Positions 1 to 54,315 of a stretch of DNA of 54,315 nt are shown here, one piece after another (the first letter of the stretch is position 1; each line of letters starts with the position of its first letter). The stretch spans positions 1-54,315 of the forward strand of contig PCBK01000090.1 in NCBI GenBank assembly GCA_002731275.1. Direction: 5' to 3'. A program made the translations under genes and the position numbers. The notes under the pieces are model-generated. The model saw nothing but the letters and a program-made list of their open reading frames with translations, had not been told where the DNA came from and did not search any database. This stretch comes from Deltaproteobacteria bacterium. Lineage in GTDB: Bacteria > Myxococcota_C > UBA6777.

Positions 1-58
1 CCACAGAGCCTGAGACTGGAGAAGCATCTCAGGGTGCCTATATATTCGCTCCTAACGT

Positions 59-126
59 AGTCCTCCGAAAAGGACTCAGGCTGGTCAACATAGAGGCTCT
101 TTCAAGCCTCTCCCTTTAGGGGGAGG
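59..126 (+). other. Cluster of three hairpins upstream of the first gene
   Basis: Three perfect or near-perfect stem-loops lie in tandem: AGTCCT/AGGACT (59-76, 6-nt loop), GAGGCT/AGCCTC (93-110, 6-nt loop) and CTCCC/GGGAG (110-125). The 3' arm of the second overlaps the 5' arm of an extended third, so the two could be mutually exclusive. There is no long T-run, so none is a clear intrinsic terminator. The rest of 1-286 shows no gene I can support. The function is unknown; a 5' regulatory RNA or the end of an upstream transcript are both possible. Confidence 0.35.
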
Positions 127-286
127 TCGTTGACTGTCACACTCTTCTCCTCATCCAAACACTCATAAGATCACAACCTTCTCCAAGTTGCCCGCAAATC
201 CACGATGTGTCAACGAGCTTGCATACTTGAAATATCTTCAGTATCTTCCTGTAGACCGAGCTCCATCAACACGAGGAACAAAAACG

Positions 287-1531
287 ATGCCCAAACACAT
301 CTTATGGCCTGTACTCCTTCTACTCGCGCTCTCGTTACAAACGACGAGCTGCCAATCCGAGCCATGTGAAGGCACGATCTCCACACTCACACTCGATCCA
401 AGCGGCACCCCATGCACAAAGCGATGTGAATGCAACAACCAAAACTACGAAGGATACTGTATCCAAAGTAAGTGCACTGCGCTCAAAAGAGACACCTGCC
501 AGACAGCCGGACGCGAAGAGAGCTGCACCATCCAGAGCTCTTTCGCATCGCAGGTGAATTGCAAGACAGGTCTCAAGGTCTGTAAAGCTGAGGGGCTTAA
601 CGCCCTCAAGTGGGGCGATTGTGTCTGTTCAGGGACACAGGAGAAGGCTGCCGAAAAAGCACAAGAGGCGACGAAAGAACCCACCTCTGAGAAGGCCGAT
701 GAGCCAACGAAGGTGAATGAGCCCTCAAAAGAACCTTCGGGCGTCGATGCCTCCGAGCCCCTCCCCGAAAAAGAGGCCCCAGAGACCCCCAAGGAGCGTC
801 CCGAATGTAATGAGCATAAAGACTGCTCAGATAGTACAAAGCCCTTCTGTATGGGCGGCACATGCTCATCGCAACTCTCTATGACCAAGGACTTCGATAA
901 TGACCTTGAGAGCGGAGAATATCTCTATTTTCGCTTCCTGGATATGCCCTCATTTGACCAGAAAACAAGGTTAAAGTTCAAGATCGAGCTCAAAGGTGAC
1001 TTCTCGCCAAGTCGTGTTGTCTACTTCACAATCAAGAACGCCAGCGTCATATTCGATCTTCTTGGTACAGGGGTCAAAAGTTGCAACAGCGTTGATATCG
1101 CTAACACCCGCGTCTATCCCCTCGCGACGACCTGGATCCAAAGGAACGAAGTTGTCTTGCGAATGACTGTTCCAAAAGACAAAGGTAGCTGCCAAAGTCT
1201 CGAAGCCACAGTCACAATCTCTATCGACCCTAACGCAGGCAAACCATACAGTCTCTGTGATAATGATGACTTGAAGTGCAGTGGAGACCAGCTCTGTCTG
1301 GACAGCCGCAAATCTGGAGGCACACTGGAACGCTGCTTCGCTAAGTGTACGGATAACGGTGACTGCCCAAGTGAGTGGCTTTGTCGTGGTGATCGGGGGG
1401 TGACTTCGGCGAACGCTTTGGGGTGCTTCAAAAAGTGCGCTTCTGACGCAGACTGTGCGGCTTTGTCCTCCGACGTCAAGATAGTATGTGACACAGACAA
1501 CAAAGTGTGTGTTGATGTCAATTATCGCTGA
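287..1531 (+). CDS. Cys-rich surface lipoprotein with Thr/Glu/Pro linker
   Basis: 414 residues from ATG 287, chosen over the longer frame from 188 because it starts a proper lipoprotein signal (hydrophobic LLLLALSL, then Cys in TTSC) behind an AGGA box. The mature part begins with a Cys-rich module (TLDPSGTPC..RCECNNQNYEGYC) that recurs in the proteins at 1802, 28760 and 30958. A low-complexity Glu/Lys/Pro/Thr linker follows (about residues 120-175), then a short Cys pair region, a beta-rich domain without recognised family (about 200-325) and a C-terminal stretch with CTDNGDCPSEWLC and CASDADCAAL motifs like those of other secreted Cys-rich proteins of this group. It is probably anchored to the outer membrane. 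No enzymatic motif is visible and the function is unknown. Confidence 0.75.
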   Translation: MPKHILWPVLLLLALSLQTTSCQSEPCEGTISTLTLDPSGTPCTKRCECNNQNYEGYCIQSKCTALKRDTCQTAGREESCTIQSSFASQVNCKTGLKVCKAEGLNALKWGDCVCSGTQEKAAEKAQEATKEPTSEKADEPTKVNEPSKEPSGVDASEPLPEKEAPETPKERPECNEHKDCSDSTKPFCMGGTCSSQLSMTKDFDNDLESGEYLYFRFLDMPSFDQKTRLKFKIELKGDFSPSRVVYFTIKNASVIFDLLGTGVKSCNSVDIANTRVYPLATTWIQRNEVVLRMTVPKDKGSCQSLEATVTISIDPNAGKPYSLCDNDDLKCSGDQLCLDSRKSGGTLERCFAKCTDNGDCPSEWLCRGDRGVTSANALGCFKKCASDADCAALSSDVKIVCDTDNKVCVDVNYR

Positions 1532-1533
1532 GG

Positions 1534-1592
1534 CCGTTGTGAGAAAAAGAAGGCAATCACCCCAATCAGGGACGATTATTCTCACACAACGG
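1534..1592. repeat. Inverted repeat just after the first gene
   Basis: CCGTTGTGAGAA (1534-1545) pairs with TTCTCACACAACGG (1579-1592), leaving a 2-nt bulge and a 33-nt loop. It starts 2 nt after the stop codon, which suits a transcription end or mRNA-stabilising structure, but there is no T-run. The remainder of the 1532-1801 gap holds a perfect 12-nt palindrome (CATGTGCACATG, 1719-1730) that may be an operator for the next gene. Confidence 0.4.
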
Positions 1593-1801
1593 TGATGTGA
1601 GGGCTGTACCTCTTCGCCCCTATCCCCCCATTCCGATGACTCCCCCTACAAAAGAAAACCATATAACGATATACTCAACGTTCACGAAAGAAGTCTGTGT
1701 GGTCTTTGCACGTCGTAACATGTGCACATGCCCCGGCACACCCTTCAACGCAAGCATCATATGTCCTGACAGGATGTCACAAGGACGATAAGAGGAAGAA
1801 T

Positions 1802-4800
1802 ATGTCTAGCATCAAGACACGTATACTGATCATGTGTTGGCTCTTTGGCCTGCTCTTTATCGCTTCGCAAGGCTGCTCTCCTGCCCTCGAATGCAAAGAA
1901 GACATCAGCACCATCACGATCGACCCTACTGGCAGCCCATGTAACACGCGCTGTGAGTGCAACAACCAAAATTACGTGGGCTTTTGCAATGAGAAAGGAC
2001 TCTGTGAAGCCAAAGCGCGACAAGATTGCAGCCAAAAAGATGAGGTCCAAAGCTGTATTCTCCTCCCTGTCGATGTCCAAGAAAACTGTAGCGCTGGAAA
2101 GCAAATCTGCCAGCCAGAAGTGCTTACCACCAAAAAGTGGGGGGACTGCAAGCCCGTCGAGCGCACCAAAGCAGAGAACACACCTGAGCTGTGTTTCGAC
2201 GGACTCGACAACGATTGTGACGGAAAGTACGACAAGTTCGATGAAGACTGTGAGGTCTTTTGCCAGCCCGAGAGCACACGCCCTTGCTATACAGGTGATG
2301 AAAAAACCCGCAACCGTGGGATCTGTAAGCTTGGTATTCAAACCTGCAACAAAGACGGTAAAGGCTACGGCGCTTGTAAAGACGAGATCTTGCCACAAAA
2401 AGAAGAGTGCAACGGGAAAGACGACAACTGCAACGGTGTCGTCGATGAAAACCCCGATGGCTGCAAGTGTGACAAAGAAGGCGCGACCAGCCCATGTTAC
2501 GGCGGTCCTGATGATACCCTCAACCAGGGCATCTGCACCCCAGGTATCCGCACCTGTATCAAGCGCGAAGACAGCTTATTCTGGGGGACATGCCAAGGTG
2601 ACATCACACCGCAAGTCGAGAACTGCGATGGGATCGACAATGATTGTAATGGCAAAGTCGACGACGCCAAACAATGCAATCCTTGTGGTCTGCCAGGGAC
2701 GACACAATCTTGCTTCACTGGCAAACTCCACCAACGCAACCAGGGGATCTGTCGTGACGGTTTTCAGACGTGTGGCGCCGATGGACTTTGGAGCAAGTGC
2801 GAACAGCAAGTCCTCCCCGAAGCGACCAACACCCAAACAGGCAAAGCCTGTGATCCCACACAGCTCGACGGCACTTGCGAAGAGAGTCGCTGTGACGGAC
2901 AGGATAACGACTGCGACGGGACCATCGATGAGACATGCCCTTACCGCGCTTGTAATGACGACGCAGATTGTCAACTCATCGACAAGAGCAAAGGCACATT
3001 CACCTGTCAACTCAACCGATGTACCCCCACAGCGCAAGGATGCTCTCCCTCCTGTCGTCCTGACCAAGAGTGCAAAGATGGCTCCTGCTCCTGTAAAGCA
3101 AATACGACCGAGTGTAACAGCACATGTGTAGACACCAACACAAACAACGCACACTGCGGAAAGTGCGGCCAGGCCTGTGGAGCGAACGAGACCTGTCAGG
3201 GCGGTTCGTGTGCGTGCAAGACGGGTTGGGTCTCCTGTAATGGGAGCTGTGTTGATCCACAAAGTAACACCGACCACTGCGGCAAATGCGATAACAAATG
3301 CACCAGCACACAAACATGTGAGAATGGACAATGCTTCGGTTGCGCAGGAGGAATGGTCGTCTGTGGTGGTTCCTGTGTCGACACAAAGAGCGACAACAAC
3401 CACTGCGGCGGCTGCGGAAACACATGTACTGGTGGCAAGACCTGCCAAAGTGGAACGTGTGCCTGCCCACAACAAGCGGGGATACAAGAGTGTGGTGGTG
3501 TTTGTGTCAACGTCAACAACAACATTCAACACTGTATGACTTGCAACAATGCCTGCCCGCAAGGTGCGACATGTAACAACGGGGCATGTAATTGTTCCAG
3601 CCCACAAACACTCTGTGGCAACGCATGTGTCGATATCCAAAACAACGTTCAACACTGCGGAAAGTGCGGGACGACATGTAGTACAGGAGAGGCTTGCGTC
3701 AACGGTGTGTGTAAAGTCACCGTATGCCCTCCTGGTCGGCTTTTGTGTCAAGGTGTTTGTATCGACTTCCTGGCCAATAACCAACATTGTGGCGCTTGCA
3801 ACAAGGCCTGTCCCACAGGCCAAACCTGCAAAAATGGGACGTGTTTGTGCGCCCCCGGTGAGCTGTTTTGTGGCAGTCAATGCATCAACCCACAAAACAA
3901 CAACAATCACTGTGGCGGTTGTGGGACGACCTGTAGTAGTGGCAAGTCATGTCAAAATGGACTCTGTCTGTGCCCAAAGGGTCAGTCCGTTTGTGGTGGT
4001 TTGTGTACAGATCTTCGTAGCAATAAACAGCACTGTGGTGTTTGTGGGAATGCCTGTCCGGCTGCGCAAAGTTGCCAAAATGGGGCCTGTGTTTGTCCGA
4101 CAGGACAACGTCTATGTAGTGCAGCCTGTCGAGACATCAGCAAAGATGTCAATCACTGTGGAGGGTGTGATAACAAGTGCCCTGTCGGACAGGTTTGTAG
4201 CGCCGGTAAGTGTGCATGTACAGGCGGCCTCACGAGCTGCAACAACCAGTGTGTGAATACCAACACAGACAACGCCAATTGCGGTCGATGTGGTGGCTTT
4301 TGTGGCGCAGGTCTCAGCTGCTCTCAGAACGCATGTACCAAAAACCTCTGCCCTTCTCATGACTGTGCGATGAGCTGTGCGACACAAGGGTGTCCTGCGG
4401 CGCTAAAGTGTGGAACAGACAAGACCTGTCATGGCTGGGGAGCGGTCTACGGAAGTGGTGGGACATTTGGCGTCGAAAGTATGACCTCTGACAGCCAGGG
4501 GAACATCTACATCATTGGATTCTTCAAAGGGACTGCGACCATCGGTGCAAAAACCTATACATCTGTCGGTAATAACGACTTGTTTGTGACCAAAATCTCG
4601 CCCACTGGGAGTGTTTTGTGGACGACACATGTTGGCGCCACTGCGGTCTCTGTATACGGACGAGCCATTGGCGTCCAGTCCTTTGGTGGTGACGTCTACA
4701 TCACGGGAACAATCGTCGGTAACGTCATTCGTCCAAGCTTTCAGGGCGCGACAGGGCCTGTAACACCGATCGGACGGTGGGGGACGTATACCTACTTTTA

Positions 4801-5905
4801 TGGCGTCATCCAAAATGGATTCTTTCGCCGCGTCAATATCTCGGGAGTCAACATAGGTCAGTCCATTGATGTCGGTGACATTGTCGTCGATGACGCGAAT
4901 CGACAAAATAGCTACGTCTACGTCACAGGGTATACGAAAGGCACGACGAACGTTCCATTTGATGCACAAGGTGCAAAGATATTAACGACTCCAACGGGCT
5001 ATCAGTCATCTGCGTTCGTCGTGCAATACGATCTGTCAGGAGTCTGCCAAAACATCTACAGTGTCCACGCAACAGGGACCATCGAACACCCACGTATGGC
5101 GCTCTTTCAGCATCCTCAGCCGATCCCCCGAGGGAAAGGTAACCAGGTCGCCATCACCGCGACATATTCTGGGAGGATTATGGGGACACGAACAACCCCT
5201 GCAAAGACCTTCATGTTTACGTCCAATGGGAGCAGTCTCGATATCTTTGTCGCGAAGTTTAACACCTTTAACGCTGACCTCCAGATGCTCGCGAGTTTTG
5301 GTGGTAGTGGCATTGATCACGCAGGAGATATCGTCGAAGAACAATCACCTCAAGGGGACACTGGCGCGTTTTTGTTGACGGGTTATCTCCACGGAGCAGT
5401 GACGATCGGCACGCTTCCAGCGCTCACTACAAGTAACGCTTACCAGCAATCATTTGTCACACGACTCGACGCCGGAGATGCCTTCTCATGGGCGCACTAT
5501 CTCACCCCACAGAATGCCAGAAGCACAAAAGGGGTTGGGATATACAGTCATTTTGACGGGAGCATTCACATCTTTGGCGAAGGATATGGTACCTTTGGTA
5601 CACACACACCGTCCCAAAGCAACCTGATAAGCAACAACAGCTTCTTTGTCTCGATCATACGCAACCCACAGACACAGACGCTGCAGTACGTTGGTGTTGG
5701 ACATCCATATAAAGTCGGTTCACTCTTAAACAACGCTTTGTATCCCAAAAGACTTGCGGCGGACTGGCAAGGTCTGCTATTCCTCGGAGCGATCCGGGGA
5801 GAATTTGGGATCGAGACACATGAGTCGACCCATACCTTCAAAGGCGACGCGACAAAGAACCAGCCCTGGGTGTTGCGTGTCCCCTTTCCCCAATTACCAC
5901 AGTAG
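1802..5905 (+). CDS. Giant mosaic Cys-rich lipoprotein (MopE-like, Stig1-like and propeller-like)
   Basis: 1367 residues from ATG 1802, behind an AAGAGGAAGA ribosome site and starting a lipoprotein signal that ends at QGCS. Modules in order: the shared CECNNQNYVGFC module; four MopE-like motifs of the form DGxDNDCDGxxD, an acidic Cys-bonded motif proposed to bind metal; about ten repeats with HCGxCxxxC..G..CxxGxC, which resemble Stig1-type repeats (about residues 440-870); and a C-terminal region of about 480 residues with SBBP/propeller-like repeats (GSVLWTTHVG, GGSGIDHAGDIV, FLLTGYLHGAVTIG). This is a large secreted, disulfide-rich, probably cell-surface protein; adhesion or predation-type contact would be a guess. 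The sequence is intact through to the stop. Confidence 0.8.
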   Translation: MSSIKTRILIMCWLFGLLFIASQGCSPALECKEDISTITIDPTGSPCNTRCECNNQNYVGFCNEKGLCEAKARQDCSQKDEVQSCILLPVDVQENCSAGKQICQPEVLTTKKWGDCKPVERTKAENTPELCFDGLDNDCDGKYDKFDEDCEVFCQPESTRPCYTGDEKTRNRGICKLGIQTCNKDGKGYGACKDEILPQKEECNGKDDNCNGVVDENPDGCKCDKEGATSPCYGGPDDTLNQGICTPGIRTCIKREDSLFWGTCQGDITPQVENCDGIDNDCNGKVDDAKQCNPCGLPGTTQSCFTGKLHQRNQGICRDGFQTCGADGLWSKCEQQVLPEATNTQTGKACDPTQLDGTCEESRCDGQDNDCDGTIDETCPYRACNDDADCQLIDKSKGTFTCQLNRCTPTAQGCSPSCRPDQECKDGSCSCKANTTECNSTCVDTNTNNAHCGKCGQACGANETCQGGSCACKTGWVSCNGSCVDPQSNTDHCGKCDNKCTSTQTCENGQCFGCAGGMVVCGGSCVDTKSDNNHCGGCGNTCTGGKTCQSGTCACPQQAGIQECGGVCVNVNNNIQHCMTCNNACPQGATCNNGACNCSSPQTLCGNACVDIQNNVQHCGKCGTTCSTGEACVNGVCKVTVCPPGRLLCQGVCIDFLANNQHCGACNKACPTGQTCKNGTCLCAPGELFCGSQCINPQNNNNHCGGCGTTCSSGKSCQNGLCLCPKGQSVCGGLCTDLRSNKQHCGVCGNACPAAQSCQNGACVCPTGQRLCSAACRDISKDVNHCGGCDNKCPVGQVCSAGKCACTGGLTSCNNQCVNTNTDNANCGRCGGFCGAGLSCSQNACTKNLCPSHDCAMSCATQGCPAALKCGTDKTCHGWGAVYGSGGTFGVESMTSDSQGNIYIIGFFKGTATIGAKTYTSVGNNDLFVTKISPTGSVLWTTHVGATAVSVYGRAIGVQSFGGDVYITGTIVGNVIRPSFQGATGPVTPIGRWGTYTYFYGVIQNGFFRRVNISGVNIGQSIDVGDIVVDDANRQNSYVYVTGYTKGTTNVPFDAQGAKILTTPTGYQSSAFVVQYDLSGVCQNIYSVHATGTIEHPRMALFQHPQPIPRGKGNQVAITATYSGRIMGTRTTPAKTFMFTSNGSSLDIFVAKFNTFNADLQMLASFGGSGIDHAGDIVEEQSPQGDTGAFLLTGYLHGAVTIGTLPALTTSNAYQQSFVTRLDAGDAFSWAHYLTPQNARSTKGVGIYSHFDGSIHIFGEGYGTFGTHTPSQSNLISNNSFFVSIIRNPQTQTLQYVGVGHPYKVGSLLNNALYPKRLAADWQGLLFLGAIRGEFGIETHESTHTFKGDATKNQPWVLRVPFPQLPQ

Positions 5906-5933
5906 CCCCAAACGTATATGATGGAGTGATGCA

Positions 5934-6689
5934 TTGGCCGCTGATATGTTGTTTAATTACATCGAAAAACGCCAGGGAGAACGTCCCTGGGGTCGTGTAC
6001 TCGACGCCGGGACAGGCGATCACTCACTGCGATGGATTCGAAAGCTCCCGACGACAGGATGGACTGCCGTCACGGTCGATCCTATTCGCATCAAGAATAT
6101 GCTCCCCAAACTCAGCCCCACGATGAGGGACACAGACCAACTTTTGCTTGGGGACTGGCAAGACGAACAATTGCTTGAGGGAGAACAATTTGACGTTGTG
6201 CTGGTCGATTACTTGATCGGCGCGATTGACGCCTTCACGCCTTTTTACCAGACCAGCATCCTCGAACGTCTACGTCCTCATGTGCGTGGGCAGTTGTATT
6301 TGATCGGTTGGGAGCCGTTTGATGAGAGCGCGACGCACCCGGCACATAAGCTAATTGTCGAGCTCGCCAAGACCAAAGACGCCTGTCGTCTGCTCGCCAA
6401 TAAACGACCTTATCGAGAGTACCCTGCATCCTGGGTCAAACGAGAGTTCGAGCGTTCAGGGTATGTGGTCAATAGTACAGAACATTTTACAAATATCTTC
6501 CACGCACGTTATGTCGAGTCACAGACACAAGCCTGCCATCGTGCGCTCGAAAAGGTTGAAAACGACGCCGTCTCTGACGCACTCTCTGCCCACGTCGAGC
6601 AGCTCAAGACAGCGCTCATGCCCTACGCCAAATCCTCCAAAGGTATCCGCTTTGGCGCAGATTACATCATCTGTGCGTCCCCAAAGTAA
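5934..6689 (+). CDS. SAM-dependent methyltransferase-like protein
   Basis: 251 residues from a TTG start at 5934, preceded by GGAG at 5923-5926 with 7-nt spacing; ATG 5946 (residue 5) is an alternative. The motif I glycine loop is clear (VLDAGTGDHSLRWI, about residues 22-35), followed by TVDP at the usual acidic-residue position and a motif like FDVVLVDYLIG, so it should be a class I Rossmann-fold SAM enzyme. The C-terminal half carries no recognised substrate-specific motif and the substrate is unknown. It begins 28 nt after the preceding gene and probably has its own translation signal. Confidence is good for the fold and low for the reaction. Confidence 0.65.
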   Translation: MAADMLFNYIEKRQGERPWGRVLDAGTGDHSLRWIRKLPTTGWTAVTVDPIRIKNMLPKLSPTMRDTDQLLLGDWQDEQLLEGEQFDVVLVDYLIGAIDAFTPFYQTSILERLRPHVRGQLYLIGWEPFDESATHPAHKLIVELAKTKDACRLLANKRPYREYPASWVKREFERSGYVVNSTEHFTNIFHARYVESQTQACHRALEKVENDAVSDALSAHVEQLKTALMPYAKSSKGIRFGADYIICASPK

Positions 6690-6881
6690 TCCTCTCTCCA
6701 TCGATTTGGCCGTGCTCTGGCCCTTCCACATTGCTTGTTTGGGGGGCACCGCCAACAGCCTTTTTACGTATGCTTTTTTCCTTCCAACGGCCCAAGGGGT
6801 TGTGATATACCACATGCCGAGCGCTGATCAGCAGATATGATTGGTGCTTTACAAATACTTCAACCAAAAGGAGATTGGGAC

Positions 6882-7643
6882 ATGGATATCAAGGGAAAAA
6901 CCATTGTGATCACAGGTGGTGGACAGGGACTTGGCCGCGCGATGGCTGTCTATTTTGCCAACAAAGGCGCCAACCTCGCGCTGATCGATCTTAACCAAGA
7001 AGCGCTCGACGCGACCGTCGCACAATGTAAAGAAGCCGGAAGCGACGCTCGCGCTTATATCTGTAACGTCGCAGAAGAGGACGCGGTCGTCTCTTGCTTC
7101 GCGCAGATCGACCAGGACTTCGAAGGCATCGATGGTCTGATCAATAACGCAGGGATCACCAGAGATGCGCTGTTTATCAAAGCCAAGAACGGCGAGATCA
7201 AGTCCAAGATGAGCTTCAAACAATGGCAACAAGTCGTCGACGTCAACCTCACGGGAACATTCTTGTGTGGACGTGAAGCTGCGAGTCATATGATCTTGCG
7301 TGAGAAGAAAGGTGTCCTGATCAACATCTCCAGCATCTCCAAAGAAGGAAACGTTGGACAGACCAACTACTCCGCGACCAAAGCCGGTGTCGCCGCGATG
7401 GCTGTGACCTGGGCCAAGGAGCTCGCACGTTACGGTATCCGCGCTGCTGCGATCGCACCCGGCTTTATCGCCACCGAGATGGTCTCCAGCATGAAACCCG
7501 AAGCCCTCGCCAAAATCCAAGGCATGATTCCAGCCAATCGACTCGGTGAACCCGAAGAGATCGCACGCACTGCGGCGTACATCTTCGAGACGGACTACTT
7601 CAACGGACGTTGCATCGAAATGGACGGTGGCCTCCGCGTCTGA
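6882..7643 (+). CDS. Short-chain dehydrogenase/reductase, FabG-like
   Basis: 253 residues from ATG 6882, preceded by AAGGAG with 8-nt spacing; this decides against the longer frame from 6837. All hallmarks of a classical SDR are visible: the cofactor loop TGGGQGLG (residues 11-18), NNAG (88-91), catalytic Ser150, and Tyr163-x3-Lys167. D36 after beta-2 (ALIDLN) predicts NAD rather than NADP preference. Length matches the family (about 250). The closest-looking members are 3-oxoacyl-ACP reductases (FabG), but many SDRs share this pattern and the true substrate cannot be read from the sequence. It appears monocistronic. Confidence 0.85.
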   Translation: MDIKGKTIVITGGGQGLGRAMAVYFANKGANLALIDLNQEALDATVAQCKEAGSDARAYICNVAEEDAVVSCFAQIDQDFEGIDGLINNAGITRDALFIKAKNGEIKSKMSFKQWQQVVDVNLTGTFLCGREAASHMILREKKGVLINISSISKEGNVGQTNYSATKAGVAAMAVTWAKELARYGIRAAAIAPGFIATEMVSSMKPEALAKIQGMIPANRLGEPEEIARTAAYIFETDYFNGRCIEMDGGLRV

Positions 7644-7729
7644 TGCCAAGCCTCTCCCCTCTCCTCCTCTCTCGACTGAAAAACAATCATTCAAAATAAA
7701 TAGTTACACTCTACTCTTTCTGTTTTTGC

Positions 7730-7787
7730 TTGACATGGCCTACTATTATCAGTAGTAGGTTATACATCCTTACTACTGGTGATAGTA
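7730..7787 (+). promoter_or_regulatory. Promoter with two BlaI-type operator palindromes
   Basis: TTGACA (7730-7735) is followed directly by CCTACTA-N7-TAGTAGG (7739-7759), a perfect 7+7 palindrome that covers the promoter spacer and -10 region. A second palindrome, TACTA-N7-TAGTA, lies at 7771-7787. Centre-to-centre distance is 30 bp, about three helical turns, so two dimers would bind the same face. The position just upstream of a BlaI-family gene makes autorepression the obvious reading. That the sites bind BlaI is inferred from position and symmetry. Confidence 0.65.
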
Positions 7788-7839
7788 CTAGTGGTGGCAG
7801 TAGGTTGGAAAAAGACGAAACAACGGAGTTAAGAATTCT

Positions 7840-8244
7840 ATGAAACCTGCAAAGCACCCTTTGGGAGAGCTAGAGCTTCAAGTGATGGAGTTGATGTGGA
7901 GGGAAGGTGCGCTCACTGTGAGGGAGCTCTGGTCCAAAGAAGAATTTGGCGAGAGGGCGTACACTACAATGATGACGACGATGAATCGGTTACATACGAA
8001 GGGGTTGCTCTGTAGAGAGAAGGAAAAGAGCGCTTACCGTTATTGGCCGAGTCAGGAACGAGGCGATTACTGGGAGGAGGTCACACGAGATATGATGACC
8101 TCTCTTGTACAATTGGGAGGGGCTCCTGCACTCACCGCATTTGTGGATGTTGTGAGTCAACAAGATGAAGAACATCTCGATCGTCTAGAGGCATTGGTTG
8201 AGCAGCGTTTGCAGGCTCGCATGAGCAAAGAGGAGAAAGAGTGA
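7840..8244 (+). CDS. BlaI/MecI/CopY-family transcriptional repressor
   Basis: 134 residues. The N-terminal winged helix is typical of the family: LGELELQVMELMWREGALTVRELW, then TTMMTTMNRLHTKGLLCREKEKSAYRYWP (about residues 8-70), followed by a helical dimerisation tail. Members repress their own operon until cleaved by a partner M56 membrane protease. The next gene, overlapping by TGATG, encodes such a protease, and the genes after it form a tripartite metal-efflux system, so this repressor probably controls efflux rather than a beta-lactamase. Two palindromes upstream fit its binding site. The ribosome site is GGAG, 11-12 nt before the ATG. Confidence 0.88.
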   Translation: MKPAKHPLGELELQVMELMWREGALTVRELWSKEEFGERAYTTMMTTMNRLHTKGLLCREKEKSAYRYWPSQERGDYWEEVTRDMMTSLVQLGGAPALTAFVDVVSQQDEEHLDRLEALVEQRLQARMSKEEKE

Positions 8245-9242
8245 TGGCGATGTTTCTCCTTTCATGGCTGTTGTTGTACGTTTTACTCGCAGGTTTCAGA
8301 GGATACAGAGTGCTGCAGAGGGAAGGACAACGGAGCACACAGACCATCCGGAATGTGTTGCTCTCTTCCGTGCTTTTTTCGGGTGCAATTGTCCTCTCCC
8401 TTGCGATGCCACTGTTCATTGAGAGTCCAGTGACGTGGATGTCACATACACATACATCGCAAAATGATATGCTTCACCGCCTTACAGAGCTGTTGCAGGT
8501 TTCGAGGGTGCAATGGCTCATCTTGCTCTTTCTTCTTTTTATTCTTTCGGTAGCATGGGGGCCTTTGTTGTATCGTTGGTATCAAATGCGAGCTTGGTTT
8601 CGATTTGTGCGCCACGCGTCCTTCGAAGGGAAAGTTGACCAAGATCTTCTCATTGACGAAGCAAATGTTTTCCGCGGTACGATTGTCTTGATCCCCGGCG
8701 CCTGGTCTGGGCTGGTTGGGGTGTTTCGTCCCACGTTGTTTTTGGGAAAAGAGCTGCTTGTGTCTCTCTCCCCCCACGAGTTATACGCACTATTGGCGCA
8801 TGAAGAAGCTCACAGGCGACAAAGAGATACACTCACTCAATCTTTGCTTATGTACCTTTGCAGGTTGTTGCCTTTCATTGGTGAGAGCTTGTTTGCGCTT
8901 TGGTCACAAAGAGCAGAGACAGACAGCGATTGCTTCGCAGCGCAGACAGTGCAAGATCCGCTCATCGTCGCTTCAGCGTTACTCAAGGTCAGCCGTCTGC
9001 AACAGCAAGATCGTCGTGTGATGTCCTCTTTTGCCGGAATGGCCCCTTCTGTCGTCAGTTTTACACAATATTCTTGCTTGGAGACGCGGATTCAAGCGCT
9101 GATCGCAATGGACACTCACGCTCCCAAACAAGAAGAGAAAGAGCGCAGTGCTTATCTTCTCTACACAGCCTTTATTGTGCTCTTACTCCAATCCCCTCTA
9201 CACCACATCATCGAGTACTTCATCAGTTTACTTCATATGTGA
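8244..9242 (+). CDS. M56-family membrane metalloprotease (BlaR1-like, no sensor domain)
   Basis: 332 residues from ATG 8244, which overlaps the repressor stop as TGATG with AGGAG 8 nt upstream. Several N-terminal membrane segments (residues 1-30, 38-55, 85-105) precede the zinc protease motif HEEAH (186-190) within LLAHEEAHRRQRD, and a last hydrophobic helix near the C-terminus. BlaR1 is nearly twice as long because it carries an extracellular penicillin-binding domain; that domain is absent here. The expected role is to cleave the upstream BlaI-type repressor in response to a signal, plausibly metal or envelope stress given the neighbours. Family assignment is firm; the signal is inference. 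Confidence 0.82.
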   Translation: MAMFLLSWLLLYVLLAGFRGYRVLQREGQRSTQTIRNVLLSSVLFSGAIVLSLAMPLFIESPVTWMSHTHTSQNDMLHRLTELLQVSRVQWLILLFLLFILSVAWGPLLYRWYQMRAWFRFVRHASFEGKVDQDLLIDEANVFRGTIVLIPGAWSGLVGVFRPTLFLGKELLVSLSPHELYALLAHEEAHRRQRDTLTQSLLMYLCRLLPFIGESLFALWSQRAETDSDCFAAQTVQDPLIVASALLKVSRLQQQDRRVMSSFAGMAPSVVSFTQYSCLETRIQALIAMDTHAPKQEEKERSAYLLYTAFIVLLLQSPLHHIIEYFISLLHM

Positions 9243-9249
9243 GATTTTC

Positions 9250-10527
9250 ATGAACCGACACATCACCCTCATGATTGGGATGTTGTTTGTCGTTGTATTT
9301 GTCGCTTCAGTCGAAGCCAAAACACCAGCAACCAAGATTCCACATTTGTATCAAATGTCCCATACACCAAGTGGTGTGCGTAAAATACTCAGGGAACTCA
9401 TCAAGCGCACCATGACACGGCATCCTGCTCTCAAACGCGCAAGACTTCGTCTCGAAGGACTCAAAAAAACCGCAAGCGTTTCTGGAGCGTGGCCCAACAT
9501 CAACCTGACCTACCAAAGAGAACAACTTTTTCCGCCTGTGGGACAGGATACGTTGGGGGGTCAGGTCACCATCCCTCTCGGAGGGAGTCCCTTTCGTCAA
9601 AAAGACGTTGCGAAGACCTTCGCGCGTCTTCAAAAGAGTTACATTTCGCTCTTATCATTTCGACTACAGTATATATTTCTGCGCACTTATGGTCGACTTG
9701 CACAGCGACGCCAGCAGGTTCAGCTTGCTCAACACTTACTCCACGCGCTCAAGCGTCTACGTCCTATCTTGCAAGCAAGAGAGCGTGGCGGAAAGGTCGC
9801 TGGAATTGAGTTTATGCGCTTTCGAATGGCTGTAGAGCAGCAAACACAAAGCATCAAACGTCTACAAGAACAGACACAACGTCTCGCCTGGAAAATAGGG
9901 CGCTGGACAGGCTTGTCTGCACAACAAGTGCTCGCGAGAGTCAAGCATCACTCCCCTGCCTCTCTGCAGCTTCGGCATCGAAAAGCCAAACAGCATCCCC
10001 AGCTCGCATATCTGAGTGCACAAAAGACATTGTACAAAGCACAGCTACGTCTTGCGCAAGCCAAAGGCTGGCCGAAGCTCTCTTTCTCCCTTGCCTACCT
10101 TCGACAGCAAGCAGAGACGGCTAACCAACCTGATGGGCATGGTTTCGTCGTCGGTATGTCGCTCCCACTACCCATCTTCCAAAGAAACCAACGCGGTACC
10201 CAAAACGCACGCAACCAACTCCAACAATCTCGTCTCCTCTTTCGACAAACACAGCGTCAACTCAAACAACGTCAACTTCGTACAAAAAAGCAGTACCAGC
10301 AGATATTGGTGAGACAAAAGCGCTATCAAAAAAAAGTCATTCACCGTCTGCCGGCTTTGCTCAAGGCTGCACAAGCAGCCTTTGAGGGAGGCACTTCACT
10401 CACTGAGTTTTTGACGACGTATCGTTCCATTATCCAGTACCAACAATTTGGGTTGCGATTGCAATACACAGCGCTAAGTAGAGCCTTACTATTGGAGGAA
10501 GCCTATGGCAATACATACACACGCTAA
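9250..10527 (+). CDS. TolC/CzcC-family outer-membrane efflux protein
   Basis: 425 residues from ATG 9250, which starts a signal peptide (hydrophobic LMIGMLFVVVFVASVEA). The mature chain has the long Gln/Arg/Lys-rich amphipathic helices of outer-membrane factors, with two related halves and motifs such as HPALKRARLRLEG and HPQLAYLSAQKTLYKAQLRLAQAKGWPKLSF, the usual start of each repeat. The length matches CzcC-type proteins. It lies between a repressor/protease pair and the adaptor and pump genes, and overlaps the adaptor gene by 23 nt, indicating one operon and a complete tripartite efflux machine. Confidence 0.85.
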   Translation: MNRHITLMIGMLFVVVFVASVEAKTPATKIPHLYQMSHTPSGVRKILRELIKRTMTRHPALKRARLRLEGLKKTASVSGAWPNINLTYQREQLFPPVGQDTLGGQVTIPLGGSPFRQKDVAKTFARLQKSYISLLSFRLQYIFLRTYGRLAQRRQQVQLAQHLLHALKRLRPILQARERGGKVAGIEFMRFRMAVEQQTQSIKRLQEQTQRLAWKIGRWTGLSAQQVLARVKHHSPASLQLRHRKAKQHPQLAYLSAQKTLYKAQLRLAQAKGWPKLSFSLAYLRQQAETANQPDGHGFVVGMSLPLPIFQRNQRGTQNARNQLQQSRLLFRQTQRQLKQRQLRTKKQYQQILVRQKRYQKKVIHRLPALLKAAQAAFEGGTSLTEFLTTYRSIIQYQQFGLRLQYTALSRALLLEEAYGNTYTR

Positions 10528-12205
10528 GGCCGCAAGAGCATATGTGCGAAATGAGCGATCCCACATGGGATACAAAGCTTCTCTGAGAAGAGCTGCGCTT
10601 GCACTTTTCGTGTTATCGGTTTGCTCCGCTCTTTTGGGCTGCAAGCAACGAACAAATCCACTCTCTCATGGTCATGGACATGGGCATAGCCACGGTGGTC
10701 ATGGTGGAGACGATCACGGTGGTCATGGTCATGGTGGTCATGATCACGGCTCCTCTTCGTCAGGGGCTGCGATCTCTGTCACTCTGTACACATCCAAGGT
10801 TGAGCTTTTTATGGAGTATGCTCCCCTCGTCGCAGGGAAAAAAGCCTCATTCCTCGCTCATCTAACATGGTTGGGGACGGTCTTTCAGCCTGTTCGGACA
10901 GGAAGTCTCGCTCTGGATTTTGTAAGAGGCAGTCAAACAGTCACCACACTCCACGCAGCCAAGCCACTCCGGGTTGGGATCTTTCGGCCCGAGGGCAAAG
11001 CTCCTTCTCCGGGTGCCTACACTTTGCGTTTGCGACTGCGTACACCAACCCGAGCTGCGGTTATGATCGTGTCCAATGCAGTCGTATATGCTTCAAGCGC
11101 TTCGGCCAAACGCGCAAATCCGTCACAACCAGATGACCCCAAAGAGATCCCTTTCCTCAAAGAGCAACAGTGGAACATTCCCTTTGCAACGCAAAAGGTC
11201 ACCTCACGGGTGATACATGACGGTGTACGTGTCACAGGAGAGGTTCGTCCTTGGCCCGCTGGGTATGTGCAACTCAACGCACCTGTAACGGGTCGTATTA
11301 CGTGGTTAAAACAAGACCTTTCAGAAGGACAGGAGGTCAAGCGTGGGCAACGATTATGCAAGATCGATCCGATGCTTTTGTCGAACACATCGCTCCCACA
11401 AATAGAACATCGTATTCACACAGCCCGTAGCACATTACAGATGAAGCGCTTGCAGCTCAAACGTTTGAAGAAGATGTTACGAGCGCGTGCTGTTGCTTCT
11501 TGGCAAATCGCGCAAGTCAGACATCAAATCGAGCTGCAGCAGGCGCAGCTTAAGGCTGCCTTGTCATTAAAACGTCTATTTCGACGTAGTCGTAATCAAA
11601 GCTCTGGACACTCCAACGCAATCGTGATCCGCTCCCCCGAAGATGGTGTCTTGCTCAAGCAATTTGCCTCAAAGGGGACGTCAATATCACAAGGACAACC
11701 TCTTTTTACCATCGCGTCAAACAAAAAGGTCCGATTGACAGCTTATCTCCCTGAGTGGTACGCCATGAAAGTGGGAGCCATTCGCTCTGCGACCTACACC
11801 CCTCTTGGTGGTCATATACAACGACTCCCCAAGCCGACAGGATGGAGTGCATCGATCGCTTCACCAGGTCGCACTCTCTCCGTCTTTTTCGACGTCCCAA
11901 GACCGAAAGCGCTCAAGCATTTTCAGCAGCTCACGTTGCACCTTCATCTCACGCAACGGCGTGCACTTGCTGTCCCTGCACAAGCCGTTGTCGATGAGCA
12001 AGGTGTCAAGGTTGTCTTTGTCTTGCTTGGGGGGGAGGGTTTTGAGAGGCGTGTGGTGCAGACAGGGATCCACGATCAGCATTGGTTGGAGATTCGCTCG
12101 GGATTGCAGTTTGGAGAGAGGATCGTAACGACTGGTGCGTATGAGTTGTCACTCAGTCAGGTCCTCAAACAAGCGAACGCAGTGGGGCATGGTCATGCAC
12201 ACTGA
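10505..12205 (+). CDS. RND membrane-fusion adaptor with His-rich N-terminal region (CzcB-like)
   Basis: 566 residues from ATG 10505, chosen because GGAGG lies 6 nt upstream; ATG 10568 would give a tidier lipoprotein signal. The hydrophobic stretch ends in LLGC, so the mature protein is probably lipidated. Next comes a His/Gly-rich stretch (HGHGHGHSHGG and HGGHDHG, about residues 55-82) likely to bind Zn or a similar ion, and a beta domain of about 110 residues. The usual adaptor parts follow: a lipoyl-like half (APVTGRITWLKQDLSEGQEVKRG), a helical hairpin, a second lipoyl half (IRSPEDGVLLKQFASKGTSISQGQPL) and a beta-barrel. It connects the RND pump to the outer-membrane factor. The extra N-terminal His-rich and beta domains are unusual. 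Confidence 0.85.
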   Translation: MAIHTHAKAARAYVRNERSHMGYKASLRRAALALFVLSVCSALLGCKQRTNPLSHGHGHGHSHGGHGGDDHGGHGHGGHDHGSSSSGAAISVTLYTSKVELFMEYAPLVAGKKASFLAHLTWLGTVFQPVRTGSLALDFVRGSQTVTTLHAAKPLRVGIFRPEGKAPSPGAYTLRLRLRTPTRAAVMIVSNAVVYASSASAKRANPSQPDDPKEIPFLKEQQWNIPFATQKVTSRVIHDGVRVTGEVRPWPAGYVQLNAPVTGRITWLKQDLSEGQEVKRGQRLCKIDPMLLSNTSLPQIEHRIHTARSTLQMKRLQLKRLKKMLRARAVASWQIAQVRHQIELQQAQLKAALSLKRLFRRSRNQSSGHSNAIVIRSPEDGVLLKQFASKGTSISQGQPLFTIASNKKVRLTAYLPEWYAMKVGAIRSATYTPLGGHIQRLPKPTGWSASIASPGRTLSVFFDVPRPKALKHFQQLTLHLHLTQRRALAVPAQAVVDEQGVKVVFVLLGGEGFERRVVQTGIHDQHWLEIRSGLQFGERIVTTGAYELSLSQVLKQANAVGHGHAH

Positions 12206-15200
12206 ACATAACGCTCCCCAACTTCGCTTGGCTTGGCTCGATGCATGTTTGCGATGGTCCCTCACGCATCGGGTTTTCGTCTTGATTCTTGCGGCTATTT
12301 TGCTTGTATGGGGGACAAAAACACTCTCACAAATGGACGTCGATGTGCTTCCTGATCTGACAGCACCGACTGTCGCAGTGCTCACTGAAGCGCATGGACT
12401 GGACACAACAGAGGTCGAGAAACTTGTCACCATGCCCCTCGAAAACGCGCTGAATGGGGCCAACGGTGTTCGACGTTTGCGTTCTTCAACGACCGCAGGC
12501 TTCTCGATTGTGTGGGTTGAGTTTGATTGGGACACAGATGCTTACAAAGCCCGACAAATCGTCACTGAAAAATTGCAGTTGGCGTCCTCACAGCTTCCAG
12601 AGCAGGCGGACAAGCCCGTTCTTGCGCCAATGACGTCGATCATGGGCGAGATTATGTTTGTCGCGTTGCAAAGCCCTAACCATTCAGCGTTGCAATTGCG
12701 CGATACTGCAGAGCAACAATTGCGGCGGAGGCTCCTCGCGATCCCAGGTATCGCGCAGGTCATTCCTATCGGGGGGAAGCTTAAGCAGATCGACATCTTA
12801 CTCAAACCTTCGCAGCTCTTGCGTAGACAATTGACCCCCGAAGATGTTGTCAAGGCGCTGAAACAGTCAAACGAAAATCATACAGGCGGTCTTCTCATCA
12901 CAAAACATCGCGAGTACGCAATCCAAGGACTAGGTCGCTTACAAACACTCGAAGATATCAAGTCGTTGCCAGTTTCAGCTCGTGGTGGTACTCCGATCCG
13001 ACTCAAGCACATCGCAGTTGTTCGGTTAGGGGCTGTCTTTCGCCGTGGTGTTGCATCTTACAACGGCAAGCCTGCGGTCGTGTTGGGTATCCAAAAGCAG
13101 CCCTCTGTGAACACGCTGACGTTGACAGCCCAGGTTGATAGAACGCTCACATCGATTCAGCGTTCCTTACCAAAGGGGATGCAGATTAAACGCAAGGGAT
13201 TTCGGCAGGCAAACTTTATCAATATCTCCATTCACAATGTCCAAAAAGCCATGGTAGAAGGTGCCATTCTCGTCGTTATCATCTTGATGTTCTTTCTTCT
13301 CAACGTGCGAGCAACGCTTATCTCTGCGTTGGCCATTCCATTTTCAGTACTCACGGCTCTGCTCACTCTCAAAGCACTTGGGATCACCATCAACACGATG
13401 TCTCTAGGTGGTATCACTGTCGCGATTGGTGCGCTTGTCGATGACGCTGTGATCGACGTGGAAAATATCTTCCGTCGCCTTCGTATCAATGCAGAGTTAC
13501 CGGAGGAGGAGAGACTCGATACACTCCAGATCGTCTTTGAAGCGTCAAGAGAGATCCGCAATTCGATCTTATTTGCGACGCTGATCTTGATGCTGGTTTT
13601 TCTGCCACTTTTCTTTTTGACGGGTATGGAGGGGCGCTTGTTGCGTCCTCTTGGAATGGCGTACTTGGTCGCGACGTTTGCTTCCCTGATCGTCGCGCTT
13701 ACAATCACGCCTGTTCTTTCATATTATCTGCTCGCACGACGTCCTGAGTTGTTTAAGGAGAGAGAGAGTCCCCTTGTGCGGATCCTCAAGCGTTTTTATC
13801 AACCACTCTTGTCATGGGGGATGCGTTCCTCATGGCTGGTTTTGATCTTTGCAGGGACACTCACTCTCGCGACATTGTTTGTCTTGCCCTTTCTCGGACG
13901 TTCATTTCTGCCTCCATTTAACGAGGGAAGTCTCACACTTTCGGTGATGACTTTACCAGGAACCTCACTCGAAAAATCTGCGCAGCTCGGACAGCGCGTC
14001 GAGAAAGCACTCCACACACTCCCTGAAGTTGTGACCACAACGCGGCGAACTGGGCGAGGTGAACTCGATGAACACGCACAGGGGATCTTTGCTGCGGAGA
14101 TCGACGTGATACTCAAGATGAAAGAGCGGTCGATGGCGAGCCTTCTACAAGACCTTCGCGCTAAACTTGCTGCAGTCCCTGGCGTGAGAATAAACATAGG
14201 CCAACCTATCAGCCACCGCATCGATCATATGCTCTCGGGTAGTCGCTCAGCGATCGCGATCAAATTGTTTGGTCCCAAACTGACGCAGTTACTCACATAC
14301 GGGAAGAAAATACAGGCTGCGGTCACTACAATCCCCGGCGCTGTCGATGTCTCTATAGAGCCTGTTGTACAAGTCCCACGGTATCAATTGCTGCCACGTA
14401 AACATATGACTTCACGGTTGGGACTCAGCCAAAGCCAATTGATGGAAAAAGTAGAACTCGCGCTCTGGGGAACGGTCGCAACACATGTCTTGGAAGGAAG
14501 GCGACTTGTGCCTGTGCGTGTCCGTTACAACGTACCAACACCATCCCACAAAACACAACTGGCGAAGCTCCCCATCATCCTGAACCAACATGTGATGGCC
14601 CCCCTCACACAATTTGCGAACATACGCTATGGCTACGGACCCAACCGTATTAACCGAGAGTCAGGGCAACGCAGGATCATCATCAGCGCAAACAGCTCAA
14701 AGACCGATCTGATTGGCCTCGTCAATGACATCAAAAAGAGCGTCGGAAAGCTTAACCTTCCTGCTGGTTATTACGTCGAATATGGCGGCCAATTTGAACG
14801 TGAAGCGAGCGCCCGAAATACGCTCTTGTGGCTCGGGCTTGCGGTTCTCTTTGGCACGTTTTTTCTCCTGCGCATCGTTTTCCAAAGCACAACGGCCGCT
14901 GGACTCGTACTTGTCAATCTTCCTCTGGCGTTAATTGGTGGTGTCTTGAGCATCGCACTCACTGGTGATGTCCTGTCGATTGCTTCTATTGTCGGATTTA
15001 TTGCGCTTTTCGGCATCGCAACAAGAAATGGCATTATCATGGTCAGCCACTACCAACAACTCCAACAAGAAGGTGTACCACTCCAGGAGGCTGTTGTCCA
15101 AGGCTCACTCGAACGACTCAATCCTATCCTGATGACCGCTCTTACAACAGGGCTTGGTATGATCCCCCTCCTGCTCGCAGGTGGGCAACCTGGCAACGAA

Positions 15201-15320
15201 TTACAAAGCCCCATGGCTCTTGTGATACTTGGTGGTGTATTCTCCGCCACGACCTTAAACTTGCTCGTTTTACCCACACTCTACTTTACCATCAACCGTA
15301 CCAACGGAGCACGATCATGA
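12195..15320 (+). CDS. Heavy-metal RND efflux pump (CzcA/CusA family)
   Basis: 1041 residues from ATG 12195, overlapping the adaptor stop by 11 nt. Length and plan fit HME-RND pumps: N-terminal membrane helix, large periplasmic loop with LPDLTAPTVAVLTEAHGLDTTEVEKLVTMPLE, a block of membrane helices, a second loop and a second block. The TM4 proton-relay motif reads VDDAVIDVEN (residues 415-424) after GGITVAIGAL, closer to CusA-like sequences than to the DFG start of CzcA. It should export a divalent or monovalent transition metal from periplasm or cytoplasm using the proton gradient. His-rich partners on both sides favour Zn/Co/Cd/Ni, the TM4 motif leaves Cu/Ag open. Confidence 0.88.
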   Translation: MHTEHNAPQLRLAWLDACLRWSLTHRVFVLILAAILLVWGTKTLSQMDVDVLPDLTAPTVAVLTEAHGLDTTEVEKLVTMPLENALNGANGVRRLRSSTTAGFSIVWVEFDWDTDAYKARQIVTEKLQLASSQLPEQADKPVLAPMTSIMGEIMFVALQSPNHSALQLRDTAEQQLRRRLLAIPGIAQVIPIGGKLKQIDILLKPSQLLRRQLTPEDVVKALKQSNENHTGGLLITKHREYAIQGLGRLQTLEDIKSLPVSARGGTPIRLKHIAVVRLGAVFRRGVASYNGKPAVVLGIQKQPSVNTLTLTAQVDRTLTSIQRSLPKGMQIKRKGFRQANFINISIHNVQKAMVEGAILVVIILMFFLLNVRATLISALAIPFSVLTALLTLKALGITINTMSLGGITVAIGALVDDAVIDVENIFRRLRINAELPEEERLDTLQIVFEASREIRNSILFATLILMLVFLPLFFLTGMEGRLLRPLGMAYLVATFASLIVALTITPVLSYYLLARRPELFKERESPLVRILKRFYQPLLSWGMRSSWLVLIFAGTLTLATLFVLPFLGRSFLPPFNEGSLTLSVMTLPGTSLEKSAQLGQRVEKALHTLPEVVTTTRRTGRGELDEHAQGIFAAEIDVILKMKERSMASLLQDLRAKLAAVPGVRINIGQPISHRIDHMLSGSRSAIAIKLFGPKLTQLLTYGKKIQAAVTTIPGAVDVSIEPVVQVPRYQLLPRKHMTSRLGLSQSQLMEKVELALWGTVATHVLEGRRLVPVRVRYNVPTPSHKTQLAKLPIILNQHVMAPLTQFANIRYGYGPNRINRESGQRRIIISANSSKTDLIGLVNDIKKSVGKLNLPAGYYVEYGGQFEREASARNTLLWLGLAVLFGTFFLLRIVFQSTTAAGLVLVNLPLALIGGVLSIALTGDVLSIASIVGFIALFGIATRNGIIMVSHYQQLQQEGVPLQEAVVQGSLERLNPILMTALTTGLGMIPLLLAGGQPGNELQSPMALVILGGVFSATTLNLLVLPTLYFTINRTNGARS

Positions 15321-15979
15321 AACACAATACTCTCATGGTTCTCACATGCTATGCTCTCGCAGCTTTCACTCTCTTTCCTTCCACTGGATGCAAAAAGACA
15401 ACCAACTCAAAACATGGCCACTCACATGACAAAGGCCACTCACATGACAAAGGCCACGACCACGGGCATGACAAGGGCCATAAACACGATAAAGGTCACG
15501 ACCACGGACACGATGAAGGTCACAAGCATGAACATGCCAAAGGCCACAAGCACGAACATGGGCACGATCACCATCCCCCCAAAAAGTCCCAATCCTGGCT
15601 GGTGGCTCCCTATGAAAAAGTCCGAAAAGCTTTGGCAACAGACCAATTCACGCAAACCAAAAATGCTGCGACTTCACTTGCAAAGCGCATCGCAGGGCTC
15701 AAAAAACAAGACAAAGAAGCCCTCGCTGCTGTGTACAGTGCATCGAAAAAGCTCTCCAACGCCAAAGATCTCAAGCAGGCAAGGTTGGTTTTCGGTGAGC
15801 TATCACGCGCTCTCATGACATTCCTCACACAATACAAAGAAGAAGCAGGACTCCAGGCGTATTCTTGCCCAATGGCCAAAGGCTACAAAAAATGGTTCCA
15901 GGCAGATAAAAAGATGGCCAACCCCTACATGGGAAAAAGTATGCCCAAGTGCGGAAGCAAAACCAAATTCACACCTTAA
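15317..15979 (+). CDS. His-rich lipoprotein with DUF3347-like metal-binding domain
   Basis: 220 residues; the ATG overlaps the pump stop as ATGA, so it is the last gene of the efflux operon. The lipoprotein signal ends at STGC. Residues about 33-90 are a run of HDKGHDHGHDKGHKH-type repeats. The C-terminal half is a helical domain ending with YSCPMA, W, NPYMGKSMPKCG, the signature seen in DUF3347/CusB-associated domains. The protein is likely a periplasmic metal buffer or chaperone that feeds the tripartite pump. The domain assignment is from memory of the conserved CPM..NPY.G..M..CG pattern. Confidence 0.78.
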   Translation: MKHNTLMVLTCYALAAFTLFPSTGCKKTTNSKHGHSHDKGHSHDKGHDHGHDKGHKHDKGHDHGHDEGHKHEHAKGHKHEHGHDHHPPKKSQSWLVAPYEKVRKALATDQFTQTKNAATSLAKRIAGLKKQDKEALAAVYSASKKLSNAKDLKQARLVFGELSRALMTFLTQYKEEAGLQAYSCPMAKGYKKWFQADKKMANPYMGKSMPKCGSKTKFTP

Positions 15980-16025
15980 GGCCATCGGATAGAAAAAAGA
16001 ATACGGAAGACGTCAACACCAAAAA

Positions 16026-16059
16026 AGATCTCTTTTTCAGAGACCTTTCTTCTTTTTTT
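16026..16059 (+). terminator. Intrinsic terminator of the efflux operon
   Basis: AGATCTC (16026-16032) pairs with GAGACCT (16040-16046) at six of seven positions around a 7-nt loop, and is followed by a T-rich tail to 16059. It lies 47 nt after the last gene of the efflux operon. Confidence 0.6.
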
Positions 16060-16090
16060 GCATCAAATGAGAACCCGTTTTCAAAAGTGC

Positions 16091-16119
16091 TTGACAGGCA
16101 CACAAAACGCGGTTAGGTT
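16091..16119 (+). promoter_or_regulatory. Sigma70-like promoter for the small membrane protein
   Basis: TTGACA (16091-16096), 17-nt spacer, TAGGTT (16114-16119). The -35 is perfect and the -10 weak. A CATCCC/GGGATG stem-loop lies in the leader between this promoter and the ATG at 16179. Confidence 0.45.
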
Positions 16120-16178
16120 GCCATTGAAAAAAGAAGGCATCCCTTGTGGATATGGGATGTAAGGCAAGGAAGAAGATC

Positions 16179-16463
16179 ATGAAGCGTTTTCGTTCACTCA
16201 ACCAGTGGCTTTGGCTGCTGGGCTTTTTGTTGTTGGTGGCCCAAACAGCCACACACGATGATCTGCATTGTGACGGTGACCACGAGCCAACATGTGTTGC
16301 GTGTGTTCTTGACGCACACCAAGCTCCTGCGCTCTCGACCTGCGTATCTCTTCCACTTGAGTGGTCCCCTACCTGGGATACACTGTCTGTTTCACAACAC
16401 CGACCCCAACCACAGATCTCTCTCCTCCATCTCGCACCGAGCCATTCTCCACCCTCGCTGTAG
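16179..16463 (+). CDS. Small His/Cys secreted or membrane protein
   Basis: 94 residues from ATG 16179 behind AAGGAAGA. An N-terminal hydrophobic helix (WLWLLGFLLLVAQTA) is followed by a short His/Cys-rich stretch, HDDLHCDGDHEPTCVACVLDAH, and a Ser/Pro/His-rich tail. The arrangement resembles small proteins found beside metal-transport genes, but I do not recognise a family with certainty. Its place between the efflux operon and the zinc-uptake genes, and the metal-ligand residues just after the membrane segment, suggest a periplasmic metal-handling role. The 16464-16758 gap that follows holds a possible 20-codon leader ORF and no other gene. Confidence 0.5.
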   Translation: MKRFRSLNQWLWLLGFLLLVAQTATHDDLHCDGDHEPTCVACVLDAHQAPALSTCVSLPLEWSPTWDTLSVSQHRPQPQISLLHLAPSHSPPSL

Positions 16464-16579
16464 CGAACACTCCACGCTTGACGAGCGCTTACACCTCGTA
16501 CATCAAGTGGCGCCATGACGTCTCCAAAGACCCTTTGATGCGTTCTTATCGATTAATGTCTCTTTGTAAGAGAGGACAT

Positions 16580-16642
16580 ATGGCGCGGAAAGGTGCTGAC
16601 GGACAGGTCAAGCGCCTATCAAGTCATGTCTGTGTACATTGA
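16580..16642 (+). CDS. Possible 20-codon leader peptide upstream of the zinc-binding protein gene
   Basis: ATG 16580, preceded by AGAGGA with short spacing (4-5 nt), opens a 20-codon frame that ends in SSHVCVH and a stop. The ribosome site sits in the 3' arm of a stem (ATGTC 16556-16560 with GACAT 16575-16579). The terminal Cys/His residues and the position 116 nt before the binding-protein ATG raise the possibility of a regulatory leader. With so few codons, chance cannot be excluded. Confidence 0.2.
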   Translation: MARKGADGQVKRLSSHVCVH

Positions 16643-16758
16643 CATGACTCGACATCGAAGGCATGAGCGCGGAATGTCAACACTTTTCTCGAAATGAACA
16701 ATCTGCAGTCAAACGTGCATATATAAGAATATGTGTACCAAAGGAATGGAGAAAACCC

Positions 16759-17793
16759 ATGAAAACTTGGGTGATATCTGCGTGTATCGCGTGTCTGTCT
16801 TTCGGCTTTGTGTCCCCTGCCTCAGCCAAGGTGAAGATCCTCGCCATGACCACGGATTTGGCGTGGTTGGCCAAACAAATTGGTAAAGACCATGTCAAGG
16901 TCGATAGTGTCTTGACAGGGAAAGAAGATCCCCACCATGCGGTCGCTAAACCGAGCCTGATCTTGAAGGCTTCACGCGCCCATTTGTTTTTGGATATTGG
17001 GATGGAGTTGGGTGTTGGCTACGTCCCACTGATTCTGCGCAACAGTCGGAATGGGAACATTCAGATGGGTGCGCCTGGCTTCATTAACACGTCTATCTTT
17101 GTCAAACGCTTGGAGATCCCTGCCAACGTGACGCGCAACTCCGGGGATGTCCATGCCCAAGGTAACCCACACTACTGGGTCGATCCTGTGAGCTTCCTCG
17201 CGGCTGGTCGCGCTGTCTTGCAGGGACTGATCAGGGCAGACGCTGCACACGCCAAGACATATCAAAAAAACTACAAACAATTGGAAAAACGCATCGTTGT
17301 CAAACTTGTTGGGAAGATCTTGCCACAAGCAGTCGGTACCAAGAAGCTGCTTAAGTTGATGCGCAACTACAAACTCATTCCTTTCTTGCAATCCACGAAA
17401 ATTGGGGGACGTTCAATCGTTCGCTACCTGGGCGGTTGGCTCAAGAAAATGCTCCCTCTTCGTGGCAAGACCTACATCAGTCACCATCGCCAGTGGGTTT
17501 ACTTTGCGAAGCGGTTTGGCATCGCTCCCTTTGGTCAGCTCGAACCCAAACCTGGTATCCCTCCAACAGCCAAGCATATGCTCCGCCTACTCGCGCGGTC
17601 CAAAGCCAACAAACCGACGTGGATCTTTGTCGCCGGGTTTTTGCCGTTGCAAGCCGGGAGATTCTTCTCCAAAAAGGCGGGAATCCCGCTTGTGCAGCTC
17701 CCTATATCGACAGCCAAAGGCACCGGACACGCAGATTATATCTCCTTGATGGACTTGATGATCAACAAGCTCCACAAGGCCGCAAAGAAGTAA
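16759..17793 (+). CDS. Zinc/manganese ABC transporter substrate-binding protein (ZnuA-like)
   Basis: 344 residues from ATG 16759, which follows AAGGAATGGAG and starts a signal peptide (ISACIACLSFGFVSPASA). The family ligand set is visible: KEDPHHAVAKPS (His59/60), GNPHYWVDP (His138), SHHRQWVYF in the second lobe, and an Asp in HADYISLMDLMI near the C-terminus. The acidic His-rich loop of many ZnuA proteins is missing; instead the neighbouring permease and outer-membrane proteins carry His-rich stretches. It should capture Zn2+ or Mn2+ in the periplasm for the permease encoded 21 nt downstream. A CATAT-N6-ATATG palindrome at 16718-16733, just upstream, could be an operator. Confidence 0.82.
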   Translation: MKTWVISACIACLSFGFVSPASAKVKILAMTTDLAWLAKQIGKDHVKVDSVLTGKEDPHHAVAKPSLILKASRAHLFLDIGMELGVGYVPLILRNSRNGNIQMGAPGFINTSIFVKRLEIPANVTRNSGDVHAQGNPHYWVDPVSFLAAGRAVLQGLIRADAAHAKTYQKNYKQLEKRIVVKLVGKILPQAVGTKKLLKLMRNYKLIPFLQSTKIGGRSIVRYLGGWLKKMLPLRGKTYISHHRQWVYFAKRFGIAPFGQLEPKPGIPPTAKHMLRLLARSKANKPTWIFVAGFLPLQAGRFFSKKAGIPLVQLPISTAKGTGHADYISLMDLMINKLHKAAKK

Positions 17794-17814
17794 CAAGAAG
17801 AAGGACATAGAGAA

Positions 17815-19152
17815 GTGGAATTACTGTACCCTGGCTTTTGTGCCGCGCTCATTTTGGTTGGGATTCATGCCTATTTGGGGATGCACGTCCTCGCACGTGG
17901 TGTCATCTTCGTCGACTTAGCGATGGCACAAGCTGCAGCATTTGGTACGTTGATGGGATTCCTCTTCTATCATACGGGTCCAGAACACACGATCAGTTAT
18001 TTATTTTCACTTGGTTTTACGTTGCTGGCTGCGACGTTTTTTGCGGTGGGACGCGCACATTATCAAAAGATCCCGGAAGAAGCGATCATAGGCTTGACCT
18101 ATGCGATCCTCTCGGCGTCTGCGATCTTGTTGATGCAATTTGCCCCACATGGTGCTGAGCATATCCGCGATATGCTCGCCGGTCAGGTCCTCTGGGTGAC
18201 TTGGCCAACGGTCTTCAAGACGGCTGTGATTTACTCCCTTGTGGGGTTGATCCACTTTCGCTGGCGTCACCAGTTTTTGGCCGTCAGTCGCGATCCCAAG
18301 CTCGCTCGTGAGCGAGGGTTTCATGTCGCCTTTTGGGACTTTTTGTTTTACGCGACGTTCGGTTTTATCATCACTTCGAGTGTCGCGATCGGTGGTGTCT
18401 TGCTCGTCTTTACCTTGCTCGTTGGTCCTGCACTTCTTGGGACTGCCTTTGGCAAGAACTTCGGGCAGGGCTTGTTGATCGCGTATGTCTTTGGATTTGC
18501 GATCACTGCGGCAGGTTTTCTCACCTCCTACAAGCTCGATTATCCGACAGGTGCGACAGTCGTCGCGTTGTTCGGCGTGGTCCTGCTCCCGATCGCGATC
18601 TGGCGTTATATCCGAGGTGGACAACGTCCACTCCGACGTGTCGTTGGTGTCTCCATTACATTGCTCGTGCTGGGAAGCGTGTTCAGCCTCGCGTGGTTCG
18701 CGCGTCCCGACCATGCTCCCCACGACCACGCGGACCATCAATACACAAAGCCCCGAGCACGTGTCCCTGTCGCTCTTCACACTGGTGACGATCACGAACA
18801 CACACACGCGAACACAAAAAAGCACGAACACGACGGACACAAGCACGAAGACGGACACAAAGAAGACGACACACCACAGAAAGACACCATCGACACACTC
18901 GAAGCGCGCGCAAACAAAGGTGACAAGAGAGCCCGTCAGGCGTTGATCGAGATCCTCTCGGGGCGACGAGAAGAGCCGTTCTTGACCAGACAAAAAGCCT
19001 TCTATGCGCTGTGCAGAGTGAGCAAAGGTGCCCTCCCATCCTGCCCATACAGTGGCAATATTATGTTGATGGGGCAGTGGCTCCAAGCACGTGGAGAGGC
19101 TTTTCAAAAGCACTATCGTCCCGCAACATCGCAGCCAGCCTCTAAAAAGTAG
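17815..19152 (+). CDS. ABC-3 family metal permease (ZnuB-like) with His-rich tail
   Basis: 445 residues from GTG 17815, behind AAGGA with 9-nt spacing. The first ~285 residues are an ABC-3 type permease: about eight membrane helices, with family sequences such as HVLARGVIFVDLAMAQAAAFG near the start and SVAIGGVLLVFTLLVGPALLG in the second half. The family normally ends there. Here a cytoplasmic or periplasmic extension follows: a His/Asp/Glu-rich stretch (HDHADH, DDHEHTHAN, HEHDGHKHEDGHKED, about residues 300-360) and an ~80-residue helical region. No ATP-binding protein is encoded next to it, so energy must come from an ATPase elsewhere or this is not a normal importer. Confidence 0.8.
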   Translation: MELLYPGFCAALILVGIHAYLGMHVLARGVIFVDLAMAQAAAFGTLMGFLFYHTGPEHTISYLFSLGFTLLAATFFAVGRAHYQKIPEEAIIGLTYAILSASAILLMQFAPHGAEHIRDMLAGQVLWVTWPTVFKTAVIYSLVGLIHFRWRHQFLAVSRDPKLARERGFHVAFWDFLFYATFGFIITSSVAIGGVLLVFTLLVGPALLGTAFGKNFGQGLLIAYVFGFAITAAGFLTSYKLDYPTGATVVALFGVVLLPIAIWRYIRGGQRPLRRVVGVSITLLVLGSVFSLAWFARPDHAPHDHADHQYTKPRARVPVALHTGDDHEHTHANTKKHEHDGHKHEDGHKEDDTPQKDTIDTLEARANKGDKRARQALIEILSGRREEPFLTRQKAFYALCRVSKGALPSCPYSGNIMLMGQWLQARGEAFQKHYRPATSQPASKK

Positions 19153-19166
19153 AGGCCACAAAGATC

Positions 19167-20639
19167 ATGAAAACACACATGGGCACATTCATATGGCTCA
19201 TTTGCCTTCTTTTTGTACCGGGTAGCTCCTACGCGGAGCCGTCCACCAAAAAGAAGACCTCAAAAGAGTCATCAACGCCAAGTAAAGCCGAGATCGAAGC
19301 GCTCCGTAAAGCATTTCAAAAGACCGGCACAAAGAAACAAGAGACGACCAACAACGCGCAAAAGAAAAAAGGTAAGGCCTCCAAAACAACCAAGGATGAC
19401 CCTCTCAGCGCGCTGCGCAATGCATTCAAGAATGCTGGCAGCTCGACCACCAATACACAACAGCCCCAATGGAATGGCCCTGGCTTCGCCGTCCAATCCG
19501 GTCAGGGAGGTGTGCAGCAGCGTCGCAATCTGATGAACCCGGCGATCAGCGCGCTCGGTGTCTTCGCTGCAGGTTGGTCCAGTCACCCCGGCAATGGACA
19601 TTGCCACGCTGATGGTGTCTGTCACGGCGATGTCGGGATCTTTGGCCACAGCCACGATCCCTCGCGCACAGGGCTTAATCTGCAACAACTTGAGCTCGTC
19701 TTCGAAGCCGCTGTCGACCCGTATTTTACAGCGGCGATCGTGTTGAGCCTTGTCGAAGTCGACGGAGGCTTCGAGTTGGAGATCGAAGAGGCATATATGC
19801 AGAGCCTCGCGCTCCCCTTCTCTCTTCAATTGAAGGCCGGGCGCTATCTCTCTCATGTCTCAAGGCTCGCGTCGATGCACCTTCACAGCCTCGATTTTAT
19901 GACCATCTCACTCCCTGTGATGTTCATGATCGGCGGTGAGATGAGCCACAACGCCGCTGAGCTGTCATGGCTCGCGCCGACGCCCTTCTTTCTGCGCTTC
20001 GCCGCAGAGGCTTCCTACGGTGGCAGCATCGCGTATGGTGTGACCGATCCGAGTATTCCGATGTTCTCTGGGCAAGTCAGGGCGTTCTTCGATTTACCTG
20101 GTGGGTTGGGTCTTCAGATCGGTGGTGCCGTTGCGCAAGGTGTATGGGATCGAAGGCTCTCCGATGCCTCCGACCTCAAGAAGACACTCTTTACTGGACA
20201 TATGCTGTGGCGCTGGCGTCCCCCTCAGAGTTTCCGCTACCAGGAGCTTAAGGTGATGGCCGAATACATCGGGATGCACAGCCAGTGTGACGTCGCCAAA
20301 ACAGACAGCAGCAAACCTCAATACAGGCAAGTCTGTCTTGGTGTCACAGAGCAAGACACAGAGCGTATCTTCCATGGCTTCACCGCCAAAGTCATCTACC
20401 GCTTCGCGATGCGTTGGCAAGCTGGTCTTCGTTACGAGATGCTCCCTGGTATGCTCGAACCTTCGGCGCGTAAGCCGCTCGAACGACTTAGCGCGATGGT
20501 CCACTTCGCGCCGACAGAGTTTTCACAATTTCGTTTACAGTACGACGCCGTTAACCTCTTTCAGTCGGCAGAGATCGGTCACGCGGTCTGGTTGCAGCTG
20601 CAATTCTCGATCGGTGAGCACGGTGCACACAAATATTGA
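19167..20639 (+). CDS. Predicted outer-membrane beta-barrel protein of the zinc locus
   Basis: 490 residues with a signal peptide (MKTHMGTFIWLICLLFVPGSSYA). A Lys/Thr/Ser-rich region with two similar segments (EALRKAFQKTGTKK and SALRNAFKNAGSS) precedes a His/Cys cluster, NGHCHADGVCHGDVGIFGHSHD (about residues 145-167). The C-terminal ~320 residues alternate in polarity as expected for a beta-barrel and end in an aromatic-containing strand. It lies 14 nt after the metal permease and is probably cotranscribed. A role in bringing metal across the outer membrane is inferred from context and the His/Cys cluster. Confidence 0.6.
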   Translation: MKTHMGTFIWLICLLFVPGSSYAEPSTKKKTSKESSTPSKAEIEALRKAFQKTGTKKQETTNNAQKKKGKASKTTKDDPLSALRNAFKNAGSSTTNTQQPQWNGPGFAVQSGQGGVQQRRNLMNPAISALGVFAAGWSSHPGNGHCHADGVCHGDVGIFGHSHDPSRTGLNLQQLELVFEAAVDPYFTAAIVLSLVEVDGGFELEIEEAYMQSLALPFSLQLKAGRYLSHVSRLASMHLHSLDFMTISLPVMFMIGGEMSHNAAELSWLAPTPFFLRFAAEASYGGSIAYGVTDPSIPMFSGQVRAFFDLPGGLGLQIGGAVAQGVWDRRLSDASDLKKTLFTGHMLWRWRPPQSFRYQELKVMAEYIGMHSQCDVAKTDSSKPQYRQVCLGVTEQDTERIFHGFTAKVIYRFAMRWQAGLRYEMLPGMLEPSARKPLERLSAMVHFAPTEFSQFRLQYDAVNLFQSAEIGHAVWLQLQFSIGEHGAHKY

Positions 20640-20799
20640 GATCCTTCAAAGGATACTGACAAGTAGGATGCGTTGAGCTACGTATTGTAGCGCCTCTACG
20701 TATCTACAACCTTATTTTTACGTGTGAATTCTTACACAGAGACGCAAGCGTCGACGTGTATCCAGAGGCACACATTTGACAATGTACAGGAGTGACAAC

Positions 20800-21036
20800 A
20801 TGAAACGTTCTATTTTTGCTGGACTTTTTGCTCTTTTGTTCGCGGGTCTTTTGGCTGTGGGTTGTGGTGATGGTGGTGGCGCCAAGTGCGATCCTGCCTG
20901 CGCTACAGGTGAAGTTTGTATCTCCCACGATAGCAAGTATGAGTGCGCCAAAACATGCGAAAAAGATGAAGATTGTACCTCACCTATGGTCTGTCATACA
21001 GACGAAAGCACTCCCCACTGTGGCGAAGCTGAGTAA
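20800..21036 (+). CDS. Small Cys-rich lipoprotein
   Basis: 78 residues from ATG 20800 (AGGAG at 20788-20792). The lipoprotein signal ends at LAVGC, followed by GDGGG and a compact Cys-rich domain with CDPACATGEVC, CAKTCEKDEDC and MVCHTDESTPHC, i.e. eight or more cysteines likely to form disulfides. Similar CxxDxDC motifs appear at the C-terminus of the lipoprotein at 287. The function is unknown. It is convergent with the next gene; a long inverted repeat lies between them. Confidence 0.65.
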   Translation: MKRSIFAGLFALLFAGLLAVGCGDGGGAKCDPACATGEVCISHDSKYECAKTCEKDEDCTSPMVCHTDESTPHCGEAE

Positions 21037-21159
21037 GACCATCGGGTCCAAAGAAGAGTCCTTTTTGAAAAGTCATATACATGACCGGACTATCTCTATC
21101 TTGAGTGAGAAAGTTTCTCTCTTGGGATGACATGTATGTGGCTTTTGTTCCCCGGATAT

Positions 21160-21218
21160 GTTTCAGGCACACACCAAACAGTGCAAACAGCTCGCCTGTT
21201 GTGGTGTGCGCCTGAAAC
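21160..21218. repeat. Long imperfect inverted repeat between convergent genes
   Basis: The arm at 21160-21181 (GTTTCAGGC..CACACCA.AACAG) pairs with 21196-21218 over 21 base pairs, with one mismatch and one bulged base, around a 14-nt loop. It sits in the 268-nt gap between convergent genes, where a bidirectional terminator would be expected. It lacks T-runs on either side, so a mobile or REP-like element is an alternative. Confidence 0.5.
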
Positions 21219-21303
21219 GCTCCTTTCCCCGGCTCCCACCCCGAGAAAATAAGCGCTCCCCTCCTGTTTGGAGTTGACGATATCAGCTCTCTATACAATC
21301 ACC

Positions 21304-22629
21304 TTATGGATGGTAACTTTTCCAGGAAGCGTCATCTGTGACCATCGCTTTGATCCAGTCGGTCAACTTCACATTTTGGCTGTTTGTCTTGCTCGTGGCG
21401 TTGGAGAACATCGTGTGTCCATTGCCTGGAATGACGTAGTAGTGAAGGTCGTTGATCGTATCCAGATCGCCCAACAGCTTGTAAAGGGCAGTCTTAAATT
21501 GATCGCCATTGGCATCCAACATCCCAAAGAATGCGCGAATGACAGAGTCTCGCTCTGTCGACAAGAACGCCATTTTGCGGCCCTTTTGGATCATCGTCGC
21601 GTCGTAGTGTTTGATGATGTCGAAGATGTTTGTTTTACAACCGGCGGGGCATCCTGGCGGCATGACCGTCTTCCAGGTTGTCGTCCACTGTTGCCATCTC
21701 GTCCCTACAGGAGACATTGGAGGACCAGAGTCATCGATCAAGTCGACGCGAACCTTGTCGCCAAAGTAGAATTGCACGAGACCCCAGTTGATCGCCGCAC
21801 CAAATCCACCAGCACTTGAACCTGTCAGGACGACATGCTTCAAGTTGGGGAAGGTCGCCGCGATCCGCGCAAAGTACAACTTCATGTTGCGGTGCCCCAC
21901 AAAGTGCATCTTTTTGCCATTTGGGAACGTCACTTCGGCGTTTCCGGAGTAAACGTCGCCTGTACAGTGGGGGATAAACACATAGTGCGCTTTAGCAAAC
22001 ACGTTGTCGGCGTTGCCGCGTTGGAAGAAGAAGCTCTTGATGGTTCCTTGTGCTGAGGAATCGGACTTGAACTTAGCCGCGTCATATCCTTTGAGGTTGG
22101 TCGCTGTCGGCTGGATTCCGTAGCAATTGCCAATCAGTCCACTATCTGACCAGCACGCCCCACCGCCCTGCATGTGGATGAGCAGTTGTGTCACTGTTGT
22201 ATCTGTGTGTGGATTGATCGCGAAGCCTGTGTCTGTGCCGTATCCACACTTGGCACCTTTGATATCGACCCATGTCCACTTGTCTGGATCGGCTTTGATG
22301 GGATCGCCAAGTGTTGGCTTCTCAGGCCAAACATAATCTTTCTCTGTGGGAGTCTCTTCCGCGACTGTCTCGGGTACAGTTGGTTCCTGCCCTTTCTCGA
22401 CGGTCGGTTCGGGGAGCGGCTCCGATGTCTCTTCTGGTGTAGAGGCATCTGCATCACCGACTTCTTTGGCTGCTTCGGTGGTGCCTTCTTTTCCAGTGGG
22501 TTCGTTGTTGCCGGCTTCTTTGGCAGCTTCTGTCTTCTCAGAAGGTGTTATGACTTCTGGCCCACAGCCCGTCCAACACGCCATCAGCACAAAACAAGCG
22601 CTGACAAAAAAGAATGTCATTCGTTTCAT
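21304..22629 (-). CDS. Pectinacetylesterase/Notum-like hydrolase, lipoprotein
   Basis: 441 residues, start ATG at 22629 on the minus strand (residue 14 of the open frame) because it begins a lipoprotein signal ending at CWTGC. A Thr/Glu/Pro/Ala-rich linker of about 85 residues precedes the catalytic domain. The domain has the pectinacetylesterase/Notum layout: LLIHMQGGGACWS (oxyanion region), HCTGDVYSG, and the nucleophile elbow GSSAGGFGA, with a late Asp (LIDDSGPP) and His (PGNGHTMFS) as the rest of the triad. It probably removes acyl groups from an extracellular polysaccharide or protein; the actual substrate is unknown. It faces the ICMT-like gene across a 263-nt gap in which I see no other gene. 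Confidence 0.75.
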   Translation of the reverse strand: MKRMTFFFVSACFVLMACWTGCGPEVITPSEKTEAAKEAGNNEPTGKEGTTEAAKEVGDADASTPEETSEPLPEPTVEKGQEPTVPETVAEETPTEKDYVWPEKPTLGDPIKADPDKWTWVDIKGAKCGYGTDTGFAINPHTDTTVTQLLIHMQGGGACWSDSGLIGNCYGIQPTATNLKGYDAAKFKSDSSAQGTIKSFFFQRGNADNVFAKAHYVFIPHCTGDVYSGNAEVTFPNGKKMHFVGHRNMKLYFARIAATFPNLKHVVLTGSSAGGFGAAINWGLVQFYFGDKVRVDLIDDSGPPMSPVGTRWQQWTTTWKTVMPPGCPAGCKTNIFDIIKHYDATMIQKGRKMAFLSTERDSVIRAFFGMLDANGDQFKTALYKLLGDLDTINDLHYYVIPGNGHTMFSNATSKTNSQNVKLTDWIKAMVTDDASWKSYHP

Positions 22630-22892
22630 ACACACGTTCCTTTCACAAGATAAGGCCACGACGCTCAAAAAGTGGGATACACTCTCAGAATGTCTTTGTA
22701 AGATGAGGTTTACATGTACTATAGCATCTTTTTGATTTCAGAGAAGAGACTTATCCTCTACGCCGAAAGACTCGCCTTGTAAACAGTGAAGCATGTTCAC
22801 TGTTGGTGGACGCCACTTGATCTTTCAGTGTGTCTCGGACATTTTCGTCGTTGAACAGGGCGGCAAGAACCCCCGAAGGAGGAGGTAAACCA

Positions 22893-23876
22893 TTGGAAGA
22901 GACATCCACATCGACACGTTGGCGATTCATAGGTGGTGCTTTGTACTTCACCTTGCAAGGCGCAGGTATCATCACATGGTGGCTCGCGATGTTTGCGTTC
23001 CCGTCGATACAAAAGCATTTTCAAGCCTATCCCGTTACAAAGAACGTCCAGCCCTCAGCTCTGTATCCTGATCTCATCCTGCTTGCGGGAGGCTCGTGGT
23101 TATGTGCGTTGTTGCTGTGGCGTGCTCCGCGTCATGTGTGGTCACAGAGGGCTGCATGGTCGATGGTGGGTGCCTTCGCGTATCCGGCGATACACGCGAC
23201 GAGCACGATGTGGAGAGCCGGCGGTAAAGGGTGGGCTGCGACGATGTTGATGTTGACCTTTGTACAGGGGAGTTTTCTAGCAGCCTGGACCATCCGACTT
23301 GATGGACCACTCTTTCAGGTCGCGCCTCAACGCTCTACGTCCATGCACATCTTGCGCACGCTCATCCAAACAGCCGTCTTTTGGTGTATGGCCCTCGTCC
23401 TCGTTCCGTGGCTCGTCACCTCCGCCGAACACCACCTCGGTGTCCCTCACTTTACAACCCCGATGCAGCGCTGGTTGCCCTGGCTCCTCTTCGCTCTCGT
23501 CGGCGCACTCAACATCCACACAGGGATCACGATGAGCCGCTGGGGAAAAGGGACACCGCTCCCTCTGGAGACTGCAAGAGACCTCGTCGTGAGAGGTCTC
23601 TACCGTTATGTGCGAAACCCAATGGCCGTCACAGGACTGTTTTTGGGGCTGATGATCGGCTGGTGGCTCGGCTCGTGGGGGACGTTACTCGCGGTCGTGA
23701 TGGGTGGCATCTTCTGGAATGTCTTTGTCCGCCCCATCGAAGAAAAAGATCTACTAGAGCGCTTTGGTGAACCCTACAGACAATACACACAGAAGATTGG
23801 CTGTTGGTTGCCAACCTTTCCTCCCCACCCTCCCCTCCCACACACAAACAACTCACAAGACACAACAACGGACTGA
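22893..23876 (+). CDS. ICMT/PEMT-like integral membrane methyltransferase
   Basis: 327 residues from a TTG at 22893, chosen because the ideal ribosome site AGGAGGT lies 6-7 nt upstream; the longer ATG frame from 22830 has none. Six or more hydrophobic helices precede the C-terminal signature of isoprenylcysteine/phospholipid methyltransferases: GLYRYVRNPMAVTGLFLGL, then EEKDLLERFGEPYRQYTQKIGCWLP. This part binds SAM and a membrane-bound substrate. Bacterial members act on lipids or are uncharacterised. The N-terminal half is longer than in small bacterial ICMT proteins. The 3' end codes for a Pro/His/Thr-rich tail. Confidence 0.72.
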   Translation: MEETSTSTRWRFIGGALYFTLQGAGIITWWLAMFAFPSIQKHFQAYPVTKNVQPSALYPDLILLAGGSWLCALLLWRAPRHVWSQRAAWSMVGAFAYPAIHATSTMWRAGGKGWAATMLMLTFVQGSFLAAWTIRLDGPLFQVAPQRSTSMHILRTLIQTAVFWCMALVLVPWLVTSAEHHLGVPHFTTPMQRWLPWLLFALVGALNIHTGITMSRWGKGTPLPLETARDLVVRGLYRYVRNPMAVTGLFLGLMIGWWLGSWGTLLAVVMGGIFWNVFVRPIEEKDLLERFGEPYRQYTQKIGCWLPTFPPHPPLPHTNNSQDTTTD

Positions 23877-23968
23877 CTCCTTTTCTGAACGAACTTTCAT
23901 TTTTTGACAAAAAAGGCGGCTGTGAAAGTGTGAAAGGATGCGATAGGAGCGATGCTTCGAAGATGTAA

Positions 23969-23997
23969 TTGACGTCTGGTTTGAACGTTGCTATCCT
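23969..23997 (+). promoter_or_regulatory. Sigma70-like promoter for the kinase gene
   Basis: TTGACG (23969-23974), 17-nt spacer, TATCCT (23992-23997). It predicts a start near 24004 and a 5' leader of about 128 nt before the kinase ATG. The 23877-24131 gap holds no other feature that I can see. Confidence 0.4.
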
Positions 23998-24131
23998 GTT
24001 CAGATAAACGAATGTCTCACATACGATCAGAGTCCTTCCCTGTCTCGCGTGTCATCAAGACGACACACGCGCGGTATTTGTCGTGCATTGGGTTGACCTG
24101 TTCGCATGTTTCTTTCAGGAAGGCTTGTTGA

Positions 24132-27100
24132 ATGATCCCGCTGGGTCCATTTTTGTTGCAAAATCAGATAGGCAAGGGGGGGATGGGTGTTGTCTGGCGC
24201 GCCATCCACAAAGAACAACAAGAACCCGTCGCGATCAAGATCCTGACCCGCTTCAACGAACAAAGACACCACTCACTCTCTGCATTTCGCGATGAAGTTC
24301 GCGCGGTTGCAGCGCTTCATCACCCTGGTATTGTCCAAGTCCTGGATCACGGCGAGATCACCGAAGAGACCGCCGAAGCCTCCAAAGGCGACCTGCCCAA
24401 AGGTAGCCCTTACCTGATCATGGAGCTCGCAGATGGTTCCTTGGATCAATGGCGCGGTCGACTCTCCTGGAAAGCCTTGCGCCGTGTCGCGCTCTCCTTA
24501 CTCGATGCCCTCTCCCATGCCCACGCACGTGGCGTGATCCATAGAGATCTCAAGCCCGGCAACGTCTTGCTCAGTCAGCGTTGGCGCAAAATTAAGCTCG
24601 CGGACTTCGGTATCGCGTACGATATGGAAGGCCACACACCAACCGAACATGCCGATAAGATCACGGGGACACTCGCTTACATGTCTCCTGAGCAGTTTGA
24701 GCGAGAATTTCACCATTACGGTCCCTGGACGGATTTGTATGCGTTTGGTTGCCTGATGTACTCACTCGCGACGGGCAATCCCCCCTTTGGCTCCAAAGGG
24801 ACGTTGATGGAGCTGATGTTCCGCCACCTGTGTAATCCAGTCCCTCCCCTCAAAACAGACATGGAGTATCCCGACGGGTTTGAGGATTGGCTGCGTTGTT
24901 TGTTGGAGAAGGCACCTGGCAAACGCTTTCAGCGAGCAGCTGACGCTGCGTGGGGATTGTTAAGTCTAGAAGATGCAGACAGTGAAGACGATCTCACCCA
25001 AGAGATCGACCAAGAACTCTTCATGCATCTGGATCAACACGGTCCTGACTCATCGTCACAAAGACTGCCCTCTCCAAAGACGAGACAGGCCAGCGTCGAG
25101 ACTGCACAGGCAACGGCATTTCCACTCGCGACACTCCAGACGTTGATCGACGAATACCAGCACACAGCGATCGTCGAAGCGCGCAAAGGGACACCGCCAC
25201 CGAGTATCTTTGAGAGCAACGACTCTCTCGATGAAGTCGCAAGCTCAAATGAGTATCTGGCCTTCCTCTCGTCGATGAATAAAGAGCAGATTAACCTGGA
25301 GATCCCACCTTTCCCAGATAGCTGGCGTCGTCAGGAGACGATGCTCGCGCCGCTGCGTCTCGATGGTGTCGGGCTCGGTCTGTACGGTGTTCGCAATATC
25401 CCTCTCGTCGGTCGTGAAGAAGAGCGCGATGCGTTGTGGGAGAGTATGCACCGCGTGCGAAGCCGCCACCGCCTCTACACGATCTGTTTACGTGGACCCG
25501 CAGGATACGGAAAAAGCCGCCTCGCAGAGTGGTTCTGTGAGCGTACGCATGAGGTCGGGACGGCCCACGTGCTCAAAGCCGTTCACAGCCCTATCCAGGG
25601 AGCCTCAGATGGTATTACCCCCATGCTCATTCGCTTTTTGCAGTGCGCAGGGAGCACCTTTCGCCAAGCCGAAGAAAAAGTCCCCGATATTCTCGAACGT
25701 TTAGGGATGACTGATGCGGAGGATATTCAAACGATCCTGGATCTGATGGCGCCGTATTTTGCAGGGGGGTCCGAGCACAAAACACGTGTGCGGCTGGAAA
25801 ACGAGACGGAGCGCTACGTCGTCATTCGACGCTTTCTTCAGCACCTGTCCAAAAGTCGTCCGGTCCTCGTTTGGCTCGACGACATTCACTGGGGACTCGA
25901 TACACTCGGCTTTGTGCTCCACCTACAGGAGACCCTTCGCAAGCTCGAAGTGCCCATCTTGTTGTTGCTTACAGTCCGGGAAGAGGCGCTCGTCGAACAA
26001 CCACAAGAGACAGAGATGCTCGACGAGATCCTCGCAGCCAAGCGCACACACTCCGTACACATCGGCCCCCTCCATCAAGAAGATCGTCCCGTCCTTATCC
26101 GTGAGCTGCTCGGCCTCGAAGGTGACGTCGCCGCGCAAGTCGAAGAGCGCACCGCAGGCAATCCCTTGTTCGCCGTGCAACTTGTCGGTGATTGGGTGCA
26201 GAGAGGGCTTTTGGAGTACGGTACACACGGATTCCGTCTCAAAGAAGGCACAGAGGTCACACTCCCCGACGATATGCACGCTGTGTGGGCTGCGCGACTC
26301 GAACAGTTGTTTACAGAGCGCTCCGAAAATGATCGCATCGCCCTCGAATTGGCCGCGATCCTTGGCCAAGAGATCGATGGCGAAGAGTGGCGAGATGTCT
26401 GCCAACAGATCAATATCTACCCCCCCTATGACCTCGTCGAACAGCTGATCGGACAGCGACTCGCACGCACCGAACATAACCCCTTCTTGCAGTGGTCTTT
26501 TGTCCACGGTATGTTGCGCGAGAGTCTACAACGACAAGCCCAAGAAGCCGAGCGTTGGACCGCTCATCACCTCGCCTGTGCCCAAACCCTCAAACGTCGA
26601 AAAAGCCGCAATGTCACAGAGCGCATGGCCCAACACCTCCTCGCTGCAGGGGAGTTCGAACAGGCTCTCATTCCCCTGCACGCGGCGATCAAAGAACGCC
26701 TGCGACTTTGGCAGCATCGCATCGCGATGTCTCTCCTCCTCGAATGGGAACCGCTCCTCGATCGATGTGCATTACCAGAGGACCACCTCTTTCGCGGTGA
26801 GAGTATGCTCGTACGTTCGACGATCGCATACCAGGCATCGCGCTATGAAGAAGCCAAAGAGTGGTCCAAAAAGACAGAAGCGGCTGCGCGCAAGTACGGA
26901 TGGGATGAGGTTCTGCTTCAGGTCTCATTCACCCTCTCCAAGCTCGCCTGGAACGATGGGATGTCAGAAGAAAGTATGCGCCCACTCGAAGAAGCAGAGC
27001 TCCTCGCCAATAAACTCGGCGATGAATCCTTCATCGCACGTGCCCACGCCGCGATGGGGGACCTGCTCTGTCGGCGTGGACAACTCGAAGAAGCTCGACC

Positions 27101-27791
27101 GTGGCTACAACAAGCCAAAGAGGACTTTGAGAAGATTGGTGACGCCCTTGGTATCGCTGATAACCACAGAAGTCTATGTCACATTGCTCGCCAAACAGGT
27201 GCGTACGATCAAGCCAATGATCACATCGAAGAAGCACAGCGTTTCTTTGAAGAATGTGGTTCACGCGAGGGGATCGCGGACTGCTACAATTTGCGTGGTG
27301 AAATTGCGCGACTACAAGGTGATTTTGAGCGGGCTGAGGAGCTGTATAGAGTGTCGATCAAACGACACCGCGCTCTCGAATCCATCGCTGCCGGCGTCGC
27401 AGAGCTCAATCTCGGTCTTACGCTTATCCGCCTCAAGCGATACAAAGATGCACGTGTCATCCTCGAAGATTGCGTCCGTACATTTCTCTTGAGAGGTCGT
27501 CCACTGCTTCGCAGCATCGCGCAGATCACCTTGCTCCCCTGTCTGATCGCTGATGACGCCTGGATCGAAGCCGAACAGAATATGCTCAGCTCGACGATCG
27601 CCCTCTCTAACGCCAACTATGTCGATATCGATGTCGCAGCCTCTGCACAACTCGCCGGCGAAATCGCGCTCGAAAAAGGCAAACCCATGCACGCCAAACC
27701 AGCCTACCGCTTTGCACTCTCACAGTGGAAAGCCCTCGACCGACAAGAAGAAGTCGAACAGATCGAGCAAGCCCTTCGTGTGCTCGTGTAA
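24132..27791 (+). CDS. Ser/Thr protein kinase fused to AAA-type ATPase and TPR regions
   Basis: 1219 residues. The N-terminal kinase domain is complete: IGKGGMGVVW (13-22), the VAIK lysine, HRDLKPGN (about 137), DFG (about 158) and GTLAYMSPEQ. A linker leads to an ATPase module starting at LVGREEERDALW, with Walker A GPAGYGKS (about 455-462) and Walker B VLVWLDDIHWG (about 578-588), as in STAND/AAA_16 regulators. The last ~370 residues are TPR-like helices. The ribosome site is AGGAAGG. Kinase-ATPase-TPR fusions of this type are common in myxobacteria and act as signalling hubs; the ligand and targets are unknown. The alpha/beta hydrolase gene 31 nt downstream is probably cotranscribed. Confidence 0.88.
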   Translation: MIPLGPFLLQNQIGKGGMGVVWRAIHKEQQEPVAIKILTRFNEQRHHSLSAFRDEVRAVAALHHPGIVQVLDHGEITEETAEASKGDLPKGSPYLIMELADGSLDQWRGRLSWKALRRVALSLLDALSHAHARGVIHRDLKPGNVLLSQRWRKIKLADFGIAYDMEGHTPTEHADKITGTLAYMSPEQFEREFHHYGPWTDLYAFGCLMYSLATGNPPFGSKGTLMELMFRHLCNPVPPLKTDMEYPDGFEDWLRCLLEKAPGKRFQRAADAAWGLLSLEDADSEDDLTQEIDQELFMHLDQHGPDSSSQRLPSPKTRQASVETAQATAFPLATLQTLIDEYQHTAIVEARKGTPPPSIFESNDSLDEVASSNEYLAFLSSMNKEQINLEIPPFPDSWRRQETMLAPLRLDGVGLGLYGVRNIPLVGREEERDALWESMHRVRSRHRLYTICLRGPAGYGKSRLAEWFCERTHEVGTAHVLKAVHSPIQGASDGITPMLIRFLQCAGSTFRQAEEKVPDILERLGMTDAEDIQTILDLMAPYFAGGSEHKTRVRLENETERYVVIRRFLQHLSKSRPVLVWLDDIHWGLDTLGFVLHLQETLRKLEVPILLLLTVREEALVEQPQETEMLDEILAAKRTHSVHIGPLHQEDRPVLIRELLGLEGDVAAQVEERTAGNPLFAVQLVGDWVQRGLLEYGTHGFRLKEGTEVTLPDDMHAVWAARLEQLFTERSENDRIALELAAILGQEIDGEEWRDVCQQINIYPPYDLVEQLIGQRLARTEHNPFLQWSFVHGMLRESLQRQAQEAERWTAHHLACAQTLKRRKSRNVTERMAQHLLAAGEFEQALIPLHAAIKERLRLWQHRIAMSLLLEWEPLLDRCALPEDHLFRGESMLVRSTIAYQASRYEEAKEWSKKTEAAARKYGWDEVLLQVSFTLSKLAWNDGMSEESMRPLEEAELLANKLGDESFIARAHAAMGDLLCRRGQLEEARPWLQQAKEDFEKIGDALGIADNHRSLCHIARQTGAYDQANDHIEEAQRFFEECGSREGIADCYNLRGEIARLQGDFERAEELYRVSIKRHRALESIAAGVAELNLGLTLIRLKRYKDARVILEDCVRTFLLRGRPLLRSIAQITLLPCLIADDAWIEAEQNMLSSTIALSNANYVDIDVAASAQLAGEIALEKGKPMHAKPAYRFALSQWKALDRQEEVEQIEQALRVLV

Positions 27792-27822
27792 CATCTCCAC
27801 ATAACACAAGGAATCTTATCGC

Positions 27823-28698
27823 ATGAAAGCGTTCTCTTCGGAGGAAGGTAAGCAGCTTTACGTCGCGTCTTACGACAAAAGCCTCTCGATGTGGCCTGTC
27901 CCCCATACCCAGATGTATATCGACACGTCCTTTGGCCAAACACACGTGATTGAGGCGGGGACACCTGGAAAACCTCCCCTTGTCTTGATGCATGGGATGA
28001 CTGTCAGTTCCACGATGTGGGCACCTAATATCGAGGCGTGGGCGCCTCATTTTCATATCTTCGCGATCGATACAATGGGTGATTTTGGTAAGTCGCTCCC
28101 TACAACCATCCCCCGGACCCGGAAAGATTACACTGATTGGTACATCGAATGCCTCGACACATTAGGGCTGGAACAGGTCAACGTCGCAGGTATGTCCTAC
28201 GGTGCGTGGTTGTCCTTTTGTACTGCCCAAGCACATCCCGAACGCTTTAAGCGTATCGCCGTCGCTGCACCGGCTGCGTCCTTTCAGCCAATGGATTGGT
28301 ACTTTATCTTCCGAAGCATCCCGCTGCTACTCTTTCCAAGCCACAAAACCGTCGATCGCTATATGAGATGGGCTGCTGTTGAAGATGTAGAAGGCATCAC
28401 GGAGCCCTTCTTCTCGCAACTGATCGAGCAGCTTTACATCGGTTGGAAGTACGCAAAACATCGACCCAAAGTGCTCCCCGCTGCGTTTACTGATGAGGAG
28501 TGCAAGCGGATCATGGCCCCCACTCTCCTGATCCTCGGACCACAAGAGAAGATCTACAATCCCAACAAGGCCATCGCCCGCGCAGAAGCGCTTGTCCCGA
28601 ACATCAAGACAAAGCTGCTCTCCCGTGGGAGTCATGACCTGACACTTGTCCAGGCGCCGACGATCAACCAGGAGATGTTGGAGTTCTTCCAGTCATAA
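27823..28698 (+). CDS. Alpha/beta hydrolase
   Basis: 291 residues. The oxyanion motif HGMT (57-60), nucleophile elbow GMSYG with Ser125, and a late His in RGSHDLTLVQ (about 273) make the fold clear. The usual acidic residue could be within ILGPQEKIYNP. There is no signal peptide, so it is cytoplasmic. It follows the kinase gene by 31 nt and likely shares its transcript. The substrate cannot be inferred; related proteins include C-C bond hydrolases, lactonases and haloalkane dehalogenase-like enzymes. Confidence 0.75.
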   Translation: MKAFSSEEGKQLYVASYDKSLSMWPVPHTQMYIDTSFGQTHVIEAGTPGKPPLVLMHGMTVSSTMWAPNIEAWAPHFHIFAIDTMGDFGKSLPTTIPRTRKDYTDWYIECLDTLGLEQVNVAGMSYGAWLSFCTAQAHPERFKRIAVAAPAASFQPMDWYFIFRSIPLLLFPSHKTVDRYMRWAAVEDVEGITEPFFSQLIEQLYIGWKYAKHRPKVLPAAFTDEECKRIMAPTLLILGPQEKIYNPNKAIARAEALVPNIKTKLLSRGSHDLTLVQAPTINQEMLEFFQS

Positions 28699-28759
28699 GG
28701 GGAAAAAAGGAGGAGGGGGAAGAGATCGATGAGGCGTCTACTTTTGCTTTCCTAAAGCC

Positions 28760-30892
28760 TCAAGGGGATTTGCAGACGTATTTTTTGACCAAACACTTTT
28801 TGGTGATGGGATCTTTTTGCACACATGAGGAGCTGCACTTGTATCCACAGTTGCAACTTGGACACTTGTCGTAGCGGGCAGAAGGCTGACTACAGGTGCT
28901 GCATGTCCCACTTGTACATTTCTGTCCGACTGGGCAAAACGCAGCTTCATCGATGGAGCCGTCACAGTCGTCGTCTTTACCATTACATGTGTCTAGAAGC
29001 GAAGGTGTGACCTGTCCTGTGCACGTTCCCCAAACACCTTTTGTACAGCTCTGTGTGCCTCCCTTACAAGTCCCAACGTCTTTTGTCCCAGAGGCACCGG
29101 TGTAACAGCTACGTCTTACGCTGTCATCGATCGCGCCGTCACAGTCGTCATCTTTGTTGTTACAGGTCTCTGTTTTGGGTTTGACTTCTCCAACACAGCT
29201 GCCAAATTTACCGGCACTACAAGTCTTTTTACCTGATTTACACTCCCCTTTGTCCTTTGTCGTCAAAGAGCCCGTATAGCAAGAGACCGTGATGTTGTCA
29301 TCGATCTTCCCGTTGCAGTCGTTGTCTTTGTTATCGCAGACTTCTGCTTTGGGTACAATTTCGCCAGAACACGCTCCCCATTTGCCGCTTGTACAGGTCT
29401 GTGTGCCTTCTACACATGAGCCGACATTTTGTGTCCCAGACGCACCTGAGTAACACTTTTGCTTGACGTCGTCATCGATTTTGCCGTTGCAATCGTCGTC
29501 TTTGTTGTTACACGTCTCGATACTGGGGGGGACTTCATTTTTACAGGCGTCCCACTTGCCGGAGGCGAGACAAGTTTGGCTTCCTTTCTTGCATGTCCCA
29601 ATGTCCGAACCACACTGTTGAACGGCGCTAGGTGAGCAGGCGCAATTCTCATCGACGTTTCCATCGCAGTCATTGTCGAGTCTATCACATGCTTGTTCAT
29701 CCGCTTCGTAGAGTGCGTCGTAGGTTTTGTAATCGGCGTCGCCACAACTGATCCAGCCATTTGCTCCACCACACACTTTCTTCGCGCCGTTGCAGAGTCC
29801 AAGCTGTTTATCGCAAGGAGGTGCGATGAGGTTATTGTCGATCTGACCGTCACAGTCGTTGTCGATCCCGTCACATGATGTCTCAGTGTCTTCGTAATCT
29901 TTGGAGGTCGCGAGGTAATCAGAGGTATCACACGTCAACCACCCTTGCTCACCACCACATCGCTTGACAGTCCCAGCACAGGGACCAAAGGACTTGGCGC
30001 ATGTTGGGGGCGTGAGTTCTTCGTCGATCTCTCCGTCGCAGTCGTTATCTTTTCCATCACATGAGACTTCTTTCTCCTCGTACTCGGGGAAGGTGATGCG
30101 GTAATCAGAAGCGTTGCACGTGATCCATCCAATACTGCCACCACATCGTTTTGTCGCTTGTGCACAAAGTCCCTGTATCGTCCCTTCATCACAGGCTGGC
30201 GCGGTGAGCTCTTCGTCGATTTCACCGTCACAGTCGTCGTCCAGTCCGTTACACTCTTCCTCTGCAGGTAAAACCTCTCCCGAACAGATCGTCGGCCAGT
30301 CGCCATTTTCGTCACAGACTTGTTGGCCTTCTGCACAAATCCCAACACCTTTGTTTGAGACTTTGCCTGAGAAACACGCTCTCTTCTCGCCAGGTTTGCA
30401 CTTTTTGTCACAATCGCTGTCATCTGCGTCGATCTTTCCATCACAGTCGTTGTCCAGACCATCAAAGCACGCTTCTCCCACTTCAGTTTGTTCGGTGAGA
30501 GGGCGACAGGCGCTCCAGTACAGGCCATTTAAGCCATCAGGTTGGCAGCTTTGTGTGCCTTTGACGCAGCTATAGCCGAGGCTGGCGGGGAGGTCGCATT
30601 CTTGTGTTTTGCCCCTTGTTGGGCAGGTCGTGCGAGCAATGGAGACGCACTTGTTGTCTTTGCAGATTCCCCAGTACTGTTGGTTGTTGCACTGACAGTC
30701 CTTGGTACATGCGGCCCCATTGGGGGCGGTCTTTTGAGGTCCAATCTCCCCTGTGCAGTCGGGGATGGGGCATTGTTCGGAGGGCGTGCTGTTGGCGCAA
30801 GGGTCACCATTGGAACAGGCAAATGTCAAACACAACGCCCATAACAGGAGACCTATGCCACACAACGAGCTTCGCAATCTTTGGATTTTCAT
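28760..30892 (-). CDS. MopE-like Cys-rich lipoprotein with nine DNDCDG motifs
   Basis: 710 residues from ATG at 30892 (minus), with GGGAG 6 nt upstream of the start. The lipoprotein signal ends at LTFAC. The shared N-terminal module follows (APNGAACTKDCQCNNQQYWGIC). Then come nine motifs of the form xxxDNDCDGxIDxx, between Cys-bonded linkers such as CYTGASGTKDVGTCKGGTQSC, and a short Cys-rich C-terminus (CPSCNCGYKCSSSC). DxDNDCDG motifs are known from MopE and many secreted delta-proteobacterial proteins and look like Ca2+ or Cu-binding loops; the binding here is inferred. It lies downstream of and is paralogous to the gene at 30958, probably by tandem duplication. Confidence 0.8.
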   Translation of the reverse strand: MKIQRLRSSLCGIGLLLWALCLTFACSNGDPCANSTPSEQCPIPDCTGEIGPQKTAPNGAACTKDCQCNNQQYWGICKDNKCVSIARTTCPTRGKTQECDLPASLGYSCVKGTQSCQPDGLNGLYWSACRPLTEQTEVGEACFDGLDNDCDGKIDADDSDCDKKCKPGEKRACFSGKVSNKGVGICAEGQQVCDENGDWPTICSGEVLPAEEECNGLDDDCDGEIDEELTAPACDEGTIQGLCAQATKRCGGSIGWITCNASDYRITFPEYEEKEVSCDGKDNDCDGEIDEELTPPTCAKSFGPCAGTVKRCGGEQGWLTCDTSDYLATSKDYEDTETSCDGIDNDCDGQIDNNLIAPPCDKQLGLCNGAKKVCGGANGWISCGDADYKTYDALYEADEQACDRLDNDCDGNVDENCACSPSAVQQCGSDIGTCKKGSQTCLASGKWDACKNEVPPSIETCNNKDDDCNGKIDDDVKQKCYSGASGTQNVGSCVEGTQTCTSGKWGACSGEIVPKAEVCDNKDNDCNGKIDDNITVSCYTGSLTTKDKGECKSGKKTCSAGKFGSCVGEVKPKTETCNNKDDDCDGAIDDSVRRSCYTGASGTKDVGTCKGGTQSCTKGVWGTCTGQVTPSLLDTCNGKDDDCDGSIDEAAFCPVGQKCTSGTCSTCSQPSARYDKCPSCNCGYKCSSSCVQKDPITKKCLVKKYVCKSP

Positions 30893-30957
30893 GTTGTACT
30901 CCCTCATTTCAGGGTTGAAATGATGTCTATTGTATCGAGAAAAAGGCCCGTTGTGCT

Positions 30958-32733
30958 TTAGGGCGCCTTGCATTTGTATTCATATTTGATACAGACCGTA
31001 CCAAATTTACCGGTGCATTTTTTGTTGCATTTGTATCCACAGGTACACTTTGAGAGGCGACAACTCGAAGGCTGCCTACATGTCGTACACTTGCCTGAGA
31101 CGCAGGCTGTTCCAGCCTGACAATCTGTTATGCTGTTGTCGACCTTTCCGTCACAATCGTCATCTTTTTTATTGCAGGTCTCTTTTGTGGCTGGCTTTGT
31201 CTCGTTTTGGCATGTGCCCCATTGTCCGGCGGCACAGACTTGTGTTCCGCCAGTACAGATCCCGACACCATCGGTTCCCGATGGGCCTGTGTAGCAAGAC
31301 CTTGTGAGGTTGTCGTCGATTTTTCCGTTGCAGTCGTCGTCGAGATTGTTGCATTCTTCTGTTGTGGGGCCGACTGGACCGATGCATGGTCCCCATGTGG
31401 CAGAGGCTGTACATGTCTGAAAACCTTGTTTGCACTCACCTTCATTGGAGCCACATGCCCGGGTCGATCCAGCCTGACACAGGCACTTTTCGTCGACGAG
31501 TCCGTTACAGTCGTTGTCGAGCTTGTCGCACTTCGTCTCCGTCGCTTCGTACGCGATGTTGTGCAGTAGGTAGTCACGGGACGTACAGTCGAGCCATCCT
31601 TTATCCCCGCCACATTGCTTCTTTGAGCCAAAGCAGATGCCTTTGCCTTTGCCACAGGGGGGGGCGTTGAGTCCGTTGTCCACTTGGCCATCACAATCGT
31701 TGTCAAAGCCATCACACAACGTCTCTTTTTCCTGATATTTCTTGAAGTTTTTGCGGAAATCTGTCGCTTCACAGGAGAGCCAGCCTTGTGAACCACCACA
31801 ACGTTGGACGGAACCAAAGCATGGTCCTGTTTTTCCTGTGCAGAGAGGAGCCTTCAGGTTGTTGTCGATTTGGCCATCACAGTCGTTGTCTAAGCCATCA
31901 CACAGCGTCTCTTTCTCTTCATACTCGATAAAGATTACGCGGTAGTCGGTGATATCACAGGCCTTCCAGCCCTTGGTCCCATCACATTGTTTGACCGCCT
32001 GTGCACATGAGCCTTGTTTCCCTTGCCCACAAGAAGGTGGTGTGAGGTTGTTGTCGATCTTTCCGTCACAATCGTCATCTTTTCCATTGCAAAGTTCTTT
32101 CTCTTCGATGATCTCACCTTCGCACTCTGTCCCCCACGCTCCTTTTTTGTCGCAGGTCTGGAACCCACCGGCACAGATGCCGACGTTGACCTTGCCCTTT
32201 CCGCTAAAGCAAGGGCGCTGCTCACCTGGTGTACAAATCCCCTGGCAGCCATCATCGGAAGAGTCAATCTGGCCATCACAATCGTTGTCAAAGCCATCGA
32301 GACAAAGCTCAACCCCTTTCTCTTCGACGCTTGGTCTTGGTTTACACGCTCCCCAGACCGCTGATTGTAGGCCATCGGGCTGGCACTTTCGCACACCGTC
32401 ACGACACGCCTCACCAAATTCAACAGGCATCAAACAAGAGAGCTCTTGTCCTGGAGTCTGACATGTACCACGTTGAAATGAAATACACTTCTTGCTTCCG
32501 CTGCTGCTTCCGTCTTCGCCACTGTCGAGACAACGGCCCCAGTAGACTTGGTTGCTGCACTCACAATCATTCTCACAGATCGAACCGGAGGGGTTGATCG
32601 TCCCATTGCTGAGAGGTTCATCGTAGCCATCTTCGCAAATGTCAGGTGTCCCACAACCCGGAACGACACAAAGCCAAAGACCAAGGATCCCGACGACCCA
32701 CCATTTGAAGGTCGATTTTCTTTGCACACTCAT
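30958..32733 (-). CDS. MopE-like Cys-rich lipoprotein with seven DNDCDG motifs
   Basis: 591 residues from ATG at 32733 (minus), with AGGAG 8 nt upstream. The signal ends at VVPGC. The shared module reads INPSGSICENDCECSNQVYWGRC, followed by a Ser/Gly insertion, seven DxDNDCDGxxD motifs, linkers such as CYTGPSGTDGVGICTGGTQVC, and a C-terminus CTCGYKCNKKC that matches its neighbour. The order of modules is the same as in the gene at 28760, so the two are tandem paralogues reading in the same direction 65 nt apart, and probably form one transcript. Surface exposure is expected; the function is unknown. Confidence 0.8.
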   Translation of the reverse strand: MSVQRKSTFKWWVVGILGLWLCVVPGCGTPDICEDGYDEPLSNGTINPSGSICENDCECSNQVYWGRCLDSGEDGSSSGSKKCISFQRGTCQTPGQELSCLMPVEFGEACRDGVRKCQPDGLQSAVWGACKPRPSVEEKGVELCLDGFDNDCDGQIDSSDDGCQGICTPGEQRPCFSGKGKVNVGICAGGFQTCDKKGAWGTECEGEIIEEKELCNGKDDDCDGKIDNNLTPPSCGQGKQGSCAQAVKQCDGTKGWKACDITDYRVIFIEYEEKETLCDGLDNDCDGQIDNNLKAPLCTGKTGPCFGSVQRCGGSQGWLSCEATDFRKNFKKYQEKETLCDGFDNDCDGQVDNGLNAPPCGKGKGICFGSKKQCGGDKGWLDCTSRDYLLHNIAYEATETKCDKLDNDCNGLVDEKCLCQAGSTRACGSNEGECKQGFQTCTASATWGPCIGPVGPTTEECNNLDDDCNGKIDDNLTRSCYTGPSGTDGVGICTGGTQVCAAGQWGTCQNETKPATKETCNKKDDDCDGKVDNSITDCQAGTACVSGKCTTCRQPSSCRLSKCTCGYKCNKKCTGKFGTVCIKYEYKCKAP

Positions 32734-33037
32734 CAACTCACTCCTGTCACAAATACCAAGTCCATCTATTCTTTCTATCGGAAAAGCAATCACCATGCCA
32801 TCAAACATCAGATCCTTAACGTATTGAATCGAAAGAAAAGATACAACTCATACGAGATGATGTTGCACGTCTCTTTCAACGATCGAAGAGGTTTTTTTCC
32901 ATGATCGAGGAATGATGTTTGTCTCTATACACAATAGAATGTCAAGGACAATCACACAATCATTCTACACATTTATCTTGGCAATGGTCTCATCTCTTTT
33001 CTTGGCGTCACCTTCACTGCTCGACAAGAGCAATGGA

Positions 33038-33067
33038 TTGACTTCGTTGTTATGTGATTGTACAACG
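33038..33067 (+). promoter_or_regulatory. Promoter with CGTTGT-N11-ACAACG palindrome
   Basis: TTGACT (33038-33043), 17-nt spacer, TACAAC (33061-33066). A perfect 6+6 palindrome, CGTTGT-N11-ACAACG (33045-33067), covers the spacer and -10, as an operator for a repressor would. It supports the GTPase start at 33110. The rest of the 32734-33037 gap shows no gene that I can support. Confidence 0.45.
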
Positions 33068-33109
33068 CAGCCTCACTTTTTGGCTTCTATACAGGGAGGA
33101 CTTTGCTCG

Positions 33110-34444
33110 ATGACACACACACCATCTGTCTCACAAAAACCTTGCAGTGTAACGATTTTGTCGGGATTTCTTGGGGCTGGAAAGACAACTCTGCTCAATC
33201 ATCTGCTCAGACATCTCGACGGCAAACGTATCGCTATCATCGTCAACGATATCGGTGAGCTGAATATCGACGGCGCGCTCCTCAAATCCACCACAGACGT
33301 CATCGAAGAGGTCGAAGAAATTGTCGAATTGACCGATGGGTGTATCTGCTGTTCGATCCAAGAAGACCTCTGGAACACTGTCGCAGACCTCGCACAGCAG
33401 GGCACATATGATGCCATCCTCATCGAGAGCACAGGGGTGGCAGAGCCCGTCTCCATCGTGAAAATGTTTGTCACCCCCACACCCACAGGACGTCGGCTGC
33501 TCGATCTCGCCTCCATCGATACACTTGCTACAGTCGTCGATTTGACCTTCTTTTTGGACCAGTGGGACAAAAGCCAACAACGACTTCAAGGCAAGGCCTC
33601 CCTCTTTGAAGCTGAAGAACCTATCTTCACGCTCCTCGTCGATCAAGTCGAATGTGCCAACGTCATCATCATCAACAAGACCGACCTCGCGACACAACAA
33701 CAGCGCGATGATATCCAACGTATCCTTCGCGAACTCAACCCCCACGCGGAGCTGCTCTTTACCACCCAATCCGTCATCCCCACGGAAAAAATCATCCACG
33801 CCGAGACCTTCTCACTCGAAATGACACTCCAAGGTGCTGGCTGGATCCAAAAACTCAACGAACATATCACACAAAAACAACACGAACGCTCCCACAACCA
33901 CGGTCATGAGCACGAGCACGCTCATACACACGAACACTCACACAGTCACGAACATACACACAGCCATGAGCACTCACACAGTCATGAACACACTCCTGGA
34001 GATATTCGCGAGCGTTTGGGGTTGGAATCATTTGTGTATGATAGGCGCCTGCCGTTTGACAGAGAGGCCTTTGAAGCGGCTCTCAAGCGTCCGTTCCAAG
34101 GGGTTCTACGTGCGAAGGGCGTCGCGTGGTTTCGTCAAAATGATCCATTTGTGCAGTTTTATTCGCAAGCGGGAGATCGTTATACATGCGATGCAATTGC
34201 TGTCTGGTGGGCTACTCGGTTCGAGCGGGGACAGGTCTCTCTCGACGATCTCCCCTCCCCTGTTCGAGCGCAGTGGCAAGAACCTCACGGTGATAAGCGG
34301 CAAGAGATCGTGTTCATTGGGATCGACATGGACCGACAACATATCATCGACACACTTGACGCTTGTCTTGTCGAAGAGTCCAGTTCTATCATGGATGACA
34401 TTGAATCGACATCGATCAAACACATCAAAGATCTTTTGGGATAG
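33110..34444 (+). CDS. COG0523 (CobW/ZNG1-like) metallochaperone GTPase with His-rich loop
   Basis: 444 residues from ATG 33110, chosen because GGGAGG lies upstream and a promoter ends at 33066; the in-frame ATG at 32912 would add a hydrophobic stretch not expected in this cytosolic family. The G-domain has Walker A GFLGAGKT (19-26), the metal-binding CxCC motif GCICC (Cys78-80-81) and IESTGVAEP. Between the G-domain and the CobW C-terminal domain lies a long His/Glu-rich loop (HGHEHEHAHTHEHSHSHEH, about 256-290). Members move Zn2+ or another metal into target proteins, often during zinc starvation; this fits the metal genes elsewhere in the window. Confidence 0.87.
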   Translation: MTHTPSVSQKPCSVTILSGFLGAGKTTLLNHLLRHLDGKRIAIIVNDIGELNIDGALLKSTTDVIEEVEEIVELTDGCICCSIQEDLWNTVADLAQQGTYDAILIESTGVAEPVSIVKMFVTPTPTGRRLLDLASIDTLATVVDLTFFLDQWDKSQQRLQGKASLFEAEEPIFTLLVDQVECANVIIINKTDLATQQQRDDIQRILRELNPHAELLFTTQSVIPTEKIIHAETFSLEMTLQGAGWIQKLNEHITQKQHERSHNHGHEHEHAHTHEHSHSHEHTHSHEHSHSHEHTPGDIRERLGLESFVYDRRLPFDREAFEAALKRPFQGVLRAKGVAWFRQNDPFVQFYSQAGDRYTCDAIAVWWATRFERGQVSLDDLPSPVRAQWQEPHGDKRQEIVFIGIDMDRQHIIDTLDACLVEESSSIMDDIESTSIKHIKDLLG

Positions 34445-34456
34445 ATGTCGAGCGGA

Positions 34457-35638
34457 TTAGAGGGATTGGTGGAGTTGTTGGACGGCTGTTCGCTGTCCGT
34501 CTGTGAGTGAGGGGTGGGAGAGGAGGGAGTCTGCGAGTTTCTTCGTTGCGCCGATATCTCCGGCTTGATAAAAGGACAGGAGCAGGTTGTACAGTGGACC
34601 TGTCTCGTCGTGAGGGGCGTGTTGTACGGCGCGTGTCAGGATCGCGACGGCTTCGTCACTTCTCTTTTGTTCGAGCAACAACAAGCCGAGGTCATTGAGG
34701 GGCTTCCAGTGTGTGGGGGCAGCTTCTACTGCGTGTCGAAAGGCCTCTTCTGCGTGCTCGTAAACTTCTGCCACCTCGAAGATCTTGCCGAGTAGATGAA
34801 GCGGACGCCAATCACTCTCATTGAGTTCATGTGAGCGCCATAAAATCAGTTCAGCTTCGGAGAGTTCGCCTCCTTGCATCAACAGTGTCCCGAGCTGTAG
34901 GTGAGCTTCGGCGGATTCGGGCAGACGTTGGATGAGTCTTCGAGCTGCGAGGACTGCCTTTTCGTGTGCACCGAGGAGCATATGGACGGAGACCTCTTCG
35001 GCGGTGATACGAGGTGAAGGACCACAACAGCGGTGTGCCTCTTGAAGCGTCTCAAGTGCAATGTCGAACTCCCCTTCGGCTGTAAAGATCTCAGACAGCG
35101 CGAGGTATGCGTCGAGGTGTTGTGCATCGAGTTTGAGGATGCGGGTCCAATATTCGTGGGCTTCTTTATAGGCTCTGGCGTCCGTGTACAGGCGCGCAGC
35201 GAGAGAGAGGAAGTCAATGTCTTCAGGGGCGAGCAGCAGAGCGACTTCGGCGTGAACGATCGCATCGTCGAGTTGCCCCTGTTTGCCGAGCAGTCGAGCG
35301 AGATGGAATTGTGCGGGAGCAAAGGACTGGTCGGCGAGGCAGGCCCGCTGAAGGGCTTCAATACCACGTTCGAGTTGGTCTTTTTCCAAGGCAAGACCGA
35401 GCGCAAACCACGCACCTGCGAGCTCGGGAAACTCATCGAGGATCCCAAGCGCGAGCTGTGCTGTTGCACGGTATTGACCTGTGAGCAGAGCGATTCGAGT
35501 GATATCCAACCACGCCTGTACGTGCTCAGGGTGGGCACGTAGAAAGGCTTCCAACAGCTCGGCGGCACGATCCACGTCCCCTTTTTCGAGGTAGGATTGT
35601 GCCGTGAGGTAGGTTTGTTCGGAAGGTTTGTCGGACAA
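34457..35638 (-). CDS. TPR-repeat protein
   Basis: 393 residues from a TTG start at 35638 (minus), with an ideal GGAGG 6 nt upstream. The whole chain is made of tetratricopeptide-like helix pairs (for example AQSYLEKGDVDRAAELLEAFLRAHPEHVQAW and the repeats with LGLALEKDQLERGIEALQRACLAD), with no signal peptide and no other domain. It starts 2 nt after the stop of the large repeat protein at 35641, so the two are translationally linked. It probably acts as a cytoplasmic protein-protein scaffold. It converges with the metallochaperone gene, with only 12 nt between stops. Confidence 0.78.
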   Translation of the reverse strand: MSDKPSEQTYLTAQSYLEKGDVDRAAELLEAFLRAHPEHVQAWLDITRIALLTGQYRATAQLALGILDEFPELAGAWFALGLALEKDQLERGIEALQRACLADQSFAPAQFHLARLLGKQGQLDDAIVHAEVALLLAPEDIDFLSLAARLYTDARAYKEAHEYWTRILKLDAQHLDAYLALSEIFTAEGEFDIALETLQEAHRCCGPSPRITAEEVSVHMLLGAHEKAVLAARRLIQRLPESAEAHLQLGTLLMQGGELSEAELILWRSHELNESDWRPLHLLGKIFEVAEVYEHAEEAFRHAVEAAPTHWKPLNDLGLLLLEQKRSDEAVAILTRAVQHAPHDETGPLYNLLLSFYQAGDIGATKKLADSLLSHPSLTDGQRTAVQQLHQSL

Positions 35639-35640
35639 GT

Positions 35641-38600
35641 TTATCCTCCAAAGAAACGAACGAGTCTTGAGACAGCGCCTTGTGCGCGGATGTATGTTCG
35701 TGTTGTTGCATCGGAGATGGTCTCAGCGGCCTGAGAAAACTGTCGTCCGACCTCTTTGCCAAACGCGGTGGCTTTCTTCTTCACGTAGGAAGCGGCCTCT
35801 TTGACTTCGTTTCCGACGTATTTGGCATCGGCGAAGTTGATTTTGCCGTCGTCATTGAGATCTACTTTGTCATGTGCCCACTTGCCGGCCTTTTTCAAGC
35901 GGCTGATCGCCGCATCTTTTGCCTCTTTTGCGACACGGACACTCGCGTCAGCAGCGGCTTTTGCATCGGCAAAGTTGATCTTGCCATCGTCATTGATGTC
36001 CACTTTGTCGTGGGCCCACTTACCAGCCTCTTTGGCTTTCGTCGTGACGTACGTTTTGCCTTGCTTGATGGCGCGTCCTGTGGCGTCGATGCCTTCTTTG
36101 GCGAGGTCTCTGACCTGTCCGGCGCCAACGCTGACATCGGTGAAGTCGATATCACCATCTTTGTCGCGGTCTGCGACACGGTGTGCTTGTTTGTTGACCC
36201 AGGCTGCGCCCTCTTTGGCTTTGCCACGGGTCCAGGCGGCAGCGTCCTTGGCCGCGTCGACGGAGGCGTCAATCCCATCATCCACTTTCTCTGCCGTCCA
36301 GCGAGCGCCTTGGGCGATGCCACGTCCAACATCTTGGACACCATCAGCCAATGCATCGGCACCGTCGACGATCGCGTCAGCTGCGATGTCGAGACCTTTG
36401 TCTACAGCCTCCACGACATCCTCTGCCGTGTCTACCACTGCGTCTCCGACGTATCGTGCACCGAACATCAGGTCTCTGGCGGAGAGACGTCCGTCATTGT
36501 TCAGGTCTGCGGTGTCATGCGCGCGTCGTGCGACGTTGCGGGCACCTTGACGAAGTTGTTGGCCAAGCTGACCACGACTCTTTGCGTTCCCTAGTGAGCG
36601 AATGGCTCCACCGATCGCATCAACACCATCTTCAATTGCGTCTCCAACGACCTCAACTCCGTCTTCAATGGCGTCGATGCCGCGGTCGATGCCACGACCC
36701 ACAGCTTGAAGACCATCGCCAACAGCGTCGACACCGTCTTCGATCGCATCACCTACAGCGTTGAATCCACGACCAATGGCGCGCCCTGTGGCGTCGACAC
36801 CATCTTCGATTGCGTCGATGCCGCGGTCGATGCCACGACCCACAGCCTGAAGACCGTCGCCAATCGCATCCACACCATCGTCGAGCACATCGCCGACGGC
36901 GTCTGCGGCTTGTACGGAGCGCATTTGTAAGTCGAGAAGAGAGAAGCGGCCGTTCTTATCGGCGTCGAGTGCGCCGATGATACCATCAGCAGAGGACTCT
37001 ACGATGGTTCCGACACCGTCGATCCCACGTGCGGTTAATGTCGCTGGGTCGTTGAGCGTGAGACGATCATCGTTGTCGATGTCACCGGCTTCCTTGGCCA
37101 TTCTGGCGAGCTTGAGGACATCAACCTCGACTTGTCCGCCGATCTTTCCGCCGACTTTGAGGGCGAGTCCACCACCGAGACCGAGTTTGATCTTGCCTTT
37201 TTCGTAGCTCGCGACAAAGTCCCCTTCGATCCCTGCGCCGATCCAGCCCTCACCGATCGCGCGGAAGGTAAAGATCTTTCCGGCGCCAAGTTCGACCTCT
37301 GCGGTCGTTCGTGCGCCGACGAATGCACCGGCTTGTCCTTCGACGGTGGCTTTGGGAGGCCAGGGAGAGAGCGCGACACGTGCATAGGGTCGTGCATCTG
37401 CGCCGACAAATGCCCGTCCCGTGACTTTGACATGAAGGTCGACGAGCTCACCTGCGATTTCTTTTTGAGGGGACGCGACGATCAGCTCTCCCTCTGCACC
37501 GAGAAGATGAAGTCGTGCGTCTGTCGCGATGGTCGCGTCGACACCTTTGGTCGTGATCCGGGCGTTGCCCATGATCGACGCCCCGGCTTCTGAATAGACA
37601 CGTCCAATCCCAGCAGCACCGACACGTTTGGTGACCTTGGTGCCGCTCTTTGAGGCGTACTCAATCCCGGCCCGTGCGTCGATGCCTTCGGTGACTTGTG
37701 CGAGCGCAATGTCCAGCGGGATCGTGAACGTATCGGCCCAATTCTCTTTCTTGGTGGTTCCTTCTGGGATGATCGGTTGTCCGGTCTTTTTGACGACTTT
37801 GTCTTCGACTTTTTCTGTGCGATGGTACCCGATCCTATTTGTGGTCTCAGTGGTGACACCGTTCTCGGTCTCTTTGGTCCAGTGGTACTCGCTGCCCCAC
37901 TTTTTGTCTGCGCTCGCGGTCGCGTGGGTGTGTGTCAATGAACCCTTATCTCCACCGATGCGAAGCTCTGAGCGGCTGCCGTCTTTGTATCTGCGGGCCA
38001 TCGTGCCTTGCAGATCGACGTCTCCATCTTTGTAGATCAACCCACCACCGATATCCGTGTCTGGATCGACCTTGTGACGAGCGTGTGCGCCGAGGTTAAA
38101 GCGTCCCTTCGCGAAGCCGATGCTGCTGTCCATGTCCGTCTTGTCGTCGAACTTGTGTGTCGTCTTCGAGCCAAAGCTGAGGTCGCCATCTTTGTAACCG
38201 AGGGTGCTGTTGATATTGGTCTTGTCATTGACCTTGTGTTTGGAGGTCGCGCCGAGGTGGAACTTTCCACCGACGAAGCCAAGGTTACTCGTCACGTCGA
38301 GATCGTCGTTGACCTTGTGTGTGGTGTTTGTATCGATCGAGAAGCCTTTGTCTCCAAAGCCAATGTTGCTCTTCAGGTGGGTCTTATCATCGATTTGTGT
38401 ATCGACAGAGCTGTTGACGGTGACTTTGCCATCTTTGATACCGATCTTGTTGTTGAGCTTGGTGTCGTCGTTGAGTTGTGTCCCAAAGTCTGCGTTGACG
38501 GAGACTTTACCGTTGTCAAACTTCACATCACTCTTGACGTTGGTCTTGTCATCGAGCTTTGTGTCGACGGAGCTGTTGATGGTGACTTTGCCGTCTTTGA

Positions 38601-39576
38601 TACCGATCTTGTTGTTGAGTTTGGTATCGTCGTTGAGTTTTGTGTCGACGTCGGCGTTGACTGAGACCTTGCCGTTGTCGAACTTTACATTGCTCTTGAC
38701 GTTGGTTTTGTCATTGAGCTTGGTATCGACAGAGCTATCGACCGTAATCTTGCCGTCTTTGATACCAACTTTGTTGTTGAGCTTGGTGTCGTCGTTGAGC
38801 TTGGTGTCGACATCGGCGTTGACGGAGACTTTACCGTTGTCGTATTTGACGTCACTTTTGACGTGGGTCTTATCATCGATCTGTTTGTCAACGGAGCTGT
38901 TGACTGTGACTTTGCCGTCTTTAACGCTGACATCACCCTTCAGCTTTGTGTCATCATCGAGTTTTGTGTCGACGGAGCTGTTGACGGTGACTTTGCCGTC
39001 TTCGACGCTGACATCGCCTTTGACATTGGTATCGTCGTTGAGCTTTGTGTCGACAGAGCTGTTGACGGTGACTTTACCGTCTTTGTAGCCGACGTTTCCT
39101 TTGAGTTTGGTGTCATCATTGAGCTGTGTGTCGACGTTTGTGTTGACGGAGACCTTGCCTTTATCGTAGTTAACGTCGGTTTTGACGTTGGTTTTGTCAT
39201 CAACCTGTGTGGTGACTTTCCCTTTGGCGGTGAGGTTTCCGTCTTTGTCGTAGTCGAACTTGACATCACCCTTGGATTTTTTGCCAAGGTCCTGTTCGTG
39301 AGAGCCTGTTGCACCGCCAAAACCGTGTCTTTCGGAGGTCCGCTTGCACTCTGCATAGGTCTTAAAGTTTTTGGAAGCGTCGCGTAGACGTCCCCAAAAA
39401 GAAGCAGGTGGCTTAGGTGCTTCGGCTTGGGGAGTGAGGTGAGGGTCGCGAATGTCAGTGGTTGTAGGTTTCGCGACTGGGGCGTGGGTTGGTGATGAGG
39501 TCTTGTTGGTTGTGACATCACCTGTTGTAGGGATATGAGCGGGGATTTGTGTCCCGCCAGTTCGTCGAATTGGCAT
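35641..39576 (-). CDS. Giant protein with 27-residue beta repeats and Ca2+-loop C-terminal region
   Basis: 1311 residues from ATG at 39576 (minus), behind GGAAGGAAC. No signal peptide is visible; the N-terminus is Thr/Pro-rich. From about residue 110 to 500 there are about 15 tandem repeats of 27 residues, e.g. KVSVNADVDTKLNDDTKLNN..IGIKDG, with alternating polarity typical of beta hairpins. A ~300-residue region that is not repeated follows. The C-terminal ~450 residues alternate helical segments rich in AVGDGLQAVGRGIDRGIDAI with six loops such as DINDDGKINFADAK and DLNNDGRLSARDLM, which match EF-hand/dockerin Ca2+-binding loops. I recognise no family. It forms a pair with the TPR gene downstream. 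A secreted or envelope structural protein is one possibility, and no export signal is visible. Confidence 0.7.
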   Translation of the reverse strand: MPIRRTGGTQIPAHIPTTGDVTTNKTSSPTHAPVAKPTTTDIRDPHLTPQAEAPKPPASFWGRLRDASKNFKTYAECKRTSERHGFGGATGSHEQDLGKKSKGDVKFDYDKDGNLTAKGKVTTQVDDKTNVKTDVNYDKGKVSVNTNVDTQLNDDTKLKGNVGYKDGKVTVNSSVDTKLNDDTNVKGDVSVEDGKVTVNSSVDTKLDDDTKLKGDVSVKDGKVTVNSSVDKQIDDKTHVKSDVKYDNGKVSVNADVDTKLNDDTKLNNKVGIKDGKITVDSSVDTKLNDKTNVKSNVKFDNGKVSVNADVDTKLNDDTKLNNKIGIKDGKVTINSSVDTKLDDKTNVKSDVKFDNGKVSVNADFGTQLNDDTKLNNKIGIKDGKVTVNSSVDTQIDDKTHLKSNIGFGDKGFSIDTNTTHKVNDDLDVTSNLGFVGGKFHLGATSKHKVNDKTNINSTLGYKDGDLSFGSKTTHKFDDKTDMDSSIGFAKGRFNLGAHARHKVDPDTDIGGGLIYKDGDVDLQGTMARRYKDGSRSELRIGGDKGSLTHTHATASADKKWGSEYHWTKETENGVTTETTNRIGYHRTEKVEDKVVKKTGQPIIPEGTTKKENWADTFTIPLDIALAQVTEGIDARAGIEYASKSGTKVTKRVGAAGIGRVYSEAGASIMGNARITTKGVDATIATDARLHLLGAEGELIVASPQKEIAGELVDLHVKVTGRAFVGADARPYARVALSPWPPKATVEGQAGAFVGARTTAEVELGAGKIFTFRAIGEGWIGAGIEGDFVASYEKGKIKLGLGGGLALKVGGKIGGQVEVDVLKLARMAKEAGDIDNDDRLTLNDPATLTARGIDGVGTIVESSADGIIGALDADKNGRFSLLDLQMRSVQAADAVGDVLDDGVDAIGDGLQAVGRGIDRGIDAIEDGVDATGRAIGRGFNAVGDAIEDGVDAVGDGLQAVGRGIDRGIDAIEDGVEVVGDAIEDGVDAIGGAIRSLGNAKSRGQLGQQLRQGARNVARRAHDTADLNNDGRLSARDLMFGARYVGDAVVDTAEDVVEAVDKGLDIAADAIVDGADALADGVQDVGRGIAQGARWTAEKVDDGIDASVDAAKDAAAWTRGKAKEGAAWVNKQAHRVADRDKDGDIDFTDVSVGAGQVRDLAKEGIDATGRAIKQGKTYVTTKAKEAGKWAHDKVDINDDGKINFADAKAAADASVRVAKEAKDAAISRLKKAGKWAHDKVDLNDDGKINFADAKYVGNEVKEAASYVKKKATAFGKEVGRQFSQAAETISDATTRTYIRAQGAVSRLVRFFGG

Positions 39577-39711
39577 ATTGCGTTCCTTCCAGACAGATAC
39601 AGCTCGCGAGAGGTTTGACCTGCTCGCACAAAATGAGACCTATATTTTTATCACATCTCCCCACTGTCGGGCAAGACATTCAAAGGGAAAATACAACATC
39701 ATTTTTTTCTG

Positions 39712-39740
39712 TTGACACTCTTTTGAGAATACATTATCAA
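39712..39740 (+). promoter_or_regulatory. Promoter with Fur/Zur-like palindrome
   Basis: TTGACA (39712-39717), 17-nt spacer, TATCAA (39735-39740). An 18-bp near-palindrome, TTGAGAAT-AC-ATTATCAA (39723-39740; 7 of 8 positions pair), overlaps the spacer and -10, like a Fur-family site but with a 2-nt centre. The binding protein is inferred only from the pattern and from the metal-related gene downstream. Confidence 0.45.
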
Positions 39741-39834
39741 CGTTTGCCAACTTTTGAAGAAGAGCTTCTGTAAGAAGGTGGTTCTGCCACACATTTTTTC
39801 AAGTCCAGAGTCCCAAAACAAGACGGAATAGACG

Positions 39835-40269
39835 ATGCAACATCAACAAGCACCTCAAACATCTATGAATATCCAGCGCCCTCTCGATATTTCGGGAGGC
39901 ATTTTGTCTTTCTTATGCCTGGTTCACTGTCTGGTGTTACCTTCTTTGGTGGCAGCGGCTCCCTCGTTGGGTTTGCAGTTTTTCCAGGCAGAATGGATCC
40001 ACAAGGCGCTTTTGTTTGCTGTCCTTCCTGTTGTCGTGTTGGCGCTTGGGCGTGGGTACAAAGAGCACAACTGGACCGTCCCTTTTTGGGTTGGCGGTGT
40101 GGGCTCTGTGTTGTTGATTGTGGGTGCTTTTTGGGGACATGATTTGCATTTGGAATCGCAATTGACATTGGCTGGTGGTGTCTCATTGATTGTGGCCCAC
40201 AGCCTTAACTTCTGGGCCTCTCGCCAAGCCTGCGAAGCCTGTTGTCCTCCCGAAGGTGTCAGCGCTTAG
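39835..40269 (+). CDS. MerC-domain membrane protein
   Basis: 144 residues from ATG 39835 with a weak ribosome site (ATG 39868 is an alternative). Four hydrophobic helices, with a CxxxHC pattern in helix 1 (FLCLVHCLVLPSL), the pattern of the MerC family, and further His/Cys residues at the end (HSLNFW, CEACCPP). MerC proteins are inner-membrane proteins that bind and take up Hg2+ and possibly other metals; chromosomal versions without other mer genes often sit next to zinc-regulated genes. No other mer gene is present here. The CEACC tail is a plausible metal site. Confidence 0.75.
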   Translation: MQHQQAPQTSMNIQRPLDISGGILSFLCLVHCLVLPSLVAAAPSLGLQFFQAEWIHKALLFAVLPVVVLALGRGYKEHNWTVPFWVGGVGSVLLIVGAFWGHDLHLESQLTLAGGVSLIVAHSLNFWASRQACEACCPPEGVSA

Positions 40270-40278
40270 AGACTTAGA

Positions 40279-42000
40279 CTACTGTGTTTTGAGGTAGGCT
40301 GCGGCTGCGGTTTGTCGGCTCTCAATGTGTGCCTTGAGGGTCTCGACGGAGTTGTTGAAGGCGGCCGCGTTGCTCAACTGTGTGTATCCTGGTTGTTCAC
40401 CATTTGCACCGACGACATAAGGACTTATCATCGTGTGGACCTCTTTGATCCGCGCGACCAATGTGTCCGTGGCAAATGGTCCCTTCGCGAACTCTTCCAC
40501 GTATTTGTTGTAGGTCTTCCGATATTCAGCATCGGCGATAAGATGACCGAGCAGTGGCCACTGCGCAGCGTCGACGTTGGGAAGACCGAGCTGTGTCGCT
40601 GAGCGCCCTCCCCCTCCTCCGCCACCACCCATATTCATCATCACCATGTTGTGGTCCCAAGAGATCCACTGAATGCGATTGTTATCGCCGGGGTCTGCGT
40701 ACAGATAGTAGTTGTGTGTCATGCTCCCATAAGTGTCCCAGTGCACCATCAAATTGGCCATCGCGATCCAGCGTAGGAAGCGATCCACATTGAAGATCTT
40801 CTCCAGACCTTGTCGCCACGCCGCAGCATCTGAGCGATCAGCCTGAAGGTGCGCGATAAGTGCTTTGACATCGCTCCAATCGGCTTCATCTTCGTTGGTC
40901 TTTTTGACCATATCATCCTGCACAAAGCTCGCGAGTGCAGCACCTGTTCCATCGGGTTTGTAGAGGTTTCCTTTGTGGTTCTTGAATTGCTCTTTGAGCA
41001 TGGGACCATCGGGATCTTCGACGAGCGCATACAGACCAAAGTACTTGGAACCTTCACCGTGGTCGACATAGACTCTGTAGAATGCGACTCTTGCGACGGG
41101 GACGCCTGCTGCTGCGAAGAGTTCACGACCGATCAGATCGCGCATCAACGAGTCATCACTGAATCCATTGTTGAGCACGAGTTTTTTGAAGCCGTAAAAG
41201 CGTTGGTTTTTGATATCAGGGTTGTCGTCTTCAAATTTGTCCATGTTGAGGCGGAAGGGGATCTTGTAGCTTCCGCCCTTCCATGCGGAGCTGAGAGAGG
41301 AGTTACCTTTAAAGCGAATGCCCACATCGTGCCACGCGCGGCCTTCGTAAACGAGTTTCGCGGGGACATAAACAGGATCGCCTGGGATGAGATCGCCACC
41401 GCCACCGGGCTGTCCACCGGGTTGCCCTCCTGGTCGTCCGCTGACCATACACACAACGGCGTTGGCTCTTTGATCTTGGGTGCATGTCCCCTTCGTCGTC
41501 GTACCATTGATGGTGACTTCGCAGGCATCGCCTTCTGCTTTGTCTTTGCAAGCCTGTATCATCGCAGCGGGGTCGACTCCGCCGGGGCCTCCTCCAGGTT
41601 GACCGCCAGGTTGACCTCCAGGCTGTCCATTTCCTGCACCAAAAGTACCTGCGAGATTGGTCATATCATCCATCATCTTTTTCCAGTTCGCTGCGGATAT
41701 AGTGATGTCGATGCGGTGGACTTTTTTGAGTGAGAAGACGGTCTCATAGTCTGGCTCTGCATCTTTCCCGTGTGTCGCTTCGCTCCAGCCTTTCTCATCG
41801 ACAGTGGATGCGTCTGTGACTGTGGGTTCTTGTTGGTTGGGTTCGGTGTTTGGTTCTGTCGTGGACTCTTTTGTTGAAGGTTCTGTGTTTGTCTCTCCAG
41901 TTGTTGCAGGTGAACACCCAACAATTGTTTGGCTCGCGAAGAGCAAGAGGAACAGCGGGAAAAAGAGTATTTTGGCAGGGGATAATGTTCGTATTTCCAT
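40279..42000 (-). CDS. CotH-like kinase-fold lipoprotein
   Basis: 573 residues from ATG at 42000 (minus). The lipoprotein signal ends at TIVGC. A Thr/Glu/Pro/Asn linker (about 30-75) precedes a domain starting at VHRIDITISAANWKKMM. Gly/Gln/Pro repeats (GGQPGGQPGG, twice) and a CDKAEGDAC region interrupt it. The body has the CotH signature: GIRFKGNSSLSSAWKGGSYKIPFRL, LVLNNGFSDDSLMRDLIGREL, HNYYLY and IQWISWDHNMVM. CotH proteins are atypical protein kinases; secreted versions are common in environmental bacteria, and their substrates are mostly unknown. It is convergent with the MerC gene. Confidence 0.78.
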   Translation of the reverse strand: MEIRTLSPAKILFFPLFLLLFASQTIVGCSPATTGETNTEPSTKESTTEPNTEPNQQEPTVTDASTVDEKGWSEATHGKDAEPDYETVFSLKKVHRIDITISAANWKKMMDDMTNLAGTFGAGNGQPGGQPGGQPGGGPGGVDPAAMIQACKDKAEGDACEVTINGTTTKGTCTQDQRANAVVCMVSGRPGGQPGGQPGGGGDLIPGDPVYVPAKLVYEGRAWHDVGIRFKGNSSLSSAWKGGSYKIPFRLNMDKFEDDNPDIKNQRFYGFKKLVLNNGFSDDSLMRDLIGRELFAAAGVPVARVAFYRVYVDHGEGSKYFGLYALVEDPDGPMLKEQFKNHKGNLYKPDGTGAALASFVQDDMVKKTNEDEADWSDVKALIAHLQADRSDAAAWRQGLEKIFNVDRFLRWIAMANLMVHWDTYGSMTHNYYLYADPGDNNRIQWISWDHNMVMMNMGGGGGGGGRSATQLGLPNVDAAQWPLLGHLIADAEYRKTYNKYVEEFAKGPFATDTLVARIKEVHTMISPYVVGANGEQPGYTQLSNAAAFNNSVETLKAHIESRQTAAAAYLKTQ

Positions 42001-42259
42001 GTCATCGTACCTTTTGGGAAATGAATTGTGTTTAAGGTCTCTTGGTACGTGCGCATTTGTTTTGGGTTGTTTCAGATTTTTTTGTATTTTTCTGTTGAGG
42101 GAGTAGGAGGTCCCCTCTTTGGAATGTCGAAACATCGAGGATGATGGGGGTTCAGAAAGAAGGTCTCTTGGGGGAGTTTTGCTGGGAGCAGAAAGCACTA
42201 TCGGGGGACATGAATGCCCCCCAAGCGCGGCTTGCCAGCCTTGCTTTCCCCCTCAGTTG

Positions 42260-42290
42260 AGCCTCTTCGAGGCTACTTTGATTTGTTTTC
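42260..42290 (+). terminator. Terminator-like hairpin
   Basis: AGCCTC and GAGGCT form a 6-bp stem closed by a 3-nt loop, followed by ACTTTGATTTGTTTT. On the plus strand it would stop transcription entering the cas region. The same AGCCTC/GAGGCT arms occur, in the opposite order, at 93-110. Confidence 0.4.
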
Positions 42291-42511
42291 ACAGGAGAAT
42301 TCGAATGATCACATGGCGACTGTTTGGTTTAGGCGCGCCATCCTCGAAGTTGTGAGTCCTTCGCATACAATCTCACATGCTATGCTGAACTTTCCCCTTT
42401 TCAAGCTCTGTGGAGTTGGGTTTGTCGTGGTTCATTTTACCAATCGTCATCCTCGTCCAAAGAAAATGAGTCGTCACTCCACACTGTAGTGGAATGAAGG
42501 AAATACTTGGA

Positions 42512-42540
42512 TTGCGAAAGGTTTTTTTGCCGTGTATGTT
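42512..42540 (+). promoter_or_regulatory. Promoter of the WYL regulator gene
   Basis: TTGCGA (42512-42517), 17-nt spacer, TATGTT (42535-42540), four of six consensus matches in each box. It predicts a start about 37 nt before the ATG. Confidence 0.4.
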
Positions 42541-42583
42541 GAATGGAGAGAACAAAACAACCACCAATGACACGGAAAAATGA

Positions 42584-43567
42584 ATGACAACGAATAAAGT
42601 AAACGCCCCCAAACGAGCACTCAGACTCATGCAGTTGATGACCATTTTGAAGGTTCAGCCTGGCATTACTCCCAGCAATCTTTACGATCAACTTGGCATC
42701 AAAAAAAGTCAGTTTAGCAAAGATAAACAATCTCTTGAAGATATGGGGTTTACGTTCCGGTACGATCGAAGTCAAAAACGTTACGAAATCACAAAAGAGC
42801 CCTTCTTTCCATCGGCAGGGTTGAGTTTTCTTGAGTTGTTCTCACTGATTAGCGCAATCAAGCAAATGAGCGTTAAGGGAGATCATGCACTTTCTGCTTT
42901 TTCGATCGAAGCGATCCGCAAGATGATCGCAGCAACGCAAGATGAACGCACAAGAGAACTTCTTCGCTATGAACTTGAAGACACAACCTTAAAAAAGGGT
43001 TTTGGCTGTCACCCTGATGTCTTAAATTGTCTTTTTTCCGCAACAAAAGAGAGAAAGCGTGTCAAGGTCTTGTACAAGGCTCCAAACGACGAACCCAGAG
43101 AGTTTTTGTTTGACCCCTATGTTGTATTCTTTCGCAAACGTGCACTTTATGTCGATGGATATCGTCCTGATCCTATTGAATACAAAGGGTTCAAAACCCT
43201 TCGGCTTAACAGGATCGAGAGCATCACACAACTACCCTATGGATTCCCTCAGCAAGGTAACTACAACTTTCATGAACGTTGGGAACATGTGTACTATCTC
43301 TTCGGCACAAACACACCACCCACTACGACACGCTTTCGTTTTTCAGCAAAAGCAACCCCTTACATCAAAGAGATACAATGGCACAACAGCCAGTCCATCC
43401 AAAACGAACGTGATGGAGGATGTATCCTGACACTTCATGTCGCTGAACCAAAAGAAGCTGTTCGTGAGTTCATGGAATGGGGAGCTGAGATGGAGGTGCT
43501 TGAGCCAGAAGAACTGCGAATGTGGTATCACGAAGAGCTCCAAAAAATGCTCGCTTTGCATACATAA
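42584..43567 (+). CDS. WYL-domain transcriptional regulator
   Basis: 327 residues. An N-terminal winged helix (RALRLMQLMTILKVQPGITPSNLYDQLGIKKSQFSKDKQSLEDMG, about 10-55) is followed by a WYL domain (about 145-220; KRVKVLYKAPNDEPREFLFDPYVVFFRKRALYVDGY) and a WCX-like C-terminus with AVREFMEWGAEMEVLEP. Family members bind nucleic-acid-like ligands and often control CRISPR-Cas or other defence genes. The gene lies directly upstream of the cas operon, reads in the same direction and is separated from it by a 245-nt region with its own strong promoter. It is the likely regulator of that promoter. Downstream hairpins lie at 43569-43581 and 43620-43633. Confidence 0.85.
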   Translation: MTTNKVNAPKRALRLMQLMTILKVQPGITPSNLYDQLGIKKSQFSKDKQSLEDMGFTFRYDRSQKRYEITKEPFFPSAGLSFLELFSLISAIKQMSVKGDHALSAFSIEAIRKMIAATQDERTRELLRYELEDTTLKKGFGCHPDVLNCLFSATKERKRVKVLYKAPNDEPREFLFDPYVVFFRKRALYVDGYRPDPIEYKGFKTLRLNRIESITQLPYGFPQQGNYNFHERWEHVYYLFGTNTPPTTTRFRFSAKATPYIKEIQWHNSQSIQNERDGGCILTLHVAEPKEAVREFMEWGAEMEVLEPEELRMWYHEELQKMLALHT

Positions 43568-43619
43568 TCCCCTCATCGGGGCGACAAACAACAACTTTCT
43601 TTATGTTTAAATCACCAAA

Positions 43620-43633
43620 GGTGCGCAAGCACC
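43620..43633 (+). other. GNRA hairpin between the regulator and the cas promoter
   Basis: GGTGC-GCAA-GCACC, a perfect 5-bp stem with a GNRA tetraloop. A second small stem, CCCC/GGGG, lies at 43569-43581 just after the WYL stop. Neither has a T-run. Either could end the regulator transcript or serve as an operator. Confidence 0.35.
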
Positions 43634-43693
43634 ATACATACCCAAAGCGGAAAAAAAGGCAACTTTCACAACTGTAGAGATATACGACAAGTC

Positions 43694-43722
43694 TTGACGA
43701 AATACCTTCCTGTTGATAGTAT
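43694..43722 (+). promoter_or_regulatory. Strong promoter of the cas operon
   Basis: TTGACG (43694-43699), exactly 17 nt, TAGTAT (43717-43722): five and four matches to the sigma70 boxes at ideal spacing. Transcription would start near 43729, about 84 nt before the first small ORF. All genes to cas2 are then closely spaced or overlapping. Confidence 0.6.
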
Positions 43723-43812
43723 TTTTGGTGTCATAAATAAAATGTTGTATGTATTTGTGAAAAATACACCACAAAGCAGAGGTTTTGCTGCTTGTGGGAT
43801 GGGAACACAACA

Positions 43813-44052
43813 ATGAGAAAGCACCCTGAAGAACCAAACATTTACAAAGAGATCCTCGAAAGTTTCATTCAAGAACGCCGCGAAAAAGAACAAATGCGTT
43901 CGTTGAGAGAGGAAGTTGTCTACGAGATGCTTGCCTTGATGATCGATTCAAAGGCTTTTGAGACACACGAACAAAACCAAACAGAACAATTTCTTTTTAC
44001 CCTCATTTCAAATGGAGAGAGTCACAATGAGTATGCACAAGCCATTGACTGA
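43813..44052 (+). CDS. Small acidic helical protein at the head of the cas operon
   Basis: 79 residues from ATG 43813. The 3' end overlaps the large-subunit gene (start 44027) by 26 nt in another frame, so translational coupling is likely. The chain is rich in Glu/Arg/Lys and predicted helical (EEPNIYKEILESFIQERREKEQMRSLREEVVYEMLALMID), with no hydrophobic segment, signal peptide or known motif. I recognise no family. Candidates are a new accessory Cas protein, a regulator or an antitoxin-like protein; there is no evidence for any. Its position directly after the cas promoter, and the overlap, argue that it is a real gene. Confidence 0.5.
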   Translation: MRKHPEEPNIYKEILESFIQERREKEQMRSLREEVVYEMLALMIDSKAFETHEQNQTEQFLFTLISNGESHNEYAQAID

Positions 44053-46426
44053 TTCTGTCACACCAGAGAAAAAACGCTTCCTTAAACAACTCTGTGCCTC
44101 TCTCGTCTTTCAGAAGGCTACCCCCTCAAGTGCCCCAAAGGCGTATGAGTATCTTTCTTACAAGTTCCAACATAACCCCACCTATAGAGCTTGGCTGACA
44201 TCTATTTGCCCCCCAAAAATGCTACGTACCCTTCGTCGATACAAAGGAAGTGACGAAATTCCTGTTTGCCCTGAAACTCCGAAAGGTACATCAATTCGTT
44301 TGTATCGAGCTCCTTCCCCGACAGAGCAACAGGCAAAAATCGCAGCGGATAATGTTGCAGAACAATGGAGCATGTTTCTTGCCGAACGAAACATCCCAAC
44401 GATGCTCGCAACACCAACGCTCTGTGTTGTTTTTGTACCCGAAGGGATGGTTTTTGATGTGGATGAGCTATGGTCTACCTTTCTACGCGAAGATCTCCTC
44501 TCTTTAGGATCTCTGTGTCGTTCTCTGCTCCCTTTACTCAATCTCTCTAAACTCTCCGCACGTGGTTTTTCTGCTCCTGAGATTCTTTTGGTGTCCGGGG
44601 GAATGAGAACGTTTATGTGCGCTTGGTTCTTGCGGACCTATGACTTGGTAAAAGAGCGACTCACCAACCGTCAACACAAGCTTGGGAGTGAAGATCTTTC
44701 TGAGAAGGAGAGAGAAAAACTCCAGGCACTTCAAGACAAAGAAATCGAAAAGTACAACACGCACTTTCAAAGGCGTTGGAAAGCTTTACGCAAAGAGGTT
44801 GACAAGCACCAAGACAAACTCAACAAACAACAAAATAAAATCGACAAGCTCAAAAAACCTTCTGGTAAAAAGTACGAAAAGCTGCTGAAAGAACTCCGAA
44901 GGCTTCAACAGCAGGAACCCTTTCCAAGCTCTGCTTGGTCGAGGTTAAACACTCTCGCGCAAGAGGAACAATTCAACCCCTTTTGCGTCATCGATAAAGA
45001 ACTCAGAGCCAACACAGCGCAATACAAAGAGATCGTACAAACCTCGAAGAAATTTCACAGAAAAGCAGCGGACCAACTGAATCACCCAAGGGGAGACATT
45101 TTCGCGTCCATGTTGGTGGAGTTGCTCAAAGCAGCTAACACCCCCGATGAGGCTTGCTTGCAGACGATTCCATCCATGTTTTCGACACAACCTTTTGCTC
45201 CACCACCTCGTAAAGCTGGAGATTCCCCCAAACAAATCTGCTTTGTATGTGGAGCTTACATGGAAAAAGATGAGCCTTCCTTTGAGCTTCGTCGGATGAT
45301 TTTTACATCTCCTGAACAACGACTACAAGGAAGCCCAAACCCCAAAAAACCCAAGTGTTGTATCTCTTGTGTTACATACGCTTACGTATGTGGCGCAAAA
45401 CCAACGGAAGATACCACGATTATCAAAATCATCCCCAAGAACCAACAAACACAACATTCTGAAGGAGATACTCAGCAGATAGGGCGTATCCTGATCAACA
45501 AGGAGCTTAACATTCAATCAGGTCCTTACCTTCTGTTGGGTTGTAAGGAGTGGTTGTCTGCGAAGGGAGGGTTTAAGCCCGTCTCGGCCTCGGTTGGTGC
45601 CCTTGCCTATGCATATTATCGTATCGCCCGAGACGTACATCCCGCAGCCCTCGAACACATGCAGTTCTTTCTTGTGGAAAGAGGACAAGAGATCCCCCTC
45701 TCCAACACTCGACTGTTCTGGCTTTATGCGTTGCTTCAGGCTTCTGGCCTCTCCATCGAACAACAAGGAAAGCTCTCACTGCCAGTGAGTCAAATCATTC
45801 GTGTTCTTCTTGCTGACGAGTATATCGAATCCCAATACATCGCCGCTAAACACACAACATTACCCACAAGCTTTCCTATGAAAATGGAGGCTTTTTGGCA
45901 CTCCCTTTCCATCATCTTTCAAAAGGAGAAAGATATGTCCACACAAGCAGAAAACAAGCTCTCTGAGATTGAGCTTATTGCTGGTATGACGGGATTACTC
46001 ATCCCGTTTATCAACCTCCTCAAAAGAAAACTCAGCGATAAGGGCAAAAAAGAGAAAGAGATTCATCGCGAGATGGCGAAACTCATTGAAAACTGCAATG
46101 ATCCGTTCCTGTGGAATTACAATTTCGCCTCGCACAAAGAGATCGTTTTCAAAAGCGCAAAGTTGTTCAAAAATTCGGATAGCTACTTCATCTATGAACA
46201 AACCAAACGATTACTCTCCAACCTTCCGCAAGGAATTGACACTGCAGAGAGAGAAGAAGTCAACAAAGAAGGTGCCTCTTTGCAAATCAACTTTGACGAC
46301 GTCCTCGCTTCTTACAACATGTATCTCTCTGATAACCTGAACAGACAACAACGCAAAGAGCTCACAAACAAACTCAAACTCTCTCTCTACAGTCGCTTTC
46401 CATCCGTCTTGAGCCGTTACAAATAG
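44027..46426 (+). CDS. CRISPR large subunit, Csc3/Cas10d- or Cas8-like, without HD domain
   Basis: 799 residues from ATG 44027, chosen over the longer frame because GGAGAG lies 7-8 nt upstream. A coiled, Lys/Glu-rich segment occupies about 215-300. A zinc-finger-like pair follows: CFVCG (about 405) and CCISC (about 444). No N-terminal HD motif and no GGDD are visible. Position (first, before Csc2 and Csc1-like genes), length and the Cys pairs point to the type I-D large subunit or a Cas8 derived from it. It should hold the PAM-recognising end of Cascade. The C-terminal helical part (640-799) seems to be expressed separately as well (see 45935). Naming is uncertain; csc3-like by context. Confidence 0.7.
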   Translation: MSMHKPLTDSVTPEKKRFLKQLCASLVFQKATPSSAPKAYEYLSYKFQHNPTYRAWLTSICPPKMLRTLRRYKGSDEIPVCPETPKGTSIRLYRAPSPTEQQAKIAADNVAEQWSMFLAERNIPTMLATPTLCVVFVPEGMVFDVDELWSTFLREDLLSLGSLCRSLLPLLNLSKLSARGFSAPEILLVSGGMRTFMCAWFLRTYDLVKERLTNRQHKLGSEDLSEKEREKLQALQDKEIEKYNTHFQRRWKALRKEVDKHQDKLNKQQNKIDKLKKPSGKKYEKLLKELRRLQQQEPFPSSAWSRLNTLAQEEQFNPFCVIDKELRANTAQYKEIVQTSKKFHRKAADQLNHPRGDIFASMLVELLKAANTPDEACLQTIPSMFSTQPFAPPPRKAGDSPKQICFVCGAYMEKDEPSFELRRMIFTSPEQRLQGSPNPKKPKCCISCVTYAYVCGAKPTEDTTIIKIIPKNQQTQHSEGDTQQIGRILINKELNIQSGPYLLLGCKEWLSAKGGFKPVSASVGALAYAYYRIARDVHPAALEHMQFFLVERGQEIPLSNTRLFWLYALLQASGLSIEQQGKLSLPVSQIIRVLLADEYIESQYIAAKHTTLPTSFPMKMEAFWHSLSIIFQKEKDMSTQAENKLSEIELIAGMTGLLIPFINLLKRKLSDKGKKEKEIHREMAKLIENCNDPFLWNYNFASHKEIVFKSAKLFKNSDSYFIYEQTKRLLSNLPQGIDTAEREEVNKEGASLQINFDDVLASYNMYLSDNLNRQQRKELTNKLKLSLYSRFPSVLSRYK
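45923..45937 (+). promoter_or_regulatory. Internal ribosome binding site and start inside the large-subunit gene
   Basis: AAGGAG (45923-45928), 6 nt, then ATG 45935, in frame with the surrounding gene (codon 637 of the 799). It is at least as good as the site of any other gene in the operon and lies exactly before the all-helical C-terminal region. Confidence 0.75.
45935..46426 (+). CDS. Predicted Cas11-like small subunit from an internal start
   Basis: 163 residues from the internal ATG, sharing frame and stop with the large-subunit gene. The product would be all-helical (STQAENKLSEIELIAGMTGLLIPFIN at its start), of the size usual for Cas11 small subunits. It is established for several type I systems, including type I-D, that the small subunit is made by internal translation of the large-subunit gene. 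Here that is inferred from the ribosome site and the lack of a separate small-subunit gene. If it is correct, several copies would line the Cascade belly alongside the Cas7 filament. Confidence 0.65.
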   Translation: MSTQAENKLSEIELIAGMTGLLIPFINLLKRKLSDKGKKEKEIHREMAKLIENCNDPFLWNYNFASHKEIVFKSAKLFKNSDSYFIYEQTKRLLSNLPQGIDTAEREEVNKEGASLQINFDDVLASYNMYLSDNLNRQQRKELTNKLKLSLYSRFPSVLSRYK

Positions 46427-46448
46427 AACAAAGAAAGGAACCACAGAC

Positions 46449-47324
46449 ATGTCCACTGGATTGAATACATCAGAAGAAAAACGCGAACACCTCGACATCT
46501 ATGCCATCTTTGAAGGGCCTCAAGAACTCTACTTTGGTGATCGAGTTCAGATCAATGTCAACCTTGTCGAGCAAATCACACTCGAATCCGCAGATGGCAC
46601 ACAGATCAAAAAGTGTTACATCTCTCCAACAAAGCGACGTGGTGTTGAGCGGCGAAGCTTGATTTGGGCACCGACCAACACTGGAGCGTTATTGGGGGAT
46701 GTGAGAGAGTGTGGTATTCCCAAAACATGTGTAAAACAAGATTGTCCGATTTGTGCGATCTATGGGGCGATGGATGCAGGAAATTCGACTCTGATTGGAC
46801 GACTCACACATGGCGGAGGTGTTGCGATCCAAGCTCTTCCCCCTGAAGAGAAGCAGCGTGCAATGCACCCTGCGCTTATCGCAAGAAAGAATGAAGAGTC
46901 CCCCACCCCATTCCGCCGAGAGTACAATGAACCTGGTCTGTTGTACCCTAATTCCAACCACTTTTTGAGTGTAACAGAGAAAGAGTTCACCGCCGGAGCG
47001 TATGCATTTCTCGATTCGTTGGCTCGTGTTGGTGCGGGGAATCCCAAGGGTGTCAAACTCTTCGAGAAAGACAACCAGCCGATGCTCATCGTCGATCGAT
47101 ACCTGAGTCCAATGGGAAAACGTCCGATTCTCTCACCTCACATCTCAGATACAAAACAAGCCATCGAAACCTTCGAGCGGTTAGCAAGAACCGTTCATGG
47201 GAAGCTCTACAAGGAGAACACCATCAAGATGGAGAGATTCGAGCGCAAGATCGGTGATGATGCGCTTGTCTATCTCCAAACGTGTGCAGATCAATTCGTT
47301 CAGGACCATCTTCAGGGCTCATGA
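46449..47324 (+). CDS. csc2: Csc2-type Cas7 backbone protein
   Basis: 291 residues behind an AAAGGA site. Characteristic Csc2 features: RRSLIWAPTNTGALLG, then a Cys cluster CGIPKTCVKQDCPICAIYG (Cys89, 94, 99, 102) that probably binds zinc, followed by a thumb-like loop and ARVGAGNPKGVKL. Several copies should coat the crRNA spacer. Csc2 with a CPxC-IYG motif is the marker of type I-D; this fixes the subtype relation better than any other gene here. The stop overlaps the next start as ATGA. Confidence 0.8.
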   Translation: MSTGLNTSEEKREHLDIYAIFEGPQELYFGDRVQINVNLVEQITLESADGTQIKKCYISPTKRRGVERRSLIWAPTNTGALLGDVRECGIPKTCVKQDCPICAIYGAMDAGNSTLIGRLTHGGGVAIQALPPEEKQRAMHPALIARKNEESPTPFRREYNEPGLLYPNSNHFLSVTEKEFTAGAYAFLDSLARVGAGNPKGVKLFEKDNQPMLIVDRYLSPMGKRPILSPHISDTKQAIETFERLARTVHGKLYKENTIKMERFERKIGDDALVYLQTCADQFVQDHLQGS

Positions 47325-48145
47325 TGTACTGCGTAAAAATAGAGCTACAACCAACAAGCGCAATGACCTTTCGGGTCATTCCAGGCTCCAACTTGGATAT
47401 CGCAACATATCCGTTTTTGCCTCCAACAACGATGTCTGGATACCTCCGAAGAATCGCTATGATGGCTGCAGGAGAGGAGCTTCCAAAGGCAACAGTCGAG
47501 ACGAAAGAAGAGGGAGCGCACTACTACGCGCTTCCCCCTCATCTGCTCACGACAGGCGCGATCCCTATTGGGATGAAGGGTATACACAAGACGCACAGAA
47601 AAGGCCCATCCAACTTCAAACACTTTGGGTTCTCTCAAATTTACCGCAAGAAGATAGACAAGCAGGAAAACATCCAACTGCACACTTGGGAGTATTTCTT
47701 TTGTGAGTCGATGGTGGGTTTTGTGCTCGCAGAATCGAGCGAACACCTTGTGGGTTTCAAAGACTGTGAGGGCTGGGGATGTAAGATCGGAAAGGAAGGC
47801 TATGCTGTCGTTCATTCTGTAAGTGAACCTATTGCGCTCCAACAGGTCCGTTGTGCTGCGACACCTTCCACCCTCCTCTCTCCTGAATCTATCGAGCTAG
47901 AAGATCTGTACCAGCCGATCGAGTTTTATGGTTTGTTCAATTATCAATGGAGTTCGAAGTCTTCGAATATGCCGGGGGGACCAGCAAGCACGCAGCCCTC
48001 ATCGATTGAAGGGTATATTCCGCTCTCCGTCGGGAATCCGGTGTCAGGTGCAACATTCACGCTTGATTACCTCCATGATGGAGAAGATATCTTCATCGCT
48101 TTGTCCTGGATTCAAGCGTTGCAGCGTGGCCTTCCAAAGAAGTAG
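47321..48145 (+). CDS. Cas5/Csc1-like subunit
   Basis: 274 residues from ATG 47321, overlapping the csc2 stop (ATGA); the open frame upstream to 47282 is only the csc2 overlap. RAMP-like features: beta-rich, with a sequence near the N-terminus, TYPFLPPTTMSGYLRRIA, typical of Cas5 proteins, and a Gly/Ser-rich loop towards the C-terminus. Its position between csc2 and cas3 and the size suit Csc1, the type I-D Cas5, which holds the crRNA 5' handle. Cas5 sequences diverge greatly, so the assignment leans on position. Next comes cas3, 14 nt later. Confidence 0.65.
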   Translation: MMYCVKIELQPTSAMTFRVIPGSNLDIATYPFLPPTTMSGYLRRIAMMAAGEELPKATVETKEEGAHYYALPPHLLTTGAIPIGMKGIHKTHRKGPSNFKHFGFSQIYRKKIDKQENIQLHTWEYFFCESMVGFVLAESSEHLVGFKDCEGWGCKIGKEGYAVVHSVSEPIALQQVRCAATPSTLLSPESIELEDLYQPIEFYGLFNYQWSSKSSNMPGGPASTQPSSIEGYIPLSVGNPVSGATFTLDYLHDGEDIFIALSWIQALQRGLPKK

Positions 48146-48159
48146 ACAGGAGCATGATC

Positions 48160-50970
48160 ATGCAACAAACAAATACAAAACGTCAGGTCGGTCGTGTCTT
48201 TTTTCGAACGAAACATACTGATGGTGTCGAGATTCCATACGAAATGGACGTGATCTTACTCGATAGTCATGTCGAGAATGTACACCAACTCGCGAGCTGT
48301 TGGCGTTCATCAAGCAGGCTTCGAGAAGAAGATGGACGAAGTTACCTGTGGGGAGGAAGTCGAGACAATGTTCTCTCCGCAGCAAGAAGACACGATGATG
48401 GAAAACCTGCGAAGTTCAAACTGACTTACAACAACAGAGGTGGTAAAGGTTTTGGCTACTCCTTTGCTGGCCACCGCTTCATCGTGCCGCCCAAAGAGCC
48501 TTATGAAGATGCGCTGATCCGAGGACACCATGATTTCTCTGTCGAAGATATCACGGAGGCCGCATACAGGCTTCAAGAGACACTTAAGGAGACAGATTGT
48601 TCGGACTTACAAGGCCTTGCTGCATTGTCTCCTCAGGCGCTCATGCAACGATACAGAGAAGACCTGTACATTCTTGAGATGTGTGATCAAATCGAAGCTT
48701 CTATAGAGTCTATGTTGCTCGATCATTCGGATCCGAGAAACTTCATGGACTTTTCTCTTTTCCCAAAAGAAGAACCCAAACATTCTCTCTCCGACACCAA
48801 AAACCTCCAACAAATGGAACTATTCTCCCAAGGTAACATGCCAGAAGATGTGCAACATCTCATCGTGGAGCCAGCTTTTTGGGACGGAGAACCACTCATT
48901 GTAGAGGTGAAGTTTGTTACGATAGAGATCCCTCAAGAAGTACAAGACAACCTTTTGAAAGAAATTGGAAAAGGCGAAGAAGAAAAGGCTGCGAGGTTTC
49001 TCAAAAAGCACTTGATGGAGCAACTCGAACAAGCACCGCTACAACACAAGCGTGCATACCTGCACAAGCCGCAAACGTTTTCTCATAAAGAATGCTCGAA
49101 AAATATCAAGGATATCTTGGGTTTTGAGAAGCTCAACCACATGCAAAAAGAGGTTTATGAGAGCGTTGTAGCGAAAGATGATCTCTCCCTTTTACTCCGT
49201 GCACCAACAGGGAGCGGAAAAACGGAGGCTGTGTTGTGGCCTTGCCTTGTCGAACAACGACGTCTGATCCTAGCACTCCCAACCCGCTCGTTGCTTGATG
49301 ACCATGCAGAGAGAATACACGCCATACTCACCCGTGCGGCACTCACGAACCAGCGCACGTACACAATGATCATCGACACTGGAACACAAACGAGGCAACA
49401 GCTTTTCACGCCAGAAGGCCCAAAAGAAGGACATCGACGCCACCTCTATCGCGCCGATGTGATCCTTACAACACTCGATAAATTGATTTACAGGTTTTTT
49501 GGATACCAAGATAAAACCAAGTCTATGATCTTCCCCCACAGGATCGCGCAATCGAATACCATACTCTGTTTTGATGAAGCGCATAGTTATGAAGAAGTTG
49601 CTTGGACCAACTTTCGTAAGTTGATTCGTGCGCTCTATCAGGCAGGACAAGATCTCCTCTTGATGACCGCGACGATGCCTCCCCATCTTCTCGAAGAGTT
49701 CTGCGACCTCGATATCCTCGATTACTGCGAGGGAGAGAAAGGAGCAGTGCTTCTTGAAGATATCAAAACGTATTGTTCACAACGAGGTGAGTGGCACCCA
49801 CAAAAGAAGCTATTTTGGCAAGATGTTCCGTTTGTACAGGATGAAACGCTCACCTCTTTTGAGCAAGAGCAGGCATACGAAGCGACCCTCGCAATGAATC
49901 TTGTGAAACAAACCAAAGAAGCACTCTTTGCACAAAAGCAACGCATCATTGTCGTTACAAATACTGTGGACACAGCGATCGATGTATATAAGTTGCTTCA
50001 AACACACATCACCACCTCGAAGTCCTCCCACGAGTTATTGTTGTATCACGGTAGACTGGCTTCACTTCGATGGGACGAAGGAAAACGCTCTTTAAGCCCT
50101 CGTGCGGAACGTTACAAAAAACTAAAGGGTTTGGATCAACGCCAGGAGGCGTACGTTCTTGTCACAACCCATGCGATTGAGGTGGGTTGTGATCTCGATG
50201 CAGATAAGTTGATCACATCCCTCTGTACTCCTGACGCCCTTATTCAACGTGCAGGTCGATGTAATCGAAAGAACAACACTCAAGATGCCAGTGTCTTGGT
50301 TGTTGGTTCGCACATTCCATCCTACCTGAACAATATGGAAGAACCCCAAAGGCACATGTACCTTACATATCTTCGAGAACACACAGGCTCACAGCTTGAG
50401 GCGAATGCCTTGATGCCCTTTTTGGACAAGGAAGAGGCAGTAGAAGATCCTCGTGTTGTCGAAGGTTTTGATATGCTTTATGAGTATGTATATCGTGGGG
50501 ATATCTTGTACCAACCATTACACAAGAGAGGGATGCTCGCGACAAGAAGTTGGGAGCCTACAGTCACATTCCGATTTTGTGTAGGGGGACGAAGAGATGA
50601 AGTTACCATACCGCTGACGAGATTGCGTTTGCGAAAAGATGAAGAACCTCGTGTCGATCTGTGTGTTCTGGAGAAGGTCTACGATCCAGGACAAGGAAAG
50701 TACGTCGAGCAACCACTCACTCGGGGGAATGCTTACGCTAAAAGAGAGATTATCGTGGAGGTGGTGGATACATGCATGCTTGCGGGAGCGACCCTGGACA
50801 ATTTTGATGAGACTGGATGCTATGATGAAGTTCTTGGGTTGTACGAATTACCACGATTATTCAGGATTTGGAAACAACGCTCCAGCCTGAAGATGTTGGC
50901 GATGTATGTGTCCGAAGAAGGGAAAAAGATCATCCTCGATTTTTTGGCCCCTTACGAATTGGAGGAGTAA
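48160..50970 (+). CDS. cas3: Cas3 helicase with N-terminal HD nuclease
   Basis: 936 residues from ATG 48160 (AGGAG with 7-nt spacing; ATG 48154 is too close to it). The N-terminal ~250 residues contain HD-nuclease motifs: His in DSHVENVHQLA, ARRHDDGK (His-Asp at about 78-79) and RGHHDFS (about 122-125). The helicase part has LRAPTGSGKTEA (about 347-354), DEAH (about 471), LLMTATMP, and QRAGRCNRK (about 695). It should unwind and degrade target DNA after Cascade recruitment. In canonical type I-D the HD sits on the large subunit and the Cas3 lacks it; here it is the reverse. The gene is 3 nt from cas6. Confidence 0.87.
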   Translation: MQQTNTKRQVGRVFFRTKHTDGVEIPYEMDVILLDSHVENVHQLASCWRSSSRLREEDGRSYLWGGSRDNVLSAARRHDDGKPAKFKLTYNNRGGKGFGYSFAGHRFIVPPKEPYEDALIRGHHDFSVEDITEAAYRLQETLKETDCSDLQGLAALSPQALMQRYREDLYILEMCDQIEASIESMLLDHSDPRNFMDFSLFPKEEPKHSLSDTKNLQQMELFSQGNMPEDVQHLIVEPAFWDGEPLIVEVKFVTIEIPQEVQDNLLKEIGKGEEEKAARFLKKHLMEQLEQAPLQHKRAYLHKPQTFSHKECSKNIKDILGFEKLNHMQKEVYESVVAKDDLSLLLRAPTGSGKTEAVLWPCLVEQRRLILALPTRSLLDDHAERIHAILTRAALTNQRTYTMIIDTGTQTRQQLFTPEGPKEGHRRHLYRADVILTTLDKLIYRFFGYQDKTKSMIFPHRIAQSNTILCFDEAHSYEEVAWTNFRKLIRALYQAGQDLLLMTATMPPHLLEEFCDLDILDYCEGEKGAVLLEDIKTYCSQRGEWHPQKKLFWQDVPFVQDETLTSFEQEQAYEATLAMNLVKQTKEALFAQKQRIIVVTNTVDTAIDVYKLLQTHITTSKSSHELLLYHGRLASLRWDEGKRSLSPRAERYKKLKGLDQRQEAYVLVTTHAIEVGCDLDADKLITSLCTPDALIQRAGRCNRKNNTQDASVLVVGSHIPSYLNNMEEPQRHMYLTYLREHTGSQLEANALMPFLDKEEAVEDPRVVEGFDMLYEYVYRGDILYQPLHKRGMLATRSWEPTVTFRFCVGGRRDEVTIPLTRLRLRKDEEPRVDLCVLEKVYDPGQGKYVEQPLTRGNAYAKREIIVEVVDTCMLAGATLDNFDETGCYDEVLGLYELPRLFRIWKQRSSLKMLAMYVSEEGKKIILDFLAPYELEE

Positions 50971-50972
50971 AT

Positions 50973-51806
50973 ATGCCAGCCGCTTTTATCGTCGAGTGTG
51001 TCTCGGCAAATGAGAAGGGGCTTGATCCCCAAAAGCTACGTATGAGACAGTTGCAAGGTGCATTTTTGGAGGCGGTACGTCGTGTTTCACCAGAACAAGC
51101 CCACCAACTTCACGAAGGGAGTCAGGAGAAGCCCTATACTCTCGGTTTGATGGAGCGTATGTCTCAGAAAAGAGGATTCATCAAACGCTTTCAGTTTCGT
51201 GTGACGTTATTGGATGATGCATTCTTTCCGTTGGTGTTGCAATTGCAGGCGACAACACATGATGAACCTCTGATGCTCGGAAAGCAGCCCTTTAAGATAC
51301 AAAGCATTCATACAGGAACAGGTCACTACGCAAAGTGGACAGGATTTTCGCCGTGGTCGAAGCTCTTATCTGACGCTTCAACTCAGCATATCGTTCATTT
51401 GAGGTTGGACACCCCTGTCAGCTTTCGTCAGAGCCAGAAGGAGAAAGGAACGCGGCTTGAGATGCCGCTCCCTCTCCCAGAACTTGTATTGGGAAGTGCG
51501 TTGCGTAAGTGGCAATTGTGGTCGGGCGAAGTGCTTGATGAGGAGCTTCGAAAGTATCTTTCTTCGGCCATTGAGATTACTTGGCCATTTTCTCTAGAGA
51601 GCCATGAAGTGGAGTTTCATATAAGAGGCACAACAAGGCGAGTTGTTGGCTGTACAGGGCAAATAACGTACAGGCTTCATCACAAACAAATACCAAAAAC
51701 AGTCCTTCAGCAGATGAACGCGCTGGCAAGTAGTCTTTTTTACACAGGAGCAGGTGTCAGGACAGCGTTTGGCATGGGGCGTCTTTGTCAGATAGAGCAA
51801 CCATAG
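50973..51806 (+). CDS. cas6: Cas6 crRNA endoribonuclease
   Basis: 277 residues from ATG 50973, 2 nt after the cas3 stop, with GGAGG at 50961-50965 as an ideal ribosome site. The chain shows two RAMP-like halves and ends with the Gly-rich loop YTGAGVRTAFGMGRL typical of Cas6. Active-site His is not certain: candidates lie in the first half (HQLHEGS, THDEP, HTGTGHY). It should cut each repeat after the CTCC/GGAG stem, giving an 8-nt 5' handle ATTAAAAC. The 25-nt gap to the cas1 remnant has no room for a missing N-terminus. Confidence 0.82.
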   Translation: MPAAFIVECVSANEKGLDPQKLRMRQLQGAFLEAVRRVSPEQAHQLHEGSQEKPYTLGLMERMSQKRGFIKRFQFRVTLLDDAFFPLVLQLQATTHDEPLMLGKQPFKIQSIHTGTGHYAKWTGFSPWSKLLSDASTQHIVHLRLDTPVSFRQSQKEKGTRLEMPLPLPELVLGSALRKWQLWSGEVLDEELRKYLSSAIEITWPFSLESHEVEFHIRGTTRRVVGCTGQITYRLHHKQIPKTVLQQMNALASSLFYTGAGVRTAFGMGRLCQIEQP

Positions 51807-51831
51807 AGCACCATACTTGCATTGTTTCTAA

Positions 51832-52170
51832 ATGAAAAAATCGATGGCATTTTTGACTGAACAAGGTCGGTATCTTGGACGATTGGAACCGGCATTTTCG
51901 AAAAACTGTTTTTTGAGAGAGGCGCAGTACAAGAAGTCTTTTTCCGAAGAGAAAAGTCTTGAGGCAGCTCGTTGTATCATCGGAGGTAAGCTCGCCAATC
52001 AAAGAACGTATCTGGTTCGAGGAAACCGAACTCGTCGCACTGAACGTCTTGGACATGCGATAAAAAAACTCAAAATGATGGAGCGAAAGCTTTGCACGGT
52101 GGACAACATCCCTTCTCTTTTGGGATTTGAGGGAACTGCGAGTTCATTTTACTTAAGTGAGTCACTATGA
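51832..52170 (+). pseudogene. cas1: Cas1 remnant, central fragment only
   Basis: 112 residues (ATG 51832, no ribosome site visible). It aligns to the middle of Cas1: MAFLTEQGRYLGRL, then FLREAQY, ARCIIGGKLANQRTYLVRGN, and LLGFEGTASSFYL, the last containing the first catalytic Glu of the family. Cas1 is normally about 300-340 residues. Here the first ~60 residues and the last ~170, which hold the catalytic His and second acidic residue, are missing. The stop overlaps cas2 as ATGA. This is either a degraded gene or, less likely, a maintained mini-protein. Spacer acquisition by this copy should be impossible. No Cas4 is found in the locus. Confidence 0.8.
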
Positions 52171-52445
52171 TGTTTTTTGTGATTTCTTACGACGTGAGCG
52201 ATGACAAGCGCAGAACGCAGATCCACAAAGCGCTTAAATCATTTGGTTTGTGGGTGCAGTATAGTTTGTTTGAGTGCGAGCTGAGCAAATCTGATTATGT
52301 CAGGCTTCGAGAGAGGCTGGAAGCGTTGAGCAAACCGGAGGAGGATAACCTTCGCTTCTATAAACTTTGTCAGGTGTGTCAGGAGACTGTAGAGAGAATA
52401 GGTGAAGATCCTCGCCTTGATGAGTTTGGCATCTTCATAGAATGA
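52167..52445 (+). CDS. cas2: Cas2 adaptation protein
   Basis: 92 residues with the ferredoxin-like Cas2 fold: MMFFVISYDVSDDKRRTQI (YDVSDD contains the conserved Asp), GLWVQYSLFECELS and a final FGIFIE strand. The size is typical and the frame is intact. It overlaps the cas1 remnant by ATGA. In functional systems Cas2 bridges two Cas1 dimers; with Cas1 reduced to a fragment, Cas2 is unlikely to support adaptation unless another Cas1 is supplied in trans. Confidence 0.88.
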   Translation: MMFFVISYDVSDDKRRTQIHKALKSFGLWVQYSLFECELSKSDYVRLRERLEALSKPEEDNLRFYKLCQVCQETVERIGEDPRLDEFGIFIE

Positions 52446-52806
52446 CAGGAAACAGCGAGTTTGTTTGCGCTTGTTGTCGAAACATGCCATACTTTGATGC
52501 ACCACAAAGAATGCTTTTTGAGAAAAGAATAATCTGCTTTTTGGGTTTCGGGGATCGAAGCTCAAAAAGGTCGTTTTTGTTGCGTCGGATCATTTTCTGT
52601 AACACTATCAGAGAGATGATGTCGAACAATGGTTTCTTTTGTGTTTTGGGATGCTCGAATCTTTTTAAGTGTTTGAATGGTTTGAGTTTTGTTGAAGTGT
52701 GAATGTTTTCACTCTTAACAAGTAGCTTGCATAAGGGGCTTCCGAATCTGGTTGCTCGAAAAAGGGTAGACAAGTCCTCGATACTAGAGTATCTTTTTTC
52801 CGGGCT
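52446..52806 (+). promoter_or_regulatory. CRISPR leader
   Basis: 361 nt, AT-rich and without a convincing gene, between cas2 and the first repeat. T/G-rich tracts (for example TTGTGTTTTGGG, GTTTTGTTGAAG) suit a leader. TTGAAG at about 52692 may be a -35 box, but no good -10 is seen. A 14-bp palindrome with a T-run abuts the first repeat (52780-52799). The leader lies on the 5' side of the transcribed array, as the repeat orientation also indicates. Confidence 0.65.
52780..52799 (+). terminator. Palindrome plus T-run at the leader-repeat junction
   Basis: GATACTAGAGTATC (52780-52793) is a palindrome with GATACT/AGTATC arms, followed by TTTTTT (52794-52799), 7 nt before the first repeat. It looks like a weak intrinsic terminator of a cas transcript or a protein-binding site for leader-proximal integration. 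The short stem makes termination uncertain. Confidence 0.4.
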
Positions 52807-54315
52807 CTTCCCACCCCAACGTCGCTCCAACGGAGATTAAAACAACGACGGAATCAAAACACTCGCACTCTGTAAATTCTTCCCACCCCAACGTCGCTCC
52901 AACGGAGATTAAAACATCGGTGCCATCAACTTTGACGCTGCCCCTATGGTCTTCCCACCCCAACGTCGCTCCAACGGAGATTAAAACCATTTTGCACCGC
53001 TCTCCTCTGCTACCTTTTTGATTCTTCCCACCCCAACGTCGCTCCAACGGAGATTAAAACCGCAAAAAACACGAGTCCCTGTTTTTGCTTTCCCCGGACT
53101 TCCCACCCCAACGTCGCTCCAACGGAGATTAAAACAAGCAGATTGCAAGCGTTCCAACCCAAGAAGGGAGAGTGTACTTCCCACCCCAACGTCGCTCCAA
53201 CGGAGATTAAAACATATCACGACCTCGCCAAAAAATCAGGAACGACCGCTCTTCCCACCCCAACGTCGCTCCAACGGAGATTAAAACGATCCTTACGTGG
53301 AAGATCCTGAGAACTTCTGCTTGCTTCCCACCCCAACGTCGCTCCAACGGAGATTAAAACACCTCCCTCACACCCTCACATCAAAAAAAATGCATCTTCC
53401 CACCCAACGTCGCTCCAACGGAGATTAAAACCATCGTGTAGGCGATGGAAGTTGGAAGCACTTCAAGCTTCCCACCCCAACGTCGCTCCAACGGAGATTA
53501 AAACCCCAAACATACGAAACCGGTTCCAGGCCACCGGCGCACTTCCCACCCCAACGTCGCTCCAACGGAGATTAAAACTTGATCGGAGAGAGGGGACAAT
53601 CTCTTACGATGGCCGCAATCTTCCCACCCCAACGTCGCTCCAACGGAGATTAAAACAAAGAACTCGGCGGAATACCCGTAAAGTTAACCCTATCCTTCCC
53701 ACCCCAACGTCGCTCCAACGGAGATTAAAACACACGCCAGAGTACGCGCTGTTGACGCCACACGGCTTCCCACCCCAACGTCGCTCCAACGGAGATTAAA
53801 ACAAGACGTTCATCGTCAATCACAATAAATCGTTCGCTTCCCACCCCAACGTCGCTCCAACGGAGATTAAAACTACACGCCAGATGGCAATTACGCTGCC
53901 AAAATCGAAGAGCTTCCCACCCCAACGTCGCTCCAACGGAGATTAAAACCGAGAGGAATTCATCATACACAACCGCCCCTGAACTTCCCACCCCAACGTC
54001 GCTCCAACGGAGATTAAAACTGTGAGACGCGAGTGAAGCGCTCGGATCGTTCGATCCTTCCCACCCCAACGTCGCTCCAACGGAGATTAAAACACACACT
54101 GTGCACACAACCTTACTCTCGGCTCCCCAAGCTTCCCACCCCAACGTCGCTCCAACGGAGATTAAAACGAGCAACTGCTTTGCAAGCTCTTCCCCAAACC
54201 AGGGGCTTCCCACCCCAACGTCGCTCCAACGGAGATTAAAACGCCCAAAAGTCTCAGGTCGTTGATGCTCTGGAACTTCCCACCCCAACGTCGCTCCAAC
54301 GGAGATTAAAACTCC
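52807..54315 (+). CRISPR. CRISPR array, 21 repeats in window, continues past the end
   Basis: Repeats of 37 nt start CTTCCCACCCC and end GGAGATTAAAAC. First 52807-52843, last 54276-54312, 21 in all, with 20 complete spacers of 33-41 nt, all different. The last 3 nt belong to the next spacer, so the array runs past the window. Repeat 9 (53396-53431) lacks one C and is 36 nt. The repeat contains a CTCC-AAC-GGAG stem directly before ATTAAAAC, so Cas6 cutting below the stem would leave an 8-nt 5' handle. This fixes the plus strand as transcribed, in the same direction as the cas genes. The array repeats are almost identical, so it is probably not ancient debris. Confidence 0.98.

Follow-up and report, generated by a model that had tools for sequence, protein, structure and literature searches.

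The window analysed here, a contig of 54,315 nucleotides from a deltaproteobacterium (assembly GCA_002731275.1, contig PCBK01000090.1), carries a CRISPR-Cas operon whose proteins point to different type I subtypes, raising the question of where such a system belongs. A preliminary description had noted a Cas7 resembling Csc2 of type I-D, a rare subtype in which the HD nuclease forms the N-terminus of the large subunit Cas10d, alongside an HD nuclease that instead resides on Cas3, and had proposed a distinct variant or an intermediate between I-D and other type I systems. The coordinates and motif readings of that description proved correct on re-examination (Table 1), with Cas3 being 938 amino acids in length, as did the gene order large subunit-cas7-cas5-cas3-cas6-cas1-cas2, save that 'cas1' is a piece of 112 residues. 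The description of this order as mixed, and hence as a sign of chimerism, was not upheld, in that haloarchaeal and some cyanobacterial I-D loci, such as that of Pseudanabaena ABRG5-3, likewise read large subunit-cas7-cas5-cas3. Further upstream in the window, a 1311-amino acid protein (35641-39576) was found to contain numerous near-identical repeats (KVTVNSSVDTKLNDDTKL...), after which come stretches bearing DxDxDG-like motifs, and a 639-amino acid ORF (40279-42198) bears, by eye, a possible CotH-type resemblance.

Table 1. Features of the CRISPR-Cas locus, with positions numbered from the first nucleotide of the window
Feature	Position	Strand	Evidence
WYL-domain regulator, upstream of operon	42584..43567	+	Pfam WYL 2e-10, WCX 6.7e-17
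Large subunit, 799 aa, without HD, four-Cys zinc finger	44027..46426	+	PADLOC PDLC01527 'Cas8b' 1.5e-120; PDB fold match 7sba_I
Predicted Cas11 small subunit, 163 aa, nested in large-subunit gene	45935..46426	+	Internal ATG after AAAAGGAG
Cas7, Csc2-like, 291 aa	46449..47324	+	Foldseek 4txd 6.7e-6, 7sba_A 1.3e-5; 19-residue four-Cys knuckle
Cas5, canonical N-terminal motif TYPFxPPTxxSGxLRR	47321..48145	+	PADLOC PDLC01389 3.6e-78
Cas3, 938 aa, HD nuclease (~1-205) fused to helicase (~320-760)	48154..50970	+	Pfam Cas3 C-terminal 5.2e-22, DEAD 1.2e-16
Cas6, from ATG 50973	50973..51806	+	Pfam Cas6 5.5e-13; best PADLOC model Cas6d 2.3e-25
cas1 remnant, 112 aa, both ends missing	51832..52170	+	Pfam Cas_Cas1 4.3e-22, model positions 59-162 of 283
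Cas2	52167..52445	+	Pfam Cas2 1.4e-24; best PADLOC model Cas2d 3.3e-35
CRISPR array, 21 repeats of 37 nt, spacers 33-41 nt, reaching window end	52807..54312	+	

A search for the same gene order in other genomes, recommended in the preliminary description, demonstrated that the effector order large subunit-cas7-cas5-cas3 recurs in 17 related loci from several phyla, with cas6 following wherever it was detected. Cas7 homologues were retrieved by tblastn from Thermus megaplasmids (46-47% identity) and Picosynechococcus plasmids (55%), and further loci came to light in a genome scan, in Poribacteria, Binatia, Tectomicrobia, cyanobacteria, a deltaproteobacterium and Calidithermus. The lineage is uncommon, being present in 4 of 111 Deinococcota and 6 of 386 cyanobacterial genomes, and two scans of viral contigs returned no relatives. 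A WYL gene lies upstream of the operon in most relatives as well, and likewise in some I-D loci; a position directly upstream was seen both for I-D operons (L020 and L021) and for operons of the window lineage.

The 'type I-B' (cas8b5) system on pTT27 of Thermus thermophilus HB8 and HB27 shares with the window the WYL gene, the effector order and an HD-helicase Cas3, but its cas4-cas1-cas2 genes are intact and in the opposite orientation, whereas the window has no cas4 and a fragmentary cas1; the repeats of the two also differ. On the plasmids of Picosynechococcus PCC 8807 and PCC 73109 a WYL gene again adjoins the operon, and the gene order is that of the window with the addition of cas4 (large subunit-cas7-cas5-cas3-cas6-cas4-cas1-cas2). 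These plasmid loci are unlike the window in having WYL on the opposite strand, a cas3 split inside the helicase and a full-length Cas1.

Alignment of Cas3 from the window and its 17 relatives showed that the HD motifs reported in it are real and constitute a full HD active site, with H39, H80-D81, H125-H126 and D178 identical in all 18 sequences. The large subunit had been described as lacking both HD and GGDD motifs, and this was borne out: no conserved set of His/Asp residues was present among the 18 aligned large subunits, and GGDD was absent from that of the window and from the invariant columns of the 18, so that the large subunit is not the Cas10 with a GGDD cyclase motif that marks type III. 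The same alignment step, applied as a positive control to eight I-D Cas10d proteins, recovered H81, H115, D116, K119 and D210 as invariant, of which H81, H115, D116 and D210 are the published Cas10d HD residues (PMC9123187), and the negative result for the large subunit, on which the preliminary description had staked its reading, is therefore meaningful. HD and helicase are fused in six loci (the window, L003, L006, L008, L009 and L019), ten loci (L005 and L010-L018) encode HD as a separate gene directly before the helicase gene, and in two (L004 and L007) cas3 is broken inside the helicase. Within this family HD and helicase join and part, but in none of the loci does the large subunit carry the HD. 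The two breaks inside the helicase (L004:13700-16407 and L007:10250-12984) fall at nearly the same site in distant members, and may represent a natural split or a frameshift.

Sequence and profile searches of PDB chains yielded no related match for Cas7, the large subunit or Cas5, and the effector proteins of the window went unmatched by the Cas7 and Cas8 models of Pfam and NCBIfam. When these three proteins were compared with the I-D and I-B/I-C families using hhalign, all results were below detection save for a short Cas5 motif; Cas7 gave an E-value of 0.033 (1.5% probability) with Csc2 and 0.51 with Cas7b/c, and the large subunit one of 0.58 with Cas10d, though these negatives are weak evidence because the alignments were shallow. 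A comparison with type IV Csf2 found no Csf2 members in the genomes searched.

In a Foldseek search of the PDB, the AlphaFold model of Cas7 (pLDDT 74) matched Csc2 (4txd) and the I-D chain 7sba_A at the E-values given in Table 1, with nothing further better than 1e-3, whilst VIA-align returned a Z-score of 13.3 over 235 residues for 7sba_A, tied with that of an I-E Cas7 (13.2). The zinc knuckle pattern C..C....CPxCxx[YF]G, which in the window includes the noted CPIC-IYG, occurs in 18 of 18 Cas7 sequences of the family; the knuckle, which spans 19 residues and closes with CxxCxx[YF]G near residues 87-101, is carried by both families (six of nine Csc2 proteins fit the pattern), and the four-Cys knuckle is absent from canonical Cas7b/c sequences. 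For the large subunit, the structure prediction previously suggested as a check gave a model (pLDDT 83.5) whose only PDB match under an E-value of 0.001 was I-D Cas10d (7sba_I; 6.7e-4 over 994 columns), the next best match having an E-value of 1.2, although VIA Z-scores were low (5.7 for Cas10d against 5.3 for the Cas8 of an I-B CAST). The residues invariant among the 18 large subunits include C405, C408, C445 and C448, the CxxC pairs of a four-cysteine zinc-finger pattern. Both fold and knuckle thus sustain the assignment of Cas7 to the Csc2 type, and the I-D likeness of Cas7, as well as that which the large subunit may have, is invisible to sequence-profile comparison.

PADLOC, by comparison, calls the effectors Cas8b, Cas7b and Cas5b of type I-B, with E-values for the first and last as in Table 1 and of 5.6e-112 for Cas7. 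The models concerned (PDLC01527, PDLC01388 and PDLC01389) define a lineage with the order WYL-large subunit-cas7-cas5-cas3-cas6, to which the window conforms and which is also seen in L003, L004 and others; a survey of Thermus likewise lists WYL-cas8b5-cas7-cas3-cas6 (PMC5529391). The window locus is hence a new member of an already catalogued lineage, albeit one of doubtful classification. A Cas7 profile better than Csc2, which the preliminary description held would count against its reading, does exist in the form of PDLC01388, but this model matched none of 14 control genomes, among which the Pfam Cas7 model matched T. maritima and H. volcanii, and it appears to be private to the lineage of the window. 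Its failure to match any control genome means that the 'I-B' label is not evidence of I-B ancestry. The lineage formally lies within the 'I-B' bin of the libraries, though its Cas7 was not recognized as a canonical Cas7b by Pfam, NCBIfam or hhalign and carries the knuckle that Cas7b/c lacks.

The identification of the third effector gene as csc1 was not supported, with the N-terminus of the protein displaying the canonical Cas5 motif (TYPFxPPT..G.L), unlike that of Csc1, and hhalign returning an E-value of 0.0011 for I-B/I-C Cas5 (over a short motif) and 0.12 for Csc1; a Csc1-type Cas5 thus appears to be lacking. Cas6 and Cas2, on the other hand, had I-D types as their best PADLOC models. In a Cas1 tree, I-B Cas1 was cut off at 100/100 and two lineage members fell inside I-D cyanobacterial clades, the Picosynechococcus copy being sister to Synechocystis Cas1d (95/89) and that of Cyanothece grouping with two I-D Cas1 proteins (100/100). 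The Cas1 of the lineage interleaves with that of I-D, not I-B.

The cas1 previously placed in the operon of the window is present, but merely as a piece from the middle of the protein that overlaps the start of cas2 and is the sole Cas1 match in the 10.75-Mb assembly, and no cas4 ORF was found between cas6 and cas2 or elsewhere in the operon. Because cas1 is a fragment, spacer acquisition has probably been lost in this genome, if the assembly is right; the latter is approximately 95% complete, such that a second cas1 could be missing from view. The 21 repeats of the array are near-identical, and comparison of its spacers with phages gave a match at chance level only (E-value of 0.5). The Cas1 ORFs of six poribacterial loci (L011, L012, L013, L014, L016 and L018) were observed to be 545-572 amino acids in length, which would suit a Cas4-Cas1 fusion.

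The operon showed no separate cas11 gene. Of the 18 large-subunit genes, 12 have an internal start codon with a strong Shine-Dalgarno sequence within one 12-column alignment window, some 150-170 codons ahead of the stop; no other window held such starts in more than 2 of 18. Several of these 12 loci are close relatives (Poribacteria), whereas the copies from our window, Thermus, Cyanothece and the Binatia/deltaproteobacterial members are far apart. Since production of Cas11 by internal translation is established for types I-B, I-C and I-D (PMC10212523), the internal start, which in the window is the ATG at 45935, is predicted to encode a Cas11 of 163 amino acids.

Set beside type I-D (Synechocystis pSYSA and haloarchaea), the lineage shares the Csc2-type Cas7 fold and knuckle, a Foldseek match of the large subunit to Cas10d, I-D-like Cas1, Cas2 and Cas6, the WYL regulator, the order of the archaeal loci and an internal Cas11 start. 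It is unlike I-D, where Cas10d bears the HD and Cas3' is a helicase only; in the present lineage the HD belongs to Cas3 (in the window as a fusion with the helicase), and Cas5 does not seem Csc1-like; as these defining features were sought and not found, the lineage cannot be filed as I-D. With canonical I-B (Cas8b/Cas7b/Cas5b/Cas3) it has in common an HD-less large subunit, an HD on Cas3, the canonical Cas5 motif and a TTC PAM, usable in its Thermus member, but canonical I-B has a Cas7 without the zinc knuckle, to which no profile match was obtained, and a Cas1 that forms a separate clade. We consider it probable, and the most economical account, that this is a mosaic type I lineage in which Cas7, the large subunit and the adaptation genes are closest to I-D, whereas Cas5 is canonical and the HD-Cas3 ordinary. 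Weighing against this reading are the absence of a profile match to I-D, the tied VIA score of Cas7 and the low one of the large subunit, the canonical look of Cas5 and HD, and a Cas3 helicase that in its tree (below) stands apart from both I-D and I-B/I-C. The original proposal of a variant or intermediate is supported in part, by the Csc2-like Cas7, by Cas10d being the only significant fold match of the large subunit, by the HD on Cas3 and by the recurrence of the gene order, but the lineage had already been catalogued, as I-B. More tentatively, and with a little less than an even chance of being correct, the cas8b5 lineage might be regarded as a separate type I subtype, having a Cascade derived from I-D in which the Cas10d-like large subunit has lost its HD and an HD-Cas3 is used. 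If true, this would make it a living form of a step between I-D and other type I systems, in which both fused and split HD-helicase forms have been kept.

It is unlikely that the system is simply a divergent type I-B with Cas8b, Cas7b, Cas5b and an ordinary Cas3, whose likeness to I-D stems from shared Cas7/Cas10-superfamily ancestry alone. The very strong PADLOC scores, the naming of the Thermus system as I-B in the literature (PMC5529391, PMC10989782), the resemblance of Cas5 and HD to canonical type I proteins and the tie between CAST Cas8 and Cas10d in the VIA scores all agree with such an origin, yet the PADLOC Cas7 model recognizes no canonical I-B control, the Pfam and NCBIfam I-B models for Cas7 and Cas8 fail to match, Foldseek ranks Csc2 and Cas10d first, Cas1 groups with I-D and canonical Cas7b/c has no zinc knuckle. 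In a published model, other type I subtypes arose from an I-D-like ancestor whose large subunit gave up its HD nuclease to the helicase (PMC10212523), and the lineage, in which an I-D-like Cascade is accompanied by an HD located on the helicase or next to it, constitutes a natural test of this model. That the lineage is itself a genuine intermediate in evolution, its Cas3 helicase having acquired the HD of an I-D Cas10d, would account for a Cas10d-like large subunit without HD, for an HD beside or fused to the helicase and for the co-occurrence of split and fused forms in one lineage, but is less likely still. HD-only profiles placed the lineage HD closer to canonical Cas3 HD (E-value of 6.8e-5) than to Cas10d HD (0.01), and direct derivation from Cas10d is not favoured. 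In the Cas3 helicase tree I-D and I-B/I-C each formed one clade at 100/100, with the lineage between them and joined to neither; the tree is unrooted, so that the direction of change is unreadable from it, and the mosaic is accounted for just as well by modular recombination.

A decaying or repurposed locus, one that has ceased to acquire spacers and perhaps draws on old ones only, would be compatible with interference by a mosaic system, and is an appreciable if somewhat doubtful possibility. The cas1 remnant, the lack of cas4 and the lack of a confident spacer match to phages speak for it; the effector genes and HD residues are nonetheless all intact, the repeats have remained near-identical, and the assembly is incomplete to the extent given above.

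The gene content, conserved HD residues, fold matches, internal start and Cas1 relationships observed here allow a course of interference by the mosaic system to be proposed. Cas6 would cut the repeat transcript below a small hairpin, leaving an 8-nt tag (ATTAAAAC), a step that rests on the Cas6 family and not on the fold of the repeat, because the hairpin was no more stable than those of shuffled sequences. The crRNA would then be carried by a filament of Csc2-like Cas7 capped by the canonical-type Cas5, whilst the HD-less large subunit and copies of Cas11 from the internal start may read the PAM and hold the R-loop. The separate HD-helicase Cas3 would presumably then be recruited, to nick and shred the DNA.

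In T. thermophilus HB27, the 'type I-B' repeat in combination with a TTC PAM cut transformation by >99.5% and enabled genome editing (PMC10989782). This repeat flanks a locus homologous to that of the window, and DNA interference therefore works in one relative; by homology to this active system, the window locus very probably serves in type I DNA targeting with an HD-Cas3. The activity and genetic tractability of the HB27 copy make the HD-transfer model testable in that organism. These results also suggest that two dissimilar kinds of effector are grouped under the I-B label of annotation libraries, with consequences for the prediction of PAM, Cas11 and Cas3 in such systems. The deposited HB27 cas3 (L064:10642-13091) consists of two overlapping ORFs though the system is reported to be active, possibly due to a sequencing frameshift.

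Follow-up and report, generated by a model that had tools for sequence, protein, structure and literature searches.

A conserved internal start site in a divergent cas8b gene, predicted to encode a Cas11-like small subunit

Gene content and type of the CRISPR-Cas locus

The stretch of DNA analysed here, referred to as the window, is the 54,315 nt contig PCBK01000090.1 of a Deltaproteobacteria bacterium, and its distal part carries a CRISPR-Cas operon on the forward strand. A gene for a WYL-domain regulator (positions 42584-43567; Pfam WYL/WCX), which adjoins cas8 in Thermus and Picosynechococcus too, precedes a large-subunit gene (44027-46426). The 799 aa product of the latter matches the PADLOC Cas8b model PDLC01527 (E 1.5e-120, 22-752/759) and includes Zn-finger cysteines at residues 405, 408, 445 and 448, forming a CxxC...CxxC pattern that is invariant in the family alignment. 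Next are cas7 (46449-47324; Cas7b, PDLC01388, E 5.6e-112) and cas5 (47321-48145; Cas5b, PDLC01389, E 4.3e-78, and the family alignment), followed by cas3 (48154-50970), which was recognised by helicase models and HD motifs and encodes an N-terminal HD nuclease and a helicase. The cas6 gene (50868-51806; PADLOC Cas6d, E 3.5e-25; Pfam PF10040) is I-D-like, and its true start is probably the ATG at 50973. A cas1 remnant (51832-52170) of 112 aa covers about residues 63-170 of about 337, and no other Cas1 match was found in the genome. It is followed by cas2 (52167-52445; PADLOC Cas2d, E 3.3e-35) and a CRISPR array of at least 21 repeats (52806-54315) that reaches the contig end. The repeats are about 37 nt in length (CTTCCCACCCCAACGTCGCTCCAACGGAGATTAAAAC) and are spaced at 70-78 nt. 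The window showed no cas4 homologue. The adaptation module looks decayed, although the effector genes look intact and an array of at least 21 repeats is present.

The initial annotation had placed the large subunit in a type I-D setting and stated that the locus had lost the HD nuclease, and neither claim holds. The features of type I-B are present, namely matches to the Cas8b, Cas7b and Cas5b models and a Cas3 with conserved HD and helicase motifs. The HD motifs SHV, HDDGK, AGHRF, GHHD and CDQIE, which begin at Cas3 residues 38, 80, 105, 124 and 177, are conserved in relatives in their H, HD, GH, GHH and D positions; loss of the HD from the locus is thus ruled out, and the division of labour is that of an ordinary type I system. 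The HD domain fused to the large subunit in type I-D was not detected, as no His is conserved among the columns that are invariant in this large-subunit family. Profile comparison of the effector subunits with Cas10d, Cas7d and Cas5d of the Synechocystis I-D system also gave no match. By sequence, the large subunit belongs to Cas8b (type I-B in PADLOC), and a Cas10d assignment is rejected on the PADLOC match and the null comparison with Synechocystis Cas10d. Unlike the I-B-matching cas8, cas7 and cas5, the cas6, cas1 and cas2 genes of the operon resemble I-D types.

Direct homologues with a similar layout are carried by pTT27 of Thermus thermophilus and by plasmids of Picosynechococcus, and further homologues were identified in several cyanobacteria, one Syntrophomonadaceae MAG and two further families. 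No relatives were found in viral contigs and phage records. Sequence searches of the PDB likewise revealed none, whether the query was the single large subunit or a profile of Cas8, of its C-terminal domain, of Cas7 or of Cas5.

Predicted internal start site in cas8b

Direct reading of the sequence located AAGGAG at 45923-45928, a 6 nt spacer at 45929-45934 and an in-frame ATG at 45935-45937 (caaAAGGAGaaagatATG), exactly as described in the initial annotation. The ATG is codon 637 of the 799 in the gene starting at 44027, and the open reading frame that it opens (45935-46426, stop codon 46424-46426) specifies a predicted Cas11-like small subunit of 163 aa, 19.0 kDa and pI 9.2. The duplex of AAGGAG with the anti-Shine-Dalgarno (anti-SD) sequence was calculated at -8.7 kcal/mol, the strongest among the 20 internal in-frame ATGs of the gene. 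The site lies in a hairpin loop of the predicted window mRNA, with an accessibility that is the highest among the 18 internal Met codons of the gene. When the 32 CDS-like ORFs of the window were used as background, an equally strong duplex (-8.7 kcal/mol) preceded 4 of 268 internal in-frame ATGs (1.5%), and hence the SD at 45935, taken by itself, is weak to modest evidence.

No separate small-subunit gene was found in the operon, in line with the initial annotation, and none is annotated in the relatives. There is no room for one between the large-subunit gene and cas7, because the latter starts at 46449. A profile search of the 10.75-Mb assembly with the C-terminal domain returned one copy, that in cas8b, and no second.

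Conservation of the internal start

Conservation was assessed in 20 non-redundant sequences comprising the window, Thermus, cyanobacteria, Syntrophomonadaceae and other lineages, in which the large subunits of the relatives share 25-28% identity with that of the window. The alignment was scanned in stretches of 16 columns, counting as SD-like any site of -4 kcal/mol or better. An in-frame ATG is present at the inter-domain junction, within the same 16 alignment columns, in all 20 sequences, and an SD-like site precedes it in 16 of them; lack of such conservation had been named in the initial annotation as one outcome that would count against an internal start. Any other 16-column stretch of the gene has an ATG with an SD-like site in at most 8/20 sequences, the average being 0.55. 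The mean SD score is -6.4 kcal/mol at the site versus -1.7 at 168 other Met codons of the same genes, with a Mann-Whitney P of 1.5e-7 that is overstated because the sequences compared share ancestry.

The form of the signal differs between lineages. Thermus has AAGGAGGTGGGCATG at the same junction, and in many cyanobacteria the ATG follows AGGAG or AGGA after a few bases. The SD is read as AAG-GAG codons in the window and Thermus and as GGA-G in most cyanobacteria. The residues around the site (QKEKD, EKEVG, GVD, LGNN, SLEVWIHMI) and the gap lengths also vary by lineage, with the ATG and the SD remaining. The two codon registers and several amino acid contexts therefore indicate that nucleotides have been kept and residues have not. 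In L009, L015 and L022, the SD sites are weak or badly spaced. A separate Cas8b branch from other bacterial families (L031-L033) has GGAGGT before an ATG in 3/3 members, about 12 alignment columns earlier in the linker, which suggests that the start may have shifted position while the signal was retained. In Thermus thermophilus TTHNAR1 (L006, 5125-7173), the cas8 homologue is apparently cut at its 5' end and forms a 683-codon open frame, annotated as a 264-aa gene only; even so, neither the C-terminal domain nor the internal SD-ATG has been lost.

An explanation without internal initiation is that the SD-like bases and the Met simply follow from the amino acids of a flexible, charged linker, and that the helical domain acts within Cas8 only. 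A strong SD-like site before an internal ATG is no rarity in the window (the 4/268 given above), and another stretch of the gene reaches the 8/20 count. Synonymous-codon shuffles gave a mean of -5.04 (sd 0.54); as they retain much of the SD strength, much of it follows from the amino acids used. The observed -6.4 is nevertheless stronger than the shuffle mean (z about -2.5, with at least 1 of 400 shuffles lower than observed), and codon choice therefore contributes to the signal. Further, the count at the junction is twice that of the next best stretch, and the ATG and SD stay where the surrounding amino acids and gaps vary. To our knowledge, small subunits are present in the type I Cascades whose structures have been determined, and here no other gene encodes one. 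A by-product of the linker is thus unlikely, and the degree of conservation raises the internal SD-ATG far above what is expected by chance at the sequence level.

Predicted structure of the C-terminal product

An AlphaFold2 model of residues 637-799, built from the family alignment, has a pLDDT of 85 and a pTM of 0.81; rows from plasmid records were left out of the alignments behind the structure models. The chain, described in the initial annotation as turning all-helical at residue 637, is modelled as mostly helical with a small insertion of three strands. A comparison of this region with Cas11 had also been proposed, and here the helical make-up agrees but a clear Cas11 match was not obtained, a result that decides little for small helical bundles. 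The best Foldseek match of the 163-aa model in the PDB had E about 1. VIA-align gave unrelated helical proteins as the best matches (Z 4.6), with a III-B CRISPR chain (9l7c_H) at Z 2.3, and sequence profiles did not detect known Cas11.

The model of the full-length large subunit has a pLDDT of 73, falling below 50 at linker residues 634-637. In VIA-align, its best match was 7sba_I, the Cas10d of an I-D Cascade (Z 6.3, 443 aligned residues, 7.2 A), with residues 21-792 aligned to 92-965, and this was the only match spanning the protein among those listed. The C-terminal part of the large subunit in 7SBA is a Cas11 domain (PMC9123187). No CRISPR chain was present among the Foldseek matches listed for the full-length model. 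The end-to-end coverage of 7sba_I suggests possible kinship, at a Z of 6.3 that falls below the level of proof, and the resemblance of the model to Cas10d in shape is a hint that I-D and I-B may be linked.

The poorly ordered linker before residue 637 would also suit proteolytic clipping of Cas8, which could release a free C-terminal fragment without internal initiation, and in other I-B systems fragmentation of Cas8b was formerly proposed, as PMC11899642 recounts. Clipping leaves the conserved SD and ATG unexplained, however, and in Haloferax the equivalent product disappeared when the Met codon was mutated (PMC11899642), making this origin very improbable.

The first helix of the product shows a SLATT (2TM)-like similarity of 20.9 bits, confined to about 50 residues. 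Given a cut-off of 100, a SLATT identity is rejected. This similarity bears on whether an internal product could have a different function, for instance to regulate or inhibit the complex, in the manner of intragenic C-terminal products of some other defence proteins; intragenic antitoxins are known (Rpn, PMC10327210). The score is far below the cut-off over a short segment, and the product fits Cas11 in location, size, helical content and genomic setting, so that a different purpose is the least credible of the explanations considered.

Proposed role of the internal product

The preferred reading, to which a probability of roughly 0.87 is given, is that cas8b would make two proteins, the large subunit and free, internally started copies of its C-terminal domain that join Cascade. 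Ribosomes starting at 44027 would produce the 799-residue large subunit, and a second set loading at the internal AAGGAG and starting at the ATG at 45935 would produce the free C-terminal 163 residues. Several such copies would sit along the belly of Cascade, next to the same domain within Cas8, and would keep the displaced (non-target) DNA strand open during recruitment of Cas3, which has an HD nuclease of its own. In this scheme, use of the start, joining of Cascade, copy number and the R-loop role are modelled on precedents, and the observations made in this work are the signal, its conservation, the absence of another small-subunit gene and a confident, mostly helical model. The earlier proposal of a Cas11-like subunit translated from its own ribosome-binding site and start inside the gene is accordingly upheld for the conserved SD-ATG and set aside for the I-D framing and HD loss that accompanied it.

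Comparison with known systems

Internal translation of Cas11 in type I systems including I-D, to which the initial annotation had referred, is documented for I-D (PMC10212523, PMC9123187), I-C (PMC7684278) and I-B, the latter in Synechocystis 6714 (PMC11096372) and Haloferax (PMC11899642). In the I-D system of Synechocystis PCC 6803, Cas11d likewise arises from an in-frame start in the 3'-terminal part of cas10d, which encodes the large subunit. The candidate Cas11d start, Met830, is preceded by AAGGA (-5.4 kcal/mol by the same scoring) and would give 146 aa. The accessory genes of the window locus (WYL, Cas6d, Cas1d, Cas2d) are similar to those of I-D. However, in I-D the HD nuclease is part of Cas10d and absent from the helicase, whereas the HD of the window locus is in Cas3, and no sequence similarity was detected between the effector subunits of the two.

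The I-B systems of Synechocystis PCC 6714 (Cmx8/MYXAN) and Haloferax volcanii are also of the Cas8b class with Cas11b started inside cas8b, for which there is experimental support (PMC11096372, PMC11899642). The Cas8 family of the window differs in that, even as a profile, it matches no PDB chain by sequence, despite the availability of a solved I-B complex. In I-C of Desulfovibrio vulgaris, Cas11c is made from an internal ribosome-binding site in cas8c and helical small subunits are present in the complex (PMC7684278), but the large subunit belongs to another family than Cas8b of the window.

A direct homologue is found in the I-B system of Thermus thermophilus HB8/HB27 (Cas8b TTH_RS11135), which shares the neighbours WYL, cas8, cas7, cas5, cas3 and cas6 and the internal SD-ATG. 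It differs in having full cas1, cas2 and cas4, at 27-28% identity of Cas8b, and has no Cas11 annotated. I-B interference in T. thermophilus HB27 works in vivo, as reported in a paper that makes no mention of Cas11 (PMC10989782), and we infer that the locus tested there is that of TTH_RS11135.

The probable internal Cas11 start in the divergent Cas8b family of the window is a well-supported addition to the known I-B, I-C and I-D cases, and it extends intragenic Cas11 to a Cas8b family without a solved structure. This family may already have been covered by the original survey (McBride et al. 2020).

A tentative and rather doubtful idea is that the Cas8b family of Thermus and cyanobacteria is a Cas10d-derived large subunit in an I-D/I-B intermediate, which would retain the layout of I-D, its kind of Cas6, Cas1 and Cas2 and an internal Cas11, with the HD absent from the large subunit and carried by Cas3. 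If this were true, the Cascade of this family would represent a missing link from the type III-like I-D to the classical type I complexes.

Eukaryotic ribosomes do not initiate internally at Shine-Dalgarno sites. The small subunit should therefore be provided as a separate gene when Cascades of this family are rebuilt elsewhere, and this advice extends to the I-B system of Thermus thermophilus, which has been used for genome editing.

Other features of the window

Upstream of the operon, a gene on the reverse strand (35641-39576) specifies a protein of 1311 aa that contains a tandem repeat of 81 nt (27 residues; KVTVNSSVDTKLNDDTKLKGDVSVKDG-like) and, as another repeated region, one in which GIDAIEDGVDA motifs occur. 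By eye, a MerC-like small membrane protein is encoded at 39835-40269 on the forward strand and, beside it on the reverse strand (40279-42198), a predicted lipoprotein that looks CotH-kinase-like and has Gly/Pro-rich repeats.

What the first reader, a model, noticed from the sequence alone, without database searches (positions are those of the whole stretch)
51832..52170. Cas1 reduced to its central third between intact cas6 and cas2
The fragment covers about residues 60-170 of a normal Cas1 and ends just after the first catalytic Glu (GFEGTAS). Both ends are lost, yet an open frame with an ATGA overlap to cas2 remains, and cas4 is absent. The array downstream looks well kept, so either the loss is recent or adaptation comes from a Cas1 elsewhere. 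A maintained mini-Cas1 with a non-catalytic role is the exciting alternative.
Basis: partly seen in the sequence, partly recalled or inferred. Interest (0 to 1): 0.75.

Follow-up and report, generated by a model that had tools for sequence, protein, structure and literature searches.

The report
Broken cas1 beside a working-looking CRISPR
This bacterium's CRISPR immune locus has lost both ends of the gene (cas1) needed to record new infections and only its middle third remains, so it can probably still use its 83 stored memories but not add new ones; this is a known kind of gene decay, not a new kind of protein.

Summary
ORF 51832-52170 encodes only residues ~64-170 of Cas1 (PF01867 E=4e-22). 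It lies between an intact cas6 and an intact cas2, and there is no cas4. Relatives with the same effector cassette keep cas6-cas4-cas1(333 aa)-cas2. So ~0.75-0.9 kb (cas4 plus the cas1 5' end) and ~0.5-0.6 kb (the cas1 3' end) have been lost here.

The best reading is a young pseudogene, left by two deletions, in an otherwise intact type I-B-like locus. It keeps all 14 well-conserved positions and shows no significant rate excess, but lacks two of three catalytic residues, has no evident ribosome-binding site, and no similar mini-Cas1 turned up in 386 other genomes.

No other Cas1 exists in the 10.75-Mb assembly, although two type III effector loci do. The array (84 repeats, 74 perfect) is therefore probably frozen but usable. 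A Cas1 in the missing ~5% of the genome cannot be excluded: one contig ends 0.47 kb past a second cas6. Assembly error is untested (no reads). Truncated cas1 remnants are published for Bacteroides fragilis and Thermus thermophilus. The "maintained mini-Cas1" idea has no positive support.

The parts
43958..46426 (+). large effector subunit, Cas8b-like (the true start may be an internal ATG)
   Evidence: PADLOC PDLC01527 Cas8b E=9e-121; the start is as listed mechanically
46449..47324 (+). cas7 (Cas7b-like)
   Evidence: PADLOC PDLC01388 E=6e-112; 56-60% identity to relatives
47282..48145 (+). cas5 (Cas5b-like; the start is probably an internal ATG, since this ORF start overlaps cas7)
   Evidence: PADLOC PDLC01389 E=4e-78
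48154..50970 (+). cas3 (helicase with Cas3-like C-terminal domain; HD motif by eye only)
   Evidence: TIGR01587 E=2e-46; PF22590 and DEAD
50973..51806 (+). cas6, intact, preceded by a strong ribosome-binding site (GGAGGAG)
   Evidence: PADLOC Cas6d E=2e-25; PF10040 and PF19308; upstream sequence
51807..51831 (+). 5' deletion junction: 25 bp here, where relatives hold cas4 and about 60 codons of cas1
   Evidence: comparison with L021, L025, L034, L026
51832..52170 (+). cas1 remnant, about residues 64-170 of a 333-aa Cas1; probable pseudogene
52150..52170 (+). 3' deletion junction: homology to Cas1 ends at about ..SSFYL; about 500-610 bp (some 165 codons) that relatives have before cas2 are missing
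   Evidence: alignments; distances in relatives
52167..52445 (+). cas2, intact (92 aa)
   Evidence: PF09827 E=1.4e-24; PADLOC Cas2d E=3e-35
52446..52806 (+). presumed leader between cas2 and the array
   Evidence: position next to the intact end of the array; decayed repeats at the far end
52807..54312 (+). CRISPR array, leader-proximal part (21 repeats of 37 bp, one with a 1-bp deletion); continues on contig C100 after an exact 96-bp overlap, 84 repeats in all

Best explanation
The ORF is a recently formed cas1 pseudogene. Two deletions removed (i) cas4 and the first ~60 codons of cas1 and (ii) the last ~165 codons of cas1, leaving cas6 and cas2 untouched. The remnant cannot integrate spacers: most of the N-terminal beta domain and the segments with the catalytic His and Asp are gone. 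The locus most likely keeps pre-crRNA processing (Cas6) and type I-B-like interference (Cas8/7/5/3) with its 83 existing spacers, and has stopped acquiring new ones. Shown: both losses relative to relatives, intact neighbouring genes, and no other Cas1 in the assembly. Inferred: loss of adaptation, its recency, and continued interference.
For: Synteny: relatives (L021, L025, L026, L034) have cas6-cas4-cas1-cas2; L021, L025 and L034 hold about 780-930 bp and 510-620 bp where the window has 38 and 12 bp. The only Cas1 match in the own genome is this fragment (PF01867; cognate profile at E<=10); the only good Cas2 is the window's; there is no cognate Cas4. Recency: 14 of 14 well-conserved Cas1 columns are retained and the leave-one-out profile score is 100.5 bits, against 66-120 for 13 intact Cas1 segments. 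ML distance ratio own/others is 1.45 (90% bootstrap 1.01-1.86), against 1.14-1.41 for cas2, cas7, cas5, cas6 and cas8. 5.9% of single-base changes would make a stop, yet the frame is open. No evident ribosome-binding site precedes either possible ATG, unlike cas6. AlphaFold2 gives pLDDT below 50 for residues 1-26, the orphaned beta part. Precedents exist: B. fragilis I-B cas1 252 of 1014 bp with acquisition judged crippled (PMC5704556), and T. thermophilus truncated cas1 pieces upstream of arrays that do not acquire spacers (PMC7515739).
Against: The absence of any disabling change also fits a fragment kept by selection. Two separate deletions that both spare cas6 and cas2 and leave an ATGA overlap are somewhat neat. 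No reads or sister strains were available, so neither the deletions nor their age is independently verified.
Confidence: 0.78

Rival explanations
1. The remnant is dead, but adaptation of this array continues in trans with a Cas1(-Cas4) encoded in the unassembled ~5% of the genome or on a lost plasmid.
For: The assembly is 94.65% complete in 200 contigs. C146 ends 0.47 kb past a second cas6. Leader-proximal repeats 1-8 are perfect. Two type III loci exist without adaptation genes nearby. In T. thermophilus arrays with cas1 pieces coexist with an active cas1 elsewhere in the genome.
Against: No Cas1 by two profiles, no second convincing Cas2, no cognate Cas4. The sequence between the C146 cas6 and the contig end has no array or recognisable cas gene.
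Confidence: 0.12
2. A maintained mini-Cas1 with a non-catalytic role, for example a regulator of Cas2 or a DNA-binding helical domain.
For: Open frame, intact conserved residues and profile score, ATGA overlap with cas2, helices in residues 39-111 mostly predicted with pLDDT 80-91.
Against: No similar short Cas1 ORF among the matches in 386 genomes: all lie in frames of 243 aa or more, except one marginal, stop-containing hit in G044. No evident ribosome-binding site. Cuts lie inside both structural domains. Everything seen is equally expected of a recent deletion.
Confidence: 0.04
3. An assembly artefact or strain-mixture consensus: the real chromosome has a full cas4-cas1.
For: A draft assembly in 200 contigs with 5.5% contamination; reads not available.
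Against: Artefacts rarely delete two separate stretches with clean junctions inside one contig while sparing both neighbours (inference). No unplaced Cas1 or cognate Cas4 pieces exist on any other contig.
Confidence: 0.06

Closest known systems
Truncated type I-B cas1 in Bacteroides fragilis (PMC5704556)
   Same: cas1 cut to 252 of 1014 bp between retained cas genes next to an array; cas4 missing; acquisition judged crippled
   Different: There most effector genes (cas3, cas7, cas8b) are lost too, cas1 lost one end only, and a single deletion is proposed; here the effector set is complete and cas1 has lost both ends
Truncated cas1 pieces upstream of leaders in Thermus thermophilus HB27c (PMC7515739)
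   Same: Rudimentary cas1 pieces sit just upstream of arrays that do not acquire spacers; the authors leave open whether they encode proteins or act in cis
   Different: Type III arrays, some pieces are 3' regions, and another active cas1 is present in that genome
Intact cas6-cas4-cas1-cas2 cassettes with the same effector type (L021 Oscillatoriaceae, L025 Tectomicrobia, L034 Binatia, L026 Cyanothece)
   Same: Same gene order; 36-46% identity to the remnant over 102 residues
   Different: Cas1 is 333-334 aa and cas4 is present; the L026 cas1 reading is split between two frames
Cas1 of the type I-C adaptation complex (PDB 8d3l)
   Same: Best-matching solved structure (residues 66-173, E=8e-9)
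   Different: Full length, 343 aa

Membership tests
Cas1 (PF01867), by descent | significant match to the family profile | tested here: met
   E=4.3e-22, 79 bits over a 22.3-bit cut-off, positions 59-162 of 283
Cas1, as a working integrase | three catalytic residues (Glu, His, Asp) | tested here: not met
   only the first Glu (GFEG) is present; the segments that carry the others are deleted
Cas1, as a working integrase | complete N-terminal beta domain and C-terminal alpha domain | tested here: not met
   about 60 N-terminal and 165 C-terminal residues missing; residues 1-26 not confidently folded
Cas1, as a working integrase | integration of spacers with Cas2 | not testable with these tools
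   needs a bench assay
Maintained mini-Cas1 (hypothetical) | the short form recurs in other lineages | tested here: not met
   no convincing short Cas1 ORF among the matches in 386 other genomes; none in the related cassettes whose cas6-cas2 region was complete
Maintained mini-Cas1 (hypothetical) | purifying selection on the short form | tested here: inconclusive
   sequence well kept, but no close relative for dN/dS; recent loss predicts the same
cas1 pseudogene | truncation relative to syntenic homologues with loss of essential parts | tested here: met
cas1 pseudogene | relaxed evolution of what remains | tested here: inconclusive
   distance ratio 1.45 (1.01-1.86) overlaps neighbouring genes 1.14-1.41
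Type I-B CRISPR-Cas | Cas8b, Cas7b, Cas5b, Cas3 | tested here: met
   PADLOC I-B models for Cas8b, Cas7b, Cas5b; generic Cas3 core, with Cas3d as best PADLOC Cas3 model; no NCBIfam or Pfam match for the first three

The most novel reading that the evidence does not exclude
The 112-residue helical piece of Cas1 is translated in step with cas2 and kept as a non-catalytic partner of Cas2 or of the leader, for example blocking or licensing integration, in a genome whose three effector systems lack any full Cas1.
Probability: 0.04. Interest if true: 0.75.

Novelty: new member of a known kind. Interest (0 to 1): 0.22.

Why it matters
It is a clear case of a CRISPR locus caught shortly after losing adaptation: effector genes, Cas2 and an 83-spacer array are intact while cas4 is gone and cas1 is cut at both ends. 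Two type III effector loci in the same genome have no nearby adaptation genes, so in this assembly immunity rests on stored spacers alone. That makes it useful for asking how long interference outlives adaptation, but it is not a new mechanism.

Tried and rejected
Sister strains: the held set has only four other genomes of the phylum; none has this cassette, so strain comparison and dN/dS were impossible. Survey of truncated Cas1 by PF01867 in 386 genomes: the output was cut before weak matches, so the fragment was used as query. An apparent extension of the Pfam match 12 bp upstream through a TAA: not convincing by eye, and the cognate profile starts at 51841; not used. An apparent extension into cas2 through three TGA: chance. 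The 23 leader-proximal spacers against phages: no match. Type III loci as donors of Cas1: no Cas1 there, no array in the stretches read. Deletion by direct repeats: cannot be tested without the ancestral sequence. AlphaFold2 on the fragment has little diagnostic power, since homologous pieces tend to take the parent's fold.

Full report
What is there. The window is contig C79 of a 10.75-Mb draft genome in 200 contigs, 94.65% complete. Its end holds cas8-cas7-cas5-cas3-cas6-[cas1 piece]-cas2-array, all on the + strand. PADLOC models type the effector genes as Cas8b, Cas7b and Cas5b (I-B), with a Cas6d-like Cas6 and a Cas2d-like Cas2; the best Cas3 model is Cas3d. Cas3, Cas6 and Cas2 are also recognised by NCBIfam and Pfam.

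The cas1 piece. ORF 51832-52170 (112 aa) matches Cas1 over positions 59-162 of 283 in PF01867 (E=4.3e-22) and residues 66-173 of the type I-C Cas1 in PDB 8d3l. Alignment with the 333-aa Cas1 of relatives places it at about residues 64-170. It ends just after the Glu of GFEG. By established knowledge of Cas1, the other catalytic residues (His and Asp) lie further on and are missing, as is most of the N-terminal beta domain.

What was lost. A search with Cas7 found 15 loci with the same kind of cassette. In Oscillatoriaceae (L021), Tectomicrobia (L025), Binatia (L034) and Cyanothece (L026) the order is cas6-cas4-cas1-cas2. Poribacteria loci whose cas6-cas2 region is complete carry a cas4-cas1 fusion instead; L032 shows neither cas1 nor cas2 after cas6, and L022, L023, L024 and L027 end or diverge before that point. 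From the end of cas6 to the start of the matched segment, L021, L025 and L034 hold about 780-930 bp and the window 38 bp; from the end of the segment to cas2 they hold about 510-620 bp and the window 12 bp. So two stretches are gone: cas4 with the 5' part of cas1, and the 3' part of cas1.

Is there another Cas1? PF01867 finds only this fragment in the whole assembly, and a profile of cognate Cas1 proteins finds nothing else credible at E<=10 (next hit E=1.8). The only good Cas2 is the window's. A cognate Cas4 profile finds nothing convincing; a weak PF01930 match on C25 lies in a 399-aa frame (E=8e-6). The genome does carry two more effector loci: a III-B set on C122 (Cmr1, Cas10, Cmr3-6, with a NucC nuclease and a SAVED-TIR protein nearby) and a III-D-like set on C49 (Cas10, Csx10-like, Cas7-like, with a CARF-HEPN protein). 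No array was seen in the stretches read. A second cas6 lies on C146, 0.47 kb from the contig end, with no array or recognisable cas gene in that remainder. A cas1 in the gap there, or elsewhere in the missing ~5%, cannot be excluded.

How old is the damage? The remnant keeps all 14 columns that are at least 80% conserved among 13 intact Cas1 proteins. Its leave-one-out profile score, 100.5 bits, ranks fifth of fourteen. The ML distance ratio (own to others over others to others, four taxa) is 1.45 with a 90% bootstrap range of 1.01-1.86, against 1.14-1.41 for five intact neighbours, so any acceleration is not significant. 5.9% of single-base changes in the ORF would create a stop; by a simple Poisson estimate (inference) an unconstrained ORF would have a 5% chance of staying open at about 0.15 substitutions per site. 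All this fits a recent loss. It would also fit selection, and no close relative is available to separate the two.

Against a maintained mini-Cas1. In 386 other genomes the Cas1 matches to this fragment lie in frames of 243 aa or more, apart from one marginal stop-containing hit. No ribosome-binding site is evident before either possible ATG, while cas6 has GGAGGAG. The cuts fall inside both domains; AlphaFold2 gives pLDDT below 50 for residues 1-26 and confident helices after that.

The array. C79 and C100 share an exact 96-bp end, so they form one array of 84 repeats and 83 spacers. 74 repeats are perfect, and changes cluster in the last eight, as in an array whose new end is at the leader by cas2. 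Nothing cas-like was seen in the part of C100 read beyond the far end, judging by ORF translations alone.

Known precedents. Bacteroides fragilis has a I-B locus with cas1 cut to 252 of 1014 bp and cas4 missing; the authors judge acquisition crippled (PMC5704556). Thermus thermophilus HB27c has truncated cas1 pieces upstream of each of four arrays that do not acquire spacers; whether they encode anything was left open (PMC7515739).

Verdict. This is a young cas1 pseudogene in a locus that probably still interferes but no longer adapts. What is new is the example: both ends of cas1 lost while the effector set, cas2 and a long array remain.

Noticed in passing
window 54220-54315 and contig C100 of the same genome (L049): The contig break lies inside the CRISPR array; the two ends overlap exactly by 96 bp, so C79 and C100 are neighbours.
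   Followed up: yes
L061 (C122:61000-80500): A III-B (Cmr) locus with a NucC nuclease downstream and a SAVED-TIR protein upstream, with no cas1, cas2 or array in the stretch read. A 978-aa ORF between Cmr6 and NucC has no PADLOC match and contains long internal repeats.
   Followed up: partly
L062 (C49:72000-89487): A III-D-like locus (Cas10, Csx10-like, large Cas7-like proteins of 641 and 843 aa, CARF-HEPN protein) without cas1, cas2 or array.
   Followed up: partly
L065 1-1522 (C146): A solitary second cas6 (351 aa) 0.47 kb from a contig end, with several phage-like ORFs a few kb away (judged by eye).
   Followed up: partly
L026 8905-10262 (Cyanothece sp. BG0011): cas1 and cas2 each read in two frames: either sequencing error or another decayed adaptation module with this cassette.
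   Followed up: no
L024 12602-16879: The same I-B-like cassette is followed directly by type III-like genes (apparent Cas10 and RAMP proteins, judged by eye) instead of cas6-cas4-cas1-cas2.
   Followed up: no
window 42584-43567: A WYL-domain regulator (WYL plus WCX) just upstream of the cas operon, a possible regulator of it.
   Followed up: partly
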